This document shows, in pieces, positions 1-28,480 of a stretch of 28,480 nucleotides of DNA. The stretch is from the IMG/VR virus record IMGVR_UViG_3300035698_002192, positions 1 through 28,480 of that record, one strand, 5' to 3'. Within the stretch, counting starts at the first letter, position 1; each line of letters begins with the position of its first letter. The translations under genes were made by a program, and so were the position numbers. Source of the stretch: a virus. The notes below the pieces were generated by a model, which did not search any database, was not told where the DNA came from, and saw only the letters and a program-made list of their open reading frames with translations.

Positions 1-2642
1 ACCTCGCCAGTAACTTGATTAACTGTCTGCATATCCCAATTAGTTAAGTTATCACTATCAAATCTAATAGTTCCATTATTCTGAAAACCACCTGTATCAT
101 CTGACGGTATAAAAGCTGTCCAACCTGTATCCTCTAAAGAAAACGTAAATGTTGCTTTGATATTGGCGCTTGCCAATACAGTCATTAAAACATTTATCTG
201 GTCAAACTTTGTAGCAGACCCAATTAATACCTCGTCGTTATCACCGCCAAACATAATAACATTTGTGCCAGAAGAACCAAAAGCAGTTGTTACATCTGTA
301 TAAGTTGTTGCACTTGAATCGTAAGTAAACGCTGCGGCTATTGCTGCTGCTGTTCCTAAATGTTGATGAATAACCTCAACCCCTGAATTAGCCCCTACTG
401 CTACTGTTTCCATATCTGTGTTAGTAGGGTCAGACGCAGCTACATCAATACCATGAAGGTCTCCACCAGTAGCTCCTGCGTTATCAATAACCATATTAAT
501 ACCAGCACCACTTATCCCATCTACAAAGGCTGTAGCGTCATATTTAAGACCGTGCCCTGATACGCCACCAAATGTATGTGCATCAATATCTAAATCAATT
601 CCTGTATGTCCATTTACCCCTGCTATTACAACTGCGTGTACTGAATGGTCATTAAGTCCAGTTGGTGAGTATATTTTAAATGAAGCATCATCACTTGCTC
701 CTACTTGGGCGTGAATATCTCCATGGTCGCTTACATAAAAATTAGGTGCTGGATATACTACATAAACAAAAGCTGTTGCATCTGGTATTGCTGCCCCACC
801 TGTTGAACCAAAACTTACTGTAATGTGAGTTGTATCAGTTATTGATGTGATCTCTCCTGTTGCACCTGTAAAACTTACGCCAGTTGAGCTAATAACTTTA
901 ACAAATTGTCCTACATAAGAAGATACAAATGTTGCTTCTGGGTCATAGATAGTTTGTGTAGCTGCTGTTAATGTAGCATTAGTTTCACCTACATTTGTAT
1001 ATGTTGTTGCTAGAACATTATCAGCAATCTCTAGTCCTGCACCATACGCAACTGCCTCTGAATACAATCCTTCCATAGCCTTAATACCACTCGTTGCATA
1101 TATATCTCCTTCGCCTCTAAACCCTGCTGATGGAGACGCTGTACCTACTGATAATGCGTGTGAAGGTATGAATATGTCGTTTAAAAACCTATGTGCAGTA
1201 GTAGCACCATAATCCATATACCCATCATCCAAACTATCTATATATTCATTACCATCTGTTTGAGTAAATAACAATTTATCAGTAGCAAGTATCTCCCCGT
1301 CAACTTGTAAATATCCAGTCCCTACATCTTTTGGATTGATACGCAAATTTGTATTATCATAATAAATGCTCGCATCTTTACCTGACCCCATATACGTCAG
1401 TATATTATCTCCGCCAAGGAAATTATTCCCGATAGTTCCACCATTATACATAAGCCAGTCTTCATCAGAAGCTCTATCAATTGTATTATACATGGCGTAT
1501 TGTTTAGCAGTACCTCTGTCTACACCATATAATTGGTTATATATTCCATAATTAAGAGTTTGGACGTTTCCGTTTGTAATTGTCGGAACCATATAAGAAT
1601 AGTTGAATATCCCATAATTGGTCAGAGTAAATGCCCCACCGACTTTATCTACAGCACAAACATGACGTGTTCTATTATCTATTCCATAGTTGGTAATGTT
1701 ATATGCTGATTCTGTTAATGAATGGGTAGATTCAACATAATTATTTAATGCTATATTTTGTTCAAATATAGGTATATATGATGAATTTGCAGTATGATCA
1801 CCTGTCGCATATACTGAATTGTTTTGTCCGTATGTGTAAAGACTAGCTGAAAATGGCGAGCCTGATATAATATGTTCGTTATGTAGCGTGTTATTAAATC
1901 CATTAGATGTTAATGATGAGCTAGACGATGAACTTATTGTTTTTGTAAGATTGACTCCACTGTTTGTTGATGCCCCTGTATAAGTCTGCGTAATGTTAAA
2001 CAGGTCTACATCAGCCACACCAGCAGCATTAGTAAATACACCTGCCATTGTAATATCGTCAGTAGACGTTAGTTGTTCCCCCTGAACTATTCCGCTAAAA
2101 GTAGCATCAATCCCACCTGTTAAATCATATGCCCCCATAGGCCAATCTGCTGTTAATGGTATTGTTCCGTCTGCCTTTATATACCCTTCTGTTCCGTGGT
2201 CTCCCCAACCATAAGCAGTTTCAAAATTAGTTTCTTGAGTTTCTGTGATATGTTCATAATCTGTTCCAGCGTTAAGACCAGTTAAACTATTATGTGTGAA
2301 ATCACTTGAAACTTGGTCGCCAGAGTTGTTTCCTGATAGTGTCCCACTGTTAAATGTTCCACCAGATACATTTCCTGTTGTAGTAATAGAATCACCAGTA
2401 GTTGCAGTAGATATATCCGTACCTGCCCTAGACCAATATCCTAAATCACCTGTTGTTGGAGCAGTAGAAGTAAGAACCTTAGAGGTATCTGTATACACCC
2501 CTAGGCTAGCAGTTAATCCGCCAACTTCTATATCATTGCCAACTGTTAAATCAGTCTCAATTTCATGGTCGCCTAAAGTCTTTTGATTAGCAGAACATGG
2601 ATTGCATAACAATAATAAAAATATAATGATTATTCTAATAAT
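1..2642 (-). CDS. Large fibre/spike-like protein with signal sequence, 3'-partial, probable ATT start
   Basis: The reading frame is open from about 2642 to the window edge, about 880 codons, and continues outside. The sequence is rich in Gly, Thr, Ser, Asn and Asp, has few Lys or Cys, and contains the YGWGDHG motif (about residue 150) that I associate with phage tail-fibre proteins. A block with three NYGI-type repeats (about residues 318, 342 and 364) looks like a beta-solenoid. The N terminus is hydrophobic (IIIFLLLLCNPCSA, then NQ), a classical Sec signal. No ATG or GTG lies between the upstream in-frame stop and this segment. A GGAGG lies 6 nt before ATT at 2642-2640, so I infer an ATT start (the next ATT is also possible; a TTG further in would cut the signal). 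It overlaps the preceding gene by 13 nt. The fibre-like role is inferred from composition and context, and export of such a protein is odd. Confidence 0.75.
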   Translation of the reverse strand, partial: MIRIIIIFLLLLCNPCSANQKTLGDHEIETDLTVGNDIEVGGLTASLGVYTDTSKVLTSTAPTTGDLGYWSRAGTDISTATTGDSITTTGNVSGGTFNSGTLSGNNSGDQVSSDFTHNSLTGLNAGTDYEHITETQETNFETAYGWGDHGTEGYIKADGTIPLTADWPMGAYDLTGGIDATFSGIVQGEQLTSTDDITMAGVFTNAAGVADVDLFNITQTYTGASTNSGVNLTKTISSSSSSSLTSNGFNNTLHNEHIISGSPFSASLYTYGQNNSVYATGDHTANSSYIPIFEQNIALNNYVESTHSLTESAYNITNYGIDNRTRHVCAVDKVGGAFTLTNYGIFNYSYMVPTITNGNVQTLNYGIYNQLYGVDRGTAKQYAMYNTIDRASDEDWLMYNGGTIGNNFLGGDNILTYMGSGKDASIYYDNTNLRINPKDVGTGYLQVDGEILATDKLLFTQTDGNEYIDSLDDGYMDYGATTAHRFLNDIFIPSHALSVGTASPSAGFRGEGDIYATSGIKAMEGLYSEAVAYGAGLEIADNVLATTYTNVGETNATLTAATQTIYDPEATFVSSYVGQFVKVISSTGVSFTGATGEITSITDTTHITVSFGSTGGAAIPDATAFVYVVYPAPNFYVSDHGDIHAQVGASDDASFKIYSPTGLNDHSVHAVVIAGVNGHTGIDLDIDAHTFGGVSGHGLKYDATAFVDGISGAGINMVIDNAGATGGDLHGIDVAASDPTNTDMETVAVGANSGVEVIHQHLGTAAAIAAAFTYDSSATTYTDVTTAFGSSGTNVIMFGGDNDEVLIGSATKFDQINVLMTVLASANIKATFTFSLEDTGWTAFIPSDDTGGFQNNGTIRFDSDNLTNWDMQTVNQVTGE

Positions 2643-3070
2643 AGGTAACCTCCATCTTCGAGAAGTAGAAATGTTCCATCCTCGAGCAATAGTTTGTCAA
2701 ACACCGCTACATCAGGCCATTGAGATTGCAACGTATTGTTAACATACATTTTCCAAACGCTATCTTCATAAACCATACATCTGTCTGTTGTCGGGCAATC
2801 TGCCAATGTGTCATAAACACAATTTATTGCTCCAAGAGTACATAGTTCTGTTGCTAAATCTGAAAGACCTAAATCACAAACTGTTTTCCCTCCAACATCT
2901 GAACAAGTCATAACTCCGGTAAAATTCAAATAAGACCTAGGCCTCAAACTTGTTCCCTCTTCTTGTATGAGATGGGATCTAGCTGTAGATCCTCCGATTG
3001 TTGTTTCTGAGTCTGCAAAACAAACACTCGTACAAATAAAAAGAGACAATATGATTAATACCTTTTTCAT
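2630..3070 (-). CDS. Secreted protein with C-terminal LLLEDG repeats
   Basis: This 146-aa protein begins with a clear Sec signal peptide (MKKVLIILSLFICTSVCFA, cleavage before DSET). The mature part carries several Cys residues (TCSDVGG, VCDLG, LCTLGAINC, DCPTTDRC) that could form disulfides in the periplasm. A short segment VWKMYVNN follows, and the tail is an 8-residue repeat, LLLEDGTF / LLLEDGGY / LLLE. Such LLLEDG tails occur in phage structural proteins, but I cannot name the family. It overlaps the end of the upstream coiled-coil gene by 4 nt (ATGA), and its own tail overlaps the probable ATT start of the fibre-like gene. It is probably a small accessory protein of the fibre cluster. Confidence 0.75.
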   Translation of the reverse strand: MKKVLIILSLFICTSVCFADSETTIGGSTARSHLIQEEGTSLRPRSYLNFTGVMTCSDVGGKTVCDLGLSDLATELCTLGAINCVYDTLADCPTTDRCMVYEDSVWKMYVNNTLQSQWPDVAVFDKLLLEDGTFLLLEDGGYLLLE

Positions 3071-3954
3071 TTTACTAAACCCAATTCTTTTAGTTGCTTC
3101 TGTATTTTCTTTTCTTTCATAAGATGATCTAGTATTTTACTTACCTTAGCTTCTGCAATAGCAACTTTATTATGAGTAACTTTTAAATGTTTAGTTGCTG
3201 ACTCGTTTGCAGATTCATCTTGTTTAACTTTTAATTCTCTATTTTCAAGATTAAGTATTATTGCTTGCGACTTAACAATCAACCTATCTTTTTCTTTATC
3301 TTTAAAAGCTATTCCCCTAACCAATGAATCGTATTTTGTTTTTTCTTCTTTTGCTTGCGCTACAATTCCAACAGTATCTAAACGCAACTTGTCTATTTCT
3401 TCAGTAATGCCTTTTGCTTTTTCATGCTCAACAAAAACTTTTTCTTTTCCAATTGCTATTTCGTTAAGTTTCTCGTCGAGACTTCTAGTTTTCTTAGCAA
3501 TAGATAATTCTTCTTTTTCTACAATAGAGATTTTATTTAACAAATCAGTATTAATTCTATTTGTTGCTCGTAATCCATTCTTTGCCTTCTGATTATTTTC
3601 TTCTGTCTCTGCCTTTAACTTAGCTATTTCATCTTCTGAATTAGTAACAGCTATCTCTCTCTTTTCTGCATCTCCGACCAACTTTTCTATTTCTTTTTCT
3701 GTTGAATTTTTTACTGTTCGCAAAGCCCTTATGTCTCTTTTTAATTCAGTTCTGGTTAAACAATCTTTTTTAGATTCATCTAACGCTTCACTTTTTTGTT
3801 TCCTTATATCCTTTATCTCTTTAATGATTTTATTCTTTTCTCTTCCATCTTTTTCTACTTCTCTTTTCAACGCACCTGACTGTTTTCTAAGCTCACTCAC
3901 TTCAGTTTCTATATCTTGATGTATCTTGTCTAATTTCTGTGTTCTATCTATCAT
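3067..3954 (-). CDS. Long coiled-coil protein, function unknown
   Basis: The 295-aa protein is almost entirely Lys/Glu-rich heptad sequence from residue 3 to about 285, with no signal peptide, membrane segment or enzymatic motif, so it should form a long rod-like coiled coil. It sits between a small beta-rich protein and a secreted LLLEDG-repeat protein in the presumed virion/fibre block and shares an ATGA overlap with the latter. A structural spacer, tail-fibre chaperone or internal head protein are all possible. Coiled coils match many unrelated proteins by chance, so no family is assigned. Unlike several neighbours it would stay in the cytoplasm. Confidence 0.7.
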   Translation of the reverse strand: MIDRTQKLDKIHQDIETEVSELRKQSGALKREVEKDGREKNKIIKEIKDIRKQKSEALDESKKDCLTRTELKRDIRALRTVKNSTEKEIEKLVGDAEKREIAVTNSEDEIAKLKAETEENNQKAKNGLRATNRINTDLLNKISIVEKEELSIAKKTRSLDEKLNEIAIGKEKVFVEHEKAKGITEEIDKLRLDTVGIVAQAKEEKTKYDSLVRGIAFKDKEKDRLIVKSQAIILNLENRELKVKQDESANESATKHLKVTHNKVAIAEAKVSKILDHLMKEKKIQKQLKELGLVK

Positions 3955-3963
3955 TGTTTTACC

Positions 3964-4308
3964 TCACATTTCGCTAGTTTTAATACACGCATAAATAATA
4001 CCAGAGCCACCATCTTGAGTACACTCAACTTGAATTTTATCTCCGGCTTTTAAATTACATTGTCCTTGTGGCCTGAATATAAGATCAGTTTCTTCTACCA
4101 TAACAACATTAAGCAACTCAACATCATAATTAGACCCTTGATCAGATACCAATGTTATTGTTATTGTCTCTGATATAGATTCAGAAGCTTTAAAAGTGAC
4201 CATCTCAAGCTTACGTTCACGCCCTATAGATGTAGTGTAGTCTAAAGCAGCAGAAGATAAATCCTGAGAAGTTGTTATGTCTTTTGATAAAAAATGCGCT
4301 GTTTTCAT
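3964..4308 (-). CDS. Small beta-rich protein, probable virion component
   Basis: A 114-aa protein without a signal peptide. The central part alternates hydrophobic and polar residues (ETITITLVSDQGSNYDVELLNVV, cut here to the recognisable stretch), followed by LKAGDKIQVECTQDGGSG, a pattern typical of small beta-sandwich phage proteins. It starts inside the last codons of the preceding secreted protein (4-nt overlap at 4305-4308) and lies 9 nt before the coiled-coil gene, so it belongs to the same co-transcribed block. The exact role, such as decoration, neck or fibre attachment, is not shown by the sequence. Confidence 0.65.
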   Translation of the reverse strand: MKTAHFLSKDITTSQDLSSAALDYTTSIGRERKLEMVTFKASESISETITITLVSDQGSNYDVELLNVVMVEETDLIFRPQGQCNLKAGDKIQVECTQDGGSGIIYACIKTSEM

Positions 4309-4748
4309 TTTACTGTCTTTATAGTTAATACTGTAGTCTTAGGATTACTGTTTTGCCCTGTTATCTTGAACCTACCATACATTAAATCTACTGTATCTAT
4401 AGTAGCTAAATGCCAACTTCCGTCAGTCAAAGATGTATTTATATCTTCAGTTATCATATAAGTAACATCTGATGCCCCTTCAGTAGCAGGCTTTTGTACT
4501 GACTGTTGAAAATAAATAGCAGTGTCTCCTGTTGCCGGACTCATTAAATAAGCAACTCCTATATCCAACTCAGTATTTGCACTCTTGATAGGAAAGGATC
4601 TTGTATAAATAGTATCTGTCTCAGACACCGCTAAAGATACTGACCTAGATGAAGTTTCTACTGTCTCTACAACCTTTGAATGATTAGCTGCAGATACAGG
4701 ACAAACCATAATTGCTAACACCATACCGATTAATAATAACTTTTTCAT
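4305..4748 (-). CDS. Secreted beta-rich protein, function unknown
   Basis: I place the start at the ATG at 4748, which overlaps the stop of the O-antigen polymerase-like gene as ATGA and follows a GGAGGGG Shine-Dalgarno sequence. The frame is open further upstream, but that extension lies inside the neighbouring gene and has no support. The 147-aa product starts with a Sec signal (MKKLLLIGMVLAIMVCPVSA, then ANHS). The mature domain is beta-rich with many Thr/Ser (SVSLAVSETDTIY, ATGDTAIYFQQSV), resembling small phage structural domains rather than enzymes. Translational coupling to the membrane protein suggests they act together at the cell envelope. The function is unknown. Confidence 0.7.
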   Translation of the reverse strand: MKKLLLIGMVLAIMVCPVSAANHSKVVETVETSSRSVSLAVSETDTIYTRSFPIKSANTELDIGVAYLMSPATGDTAIYFQQSVQKPATEGASDVTYMITEDINTSLTDGSWHLATIDTVDLMYGRFKITGQNSNPKTTVLTIKTVK

Positions 4749-5947
4749 TTTTCCCCTCCGATTAATGATTGATTGCTTAATATTCCGAATAACATGATTG
4801 CTAAATATTGATAAACCCCTAGTTGAAATATGAATGATCCGCATGATACGAGGTGCAAAAGGATAAATGCACACGCATATACGATTATTTGCTGTTCGTC
4901 GTTCCTGTACCCCTTGTAGGCTTGTTTTAGGCACTCTAGGACTGCTAGAACATACAGTATCAACCCTATTATCCCTAATGTATACAATATCTCTAACGGA
5001 TCGCTATGCGCCTGTCTAAACTTCCCTCCATGCTTTAACCAAAATAAATATCCATAGCTTCCTAACCCCACTCCTGTAAATGCCGGTGCAACATATTCTT
5101 TATCTTTTAATGGTGATGTTCTTAAATCTTCAACAATATCCTCATATACTGCCTTTCTACCGTTCAATTCTTGAACAGTAAACCCTTTTGCCACAAACAC
5201 CCCTGTAATAAGCGTAAATGCTAAAACTATATACAGCGTTCTTGGTCTAATTAATACTAAATAAACCAAACTTGCTATAAAAGTTCCGCCTATTGCCATC
5301 TTTGAATTTAATATTAATAGAAATATTGCCATGAATACGGCAGGAATGTACTTCTTTAAGCTTAATGCAGTAATTATACCTAATCCTATAAGCGGAGAGA
5401 CTAAAGTGGGTTGGCCTAAGCTACCTATCATGTGAGGAGTTGTTACACCACCTATAACCGAAAGAGCTTTTACTTTATAGAACTGATCAAATCCCATCCA
5501 TTGAAAGAAAATATAGAACGTCATTAGCAATGCAACGTAATATATTGAGGAAATAATCTGTTTATGGCAAATTTTTGTTAAATCTATGCTTTTTACACCT
5601 ATAAACATGAGAAAGTAACATAAAATATATGCAAATGGTTTCCACACCCAAAAAGATGAGGAATTTAATCCGTTTACATTGAGAGGAACATTCGTAGCTC
5701 TGTTTGTACTAACAAGAATAAATACTAGAAAAACTAACAACCACTTGTTAGATATTCTTACATTAACCCCTTGATAGAGAGCAACCAAGCCAATACATAC
5801 CGCCAATAATAGCGATAGCGATAGCTTAGCTACTCTCGTATCTGGTGTTAAAACTACTGCATCAGGGAACAATCTTATGATAATTTCATAAAAGGGAAGT
5901 AAAACTATTCCTATCAGCAAAATGATTTTTTTGTAATCATATCGCAT
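4745..5947 (-). CDS. O-antigen polymerase/ligase-like membrane protein (Wzy_C type)
   Basis: This 400-aa protein is strongly hydrophobic with roughly ten or more membrane segments. It has a large extracytoplasmic loop at about residues 265-315 that contains GRKAVYEDIVEDL and GVGLGSYGYLFWL, followed by HSDPLEILYTLGIIGLILY. The G-x-G-x-G and H-(S/N)-x-x-L-x-x-L-x-x-x-G-x-x-G pattern is the signature of the Wzy/WaaL O-antigen polymerase-ligase family (PF04932). Members act at the periplasmic face of the inner membrane on undecaprenyl-linked glycans. Here the gene sits inside the phage structural operon, 5 nt after one signal-peptide gene and overlapping the next by ATGA. I infer alteration of host surface polysaccharide, for example to block superinfection. 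The substrate is unknown. Confidence 0.75.
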   Translation of the reverse strand: MRYDYKKIILLIGIVLLPFYEIIIRLFPDAVVLTPDTRVAKLSLSLLLAVCIGLVALYQGVNVRISNKWLLVFLVFILVSTNRATNVPLNVNGLNSSSFWVWKPFAYILCYFLMFIGVKSIDLTKICHKQIISSIYYVALLMTFYIFFQWMGFDQFYKVKALSVIGGVTTPHMIGSLGQPTLVSPLIGLGIITALSLKKYIPAVFMAIFLLILNSKMAIGGTFIASLVYLVLIRPRTLYIVLAFTLITGVFVAKGFTVQELNGRKAVYEDIVEDLRTSPLKDKEYVAPAFTGVGLGSYGYLFWLKHGGKFRQAHSDPLEILYTLGIIGLILYVLAVLECLKQAYKGYRNDEQQIIVYACAFILLHLVSCGSFIFQLGVYQYLAIMLFGILSNQSLIGGEK

Positions 5948-5952
5948 TGAAA

Positions 5953-6471
5953 TTAACCCTTTTTAATTAACATCCGCCCAAGTTCCGATTCTATTACTGC
6001 AATACCATTTTTGTTGATGCTCCTACTATGGGTAACTGTGTCACTTGTAACTTGTGTTGCATTTGATCCTAAACGATCTCCTGCTGCAAACGTCGTTACT
6101 ACCGCACTAGAAACACATCCATCAAACGTATCTGTGCTTTGTGGTGTAAGATATACTGCTGCTTCTGAACCTTTACCACCAACTATAACAAAAGTATACT
6201 CTAATCCTGCTTTTGCTGTAGGTAATGTCTCAATTACAGTTGTTGATACTGGATTTATAAGAAATACCTTACCACTCTCTACTGCTGTAACTGTATCGCT
6301 TGATGTAATCACTTCTGCTGTCTTTTTTAAACCAAGAACCTTGCCTAAACTATCAATTAAAACTTCTTGGCCGTCACTTGCAGTTACAGAAAATAAATCC
6401 GTAGCTGCGTTTGCCCCACTAACCATAAAAACAATCAATAGAGCAACTAAAATGGAAGTTCTTTTAAACAT
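5953..6471 (-). CDS. Secreted beta-rich protein downstream of the capsid gene
   Basis: The 172-aa product has a good Sec signal peptide (MFKRTSILVALLIVFMVSGANA, then ATDLF). The mature part begins with a short motif (SVTASDGQEVLIDSLGKVLG). A beta-rich domain follows, with TVTAVESGKVFLINPV, IETLPTAKAGLEYTFVIVGG and YLTPQSTDTFDG. This pattern of a barrier-like beta domain with LP...AGLxYTFV is common in small phage structural proteins. An AAGGAGAT Shine-Dalgarno lies before the ATG. It is the first gene after the major capsid gene and is followed within 5 nt by the O-antigen polymerase-like gene. The combination of virion-like sequence and export signal is unusual. The true location, periplasm or particle, is not settled. 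Confidence 0.7.
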   Translation of the reverse strand: MFKRTSILVALLIVFMVSGANAATDLFSVTASDGQEVLIDSLGKVLGLKKTAEVITSSDTVTAVESGKVFLINPVSTTVIETLPTAKAGLEYTFVIVGGKGSEAAVYLTPQSTDTFDGCVSSAVVTTFAAGDRLGSNATQVTSDTVTHSRSINKNGIAVIESELGRMLIKKG

Positions 6472-6488
6472 ACTTATCTCCTTTTAGT

Positions 6489-6509
6489 GGGGGAGCTTTA
6501 TGCCCCCCC
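6489..6509 (-). other. GC-rich stem-loop after the capsid gene
   Basis: A G-run and a C-run (five uninterrupted G-C pairs plus a possible G-T) flank a short loop just downstream of the capsid stop codon. On the minus strand no U-tract follows (CTAAAAGG instead), so it is not a standard intrinsic terminator. It may protect the 3' end of capsid mRNA or reduce read-through into the secreted-protein block. Confidence 0.4.
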
Positions 6510-6522
6510 TAGTTATACTCTA

Positions 6523-7461
6523 TTAAGCTCCGGTACTTGCAAAACCACCACGCCAGTTATCATTACCTACGTCATATCTTGCTCTACCCTTGAAGTTATA
6601 AGCTTCAATGTTGTAGTCTACCCAAGATACGAAATGAGGTTTTTGACGCCATACAAACTTGAAGTAACCTAACCCTGGTAACATAATATACCATGCTGTA
6701 TCACTTCCGCCATTAGCTGCGTCCAACCATACATCTTCGATAGCTCGATAAGTAAACATACCTTTTCGAGTTGTGAACTGGTTGATGTTTCTCTGAGTTG
6801 TATCTGGTTGCTCAACTGCTCTTTCACTTAAAACTCTTGCTACTTTACCTCTCAACGCTGGTGGATAAAGCAATACTGGATCTTCTGTGATAGGAATTGG
6901 TAATGCTTTCATATCATAAAGATTATCCGTCATTGATGTTTCCGCCAACTCAAGGTTGTCATGCGAAAAAGCTCCACTTAAAAGATTGCTATAAATGTTG
7001 CCTGTGACTTCTCTGTTCTGAGGATGCGCAGAACTAAACGTATACTGACCATCCGGGCCAGCTACACTAAACCCTAAATAAAGGTGTTGTGCTTGGTCAT
7101 ACGCTATTCTAGCTCTTCCACCTCTACCCATTTGCTCTGAAGAACTTACTTTACTCAACAACGCATATTCGTCATCGTCAGATGCTTCAAACGATACTTG
7201 GAACTGCTTTGTGATTTTACCGATTGTGTACGTCTTTTCATAACCAAGAACAGGATCTTCAATGTTTCCACCAACCATCTCGTCTTGATCTTCCCACATA
7301 CCTAACGAACTCAAATCATCTACTTGATAATCTTTTTGAGTCGTGTCTACATCTTTAAACGCTGCTGAACATCCTTCTGGATAATCACCAAACGCACCCA
7401 ACAAAAACTCGTCATATACAGACGAATATAACTCCGCTACACTCTCTCTTATTGTTGACAT
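6523..7461 (-). CDS. Major capsid protein
   Basis: The 312-aa protein starts MSTIRESVAELYSSVYDEFL and follows a near-perfect AAGGAGGAG ribosome site. It has no signal peptide. The region YTIGKITKQFQVSFEASDDD, then SEQMGRGGRARIAYDQAQHLY and the C-terminal KFVWRQKPHFVSWVDYN ... GRARYDVGNDNWRGGF, match the organisation of HK97-fold major capsid proteins of the Mu gpT/P22-like type, with an N-terminal segment, an A-domain and a C-terminal strand ending in aromatic-rich turns. Position supports the call: portal, scaffold-like protein and a decoration-like protein lie directly upstream. No N-terminal delta domain is evident, consistent with a separate scaffold protein. Confidence in the role is high; the subfamily is uncertain. 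Confidence 0.85.
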   Translation of the reverse strand: MSTIRESVAELYSSVYDEFLLGAFGDYPEGCSAAFKDVDTTQKDYQVDDLSSLGMWEDQDEMVGGNIEDPVLGYEKTYTIGKITKQFQVSFEASDDDEYALLSKVSSSEQMGRGGRARIAYDQAQHLYLGFSVAGPDGQYTFSSAHPQNREVTGNIYSNLLSGAFSHDNLELAETSMTDNLYDMKALPIPITEDPVLLYPPALRGKVARVLSERAVEQPDTTQRNINQFTTRKGMFTYRAIEDVWLDAANGGSDTAWYIMLPGLGYFKFVWRQKPHFVSWVDYNIEAYNFKGRARYDVGNDNWRGGFASTGA

Positions 7462-7504
7462 TTTTTACTCCTCCTTAAAACGATGATACGGTTAATTTAC
7501 TTTT

Positions 7505-7957
7505 TTAGTCTTGATCCATTACTACTAACTCGCCCTTTGCATAACCATAAGTATTGGCTGCTATTGCATCTGCTGAAATATCAATAGCAAGAATGTGGAA
7601 TCCCCAAGCTACACAAGTAGTATCAGAAATATCAATACTATCATTAGCTTCAAGATCAACAATTTCACCAACATTGGCTTGATCTAATACTTCATTAGAT
7701 TCAACTTTTACCCAGAACTTATAATTTTGGCGAGGTGGAATAACTAAAAGAGCTTCACCGCTTGTGCAGTCATGCGCTGCTATACCTAGAAAAGTAGCTG
7801 CAAAAGCTGTTGTAGCATTTGTCGCAAGACCAGAACCATCGCTATGGATAGCTTGTCCTTTTGTTATTGTAACGGCTGCTGCTGTGTACTTCAATAAACC
7901 AGATCCCTCTGCACATGTATCTGATGTAAAACCATCTTTATAGTAATATTTTTGCAT
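7505..7957 (-). CDS. Head decoration/stabilisation-like protein
   Basis: I choose the ATG at 7957 (150 aa, MQKYYYKDGFTSD), 8 nt after a consensus AGGAGGT. The frame also opens at 7984, but that part overlaps the end of the preceding gene. The sequence is small, beta-rich and Ala/Thr-rich (LLKYTAAAVTITKGQAI, FLGIAAHDCTSGEALLVIPP, VGEIVDLEANDSIDIS), and it has the G-x-A-x-G-E layout of DUF2190-like capsid accessory proteins, which usually lie next to the capsid gene. It is 43 nt upstream of the major capsid gene. I infer capsid decoration or stabilisation, which is not proven. Confidence 0.65.
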   Translation of the reverse strand: MQKYYYKDGFTSDTCAEGSGLLKYTAAAVTITKGQAIHSDGSGLATNATTAFAATFLGIAAHDCTSGEALLVIPPRQNYKFWVKVESNEVLDQANVGEIVDLEANDSIDISDTTCVAWGFHILAIDISADAIAANTYGYAKGELVVMDQD

Positions 7958-7970
7958 CTCAACATACCTC

Positions 7971-8156
7971 CTAATTGTATTCATTAATATGTAGCTTTAT
8001 TTCAGAAGGTATATCATCCGTTCTTTTCTCGAAATGAGGCCATGCACAATCACGACATATAGGGCGTTCTTCACCTGGGAGATACTCCTGCTCTAATCCG
8101 CATCTGCCACAAACGTAAAATAACTCTCTGCCCTCTTCTTGTCGCTTATTTGTCAT
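7971..8156 (-). CDS. Small zinc-ribbon protein
   Basis: A 61-aa protein with two CxxC pairs, CGRCG near residue 16 and CRDCA near residue 34, separated by about 15 residues (a classic zinc ribbon). It lies between the scaffold-like and decoration-like genes; its start overlaps the scaffold stop (TAATG). Small zinc-ribbon proteins in head clusters are common but their job is unknown. It could bind DNA, a protein partner, or serve as an assembly factor. Confidence 0.7.
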   Translation of the reverse strand: MTNKRQEEGRELFYVCGRCGLEQEYLPGEERPICRDCAWPHFEKRTDDIPSEIKLHINEYN

Positions 8157-9352
8157 TAGTCCTCATCTGTCTTAGAATCATAATTGTTTAACCCTAACCT
8201 ACTGCGTTCTTTCATCCTAGCTTCTGCCTTAGTAGGGTCAAGACCTGCCTTCTTATATAAAGCTTCCATTTTTTCTAACTTCTCTGACTTTGTTACAAGA
8301 GGCTTTGTTATTATATGTGAAGCTGCTGTAGATCCATTACTCTCATCAACACTTGCTCTACGTTCAGTTTCCATTTTTTTAGCCTCCGCTATCTTTTTCT
8401 GAACTTCTTCCTCAGAATACATCTTTGGTTTCGGTTCTTTAGTTTTAGTTGCTGCTAACCTAACTTCTAGTTCTTTGGCTACTTTATCGCCAAAGTCTAC
8501 TTGGTTCAGCCAATCGGGATTCTCTTCAACAATTTTAGTACATAACGCATACTCAGGGTACTCAGATTCTAAAACATCAGCTATTTCATCTTTGCTTAAC
8601 CCTTTTTCCTTTAACTCCAATACCTTTGCTTCCGGCCTTGTGTTAGGGAACTGGTCAACCAACCTTTTAACTGATTCATCTTGCTTACCGATAAACTCTT
8701 CAGCTTTCTCAGCTAACTCTTCTTTATCAGTAGCCTCAGTCTTTAACGAATTACGCCTTTGTTCGTTCTTTGCTACCCACCTTTGCGCTGCTAATGGATC
8801 TTCATCGTTCCACGTTTCCCAATCTTCCTTTGTCATCTCACGCCTATTGGCATAAGGTTTATCTTGATCCTCTGTTATCTCAGAGAGGATTCTCTGCTCT
8901 TCTACTTGTGTGGACTTGCCCTCTTTGATAGGCTCTTCGATAGTTTTCATCTGACCTTTTAAGCCAGTTATCATATCTTCAAGCGCTTTAATCTTTGAGT
9001 CATAGGCTCTATCTCTATCTTTGCCCTGTCCAAACATCTTGTTGATCTTCTTCTCAGCTTTCTTTAGCTTCCTAGCGAGTTGTTTATCTGAAGGTTCGCC
9101 ATCCCTTTTCTTCTTGACCTCTTCTAACTTAGTCTTTTCTTCGTCATTCAAATCATCTTCAGGCTTATCTAACAACTCTTCATCCGTTGCTTCCTCCTGC
9201 TCTTCTGCTTGAATTTCCTCTGTAGTCTTTTCTTTAGGCGCTACAATTTCCTCTTTTTTAGGCTCTTCAACCTTATTTTCTTCTTGTTGCTTTCCTGCTA
9301 GGAGATCAGATAACTTCTTCTTCCCTAGCTCTAAAACATTTTCAAGACTCAT
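8156..9352 (-). CDS. Scaffolding-like protein of the prohead
   Basis: The 398-aa protein is highly charged and mostly helical: a Glu/Lys-rich N-terminal third (residues 20-85), a predicted coiled coil (about 90-150), a middle part with LVDQFPNTRPEAKVLELKEKG and YPEYALCTKIVEENPDWL, and a basic C-terminal end (residues 345-390). There is no signal peptide or enzyme motif. Size, charge and position between the portal and capsid genes match phage scaffolding proteins, which guide capsid assembly and leave or are digested before packaging. No prohead protease was recognised in the window, so an exit mode like that of P22 is possible. The role is inferred from context. Confidence 0.65.
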   Translation of the reverse strand: MSLENVLELGKKKLSDLLAGKQQEENKVEEPKKEEIVAPKEKTTEEIQAEEQEEATDEELLDKPEDDLNDEEKTKLEEVKKKRDGEPSDKQLARKLKKAEKKINKMFGQGKDRDRAYDSKIKALEDMITGLKGQMKTIEEPIKEGKSTQVEEQRILSEITEDQDKPYANRREMTKEDWETWNDEDPLAAQRWVAKNEQRRNSLKTEATDKEELAEKAEEFIGKQDESVKRLVDQFPNTRPEAKVLELKEKGLSKDEIADVLESEYPEYALCTKIVEENPDWLNQVDFGDKVAKELEVRLAATKTKEPKPKMYSEEEVQKKIAEAKKMETERRASVDESNGSTAASHIITKPLVTKSEKLEKMEALYKKAGLDPTKAEARMKERSRLGLNNYDSKTDED

Positions 9353-9365
9353 TTATATCTCCTGG

Positions 9366-9791
9366 TTACTTTTTCTTAAAGGGATTTGGCTTTGTTTTTG
9401 CTTTAGCCGGAGTTGGTGCAACCTCTGGCTCTTTAGCATTAGGCTCTTCAACTACAGGCTCTTCTGGTATCTCTTCGCCAAGAATAGTCAACAACGCTTT
9501 AATACGTTTCTTGTCAGATACCGTTGGGTTGCCTTTGTCTTGTAAAGCGTCTAATTCATCTCTTTGCTTCTTGACATCAGCTGCCTCTGCAAGCTTTATT
9601 CCCTTCTCTTTAAGCTTTTCTTTTGATTCCTTCTTTAAATCTTTTTCAAAATCATCTAACTTTTTGGCTCTATCAATAGCCGCCTGATCGTCAGCAACCG
9701 CCAAATCATGTGGCATATGGCCTCTTGCTGGATTGGTTTCCATAATGATAGGCTTGGGAAGGTTCTTACCCATTTTATTAGTAATAGCCAT
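9366..9791 (-). CDS. Hypothetical charged head-cluster protein
   Basis: This 141-aa protein has an N-terminal segment with GHMPHDLAVADDQAAIDRAKK, a helical charged middle and a Pro/Glu/Lys-rich low-complexity end (EEIPEEPVVEEPNAKEPEV, ending in NPFKKK). It overlaps the stop of the 87-aa protein (TAATG) and precedes the scaffold-like gene by 13 nt. The composition resembles that of the scaffold, so an assembly role is plausible, but no family is recognised. Confidence 0.6.
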   Translation of the reverse strand: MAITNKMGKNLPKPIIMETNPARGHMPHDLAVADDQAAIDRAKKLDDFEKDLKKESKEKLKEKGIKLAEAADVKKQRDELDALQDKGNPTVSDKKRIKALLTILGEEIPEEPVVEEPNAKEPEVAPTPAKAKTKPNPFKKK

Positions 9792-10054
9792 TACTCGTTC
9801 TCCTTGTTCGATTTTGTTAAACTAATTATTCTATCTGATACTACAGCTAAAATCTTATTCAGTTCGTCATACCCTGCCCTTGCATTTTGGGCTTCGTCTA
9901 TTTCACCTTGCCTCATGTGAGACAAGATGCTCCTTGTAAGAACACCTTGCCTCCACTTAATCAACTTCCTGAACACCAACCATCCTGCATGGTGCTTTAA
10001 GCTCTCTAAACTATCAAGCTCTTCTGCTACTGAATTTGCGAATAACTCTTTCAA
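9791..10054 (-). CDS. Hypothetical helical protein, TTG start
   Basis: An 87-aa all-helical protein (MKELFANSVAEELDSLESLK, GWLVFRKLIKWRQGVLTRSI). The start codon is TTG, 6 nt after AGGAG; no ATG fits this site. It heads a group of three tightly packed genes leading to the scaffold. Small helical proteins at this position are common in podovirus head clusters, but I cannot assign a function. Confidence 0.6.
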   Translation of the reverse strand: MKELFANSVAEELDSLESLKHHAGWLVFRKLIKWRQGVLTRSILSHMRQGEIDEAQNARAGYDELNKILAVVSDRIISLTKSNKENE

Positions 10055-10078
10055 ATTAACTCCTGTGTTAATAGCTAG

Positions 10079-10151
10079 GTAACGATTTGCCGAGAGATGG
10101 CATTTCGACCACCTTCATCTAGTTTCTCTTACTCGTATAGTGTTTCGTTAC
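10079..10151. other. Inverted-repeat element with a partial tRNA-like fold
   Basis: A perfect 7-bp inverted repeat, GTAACGA at 10079-10085 and TCGTTAC at 10145-10151, closes exactly 73 nt. On the plus strand it is followed by TT and a 4-bp hairpin (TGCC, 7-nt loop, GGCA; 10088-10102), the spacing of a tRNA acceptor stem and D-arm. No anticodon stem, no T-arm with TTCRA, and no CCA are present, so it is not called a tRNA. On the minus strand it lies in the leader of the TTG-start gene. Confidence 0.3.
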
Positions 10152-10172
10152 GCAGTTTCCTGCCTTCTAAAG

Positions 10173-10316
10173 CTAGCCTTTATATTCGTCAAATTTACCA
10201 GTGTCTAATCTTAACTGATTTCCATAGGTATCTACAACACAAAGCCTAACTTCTTTAGGCTGATTATTTGAACAATCTAAACATTTTGCTCTTATTGCTT
10301 TAATTGGTGTAACCAT
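10173..10316 (-). CDS. Small phage protein with KAIRAKCxDC motif
   Basis: A 47-aa ORF preceded by an ideal AGGAGGTGAA. The N-terminal half (IKAIRAKCLDCSNNQPKEV) matches a small Cys-containing protein found in many Firmicutes phages. In the usual version a second Cys pair and a CPLYPYR-GKNP end follow, whereas here the C-terminal half is different (VVDTYGNQLRLDTGKFDEYK), so the metal-binding second half is lost or replaced. It sits after the PD-(D/E)XK endonuclease gene within the same 1-kb island. The function is unknown. Confidence 0.65.
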   Translation of the reverse strand: MVTPIKAIRAKCLDCSNNQPKEVRLCVVDTYGNQLRLDTGKFDEYKG

Positions 10317-10495
10317 TTCACCTCCTTTTGTTTTATAGATATAATAGCTTTAGCTTTAGCATTACTCTTTATCCATTCCTAGCATTTATCAAAGCTATAT
10401 AATTGTTTATTACCAAGCCCCTTATGCTAGTGTATGTCACCGTTGTGAGAGTAATCAGCACAGAGCGGTGAAAAGCTCTAGGAGCTTGATAAACT
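10317..10495. other. Gap without a recognised gene
   Basis: Apart from the Shine-Dalgarno of the 47-aa gene, I see no gene here. A short perfect hairpin (AAGCTC, 3-nt loop, GAGCTT; 10473-10487) lies directly after the endonuclease stop on the minus strand and is followed by only TTTTC, which makes a weak terminator candidate. The stretch is AT-rich with several partial -10-like hexamers but no convincing promoter pair. Confidence 0.35.
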
Positions 10496-11083
10496 TTAAT
10501 TAATTTTCTCAATATCATATTTTGTTTGATTTCCTTTACCCCTGACCTTTATTCGCAATAAATCACCTTCTGAATAAATTGACATTTGCTTAGCAAATTC
10601 CCGAGCCGACCTATCCCATAGCATCACCCTTCCTTTTACCTCAAAAGAATATCGAATACTTTTAACTAAGTTGCCTTGATAATTTGTTGTAACAGGCTCA
10701 GCCTCAACAAATCTAACAACTGCCTCTTGCCCATCTTTCAAATCTAAAAACTTAGATTTTGATTCAACTTCAAATGGAATAAACCAAATATTATTCTCTT
10801 CTATATCAACTATTGCAAGAAAATCATATTCACCTTTTTTGTATCTATATCTTTTTCCATTCATATTGCGAGCTACCTCAACCATATGAACTTTCTTTTT
10901 TCTATTCATTGTCCAATACGATTTCTTAACTTGAACCTTTAATAATTTTCCATCTAAAGATTCTACTACATAATCGTATTTACATGAGTTTGAAAAAGGT
11001 ATAGAAATATTATAGCCAGAATCTATTGTTGACTTTAAAAAAAGTGCTTCGGCTTTATCTCCATTTTTTATTCTATTACTCAT
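10496..11083 (-). CDS. PD-(D/E)XK homing-type endonuclease with extra C-terminal domain
   Basis: Residues 1-105 of this 195-aa protein follow the PDDEXK_5/I-Ssp6803I group: G-x-x-x-E near residue 12, KYDYVVE with the metal-binding Asp at about 37, KVQVKKSYW with the Q-V-K catalytic triplet at about 51-53, then YDFLAIVDIEENNIWFIPFE. These enzymes are typically homing endonucleases. The C-terminal 75 residues (VVRFVEAEPVTTNYQGNLV ... YSEGDLLRIKVRGKG) are beta-rich and resemble an OB-fold nucleic-acid-binding domain, which I do not know as a usual partner. The gene separates two parts of the head cluster, as expected for a free-standing homing endonuclease. No intron is evident next to it. Confidence 0.7.
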   Translation of the reverse strand: MSNRIKNGDKAEALFLKSTIDSGYNISIPFSNSCKYDYVVESLDGKLLKVQVKKSYWTMNRKKKVHMVEVARNMNGKRYRYKKGEYDFLAIVDIEENNIWFIPFEVESKSKFLDLKDGQEAVVRFVEAEPVTTNYQGNLVKSIRYSFEVKGRVMLWDRSAREFAKQMSIYSEGDLLRIKVRGKGNQTKYDIEKIN

Positions 11084-11133
11084 TGTGTATACCTATTCCA
11101 CCACTAGCTATTTTTAAAGAACGTGACCTTATC

Positions 11134-11496
11134 TTAGTCTGCAAAATTTAAAAACGTGCCACTATATGTAAGCTTTACATACGCAAAATACCCTTTATCA
11201 TCTTCTGTTGCATATCCGCTATCCATGAATGGATCGTTATACAAGTCTTTCCCGCCTTCGAATCCTAGAGTTAAGTTCTTCGTAAACCTAACTAAATCAG
11301 GAGCATCTACCTTTGCACCTACTGTAAGCCTTGCTTGATCCGGAAGTTCATGCGTATGATACACATATTCATTCGTGTTAAGCAAATTACTCAAATAAGG
11401 GCTTGGAGTTGTATAAAGTCCTCTGTCTGTCTGTTCAGCCATAGCTGGCATTGCCATCAAGGCTAATACACACAACGCTAACAATACTCTTCTCAT
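11134..11496 (-). CDS. Secreted protein with outer-membrane-like strands
   Basis: This 120-aa protein has a strong Sec signal peptide (MRRVLLALCVLALMAMPAMA, then EQTDRG). The mature part contains alternating strand-like segments, ARLTVGAKVDAPDL, NLTLGFEGGKDLY and GYFAYVKLTYSGTFLNF, which resemble a few strands of an outer-membrane barrel or a small periplasmic beta protein. It is only about 100 residues long after cleavage, too short for a full porin. It sits between a tiny basic protein and the endonuclease in the head cluster, where exported proteins are not expected. The function is unknown. Confidence 0.65.
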   Translation of the reverse strand: MRRVLLALCVLALMAMPAMAEQTDRGLYTTPSPYLSNLLNTNEYVYHTHELPDQARLTVGAKVDAPDLVRFTKNLTLGFEGGKDLYNDPFMDSGYATEDDKGYFAYVKLTYSGTFLNFAD

Positions 11497-11519
11497 CTTA
11501 CTCTCCTTGTTAATTGTTA

Positions 11520-11651
11520 TTATCTTGTCTTGATTCTTCTTTTTTTCTTCTTGACTGTAAGCTTCTTGTTCTTTGGTCTCATAGCATTAAACACCTTCAT
11601 AATACCGGACTCGATGTTTCTGACTATTTTTGTTCTTACCTTCTTAGCCAT
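11520..11651 (-). CDS. Tiny Lys/Arg-rich protein
   Basis: A 43-aa ORF that starts 10 nt after the portal stop codon with an AAGGGG site (MAKKVRTKIVRNIESGIMK). The C-terminal half is strongly basic (KKLTVKKKKRRIKTR). It fits neatly between the portal and the signal-peptide gene and ends shortly before the latter. It may bind DNA or RNA or the portal. No family is recognised. Confidence 0.55.
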   Translation of the reverse strand: MAKKVRTKIVRNIESGIMKVFNAMRPKNKKLTVKKKKRRIKTR

Positions 11652-11661
11652 GTGTTCCCCT

Positions 11662-13791
11662 TTACATTGGTGGAGCTATTGGTGGTCTCGGCTGTTGTGT
11701 TGGCTGTGGCTGTGCTTGGCCTCTGTTCTCTTGCATAACCTGACCCATTGCTAAGTTGTTTGCCTGTTGCTCTTGATACTGTTTGTTGATCTGTTCAATC
11801 ATCATTACATACAACTGGAACATATAGTTGTCTAAGTTAGACCGGTACTCTTTATCTAAAGTATGGTAATCCTTATCTTTCTTCTCAGTTAATCCCATGA
11901 ACAACGTCATTACATCTTCTTCTGGCTCTGGCGTTAATACTTCACCTTGTTTAAGCCTTGTCCATGTGTCCTCTACTATCTTTGCTGATCCGAAATCCAT
12001 TCTTGGTTCTGGTGGCATAATATTCTCTACATTAGGTATTCCTACCTTCTTAGCTGCGTTCTTCCATAACTGCCAGTTACCTTTTGGATTGATCTGTGGA
12101 TTAAACCATATTGATTGGCTTAATGATTCTGCACCCCATAATGCTATTGTCCTCTCTAACTCCTTTGACCCTGTTGCTATGTCAGGATCAAACCTTACAT
12201 TATAACTACCTCGTATTGATTCAATTGAGAAGTTATTGAACAACTTGTCTCCGCCTTCACCTAGCACTCTGTCTCCTAAATCGCTAGGACTCCAATCCTG
12301 ATAGAACTGGAACAACATTGTTACTGCCTCTGATATATCCAACTGAATACGGTTTACCCACATACTAAACCTTGTCTCTGACTTCTGGTTGATTAACATA
12401 TCCCTTGTTGCTGTGCCACTCACACCTTGTGTATTATTCATAAAGTATGATGCTGCTCCTGTTAATCTCTCTACCATCTGAAACAATAGGTTAATATCTG
12501 ACTCAGCCCACGCTTGTGACCTTGACAGATTCGGGAAGTTTATATTCTTAGGATCATCTGTTGGGAACATATCCCCAGGTTTAACTCTGAAGTTCTGCTG
12601 GTCAAAGTTCTCATTTGGCTTATAAAACCCAAACGGTACGTTCTGCACATACTGGAAATCACTCTTCTGATTCCATACGTTATTGAACGCATTTGATACT
12701 GGTGCTATTAGTCTTGGTAATGATTTGCCATTGAAAAGCCCCGGTCGACGTATCATGCCTCCACCTATAAATGGCCTTTTTCCTGACCTAGTGATCTTTC
12801 GCAATGGCTTTTTAGCTATTACTGTCTCTGTAACTGGTTCGTAAGTAATTCTATATTCTTCAGTCTTTCCATCGGCTGTATGCTTTCCATATCTCTCATA
12901 TAATCTTATCTCAAACTCTTGTAGTTCTTTTGATGTGACATCTTCTTTGATTAATCCTAGTTTCTTTTCCTTTTCCTTGCTAATAAGCGAATCTTTTATC
13001 TTAACCTTGAGCTTCTTAACAAACTCTTCTGGGTCTTTTAACTGTTTGTAATATCCTCTCTCAGCTTCATCAATGAAATCAGCAGCATTTTTATGGAGAA
13101 TGTGTATTAGAAACGCCTTATCCTGCAATGTCTTACCAAACGTAGGGTACATTAGATCATCTAAATTGTCTATATTCTCAAGAACTGCCTTCTCAAACCG
13201 CATCTTTTCAGTCTCTATCTTGTACCCTTTGAACTCTGGTCTCTGGCCTTCCACTTTAGTTTCTCTCGGGATTCGACGGTCTACCCATTCGTACCAGACT
13301 TTCCATCTAACTTTAAAAATGGAAGTGCCTTGTGTGATTCTATTGTGTACGAAATCATCTATCTCAGGGAATATATTGCACTCTTGCTCAGATACCATCC
13401 ACTTAGCAAACTTAGCACTCTGGTCTTTCCGGTCAATATCAGTTGTCTCTGTTGCTACCATGTGCAACGTATCAGGAGTCCAACAAGTGCCTAACAAAGT
13501 AGCTTGATAACTATCACATACCGCAGCAGTAAGACCTAAGTTCCTGTCACTCTGCCATGAATCCTTATCAAGATCTTCAATGTCAGTAGGCCTTGCTCCT
13601 TCATACATGAGCAAATCTTTACACCTATCTTTTACCCAACCTTGCATTTCATACTCTGCTTGGGCGTACTCTGCTTTAATTATTTCGGATAAATCTTTTT
13701 GTTCGGCTGGTGATATATTGTCAGATTCTAATTCAGGAGCTACTCGTTTTTCTACTTTATCAAGATTGGATAATGGATTCTTCTTTGTCAT
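11662..13791 (-). CDS. Portal protein (large, podovirus-like)
   Basis: The 709-aa protein forms the dodecameric ring at the capsid vertex through which DNA enters and leaves. Recognisable parts are the helical N-terminal region (EYAQAEYEMQGWVKDRCKDL), LTAAVCDSYQATLLGTCWTP, the central GRPGLFNGKSLPRLIAPVSN-like region (residues about 355-375), and the portal core DINLLFQMVERLTGAASYFM ... GVSGTATRDMLI ... MWVNRIQLDISEAVTMLFQF. The end is Gln/Pro-rich (PQPTQQPRPPIAPPM), typical of portal tails. The size is close to that of P22-type portals (about 725 aa). It is preceded by a terminator and a promoter-bearing leader and follows the terminase genes, the usual order. Confidence 0.85.
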   Translation of the reverse strand: MTKKNPLSNLDKVEKRVAPELESDNISPAEQKDLSEIIKAEYAQAEYEMQGWVKDRCKDLLMYEGARPTDIEDLDKDSWQSDRNLGLTAAVCDSYQATLLGTCWTPDTLHMVATETTDIDRKDQSAKFAKWMVSEQECNIFPEIDDFVHNRITQGTSIFKVRWKVWYEWVDRRIPRETKVEGQRPEFKGYKIETEKMRFEKAVLENIDNLDDLMYPTFGKTLQDKAFLIHILHKNAADFIDEAERGYYKQLKDPEEFVKKLKVKIKDSLISKEKEKKLGLIKEDVTSKELQEFEIRLYERYGKHTADGKTEEYRITYEPVTETVIAKKPLRKITRSGKRPFIGGGMIRRPGLFNGKSLPRLIAPVSNAFNNVWNQKSDFQYVQNVPFGFYKPNENFDQQNFRVKPGDMFPTDDPKNINFPNLSRSQAWAESDINLLFQMVERLTGAASYFMNNTQGVSGTATRDMLINQKSETRFSMWVNRIQLDISEAVTMLFQFYQDWSPSDLGDRVLGEGGDKLFNNFSIESIRGSYNVRFDPDIATGSKELERTIALWGAESLSQSIWFNPQINPKGNWQLWKNAAKKVGIPNVENIMPPEPRMDFGSAKIVEDTWTRLKQGEVLTPEPEEDVMTLFMGLTEKKDKDYHTLDKEYRSNLDNYMFQLYVMMIEQINKQYQEQQANNLAMGQVMQENRGQAQPQPTQQPRPPIAPPM

Positions 13792-13809
13792 AAATTCTTC
13801 TCCCCCAAC

Positions 13810-13843
13810 AAAAAAAGGACAACCCCCTGATCAGGAATTGCCC
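13810..13843 (-). terminator. Intrinsic terminator directly before the portal gene
   Basis: On the minus strand GGGCAA (13843-13838) pairs with TTGTCC (13822-13817), one pair being G-T, around an inner CCTGATCAGG palindrome, and the stem is followed by seven T residues (13816-13810). This is a strong Rho-independent terminator. It stands only 19 nt before the portal start codon, so transcripts for the structural genes must either read through it or start within that short distance. Confidence 0.75.
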
Positions 13844-13914
13844 TCTTATTATATTGTTGGTGAGTTCTCTCCGTCGAGAAAACACAGTTTATTTTATTGT
13901 TAGAAATCCTTTAA
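13810..13914 (-). ncRNA. Candidate ~105-nt leader RNA from promoter to terminator
   Basis: If the promoter at 13921-13949 is active, transcription should begin near 13914 and stop in the T-run ending at 13810. The RNA would contain a 5' hairpin (13864-13883, 8-bp stem with one mismatch, CGTC/GACG-type tetraloop) and the terminator stem. It holds no convincing ORF. By layout it resembles the short terminated RNA made from the lambda late promoter. This is inference from sequence only. Confidence 0.45.
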
Positions 13915-13920
13915 TGTCTT

Positions 13921-13949
13921 ATTATATTATAGAATGTCTATTTTGTCAA
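13921..13949 (-). promoter_or_regulatory. Perfect-consensus sigma70 promoter upstream of portal leader
   Basis: On the minus strand the -35 box is TTGACA (13949-13944), the spacer is 17 nt, and the -10 box is TATAAT (13926-13921), an exact match to consensus. It lies in the gap after the 96-aa gene that follows terL and reads towards the portal gene. An alternative -10 (CTATAATAT) overlaps. The match is too good to be likely by chance even in AT-rich DNA. Confidence 0.75.
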
Positions 13950-13965
13950 ACAAATGTTTAATTTT

Positions 13966-14256
13966 TTAAACATCAAACCTAGACTTGCCATTATCCCCAG
14001 GTGTTATGATTCCATTCTTTATCTTCTGCATTGCTTGTGTCTTTACGAACTGCATGACAAACGGTGCTTCTAAATTAAGTGATCCTAGCGCTGAAGGAAT
14101 ATGCTTTGCTTGATTAGGATTTATTAAATATCTTATCCCATCATCTGAATCAACTGTCGCACATACTACAACTGTGTCTTGGTCAATAAACTTCTCAGGT
14201 GTTTCCTCAAACTTCTTCTTCTTCTTTGCTTCTAGGTTTGCTTTGGCTTCTCCCAT
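13966..14256 (-). CDS. Hypothetical protein after terL
   Basis: A 96-aa protein with a basic N-terminal segment (AKANLEAKKKKKFEETPEKF), a short beta-rich middle (DTVVVCATVDSDDGIRYLI), and a C-terminal part LEAPFVMQFVKTQAMQKIKN. It starts one base after the terL stop and is the last gene before the promoter/terminator region. I do not recognise the family. Confidence 0.6.
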   Translation of the reverse strand: MGEAKANLEAKKKKKFEETPEKFIDQDTVVVCATVDSDDGIRYLINPNQAKHIPSALGSLNLEAPFVMQFVKTQAMQKIKNGIITPGDNGKSRFDV

Positions 14257-14257
14257 T

Positions 14258-16783
14258 TTAGTACGCCTTTCTGTTATTAGGTTTAAACTTCTGCTTGACT
14301 ATGTACCTAGGGTTTGACATACATAAATAACGTGTCAAATCACTAAAATCTTTGTACGCTTCCTTCGGCTTGACCTGATCCTTCACATCACCATCTGAAG
14401 TCATTATATCTTTCCGGCTATACCTTGACAAATGCCTTATGTGATTAGTACAGTTATCACAAAAGTATATCTTCGGCTGTACGATTATCTCTCCATCCTT
14501 CTCTTCCCAATGCAGATACTCTCTGACCTTTAAATGCCCTGCCTCCACCGCATCAATACCATCATTGTAGATTAACCCTCTCTTTTTAAGCTCCTCTACT
14601 GGCGTTGTCTTACTCTGTCCACCTTGTCTTTGAGCTAATTGTACTGTCTTGTTACCAAAGTTAGGGTCTATTATCCGCTTGATGAACTTGTTGTTCACCT
14701 CATTCATCAGGATTGACTCTTTCGTTTTGATATACTTAGCATAGTCATCATACGTCTTATCATCATAAAGCATCTCGTTAAAGTTTCTTTCAGCCGGATA
14801 TTCTTCAACACAACATACTGACCCAGTTGGATGTACTGCATACCAACCAATAGCCCAAGGCTTCCGGTCATGCGGATCTAACACATGCCATATCTGACAA
14901 GCTGATAAATCCATGTCCTCTCTGCTGATAACATGAACGTCTTTACTGAATGAAGGGTATATCTTGCCTTGAAGGTTGATAGGTATGCCATAGAAACGAC
15001 TCTTGATCTCTTGCTTAGTCATTAACTTGGCTTCTTCCATCATACGATTATAGTTTATGTATGGATTATCGGCCGTCCAAAGGAAGTATATCTTAACGCC
15101 ATCCTTCTCAGCTATTGTAGGCAACACCTCATCAACTAGCGGAGCATACCTTGACTTAATGACCGTATGACCCTCAAAAACGTCCTCTATAAGCTCTGTA
15201 ACGCCCTTTAATGATGTCATTGATAGTAACAGCTCACCATCTCTATCAAGCAGCCTCATCTTAATCTCTTGCCATATATCTAGGTCAGGCTCTTCATCAC
15301 ACCATGCAAGGTCAATAGCATCACCCTGGAAGCCTACTCGCTTCTGATCGTATGACTTGAACATAGCTAACGTGCCATTATTTAACAAGAGCTTCCTGTT
15401 TGTATAACCGTTGATCTCATCATAACTGCCATACTTGATATAAGCTTTAGGCATGAGCCTATCCATCTTGGCCTGTTGGATATTGACTGACTCACTAAAC
15501 GTCAAAGCACAACACCATATCCTGCCCTTATCCATCTCAAGCATCTTATTATCTACATAAGCACTAACAGCTTCCGTCTTGCCTGAATTAAATGTTACAA
15601 TGCCATTAGCTAAAACAAACGTGTGCGAAGGGTGAGATACCGTTAAACATCTGCATTTCTTATTACCAGTAGGAACAACTCTTTTTATCAATAAATCGCT
15701 CCTGCTAACAGCTCTAACCATCTTGGTAGTAGGTGTTTTATGTAGCAAGCCAGTAATTCCTAATTGTTTTATATAGCCTATTGAAAACTGTAACTTAAAA
15801 CTATCGCCTTGGTTTGGATTGCTTGCCTTAGAGTCCAAATAAATACGACCATTGCACCCAAGAGAAACCATTATATCTTTTAAATCCTTTAGCAATCTGA
15901 TAGAACTTGACCATATAACAATCTTTCTGTTATCACACCCACCATCTGTAAGTATCATACCCTTTAAAATATCTTTTCTGGTTTTCTCACTTGAAACCTT
16001 GAACATATCAGGTATGAACTTATTTCTAGCCTTCTTAGTTAGCCCTAGTGACTTCAAGTCATTTATAAATAAATTCTCATTCTTTTTACCTCTCTCTAGT
16101 CTCATATAATATCTAGTCAGATCACTTGGCCTTGGCTCACACTTTAGATCAGGATAGCTTTTACAAAATTCTTCTTTAAATATTTTCTGTATTTCTTTGT
16201 TACTATTAGTAAAATTAGGTCTAGCATATCCATGACTAGGAGAGTTACCATAGCTGCCATCCCCTAAGAATAGACCTAAAAATAGCCCAGAGAAAGGAAG
16301 AGCCGGAGCATCTTTGTATCTCTGTATCCCAGAACACACAAACTTTTTTGATCTATATTTCTTATTAGAAATTTCATCAACTGTAAACTTCTTAATATGT
16401 TTCTTGCCATTGCTTATATATTGTATCGGGAAACAATGGTTTCCGCTTGCTTCAACCTCTGAGCCAGATGCGGTGATAACTTTGTATGTATCGCTATAAT
16501 CATCATAAGGTATGCCTATTACATCTGTAGGGGTAGATTCTTTGCCATCCCAAGACAAGATGCAATCTCCAATGACTATGTCCTCAATAGCTTTAGTTGT
16601 GCCATTAGCCATGCGTAACATTGTGCCATAAGCCAACTCTCTGTTCCCACCAAAAATTATTTTGATTTTAGCTGGATCATCTGCGAATAGTTGTTGTTGC
16701 GGTAGGTATTGATGCAGTAAAAGTATATCGTTCTTGGCTCTGTGCCTGATTTCCTCTGCTAATCTTAAATCTTCTTCTGTCAT
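14258..16783 (-). CDS. terL: Terminase large subunit containing an intein
   Basis: The 841-aa precursor is an ATPase/nuclease that packages DNA into proheads. The N-extein (residues 1-48) ends in IIFGGNR and the C-extein (from residue 400) begins SGKTEAVSAY, so removal of the 351-residue insert restores the Walker A motif GGNRSGKT. Walker B is in DLAWCDEEPDLDIWQ. The C-terminal nuclease part contains WHVLDPHDRKPWAIGWY and IIDPNFGNKT, as in RNase H-like terminase nucleases. The mature length would be about 490 aa, normal for the family. The gene starts directly after the terS stop. Without splicing the ATPase site would be broken, so splicing should be essential. Confidence 0.92.
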   Translation of the reverse strand: MTEEDLRLAEEIRHRAKNDILLLHQYLPQQQLFADDPAKIKIIFGGNRELAYGTMLRMANGTTKAIEDIVIGDCILSWDGKESTPTDVIGIPYDDYSDTYKVITASGSEVEASGNHCFPIQYISNGKKHIKKFTVDEISNKKYRSKKFVCSGIQRYKDAPALPFSGLFLGLFLGDGSYGNSPSHGYARPNFTNSNKEIQKIFKEEFCKSYPDLKCEPRPSDLTRYYMRLERGKKNENLFINDLKSLGLTKKARNKFIPDMFKVSSEKTRKDILKGMILTDGGCDNRKIVIWSSSIRLLKDLKDIMVSLGCNGRIYLDSKASNPNQGDSFKLQFSIGYIKQLGITGLLHKTPTTKMVRAVSRSDLLIKRVVPTGNKKCRCLTVSHPSHTFVLANGIVTFNSGKTEAVSAYVDNKMLEMDKGRIWCCALTFSESVNIQQAKMDRLMPKAYIKYGSYDEINGYTNRKLLLNNGTLAMFKSYDQKRVGFQGDAIDLAWCDEEPDLDIWQEIKMRLLDRDGELLLSMTSLKGVTELIEDVFEGHTVIKSRYAPLVDEVLPTIAEKDGVKIYFLWTADNPYINYNRMMEEAKLMTKQEIKSRFYGIPINLQGKIYPSFSKDVHVISREDMDLSACQIWHVLDPHDRKPWAIGWYAVHPTGSVCCVEEYPAERNFNEMLYDDKTYDDYAKYIKTKESILMNEVNNKFIKRIIDPNFGNKTVQLAQRQGGQSKTTPVEELKKRGLIYNDGIDAVEAGHLKVREYLHWEEKDGEIIVQPKIYFCDNCTNHIRHLSRYSRKDIMTSDGDVKDQVKPKEAYKDFSDLTRYLCMSNPRYIVKQKFKPNNRKAY
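15587..16639 (-). mobile_element. Intein with LAGLIDADG homing endonuclease in terL
   Basis: The insert covers terL residues 49-399. Block A is ELAYGTMLRMANGTTKAIED with IVIGD, block B is GSEVEASGNHCFPI, and the splice end is SHTFVLANGIVTFN before Ser+1. The two LAGLIDADG helices are GLFLGLFLGDGSYG (about 166-179, Asp175) and KDILKGMILTDGG (about 270-282, Asp280), so the homing enzyme looks intact. The first residue is Glu instead of Cys/Ser. A Cys (379) occupies the block F position usually Asp, and a Thr (397) precedes Phe-Asn at the end. That pattern resembles class 3 inteins, which use the block F Cys as nucleophile. Confidence 0.88.
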
Positions 16784-17341
16784 TTAGTTCCAGCTTCGTT
16801 TTTTCATCATCTCTTTTATGCCACGCCTATCTGTATCAGCATACTCTGGATGTAAATTGTCGTTTTTAACATTCACATCTACTTGGTCTGTAAATAGCTT
16901 TTGATGCTTGCCTAACAACTCAGCACATCCTTTAACATCAATTATTTTGTATTCAAGCAACTCCCCTGCGCTATCATATTTAACACCAATAACTGCTTTT
17001 GCAGTATCATCATCAAGTTCATGTGGTTGTTTTAAAATAATATTCCCAGTTCCAGCTTCATCTTCCTTGTAAAGCTTCCTCACATCAAACTCTTGCCCTT
17101 GCATAAGTCTTTTAAGTGTTTTTGCCATTGTTACCTCAAGTCTTTTAAGCACAGGAGCTTGTAACTCTTTTATTCTTGACACTATCTTGACATCATCCAT
17201 CATGCACTTAGCTTTCCTATGAACGCTTGCTGGTTTCCATTTCAAAGAAGCAGGATATGCTAATCTGTATGCGTCAGAAGAATTATTAGCTAAGATATAT
17301 TCCTGGCAAAACTTCTCTTGTTTAACTGTAAGCAATTGCAT
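16784..17341 (-). CDS. terS: Terminase small subunit
   Basis: The 185-aa protein recognises phage DNA and recruits TerL. The N-terminal LTVKQEKFCQEYILANNSSD and AYRLAYPASLKWKPASVHRK form the helix-turn-helix typical of the Terminase_2 family (PF03592), which is followed by ARMMxDVKIVxRIxEL-like helices (here KCMMDDVKIVSRIKEL) and a C-terminal oligomerisation/TerL-binding part. The stop abuts the terL start. The first 20 nt overlap the end of the GIY-YIG gene, suggesting insertion of that gene at the terS start. Confidence 0.85.
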   Translation of the reverse strand: MQLLTVKQEKFCQEYILANNSSDAYRLAYPASLKWKPASVHRKAKCMMDDVKIVSRIKELQAPVLKRLEVTMAKTLKRLMQGQEFDVRKLYKEDEAGTGNIILKQPHELDDDTAKAVIGVKYDSAGELLEYKIIDVKGCAELLGKHQKLFTDQVDVNVKNDNLHPEYADTDRRGIKEMMKKRSWN

Positions 17342-17840
17342 GAATTTCCTCTGGTTTTGTTGCTAATTGTTCTAAAGCATTTTTAAACTCATTATAAAAC
17401 TTTATATAATCTCCAAAACATCTAGTTGCTGTGGCTGTAGACACTATGTCACATTCCCACGCATCCAAGGGTATCAAATGATCTAACATCCATTTAGCTT
17501 TTACCTGAGACTTTTCTTGGCTTGAAACAACACCTGGGCTAATATTTGTTATCCCACACTTCTTATATCTACAAATCATTTGCCTTTCAATCAAAAGCGC
17601 ATCTACTTCTGGCAGGTTGTTTTTATATATAATTTCTGTTACATTTAGCCCTTCGCTAAGAATATTATTAATCCTCGCCACTTTATCTGCGTTGTCTACT
17701 CTCCCCTTTTTAGCGTTACACACATGATTCTTTAAGCGATTGCCTTTGCCTTTTCCCACATAAAAAACTGATTGATCTCTAGGGTCTATCAAGAAATATA
17801 CATAGAACTTCTTTTGTTTAGGAGTGAGCTTTTTCTTCAT
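17322..17840 (-). CDS. GIY-YIG endonuclease overlapping terS
   Basis: The 172-aa protein contains the GIY-YIG nuclease core: FYVYFLIDPRD (GIY equivalent, residues 12-22), FYVGKGKGNRLKNH (YIG equivalent with the catalytic Arg, 26-39) and a conserved Glu in ALLIERQMICRYKK, followed by NISPGVVS. The C-terminal part (residues 115-172) is a divergent tail that may bind DNA. The first residues, LTPKQKKF, look like the start of a terminase small subunit, and the last codons overlap the real terS start by 20 nt. Probably a free-standing homing endonuclease inserted at terS. Confidence 0.8.
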   Translation of the reverse strand: MKKKLTPKQKKFYVYFLIDPRDQSVFYVGKGKGNRLKNHVCNAKKGRVDNADKVARINNILSEGLNVTEIIYKNNLPEVDALLIERQMICRYKKCGITNISPGVVSSQEKSQVKAKWMLDHLIPLDAWECDIVSTATATRCFGDYIKFYNEFKNALEQLATKPEEIHAIAYS

Positions 17841-17893
17841 ACTTTTACATCCGATCCTGTATCTCTCATTTCGCCATCTTCGTCTTTATTCAT
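17837..17893 (-). CDS. Possible 18-aa coupled micro-ORF
   Basis: MNKDEDGEMRDTGSDVKV starts within the last codons of the 56-aa gene (ATGAATAA overlap) and its stop overlaps the GIY-YIG start as ATGA. It may be a real micropeptide or simply a ribosome relay that couples the neighbours. It has no own strong Shine-Dalgarno. Confidence 0.3.
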   Translation of the reverse strand: MNKDEDGEMRDTGSDVKV

Positions 17894-18056
17894 TTAGCTT
17901 CCCATCTCTGAACCTGTTAATATACTCTTCTTCGGGCATTTGGCTACGAGTTTCTTCAGCCTTATACCCAGCATTTGATAGCAAATTACCATAGAAAAGA
18001 ATAGGGCTATTGTCCATGGGGAACAACTCTCCTGGTTTTATAGAGATTCGGTTCAT
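17886..18056 (-). CDS. Hypothetical 56-aa protein
   Basis: The ORF (MNRISIKPGELFPMDNSPIL) overlaps the preceding 73-aa gene by ATGA and fills the gap before the GIY-YIG gene. The acidic segment AEETRSQMPEEEYINRFRDG suggests a short helical end. The family is not recognised. The overlap and full occupation of the space support that it is translated. Confidence 0.6.
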   Translation of the reverse strand: MNRISIKPGELFPMDNSPILFYGNLLSNAGYKAEETRSQMPEEEYINRFRDGKLNE

Positions 18057-18274
18057 ACTTTAATATACCCCAAGTTATACATCATTTTTTTATTTAAGAC
18101 TTCAACGCCTTTGTTAGAAAAGTCGGCAATAAGAGTAACCTTCGGGAGTTTGCGAGTATATTCTGGTATCATGCTTGACATAGCCTCAAATAGTTCAGGA
18201 CTTTTGACTAAAAGAATATCGCCATCAGTTAGCTTTAAAGCTTCAATGTTGTTTGCTATGTCTTGTTTAGTCAT
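18053..18274 (-). CDS. Hypothetical 73-aa protein
   Basis: A small alpha/beta-looking protein (MTKQDIANNIEALKLTDGDI, then LLVKSPELFEAMSSMIPE, VTLIADFSNKGVEVL). The alternation of LTDGDILLV and VTLIADFS suggests a compact sheet. It is preceded by GATGAGGGG and coupled by ATGA to both neighbours. I cannot assign a function. Confidence 0.6.
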   Translation of the reverse strand: MTKQDIANNIEALKLTDGDILLVKSPELFEAMSSMIPEYTRKLPKVTLIADFSNKGVEVLNKKMMYNLGYIKV

Positions 18275-18309
18275 ACATACCCCTCATCAATAACCATAAA
18301 TATTTTCAT
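18271..18309 (-). CDS. Possible 12-aa coupled micro-ORF
   Basis: MKIFMVIDEGYV fits exactly between two genes with ATGA overlaps at both ends. Its last part carries the GAGGGG that serves the next gene. It could be a translational coupling relay. Evidence for a functional peptide is thin. Confidence 0.25.
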   Translation of the reverse strand: MKIFMVIDEGYV

Positions 18310-18530
18310 TCTAAGTTCTCCTTCATTATAACATTTTTAAGTGAATCTACTTCGTGACCGCCATGCACAATATTTATTTCCTTTGACATCCTAGGTACAA
18401 TCCATCCATTTATAAGAGCTTCTTTTGAAACCCTAAAAATCCTCTTGCTTTCAAAATAAAAACATAAAGATTTTAATTCTTCATCATATCTAATGTCTAT
18501 ATCTTCTGTATTGATTGTCTTTTCGTTCAT
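18306..18530 (-). CDS. Hypothetical 74-aa protein
   Basis: The product (MNEKTINTEDIDIRYDEELK, SLCFYFESKRIFRVSKEALI) is small, mixed alpha/beta and without clear motifs; IVHGGHEVDSLKNV lies near the end. It overlaps the 31-aa membrane protein gene by ATGA at its start. No family is recognised. Confidence 0.55.
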   Translation of the reverse strand: MNEKTINTEDIDIRYDEELKSLCFYFESKRIFRVSKEALINGWIVPRMSKEINIVHGGHEVDSLKNVIMKENLE

Positions 18531-18622
18531 TTAACCACCCTTTCGATATGCGGAAAACCCATGATGAAAAGAGACAAACATATAATTGCGATTCCTAGCC
18601 AAATGTATATAAAGTCTTTCAT
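18527..18622 (-). CDS. Small single-pass membrane protein
   Basis: A 31-aa ORF (MKDFIYIWLGIAIICLSLFI, then MGFPHIERVVK) with one membrane helix and a basic end, coupled by ATGA to the next gene. The Shine-Dalgarno is weak. Its size and form recall phage micro-membrane proteins; the role is unknown. Confidence 0.45.
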   Translation of the reverse strand: MKDFIYIWLGIAIICLSLFIMGFPHIERVVK

Positions 18623-18647
18623 AGTAGGTATTTTAACACATAACCTT

Positions 18648-18956
18648 TCATTTTACAATAGATTTTACAGCTAAAACATCTATGAACTGAATAGAATAAT
18701 ATGCTTCACCGTCGAGCTTAAAATCGTGAGACCTTGAAGGCTTAGTAATAAAAACAATATCGTTGGTCTCGCATGGCGGATTGATTTTTTTACCTTTGTA
18801 GCCTGTGTAAACTTCGCCAACTGAAACAGCTCTACATTTTAAGTATCTCATTCCATGATGATCAGTGTTGTAAATAATTCCGGCTTCAGTAGATTTTTCT
18901 TCTGACAATACTTTAACAACTATTTTTCCTGCTGCTGATTTAATCTTCCTGTTCAT
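18648..18956 (-). CDS. GroES-like co-chaperonin (second of a tandem pair)
   Basis: The 102-aa protein has the GroES layout: KIVVKVLSEEKSTEAGIIYN at the N terminus (the mobile loop follows), YLKCRAVSVGEVYTGYKG, then NDIVFITKPSRSHDFKLDGE and SIQFIDVLAVKSIV. GroES caps the GroEL chamber during protein folding; phage versions such as T4 gp31 help fold the capsid protein. The loop TDHHGMRY is longer than in the usual family. It starts inside the last codons of the first GroES-like gene. The two copies are clearly different in sequence, so they may form a hetero-oligomer or have different jobs. Confidence 0.75.
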   Translation of the reverse strand: MNRKIKSAAGKIVVKVLSEEKSTEAGIIYNTDHHGMRYLKCRAVSVGEVYTGYKGKKINPPCETNDIVFITKPSRSHDFKLDGEAYYSIQFIDVLAVKSIVK

Positions 18957-19216
18957 TCTTCCACCTTTGCTAGTAGATAATCCGGTCTAAGTACGATTAA
19001 TTTCTCATCATCAATACAAATCTCTCTTCCTTCGTGGCGTTCAAATAATACCCTATCTCCTACTTTAATGTTCAGCTTATTGTCTTTGCCTAAACTTCTT
19101 ACTATCCCATAGAACTTACCATGATATGATTGGGCTGATTCTGGTATGAATATAGTGTTTATAGCTGTTTCGTGGATCATCTTGACCATCACGTTGTCAT
19201 AGGTTGTTTCAACCAT
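18953..19216 (-). CDS. GroES-like co-chaperonin (first of a tandem pair)
   Basis: I choose the ATG at 19216, 6 nt after AGGAGG; an ATG at 19231 overlaps that site and is unlikely. The 87-aa product contains YDNVMVKMIHETAINTIFIP, then GKFYGIVRSLGKDNKLNIKV with GDRVLFERHEGREICIDDEK and LRPDYLLAKVEE, matching the GroES core G-x-V-x-x-x-G, V-G-D-x-V-L-F, G-x-E and D-x-L-x-x-V. The mobile loop is SAQSYHGK, short but present. The gene overlaps the zinc-ribbon gene upstream by 8 nt and the second GroES-like gene by 4 nt, so all three are co-translated. Confidence 0.78.
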   Translation of the reverse strand: MVETTYDNVMVKMIHETAINTIFIPESAQSYHGKFYGIVRSLGKDNKLNIKVGDRVLFERHEGREICIDDEKLIVLRPDYLLAKVEE

Positions 19217-19472
19217 CTTTTGCCTCCTCAACTCTTGTTATTATTTTTTTAACACACCTCAAACCACACTTACATACCCATTTTCTATGTGCGTTATGTT
19301 CACCATATCTCCATTCATCAATAAGAGTTGTTGCTTTGCATACTGGACATTCACCAGTTTGAACATCTGCATAACTATCCATCTTTCCCCTCCTGTCTCT
19401 GTTTTCCTCAAGGTATCTTGAGTTTTCCGGTAGGATCTTATCTAATATCCACCAAAGTATTTTGTCTATCAT
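19209..19472 (-). CDS. Zinc-ribbon protein before the GroES pair
   Basis: The start at 19472 overlaps the preceding stop as ATGA (87 aa); a longer TTG start is unlikely. Its N-terminal part is hydrophobic (MIDKILWWILDKILPE), and the C-terminal half is a zinc ribbon with CPVCKATTL and WVCKCGLRC. A short amphipathic helix followed by a zinc ribbon suggests a small nucleic-acid- or protein-binding factor. No function can be given. Confidence 0.6.
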   Translation of the reverse strand: MIDKILWWILDKILPENSRYLEENRDRRGKMDSYADVQTGECPVCKATTLIDEWRYGEHNAHRKWVCKCGLRCVKKIITRVEEAKDG

Positions 19473-19678
19473 ATTTTGGCTCTGCAATGTGAACCTGTTA
19501 AAATCCGTCGCCTTCTTTGTCCTGTTGCCCTATTGTCTCTAAATGCCCTATATTGTATTTTACCTTTTTTAATACGATATTCATAATCATGCACAAGGCC
19601 ACAATCACAACATATTCTTCTGAAAGGTTGCTTTATAGTAAACCATTCCCCATCTTTGAGCTGATGATATTCATTCAT
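19469..19678 (-). CDS. Small phage zinc-finger protein
   Basis: A 69-aa protein (MNEYHQLKDGEWFTIKQPFR, then RICCDCGLVHDYEYRIKKGK and RAFRDNRATGQRRRR). The pattern L-x-x-G-E-W, CCDCGLVH and RA-x-R-x-N-R-A-T-x-x-x-R-R is a recurrent small protein of tailed phages; it binds metal through the CC-x-C cluster plus a C-terminal His/Cys (GSHCRAK). Arg-rich ends point to nucleic-acid binding. It overlaps both neighbours by a few bases. Confidence 0.65.
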   Translation of the reverse strand: MNEYHQLKDGEWFTIKQPFRRICCDCGLVHDYEYRIKKGKIQYRAFRDNRATGQRRRRILTGSHCRAKI

Positions 19679-20024
19679 TAGTTTTATCCTCTGTTATCCC
19701 TCGCCATTTGTTGATGCAATATTTAGCAAGATATTTTTTTAAAGTATTATACGTAGAAACTCCTGTTAGTGGTGACTCTTGATATTCTCCCAGCCATTCT
19801 ATTATGCGTTCTTCTAGCTCATCTGCACATTGAGCCTTAACCTCACTACCATGTATTTCTAACAATTTATTAGTTCTTACAAATTCATTATCAATGTTTT
19901 CTTTTCTCTCTTCTGCTAATAGGTTCTTGATGAAGCTAATAACTTCATCAGGAGTGCCATAAACCTTAAAACTTCCTTTTTCTGTAAACTTCTTTTCAAA
20001 ACTTTCTATCCATGTTTCACTCAT
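19671..20024 (-). CDS. Hypothetical 117-aa protein
   Basis: The ATG at 20024 follows a strong GGAGGGG. The upstream ATG at 20042 lies before that site and is less likely. The product has a short N-terminal part (MSETWIESFEKKFTEKGSFK), a helical section with EERKENIDNEFVRTNKLLEI and CADELEERIIEWLGEYQESP, and KKYLAKYCINKWRGITED. I do not recognise the family. The motif PLTGVSTYN with following helices is seen in some small phage proteins. Confidence 0.6.
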   Translation of the reverse strand: MSETWIESFEKKFTEKGSFKVYGTPDEVISFIKNLLAEERKENIDNEFVRTNKLLEIHGSEVKAQCADELEERIIEWLGEYQESPLTGVSTYNTLKKYLAKYCINKWRGITEDKTNE

Positions 20025-20048
20025 TTCTATCCCCTCCTTCATATGTTA

Positions 20049-20546
20049 TCAAGAGACCTTAGCATTAGTCCACAAACATGTTTTTTTCTCAAAGGCATCG
20101 CCAAATTGATAAGGATTTATTATTTGATTAGGTTTTTTCCATTCGCTGCTCATTATTCCTATTGGATTCTCGATTACGACCTTATTGCAATTTGCATTGG
20201 CAAATAACATAAAAAAACAAATTGCTTCTTTTCTGTCTGCATGTCGTTTTATGGCCTTATCGCCATATTTGTCAATATTAAACCATCTATTTCCCGTTAC
20301 AGTTAAAAAAGTGCATGGTGGAAAAGCTATAATCATATCCCATTTATAATCAGGTCTTTGGTCAAGTATTTCTACATCACAATAGGATTTTCTAAATATT
20401 GGAATATTTAACACATCTCCTTGTATGTGCCATTCAGGATGACCACCACTGCACGGAAGAATATCACAGGAATATGCTTCGTGCCCTAGCTTTCTAAACT
20501 CGTTACATACGACTTGACTTTCTTCACAAGCAATTAATATTCTCAT
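20049..20546 (-). CDS. DNA cytosine methylase-like protein, C-terminally truncated
   Basis: From the ATG at 20546 (165 aa, AGGTG site) the sequence reads MRILIACEESQVVCNEFRKL, with GDVLNIPI, DMIIAFPPCTFLTVTGNRWF (PPC at about 76-78) and VVIENPIGIMSS (ENP at about 126-128). This is the SAM-methyltransferase-like family widespread in phages whose PPC and ENP motifs resemble cytosine-C5 methylases. The protein stops right after FEKKTCLWTNAKVS, where family members normally continue with a further 50 or more residues. The next gene begins almost at once, so the C-terminal end appears deleted. It may be inactive. Confidence 0.65.
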   Translation of the reverse strand: MRILIACEESQVVCNEFRKLGHEAYSCDILPCSGGHPEWHIQGDVLNIPIFRKSYCDVEILDQRPDYKWDMIIAFPPCTFLTVTGNRWFNIDKYGDKAIKRHADRKEAICFFMLFANANCNKVVIENPIGIMSSEWKKPNQIINPYQFGDAFEKKTCLWTNAKVS

Positions 20547-20578
20547 CGTGTCACCTGCCAATCTAAATTATTGTCCAT
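20543..20578 (-). CDS. Possible 11-aa micro-ORF before the methylase
   Basis: MDNNLDWQVTR follows AGGAG at a good distance and its stop overlaps the methylase ATG as ATGA. It could drive translation of the methylase by re-initiation. As a peptide it shows nothing. Confidence 0.3.
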   Translation of the reverse strand: MDNNLDWQVTR

Positions 20579-20579
20579 G

Positions 20580-20762
20580 TTATCTCCTAAACTCTATGTT
20601 TAAGTTCTTAGCTAGTCTCTTTGCGAGTTGGGTCGCCTCTCGCTTGGTATAAAAACAATGCTTCCTAGTTATCATTGAAAAATGGTTTCTTCCCCTCAAA
20701 ACTACCCTGCACCCATAAGCTGTGCCATCACAACCAACCTCAACCCAATACTTTTTATTCAT
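20580..20762 (-). CDS. Hypothetical 60-aa basic protein
   Basis: The ORF (MNKKYWVEVGCDGTAYGCRV, HFSMITRKHCFYTKREATQL, AKRLAKNLNIEFRR) has a beta-like start and a basic helical end in which the motif YTKREATQLAKRLA recurs in small phage proteins of the same size. It overlaps the upstream membrane-protein gene by 8 nt. No function assigned. Confidence 0.55.
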   Translation of the reverse strand: MNKKYWVEVGCDGTAYGCRVVLRGRNHFSMITRKHCFYTKREATQLAKRLAKNLNIEFRR

Positions 20763-20940
20763 TTATGATCCTTTCGAGTGCTGTTACCCTTTTGTGAAGC
20801 ATTGTATTGCTCTTCTTGAACTTATGGAACTTGTATATAATATATGGTGATGATATTACTAGAAATAGAATTACCCAAAGCATTAACCATGCTGTCCTAA
20901 TAATTGTCTTGATGTGTCCGCCCATTGGCATCTTTACCAT
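20755..20940 (-). CDS. Small membrane protein with coiled-coil tail
   Basis: The 61-aa protein has one membrane helix (AWLMLWVILFLVISSPYIIY) followed by a charged helical end (KFHKFKKSNTMLHKRVTALE). It is the third of three small membrane proteins in a row. An N-terminal helix plus coiled tail recalls inner-membrane spanins or holin-like proteins, but it is short for a spanin. The role in lysis is only a possibility. Confidence 0.5.
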   Translation of the reverse strand: MVKMPMGGHIKTIIRTAWLMLWVILFLVISSPYIIYKFHKFKKSNTMLHKRVTALERIINE

Positions 20941-21039
20941 TTACTTGTCCTTCATTGAATTTACCAGTATAAAAGGAACAACAACCCCGAAAAATATTAT
21001 CCATACAATAGGTGATATTGCTTTAATATCCTCTAACAT
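20941..21039 (-). CDS. Tiny single-pass membrane protein
   Basis: A 32-aa ORF (MLEDIKAISPIVWIIFFGVV, then VPFILVNSMKDK) with a GGAGGAG site before the start. Its start overlaps the upstream 85-aa gene, and it ends one base before the next one. One membrane helix covers most of it. The good ribosome site and tight packing argue that it is real. Confidence 0.55.
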   Translation of the reverse strand: MLEDIKAISPIVWIIFFGVVVPFILVNSMKDK

Positions 21040-21280
21040 TTTGCTCCTCCATCTGTAAAAGTAGGCCTGTATCTTTTTCTATATCTTTAACTCTTGACCT
21101 TATATCTGCTAGGATTATGTTGGTCTGAATAAGGCTAGTATAAACTCCGCCCTTTAACTCCTCTGGCATCCTTGACATTGCCACACTAAAGCTTACAGAT
21201 ATAATTAAAAAACACGTAACCACCAAAGCTGATATGTACTTGTTGATAAAATCGTTATACTTATTTAGTGCCTTTTTCAT
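21023..21280 (-). CDS. Small membrane protein
   Basis: An 85-aa protein with one membrane helix (ISALVVTCFLIISVSFSVAM, about residues 16-36) and a soluble C-terminal helix (IQTNIILADIRSRVKDIEKD). It follows ninG with a 4-nt overlap and is the first of three small membrane proteins. Topology N-in with a periplasmic helix is plausible. Holin/antiholin-like function cannot be shown. Confidence 0.55.
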   Translation of the reverse strand: MKKALNKYNDFINKYISALVVTCFLIISVSFSVAMSRMPEELKGGVYTSLIQTNIILADIRSRVKDIEKDTGLLLQMEEQNVRGY

Positions 21281-21732
21281 GCTAAATCCTCCAAAACTGT
21301 TACCTTTTCTGCATATTTATGGATTATTTCAATATAATCTGTCTTAGAATACTTAACGTTTCCTGTCCATTTTAATTGTTCAATTCGTTCTGTTTCTTCT
21401 ACGCCATATACTTCAATCATCTTTTTTCTGTATTCAAGCCAATTCCCTGAAAGGTTTACGTTGCAATGGTATCCTTGACAATGTACGTTTCTTTCATGGA
21501 AATATAAAGCTAACCCACAAGTCTTTGCTGTAATATAGTGGCCTGCATGGGCTGATTTCCAGCCAGGCTTTTCATTCCCATATCTATCAAAATAATCAGG
21601 TATTTTCTTGCCACAGGTAAAACATACACCTTTATCTCTCATTCTTACATAAACACTAAATATCCGCCAAAGCTCTTTTTTGAGCTTATTAAGTTTCCAT
21701 CCCATCATAGTTTTGTCTTGTTTGGTTTTCAT
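21277..21732 (-). CDS. ninG: NinG/Rap-type recombination protein (HNH-like)
   Basis: The start at 21732 follows GAGGTG and overlaps the upstream stop as ATGA. The 151-aa protein carries VRMRDKGVCFTCGKKIP (zinc Cys pair), SAHAGHYITAKTCGLALYFH, ERNVHCQGYHCNVNLSGNW and LEYRKKMIEVYG. This is the signature order of lambda NinG (Rap), a structure-specific nuclease acting on Holliday and branched recombination intermediates. The cysteines (about 37, 40, 85, 90) and the histidines of AGHY and GYHC are all kept, so it should be active. It fits with ERF and the exonuclease of the same early cluster. Confidence 0.85.
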   Translation of the reverse strand: MKTKQDKTMMGWKLNKLKKELWRIFSVYVRMRDKGVCFTCGKKIPDYFDRYGNEKPGWKSAHAGHYITAKTCGLALYFHERNVHCQGYHCNVNLSGNWLEYRKKMIEVYGVEETERIEQLKWTGNVKYSKTDYIEIIHKYAEKVTVLEDLA

Positions 21733-22022
21733 ACACACATCACCTCATGCGCATCTTCCTGTATCTCTACACTCTCAAATACATCCCGCGCTGTCTCCCA
21801 TGTGTCTATTTCGTTTGGTTGTAAAACCATATATGGCCATACCTCTACAATCTGATTTGCTAAATCAATATCATTACCACAGTTGTGAATCCCCAAATCT
21901 CTTAACTTATTATGATCCTCAATTACCTTCCACGCTTGCTTTTCATTATCCCACCGCTTATCTTCGGGCATCATATCAGATATTATGTCAAATACTTGTT
22001 CTTTTAACGTCATCTTTTGCAT
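21729..22022 (-). CDS. Hypothetical 97-aa protein
   Basis: The protein (MQKMTLKEQVFDIISDMMPE, then RWDNEKQAWKVIEDHNKLRD) is acidic and mostly helical, with LANQIVEVWPYMVLQP and TWETARDVFESVE. An AGGGGG site is present. It lies between the small Cys-rich protein and ninG. I do not recognise its family. Confidence 0.6.
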   Translation of the reverse strand: MQKMTLKEQVFDIISDMMPEDKRWDNEKQAWKVIEDHNKLRDLGIHNCGNDIDLANQIVEVWPYMVLQPNEIDTWETARDVFESVEIQEDAHEVMCV

Positions 22023-22044
22023 CTTGACCCCCTAGTCTTATTCG

Positions 22045-22209
22045 TTAAGCATCATATTTGTATACTTTTAATAGACTACCAAGCGGAAACCCAATATTGC
22101 ACACCTCTTTGTTATATGCCCCATTCCTAAAAGGACATTTAGGGCAAGTTGCAGGTGCGCACTTAACAACCCTAAAAGCCCTGTGTTCTTTTATTTTGTG
22201 TAGCTCCAT
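22045..22209 (-). CDS. Small Cys-rich protein
   Basis: A 54-aa ORF (MELHKIKEHRAFRVVKCAPA, TCPKCPFRNGAY) with four Cys in C-x4-C-x2-C and one further Cys, followed by VCNIGFPLGSLLKVY. It follows an AAAGGGG site. A structural zinc or Fe-S site is possible. The conserved-looking TCPKCPFR stretch suggests a real gene. Confidence 0.55.
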   Translation of the reverse strand: MELHKIKEHRAFRVVKCAPATCPKCPFRNGAYNKEVCNIGFPLGSLLKVYKYDA

Positions 22210-22224
22210 CTTATGCCCCTTTCA

Positions 22225-22947
22225 TTATTGATTTGCTTCTTTCTCCCAATCCTTCATTTTATCTAAGGCCTCTGTGCTTACTGGCGCTTTCATTTGGGCT
22301 TTAGGATTATCTTTATTTCTAGCTTCCCACGTTTTTACAGTAGATTTCCAGTTTTTAACAGCTTGTCCATTAGCTTTAACCCAACCAGAAGATTCATAGT
22401 TATTCCAAAACAATTCAGGGTTAACAGAGCTTTTGGTTTCATCACAATATTTCTTAACTTGCTCAAGTGTCGGCTTCCTAAATCTTTTATCTTTAGTTGT
22501 ATTTTCATCTTCAATTACACTTTCATATTCATATTCAGAGTTTGCTTCTGTTTTTGCTTTAGCAAATTGTGTAGCAAAACCCCCTTTTTGTCCTGCTTGT
22601 GACCTCTTTAAACTTATATCATTATCGTGTATCATTCTTTTTTGCAACAACTTAGAGTCATTTACTATCAAAACACCTTCATCTATAAGCTCTTCAATGG
22701 CTTTTTGTATTTCTTCAACATCATAGGGCATTTGTTTAGCAAGCTTATAAGCAAAATTGTAGCACTTGCTTTCTTTTTGCTTGTCTTTTTGCTTTAGCAA
22801 AATTGTTCCGTAGTCATCAGATTTGTGCATTATACAAAGAAGTCTTATATAAACACCTGTAGCTGAAGCAGAACATTCTATAAGTTTTTCATCTGTCAGG
22901 AAGTCTTGGACATATAATGGTATGTATGGTTGATCTCTAAGAGCCAT
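22225..22947 (-). CDS. Phage replication initiator-like protein (DUF1376 type)
   Basis: The 240-aa protein starts with YIPLYVQDFLTDEKLIECSA and SATGVYIRLLCIMHKSDDYG, followed by FAYKLAKQMPYDVEEIQKAI and LIDEGVLIV, a winged-helix domain of the DUF1376/phage replication-protein group. After a linker (residues 125-150, rich in E and K), the C-terminal part contains KPTLEQVKKYC, FWNNYESSGWVKANGQAVKN and WKSTVKTWEARN, common in phage O-like replication proteins. It should bind the origin and load the helicase; no helicase or origin iterons were recognised nearby. It lies downstream of the second early promoter. Confidence 0.75.
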   Translation of the reverse strand: MALRDQPYIPLYVQDFLTDEKLIECSASATGVYIRLLCIMHKSDDYGTILLKQKDKQKESKCYNFAYKLAKQMPYDVEEIQKAIEELIDEGVLIVNDSKLLQKRMIHDNDISLKRSQAGQKGGFATQFAKAKTEANSEYEYESVIEDENTTKDKRFRKPTLEQVKKYCDETKSSVNPELFWNNYESSGWVKANGQAVKNWKSTVKTWEARNKDNPKAQMKAPVSTEALDKMKDWEKEANQ

Positions 22948-22967
22948 GATTATTTAATTATCCTTTT

Positions 22968-23153
22968 TCATTGATCATTATTTTTATTTAGAAAAGTTTT
23001 TATTAGTAAAGGTCTGGCTTCGTTAGCATCTATAAACATGCAACAAGTGTCTAAAGAATATGAGTCTGAGTTATTTACTGTGCAATAACATCCATCTGTG
23101 ATTGAAGATTGACCACCACAAAAAATACATTGAAAACAATTTAATTCTTCCAT
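22968..23153 (-). CDS. Small Cys-rich protein
   Basis: The 61-aa protein (MEELNCFQCIFCGGQSSITD, then GCYCTVNNSDSYSLDTCCMF) has about eight Cys. CFQCIFCGG is a C-x-x-C-x-x-C cluster typical of small metal-binding phage proteins. A GAAAGGAG site is present. Function unknown. Confidence 0.6.
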   Translation of the reverse strand: MEELNCFQCIFCGGQSSITDGCYCTVNNSDSYSLDTCCMFIDANEARPLLIKTFLNKNNDQ

Positions 23154-23155
23154 AA

Positions 23156-23284
23156 TTAACTCCTTTCAAAAATAAAATGCCCCACAGGGTAAAGGAAAGT
23201 ATCCATCTCGGCTAGAGACCCCATGAGGTATAAAAAAATCCGGCGAGCTATTTTCTCGTCGGAATGGTTTAATTTTTTATTCAT
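23156..23284 (-). CDS. Possible 42-aa protein first in the second early transcript
   Basis: The ORF (MNKKLNHSDEKIARRIFLYL, then MGSLAEMDTFLYPVGHFIFE) begins after AAAGGGAAG, about 40 nt downstream of the predicted transcription start, and ends 2 nt before the next gene. The terminator-like hairpin at 23232-23262 lies inside it. Either a real short gene contains an attenuating hairpin or the ORF is accidental. Confidence 0.4.
   Translation of the reverse strand: MNKKLNHSDEKIARRIFLYLMGSLAEMDTFLYPVGHFIFERS
23232..23262 (-). terminator. Terminator-like hairpin downstream of the second early promoter
   Basis: On the minus strand CCGACGAG (23262-23255) pairs with CTCGCCGG (23247-23240) with a single A-C mismatch, 7-nt loop, and is followed by A and seven T residues (23238-23232). 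It lies about 60-90 nt downstream of the predicted transcription start, before the replication genes, and could act as an attenuator. Confidence 0.5.
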
Positions 23285-23329
23285 CTTTACTTCCCTTTGT
23301 TTATTTATGCTCTAGCCGTTAATACCTTT

Positions 23330-23358
23330 AGTGTATACCCTCTAAACCGCTTTGTCAA
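23330..23358 (-). promoter_or_regulatory. Sigma70-type promoter of the replication cluster
   Basis: On the minus strand the -35 box TTGACA (23358-23353), a 17-nt spacer and the -10 box TACACT (23335-23330). GGTATTGAC at the -35 and GGTATTAAC just downstream form a direct repeat 36 nt apart, which could be a regulator site. The position after the lipoprotein gene fits a promoter for the replication genes. Confidence 0.65.
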
Positions 23359-23370
23359 TACCTCATCCAA

Positions 23371-23517
23371 TTATTTTTTTCCACATTTAAAAACTATATC
23401 GCCCATTGAACAAAGACCCATTTCGGCAACAACGTATGATGGTATGCCATCAAATTTTATAGGAACAGTAGCGCACCCACCCAGCATCAAGCATAGAATT
23501 AAAAAGTAGTGTTTCAT
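23371..23517 (-). CDS. Small lipoprotein
   Basis: I choose the ATG at 23517 after AGAGGTG; the longer frame upstream lies inside the neighbouring gene. The 48-aa product is a lipoprotein (MKHYFLILCLMLGGCATVPI, lipobox LGGC, Cys15, Ala+2 suggesting outer-membrane sorting). The short mature part contains two more Cys (GLCSMGD, VFKCGKK). It lies 2 nt after a 33-aa membrane protein. Lipoprotein plus small membrane protein recalls spanin pairs, but the partner is too small. Other options are exclusion or envelope proteins. Confidence 0.65.
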   Translation of the reverse strand: MKHYFLILCLMLGGCATVPIKFDGIPSYVVAEMGLCSMGDIVFKCGKK

Positions 23518-23519
23518 TT

Positions 23520-23621
23520 TCACACCTCTATCATTAGTACACGAATTAAACTTGCCACCAAAATCCCGATGATAACACCTAGACAAAAGAAAAGGGCATG
23601 ATCTTCTGTTAGTTTTTTCAT
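23520..23621 (-). CDS. Tiny single-pass membrane protein
   Basis: The 33-aa ORF (MKKLTEDHALFFCLGVIIGI, then LVASLIRVLMIEV) starts after AAGGGGAG. It is almost entirely one membrane helix. It ends 2 nt before the lipoprotein start. Role unknown. Confidence 0.5.
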   Translation of the reverse strand: MKKLTEDHALFFCLGVIIGILVASLIRVLMIEV

Positions 23622-23633
23622 AATCTCCCCTTT

Positions 23634-23873
23634 CTAATTCCTTTTAAAAGCCAGAGCAACGTCACCGATAACTTCTGCTGTGTTTTGGATAAACCTAAAA
23701 GGAGCAGTTCTGTTGTCTACGCTTTTTAATAGTGTGTTATTCTTGGAGTTTCGTACTATTGCCACTTTCCTGCTGTGCTTGTGATCCGTTACTCCTCTTG
23801 AGTGTCCTAAACAGAAAACACCTAATAGGATTGCTACTGTGAAACATAGTTTAATGGTTTGTTTGGGTTGCAT
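23634..23873 (-). CDS. Small membrane-anchored or secreted protein
   Basis: The 79-aa protein has an N-terminal hydrophobic segment (IKLCFTVAILLGVFCLGHSR) that may be an uncleaved anchor or a signal, followed by a basic, polar domain (KHSRKVAIVRNSKNNTLLKS) and a helical end (RFIQNTAEVIGDVALAFKRN). An AGGAA site is present. It begins the group of three small envelope proteins after the methyltransferase. The function is unknown. Confidence 0.55.
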   Translation of the reverse strand: MQPKQTIKLCFTVAILLGVFCLGHSRGVTDHKHSRKVAIVRNSKNNTLLKSVDNRTAPFRFIQNTAEVIGDVALAFKRN

Positions 23874-23888
23874 TTTGGTTTCCTTTCT

Positions 23889-24509
23889 TTATTTAAACAG
23901 CTCTGATTGAACGTCTCTCTTTGATTCGTTTAGGATGTGTAGCCCCATTTCTGGTTCTACACAATTAGCCAATACTTTCTTTTTTAGTGTTTTAGTTATG
24001 TCAATGTTTGAAAAATCAAAACCTATAATATTCTCCCTAAAATCATCACTATCTTGTCTTTTAATTATACCCCTCTTTGAATTTTTAAATGGTGTAAAAT
24101 GAAAGTTTGTCCAAAAATAATGACTACCGGACTCTATTGGTCTAATTAATGGGTCATAGTAACTTATTACATTTTCAATACAAAATTTACCCTTAAACCA
24201 ATGTTTTAGATATATTATTTCCTGATACAACATCATATCTGGATATTTTACTGTTTTACCTTCTTGAACATTGCTTAATAAATTCATTCTGCTGTGTGTT
24301 GGGCAGGGAGGACTTCCCCATATAAAATCAAACTCTTTATAATGGCCTAACAGGTATTTGTGGGCATCACCAACAATAACAACATCTTCAGGATGAAAAT
24401 GTCTGTACAGGTCTGCAATTTCTGGATTCATTTCTATAGCAGTCACCTCAACATCTTCCCAAAGCTTACGATTTCCTCCGATTCCAGAGTATAAATTTAA
24501 TACTTTCAT
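23889..24509 (-). CDS. DNA cytosine-C5 methyltransferase (short phage type)
   Basis: The 206-aa protein has motif I (MKVLNLYSGIGGNRKLW), motif II Glu in AIEMNPEIADLY, motif IV DFIWGSPPCPTHSR with the catalytic Cys at about 69, motif VI KFCIENVISYY with Glu112, and a C-terminal LANCVEPEMGLHIL that corresponds to motifs IX-X. It should transfer a methyl group from SAM to cytosine in DNA. It is much shorter than host Dcm (about 400 aa) because the target-recognition region is reduced. No restriction enzyme is next to it, so it probably protects phage DNA. Confidence 0.78.
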   Translation of the reverse strand: MKVLNLYSGIGGNRKLWEDVEVTAIEMNPEIADLYRHFHPEDVVIVGDAHKYLLGHYKEFDFIWGSPPCPTHSRMNLLSNVQEGKTVKYPDMMLYQEIIYLKHWFKGKFCIENVISYYDPLIRPIESGSHYFWTNFHFTPFKNSKRGIIKRQDSDDFRENIIGFDFSNIDITKTLKKKVLANCVEPEMGLHILNESKRDVQSELFK

Positions 24510-24517
24510 ATTCCCCC

Positions 24518-24781
24518 TTAAAATAATTTCATTTCTGGATTAAGACTCAAAACTCTGTGTTGCCTACCGTTGATATACTTTTTCCCTATACAGAAAAGCT
24601 TTCCGAGTTTAACAAGCTCTCCGGTTCTTCCGCTAACCCTGTTAATAGGCCAGCCCAACTTTTCTGACGCTTCATAATTTGTCATGTCACCGTAGGATCG
24701 GAATATTCCATAAACGTCTAGTTGGCGTTGGGTGAGGTCTGCTTTGAGTTGGTCGTAGGCACTTAAACTTGTGTCTCTCAT
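24518..24781 (-). CDS. Winged-helix DNA-binding protein
   Basis: An 87-aa protein with a winged helix: LKADLTQRQLDVYGIFRSYG, then MTNYEASEKLGWPINRVSGR as helix 2-3, followed by a wing, GELVKLGKLFCIGKKYINGR and QHRVLSLN. Proteins of this type are common among phage early genes and regulate transcription or aid replication. It overlaps the start of the small basic gene by ATGA. The target is unknown. Confidence 0.68.
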   Translation of the reverse strand: MRDTSLSAYDQLKADLTQRQLDVYGIFRSYGDMTNYEASEKLGWPINRVSGRTGELVKLGKLFCIGKKYINGRQHRVLSLNPEMKLF

Positions 24782-24945
24782 ATCTTACTCCTTTTAGGTT
24801 CTTTCAAGAAAGATGCTCTGTCTTGCTCTCCAAATTCGGGATGGTCAATAGGGCAACAGAACGCTTTAGATACCTTCTTTGCTCGTTTCTTTTGAATAGC
24901 AAATCGCTTGTTGAGTTTTTGCTGTAGTTTACATGGTTTAGGCAT
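24778..24945 (-). CDS. Small basic protein
   Basis: A 55-aa ORF (MPKPCKLQQKLNKRFAIQKK, RAKKVSKAFCCPIDH) with an AGGAG site, overlapped by TAATG with the preceding stop and by ATGA with the winged-helix gene. Lys-rich, three Cys (one early, two adjacent). It could bind nucleic acid; no family recognised. Confidence 0.5.
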   Translation of the reverse strand: MPKPCKLQQKLNKRFAIQKKRAKKVSKAFCCPIDHPEFGEQDRASFLKEPKRSKI

Positions 24946-25310
24946 TAAGCTTCTCCTGTCCTTTGGAATCTCATTAAACTTTGCATAAAAGTAGTTTTAG
25001 ACTCGTATGCTTTTAAAAGTCTTTCTAATCCCTTGTATTTAGATGTTTCTTTTAGGTATTCTTTGTAATAGCCACGTACTTCTTTTGACTGTTCTTCTGG
25101 TAGAAAACCAGTTTCCATTAACATTAGAAGAGCCATATCGTACCCAACATTAGGTTTAAAGCTACGGATCATTGATAGCTTAGAAACAAGTATCATTTCT
25201 AGTTTATATTTAGATTCATACGCTTTTGCCCTAGCAACCCGATATTCTCCTGCAACTTGTATTCTTGTGGCTAATTCTTCTTTGTGGTTCTCTGCACGTT
25301 CTATGTCCAT
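24945..25310 (-). CDS. Hypothetical helical protein after the exonuclease
   Basis: I choose the ATG at 25310 (121 aa, MDIERAENHKEELATRIQVA), immediately after the exonuclease stop; the ORF is open further, but inside the exonuclease gene. The protein is helical (KAYESKYKLEMILVSKLSMI, then LMLMETGFLPEEQSKEVRGY). Its position next to ERF and exonuclease suggests a recombination accessory factor. No family is recognised. Confidence 0.55.
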   Translation of the reverse strand: MDIERAENHKEELATRIQVAGEYRVARAKAYESKYKLEMILVSKLSMIRSFKPNVGYDMALLMLMETGFLPEEQSKEVRGYYKEYLKETSKYKGLERLLKAYESKTTFMQSLMRFQRTGEA

Positions 25311-25312
25311 AA

Positions 25313-25999
25313 TTATTTTTTCCTGTTGATTTGCTTGTTGATTTCGTATAATTCTCTGCAAATAAGTATTCTCTTTAGGTGTAGGTCTATTTTGCTTATA
25401 GGTTTATCTTCAAAACCTTCTGTTTCATCTCGGCCTATTCTAAGAATACGAACATCTTTAATGTCATATCCGTTTTCTTCTAACAGGATTCCGTACCCTC
25501 CTGCAACTTGAGTACCCATTTCTGGATAAATAGCCTTACAGGTTTTCAAGTCAATCAAAGTTAATACTCCATTAATCTCTGCCACTAAATCAATTGTTCC
25601 GCCAAACCTATGTTTTTCTGAAACAAGAGCAATCTCACAAGCAACATACTTAACATCTTTCCCTTTTTCCCATTCTAAGAATTTAAGGAAAGCATTTTCA
25701 GCTAGATCAATTTGATTTGGAGTGTTATCTGACAAATCTGGCTTTATTTTTTTACCTTCAATCAAACTTTTCACATGACATTCTACTAAATAATGCGCCA
25801 AAGTACCTATTTGCGCTAGATCATCTACATATTCTCTGACCTTAATCCCCTCTAATCCAATCTTATTAGCCCAAGGTACGAGAGCAGGTTTATCCATAAC
25901 ACCTGTAAGGGTAGTAACTCCTGGAACTCTTGTACCATCTTTTAAAAGATACCTTGTGTGTACTTTTGCTTTTTTAGCTGATGATTTAACTATATTCAT
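25313..25999 (-). CDS. RecB-family (Cas4/lambda-Exo-like) exonuclease
   Basis: This 228-aa protein has the RecB-like PD-(D/E)XK order: GTLAHYLVECHV with His69, EIALVSEKHRFGGTIDLV with Glu122 and Asp137, LTLIDLKTCKAIYPE with Asp150-x-Lys152, and GTQVAGGYGILL with Gln164. It should degrade one DNA strand from a double-strand end to leave a single strand for the annealing protein encoded directly upstream (shared base at 25999). Together they form a phage recombination pair analogous to lambda Exo-Beta. No iron-sulfur Cys cluster is seen, so Cas4 proper is unlikely. Confidence 0.8.
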   Translation of the reverse strand: MNIVKSSAKKAKVHTRYLLKDGTRVPGVTTLTGVMDKPALVPWANKIGLEGIKVREYVDDLAQIGTLAHYLVECHVKSLIEGKKIKPDLSDNTPNQIDLAENAFLKFLEWEKGKDVKYVACEIALVSEKHRFGGTIDLVAEINGVLTLIDLKTCKAIYPEMGTQVAGGYGILLEENGYDIKDVRILRIGRDETEGFEDKPISKIDLHLKRILICRELYEINKQINRKK

Positions 26000-26670
26000 T
26001 ATTCAGCCCAATTTTCTTGGATTTCTTTTTCCAATTCAGATTTTGGTTTAGAAAACGTATCAACAATAGTAGTATAATCTTGTTTTAAGATTGACCCTAT
26101 GTTCTTATACCCTAATTTGCCAATAGAAGCGTTAAAATCAGTTTCAGACCAACCATTGACTTTAGCTAAGTCTCTTATCATTTTCTGACCTTCTGTAGAA
26201 ATAACGTCTTGGGATATACGTTGAGCTTGTTGCGTTGTCTGAGGCTTAACCTCGCTTGATTGTGAGGATTTTACAGCACCCTTGCCATGCGTATTTGTAG
26301 TATCAGAATCTTTTGTATCATCTATGCAGAATAAACCATTTAACGCGTACTTTCTTGCGTAGCTTGATGTTGCTCCTGTGATTTGAGCATCATCCATTCC
26401 TTTTCTTGTTTCGGATTCTCTAGCACTTGATTTTCCTTGTACGGTTTCTCTTGATTCAATGTCTGTTAGAATTACAGTAGCTTCCACATATACCCTTCCA
26501 CAAACCTCAATAATTTTATCCGAAAAGGTTAAATGACATTTATTTTTAGCTAACAAAGGTTTAACTGCTTCTAAAATATCCTCACAATTTCTGTACTTAT
26601 ACTTCCCAAAAGCGTTAAATTGCCCTTTTGGTGCTTTCAATTCACTTTGTATCAGCATTAATTTTTCCAT
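25999..26670 (-). CDS. erf: ERF-family single-strand annealing protein
   Basis: The start at 26670 follows AAGGGG. The longer frame from 26697 overlaps the previous gene without a ribosome site. The 223-aa protein matches ERF (PF04404): FGKYKYRNCEDILEAVKPLL (about 21-40), the T-F-S / VEATVILTDIES strands, then RKGMDDAQITGATSSYARKY (89-108) and ALNGLFCIDDTKDSD, and ending with a Gln/Ser-rich linker and a small C-terminal domain. ERF anneals complementary single strands and lets the phage recombine or circularise independently of RecA. It is followed by its exonuclease partner. Confidence 0.85.
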   Translation of the reverse strand: MEKLMLIQSELKAPKGQFNAFGKYKYRNCEDILEAVKPLLAKNKCHLTFSDKIIEVCGRVYVEATVILTDIESRETVQGKSSARESETRKGMDDAQITGATSSYARKYALNGLFCIDDTKDSDTTNTHGKGAVKSSQSSEVKPQTTQQAQRISQDVISTEGQKMIRDLAKVNGWSETDFNASIGKLGYKNIGSILKQDYTTIVDTFSKPKSELEKEIQENWAE

Positions 26671-26770
26671 TCTTTTCCCCTTCCTGTTCATCAACAACTT
26701 CTTGAATAATTTTTATTATTTTGTCTAATCTGTCCATCACAACTTTATTCGGTGTTTTATTAATATCCAT
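26642..26770 (-). CDS. Possible 42-aa protein overlapping erf
   Basis: A short acidic helical ORF (MDINKTPNKVVMDRLDKIIK, then IIQEVVDEQEGEKNGK) starts just after the 40-aa membrane protein's stop and overlaps the erf start by 29 nt. Its ribosome site is weak (AGGGAT). The AAGGGG site for erf lies inside it. It may be a leader that couples erf translation. Confidence 0.4.
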   Translation of the reverse strand: MDINKTPNKVVMDRLDKIIKIIQEVVDEQEGEKNGKINADTK

Positions 26771-26771
26771 T

Positions 26772-26894
26772 TCAGCATCCCTGTGGTATCAAGATTAACG
26801 CCAATGTAACCAATAAGATTGTTCCGAAAACTACTATTACTCCCACCCAAAAACCCGCTACTTCTTCTCTGCTTGGATCAATTGACTGTGGCAT
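26772..26894 (-). CDS. Small membrane protein
   Basis: The 40-aa ORF (MPQSIDPSREEVAGFWVGVI, then VVFGTILLVTLALILIPQG) has one clear membrane helix near its C terminus. It starts one base after the stop of the ribbon-helix-helix gene and follows AAAGGG. Function unknown. Confidence 0.5.
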   Translation of the reverse strand: MPQSIDPSREEVAGFWVGVIVVFGTILLVTLALILIPQGC

Positions 26895-26895
26895 T

Positions 26896-27051
26896 TTATT
26901 TACCCTTTCCATAAGTTTTCTCGATTGCGAACCTGATTAAACTACCATAGCTTATTTCTCTAAGTTGGTTTCTTTGCCTTTTTTTCACAGCATCATTCAG
27001 TAACTCCTTCTGACGCTTGTTTATTCTTACCTCTAATCTAATGTCTAGCAT
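26896..27051 (-). CDS. Ribbon-helix-helix-like DNA-binding protein
   Basis: A 51-aa ORF (MLDIRLEVRINKRQKELLND, then AVKKRQRNQLREISYGSLIR and FAIEKTYG). A short strand with alternating residues (LDIRLEVRI), two helices and the end SYGSLIRFAIEK are what a MetJ/Arc-type ribbon-helix-helix protein looks like. It is the first gene after the strong early promoter with a GGAGTGG site, so autoregulation of that promoter is plausible. It is the only candidate repressor in the window. Confidence 0.6.
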   Translation of the reverse strand: MLDIRLEVRINKRQKELLNDAVKKRQRNQLREISYGSLIRFAIEKTYGKGK

Positions 27052-27091
27052 ACCACTCCTTCCGTTGGTTATTCGTTTATGTTACGTTAGA

Positions 27092-27120
27092 AGTATACAC
27101 AATAAAACACCCCCTGTCAA
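27092..27120 (-). promoter_or_regulatory. Strong sigma70-type promoter of the early operon
   Basis: On the minus strand the -35 box is TTGACA (27120-27115), spacer 17 nt (starting with a G-run), -10 box TATACT (27097-27092). The first gene, the ribbon-helix-helix protein, begins about 35 nt after the predicted transcription start. This is the beginning of the long early cluster. Confidence 0.75.
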
Positions 27121-27156
27121 GAGGCTTGATAAATTGCTTGTCGTCGGGAAATTAAA

Positions 27157-27528
27157 TTATTTTTTATTATTAAAAGAAATAAATCCAAATCCACGCAATG
27201 CAATATACATTGCTTTACGTTTCCAGTAGGGTACTTTGCAGATCCGCATTGCTTGAAGGAAAATTAAATCTGATTCTTTGCGGGGATGTTTGATGTGGTA
27301 AAGCCAATCGTGGAGGACTGATGGTCTACCATATTTGCCAGACCAAGGTGATCCGATTATAGGTTGGACTGCTCTAGGTATCGAAGCTCCATCTACTATA
27401 AACCCAGTCGGCACAATAAAGTTTCCATATATTTTAGAACGATATTCAAATGGGGCTATGAGTTGCCACCTATTACGACCTAGATATTCACCTAATAAGG
27501 GGAAAGGGAAATGTTTGTTTATTGACAT
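27157..27528 (-). CDS. DUF1353 family phage protein
   Basis: The 123-aa protein contains the DUF1353 (PF07087) pattern: YGNFIVPTGFIVDGASIPRA, PIIGSPWSGKYGRPSVLHDW and LYHIKH, with catalytic-looking Asp and His residues (DGAS, LHDWLY), and QAMRICKVPYWKRKAMYIAL. These proteins occur near lysis or tail genes of phages; their biochemical role is not established, although a peptidase-like fold has been suggested from the H-D pattern. The start overlaps the upstream stop (TAATG). It is the last gene before the strong early promoter. Confidence 0.8.
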   Translation of the reverse strand: MSINKHFPFPLLGEYLGRNRWQLIAPFEYRSKIYGNFIVPTGFIVDGASIPRAVQPIIGSPWSGKYGRPSVLHDWLYHIKHPRKESDLIFLQAMRICKVPYWKRKAMYIALRGFGFISFNNKK

Positions 27529-28480
27529 TATAGCCTCTCTTCAATCTTTTTAAGTCTATCCAATATTTCTTCTTTACGAATCTTGTTAATCATTTTTTCT
27601 TTATCTTCGTCAGATGAATTTTTATATTTCCAACTTATAATCGTAGATCCAACTTCAGTAGCATATTCTTTTTGTAATTCTGATAATGTTTTAGAATATT
27701 CTTCTTTGCCAAGCGCTTCCTCTAAAACAACAGCATACTTTCCAGTTGGTTTTGAAATAGTAGGGAAAGACCCTTTATCTGACAATCTATTAAACTCAAG
27801 AGTAATATCGTTAGACTTGTCATCTTTGAAAACACCGCCCTCAATCTCCCTACCCATAAAATCATACTTTGCATCTTTAGGGAATAAAGCGTTCCATACA
27901 TCATAAGATAGCACAGAGGGTATCATTCTTACTTTAGCCCAATTAGACATTCCTTTCCAATCCAACTTCATGCTTTTAGCTACTGATTCCATGTTATCTT
28001 TTTTAAGAGAATATCCTATCCTAGAAGTAATTGTGCTTACTTCTTTTATTCCTGGAGAATCCATGATTGCGCCTGCTATACCTCTTAAATATCCAGAAAC
28101 AGGGTCACCACCTCTTGTTTTTGCTTGCCTTGATGTCATAATCGCTGATATTGGAATATTAACCATTGGTAAATACCTAAGTGCTATCCATTTCCCAGCA
28201 AATCTCACATAACTAGTTCCAGCATTTCTTGCCCTTGCCAACTGATACTCTTTTCTTCCAATAGTATTGTATCCTCCTATATAATCATCATCATCAAGAA
28301 AAGAAGCAATTAACATAGCAGCACCAGTTAATCCAACATATCTAACTAAATTGGTTACTGCTGACCTCATATTTTTAGCACGATCATTAATATTAGATTT
28401 ACGGTTCGCAACTTGAATATCATGTATACTCTTAACAATACCATATCCTGTTGCTGTTTTAACTCCTTCCGCAGTAACTA
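27528..28480 (-). CDS. C-terminal part of a large phage protein, 5'-partial
   Basis: The frame is open to the right window edge; the ATG at 28370 is not necessarily a start because the frame continues upstream (VTAEGVKTATGYGIVKSIHD). At least 316 residues are visible. The section NLVRYVGLTGAAMLIASFLD followed by YLPMVNIPISAIMTSRQAKT and SGYLRGIAGAIMDSPGIKEV resembles the membrane-like C-terminal region of very large phage polyvalent or ejection proteins. The end is a charged helical segment (KMINKIRKEEILDRLKKIEE). I infer a virion-ejected or polyvalent protein, with low certainty on the family. Confidence 0.55.
   Translation of the reverse strand, partial: VTAEGVKTATGYGIVKSIHDIQVANRKSNINDRAKNMRSAVTNLVRYVGLTGAAMLIASFLDDDDYIGGYNTIGRKEYQLARARNAGTSYVRFAGKWIALRYLPMVNIPISAIMTSRQAKTRGGDPVSGYLRGIAGAIMDSPGIKEVSTITSRIGYSLKKDNMESVAKSMKLDWKGMSNWAKVRMIPSVLSYDVWNALFPKDAKYDFMGREIEGGVFKDDKSNDITLEFNRLSDKGSFPTISKPTGKYAVVLEEALGKEEYSKTLSELQKEYATEVGSTIISWKYKNSSDEDKEKMINKIRKEEILDRLKKIEERL

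Follow-up and report, generated by a model that had tools for sequence, protein, structure and literature searches.

To our knowledge, tailed phages are regarded as assembling entirely in the cytoplasm. Why, then, should proteins that resemble parts of a phage particle carry Sec signals? The question is raised by a 28,480-base IMG/VR record (the window, that is, the whole stretch of DNA analysed here), a single contig whose left end falls inside a fibre gene and almost every gene of which lies on the minus strand. The head genes of the window encode a small terminase, a large terminase that carries an intein-like insert (phrog_2 match of 6.7e-13 in a profile search), a portal (assigned by 26% similarity to a protein annotated as head-to-tail connecting), and scaffold, cement and capsid proteins. 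The tailed-phage (Caudoviricetes) hallmarks of large terminase, portal and HK97-type capsid protein are present. The final gene of the head cluster encodes the major capsid protein (6523..7461, minus strand; 312 aa; PF25209 3e-8, phrog_371 2.8e-8), which has no signal, and signals were found in 0/24 members of its family. A preliminary description of this DNA had placed a block of exported proteins directly behind the capsid gene, and the latter (7461-6523) does adjoin the block upstream. Annotated phage records gave no match to the capsid protein or to the 172-aa and 147-aa proteins described below.

Sec signals had been proposed on four products of the block and on a fifth outside it, and all five passed a home-made rule-based test, used in place of SignalP on automatic gene calls. 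The predicted signals (^ marks the predicted cleavage) were MFKRTSILVALLIVFMVSGANA^ATDLF for the protein starting at 6471, MKKLLLIGMVLAIMVCPVSA^ANHSK for that at 4748, MKKVLIILSLFICTSVCFA^DSETT for that at 3070, MIRIIIIFLLLLCNPCSA^NQKTL for that at 2642 and MRRVLLALCVLALMAMPAMA^EQTDR for that at 11496. In all five, a brief, positively charged n-region is followed by a hydrophobic stretch free of charge, and the residues at -3/-1 are small; N-termini in the window and in the related families alike show the n-, h- and c-regions and small -3/-1 residues expected of Sec/signal peptidase I substrates. The rule was passed by 0.3-4% of shuffled N-termini overall (2.6% for outer families, 0.3% for inner ones) and by 1 of 1179 internal Met sites. 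Judged from these N-termini, the predicted signal of the fibre (start 2642) is likely and the other four are near certain.

The first gene after the capsid gene (5953..6471, minus strand) encodes a predicted exported protein of 172 aa with a signal at residues 1-22 and a small, weakly fibre-like beta domain, identified by the signal rule and by conserved synteny; 10/12 members of its family carry a signal by the rule. Its AF2 model had a pLDDT of 60, which is only fair, and a Foldseek search with this model gave no significant match. Next comes a polytopic Wzy_C-domain membrane protein of 400 aa with about 8-11 membrane segments (4745..5947, minus strand; PF04932), whose stop is overlapped by the start of a 147-aa exported protein (4305..4748, minus strand; signal 1-20, signal in 4/4 members). 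The mature part of the 147-aa protein matched phrog_28213 (1.1e-8). Two proteins without signals follow: a conserved 114-aa protein (3964..4308, minus strand; 0/16 members signalled, position conserved) and a charged, coiled-coil-like protein of 295 aa (3067..3954, minus strand), recognised by its slot in relatives, most of which hold there a 282-293 aa protein that is likewise unsignalled. The description of an exported block thus held for four products and did not extend to these two, and this pattern is conserved. The Cys-rich exported protein that comes after them (2630..3070, minus strand; 146 aa, signal 1-19) matches the N-terminus of relatives' fibres; its SETTIGG module is the N-terminus of a large exported fibre in relatives, and relatives' fibres with a SETTIGG-type N-terminus (685-1067 aa) were signalled in 6/6 cases. 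The fifth exported protein (11134..11496, minus strand; 120 aa, signal 1-20 by the rule) lies inside the head cluster. Its homologue was found in one close relative only (L003, 69% identical), and it therefore looks like a separate accessory.

The block ends in an exported fibre of at least 880 aa with a signal at residues 1-18 (3..2642, minus strand), which runs off the contig. That an exported fibre of at least 880 residues begins at 2642 had been noticed earlier; its signal passes the rule, and we correct its start codon to ATT, with GGAGG 6 nt before it. The frame has no ATG or GTG near 2642, and the sole alternative, a TTG at 2612, has no Shine-Dalgarno sequence, and a start there would delete the signal. 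Whether frameshifting fuses the 146-aa protein to the fibre was considered and judged unlikely, since the fibre is read in a frame with a signal and a ribosome-binding site of its own. Residues 486-869 of the fibre showed 59-64% identity (64% over 277 residues, 59% over a further 101) to a fibre of 1096 aa on a conventional phage contig; this contig is free of signals and has a nozzle that matches Hc3 strongly (2e-90). By this similarity, the distal domain of the window fibre is that of an ordinary fibre, and since it is common to a signal-less phage, it can function without export.

With portal and capsid as queries, 26 and 34 related viral loci were found, respectively; we take many of their sample numbers to be from Ace Lake, Antarctica. 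Of the relatives, 25 representative contigs were analysed. The usual gene order is capsid, an exported protein, a Wzy_C or other polytopic membrane protein, a further exported protein, the unsignalled 114-aa and coiled-coil proteins, and exported fibres. On the long contigs G002, G007, G008 and G009 the module continues with an adaptor-like protein that lacks a signal, then with nozzle-like (~776-795 aa) and Mtd-like proteins that both carry one, and after these with internal proteins that again lack one. The relatives showed an adaptor-like phrog_399 match (2.3e-5) and nozzle-like Hc3 matches there; the window ends before that region. By region, signals were present in 86/191 genes from the 16 positions behind the capsid gene, 2/190 head genes and 17/219 others. 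By family, 49/55 copies of outer-tail genes in the 25 related contigs were signalled, as compared to 1/159 copies of head, adaptor and internal-protein genes in the same contigs; many contigs are near-copies, and the independent counts are smaller than these totals. The 6 unsignalled outer copies include signals evident by eye (with K, N, Q or R in the hydrophobic stretch) and over-extended starts. Fisher values for outer versus inner families ignore kinship between the sequences and illustrate effect size only. Terminase, portal, scaffold, capsid, adaptor-like and ejection proteins and lysozyme are unsignalled, and nozzle-like, Mtd-like, fibre and spike proteins are signalled; in these data, the boundary of predicted signals follows the line at which the plugged, DNA-containing head gives way to the outer tail. 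A 990-aa exported protein of the clade combines a beta-helix with an S74 endosialidase chaperone, as is typical of tail spikes and fibres, and a 313-aa exported protein matched the second domain of the Mtd receptor-binding protein. By their domains the exported proteins look like virion parts, and we infer that they are present in the particle.

If homologues lacked the signals and had their starts downstream, the preliminary description would lose its basis, and this was tested in the nozzle family. An alignment search gave 304 relatives; 79 loci were retained and 62 of them inspected, many being near-copies, with a smaller independent number. When relatives had at least 33% identity and matched from near the N-terminus, 36/37 had a signal directly before the point, marked by a DFSGGLNTK-like motif, at which nozzles usually start. 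More distant relatives were signalled in 0/24 cases, several beginning right at such a motif; one further locus was unreadable. The clade keeps the signal and only distant nozzles are without it, and since the latter begin at an ordinary N-terminus, the predicted signal is an added extension and not a miscalled start. Around eight signal-less nozzles, 1/137 genes was signalled, whereas most signalled nozzles have several signalled neighbours; the distant relatives L033, L074, L155 and L129-L153 combine an unsignalled nozzle with a tail almost without signals. This distribution suggests that the outer-tail proteins changed to the Sec route together. No second, signal-less nozzle was found in the four long contigs of the family, which have one nozzle gene each, and a search of internal starts for a cytoplasmic form gave no conserved candidate, several nozzle genes having none.

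Profile labels of the family included head closure Hc3 for some members, internal virion protein for more, tail appendage and tail protein. PDB profiles gave a weak 'nozzle gp16' match (E 0.12) and another phage chain (0.0087), and AF2 with a 6-row alignment gave a pLDDT of 33. We call the family nozzle-like from its profile matches. Gln at +1, as in the Bacteroidetes 'Q rule', is common on nozzles only, and with this limitation it permits no inference about the host. Portal and nozzle profiles, run against the GTDB genome set to look for the host, returned nothing, and spanin-like neighbour genes gave weak matches only; a two-membrane host is an assumption. A podovirus with an unsignalled nozzle, MW202554, has a signal-like N-terminus on its tail-collar protein. 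Given this example, partial versions of outer-tail export may exist elsewhere.

The membrane protein of the block had been described as polysaccharide polymerase-like. It is indeed a polytopic Wzy_C protein, but its profiles point as much to a ligase or an O-oligosaccharyltransferase. The window protein alone fell below the Pfam cut-off for PF04932, whereas 11/11 aligned family members match; the TfpM model matched 1/11 members (1.3e-5) and not the window protein, and PEP_O_lig_1 matched two members. The closest solved structure was PDB 7tpg (6e-6), a cell-surface polysaccharide polymerase/ligase, and R264 and H314 are invariant in the family. The gene mostly occurs where the first exported gene is short; Wzy_C is absent from contigs in which that gene has its 561-783-aa form, and three contigs have a different polytopic protein in its slot. 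TfpO and TfpM enzymes are without a PglL_A domain and often adjoin their substrates (PMC12645811, a review). The family resembles the TfpM/TfpO O-oligosaccharyltransferases and WaaL ligases in its Wzy_C domain, conserved periplasmic His/Arg and exported neighbour, but lies in a phage tail operon with no pilin, and its sequence similarity to them is weak and its function putative. The C-terminus of the 172-aa protein is not Ser/Thr, the TfpM-type site. The enzyme is possibly a glycan transferase acting on the exported tail proteins.

Could O-glycosylation, then, be the main purpose of export, with a TfpM/TfpO-like Wzy_C transferase modifying neighbouring exported proteins in the periplasm? The TfpM and PEP_O_lig_1 matches, the linkage of the enzyme to the short first exported gene and the habit of TfpO/TfpM genes of adjoining those of their substrates without PglL_A (PMC12645811) are in keeping with this, but the profiles are weak and do not separate ligase, polymerase and transferase. 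Moreover, G002, L016 and L018 are among the members that export their tails with no Wzy_C gene in the slot, so glycosylation cannot be the general reason for export, and we hold this explanation to be improbable. The preliminary description had left two possibilities, that the phage builds a surface structure on its host or that some of the particle is made at or outside the membrane, and the evidence favours the second over the first. Exported proteins that are not virion parts but sit on the infected cell, or leave it, to serve exclusion, adhesion or receptor masking have a precedent in envelope-modifying phage proteins such as T4 Spackle gp61.3, which has a cleaved signal, is periplasmic and concerns the tail (PMC7650644), and a Wzy_C enzyme within the block would suit such a role. 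However, Spackle is a single 97-aa inhibitor of the tail lysozyme and not a tail component, and exclusion proteins of the Spackle/Cor type are small and lie outside the virion module, whereas the block lies within the structural module and in relatives includes nozzle, fibre and spike families. The exported set holds the sole nozzle-like protein of the four long contigs, the Mtd-like protein and the beta-helix/S74 spike, and shares a fibre domain with a conventional phage; a particle cannot do without nozzle and fibre, and neither was found in a further copy. A non-virion role for the set is thus unlikely, and an exclusion-type role is possible only for the accessory protein at 11134-11496.

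The hydrophobic N-termini might also be uncleaved signal anchors that tether the outer tail to the inner membrane, where it would be assembled, perhaps from the cytoplasmic side. Such N-termini suit a tether, and the problem of joining across a membrane would be avoided; but small -3/-1 residues stand at the expected distance, the ordinary nozzle start resumes right after the predicted site, and a cytoplasm-facing tether would need a reversed topology for large soluble domains. We consider anchoring as doubtful as the non-virion role. That the signals are an artefact of miscalled starts or chance hydrophobic N-termini might be argued from the ATT start of the fibre, the automatic gene calls and the home-made rule. 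It is very improbable, as many relatives conserve the signals, mostly with ATG starts, the control rates are low, and distant relatives start where the mature protein starts.

We therefore return to the reading that the block is part of the particle. It is probably the start of an outer-tail module in a podovirus-like clade that makes its outer-tail proteins as Sec precursors and assembles in two compartments. Export of the outer-tail proteins is well supported by their predicted signals, and we infer late joining of head and tail. For the clade as a whole, we lean towards cytoplasmic packaged heads and a Sec-exported, possibly glycosylated outer tail, joined at lysis. In such a scheme, Sec would export the outer-tail set, and the signals would be cleaved, with the mature proteins folding and oligomerising beyond the inner membrane. 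The cytoplasm would be the place where, as in known phages, DNA-filled heads form together with portal, adaptor and ejection proteins, none of which has a signal. Joining must bring packed heads and exported tails together across a membrane, and the halves would meet when lysis opens the inner membrane, or at the membrane just before. More tentatively, the Wzy_C enzyme may, on the periplasmic face, glycosylate exported tail proteins or alter host surface glycan.

Short-tailed Caudoviricetes of the P22/T7 type are similar in gene content and order after portal and capsid, in nozzle-family profile matches and in Mtd, beta-helix and S74 domains, but conventional members have a nozzle without a signal and almost none on the tail, whereas here the predicted outer tail is signalled throughout. 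As far as sequences tell, the parts are those of a short-tailed phage and the difference is their destination. Coat proteins of the filamentous Inoviridae are virion proteins with Sec/YidC-dependent signals before assembly. Inoviridae, however, extrude an ssDNA filament with no packaged capsid, terminase or tail, whereas in the present tailed dsDNA phages signals are confined to the outer tail. Several genes of Porphyromonas gingivalis phages carry host-type signals (PMC10367356); in the accessible part of that report these are on capsid proteins, spanins and unknown genes, and no exported nozzle or outer-tail set is described there. In the literature covered, exported phage proteins thus either have the envelope as their target, as Spackle does, or carry signals without an explanation, as in the P. 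gingivalis phages. A literature search of partial coverage, with most subscription journals outside it, gave no report of exported outer tails in any tailed phage.

Disulfide bonding was considered as a reason for export and rejected: cysteine is not enriched (0.82% vs 0.74%, with uneven counts). Possible selection for export includes keeping sticky fibres from the cytoplasm, glycosylation and delayed maturation. If our reading is true, the clade breaks the rule of cytoplasmic assembly and requires head-tail joining at or near lysis, its tail would be open to periplasmic folding factors, proteases and glycosylation, and it would hint at a way for phages to keep the cytoplasm free of adhesive fibres. 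For annotation, such proteins are easily mistaken for host secreted proteins in metagenomes.

The slot occupied by the Wzy_C gene in the window was filled by other polytopic membrane proteins in three related viral loci, at 8332-9285 of L066, at 9722-10774 (minus strand) of L070 and at 9730-10743 of L026. No family match was found for these slot proteins of L066, L070 and L026.

A 120-aa accessory protein, predicted to be exported, is encoded inside the head cluster of the window (11134-11496, minus strand), and its counterpart was present in L003 only among the relatives compared. A 50-aa ORF with a GTG start and the lipobox MKMKHYFLILCLMLGGCA (23371-23523, minus strand) is possibly a lipoprotein of lysis or exclusion type. 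Judged from sequence, the PD-(D/E)XK endonuclease-like gene flanked by portal and scaffold (10496-11083, minus strand; PF11645, 9.5e-15) and the GIY-YIG gene directly upstream of the small terminase (17322-17840, minus strand; PF22945, 3.8e-13) are homing-type extras. The large terminase (14258-16783, minus strand) carries an intein-like insert (Hint, 4.2e-7; LAGLIDADG, 2.1e-7); in the relative L002/L004 the terminase ORF is longer (953-1083 aa) and an HNH-like ORF lies on it. Two GroES-like (Cpn10) genes adjoin each other on the minus strand of the window, at 18648-18956 (PF00166, 8.6e-9) and 18953-19231 (PF00166, 2.4e-11), and by eye an ORF pair of the related locus L032 (284-544 and 591-911) resembles them.

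The nozzle of MW202554 (L073), a podovirus, was without a signal, and the N-termini of its tail-collar protein and ConA-like lectin (13521-14546 and 1430-2221) look signal-like. Partial export may occur more widely.
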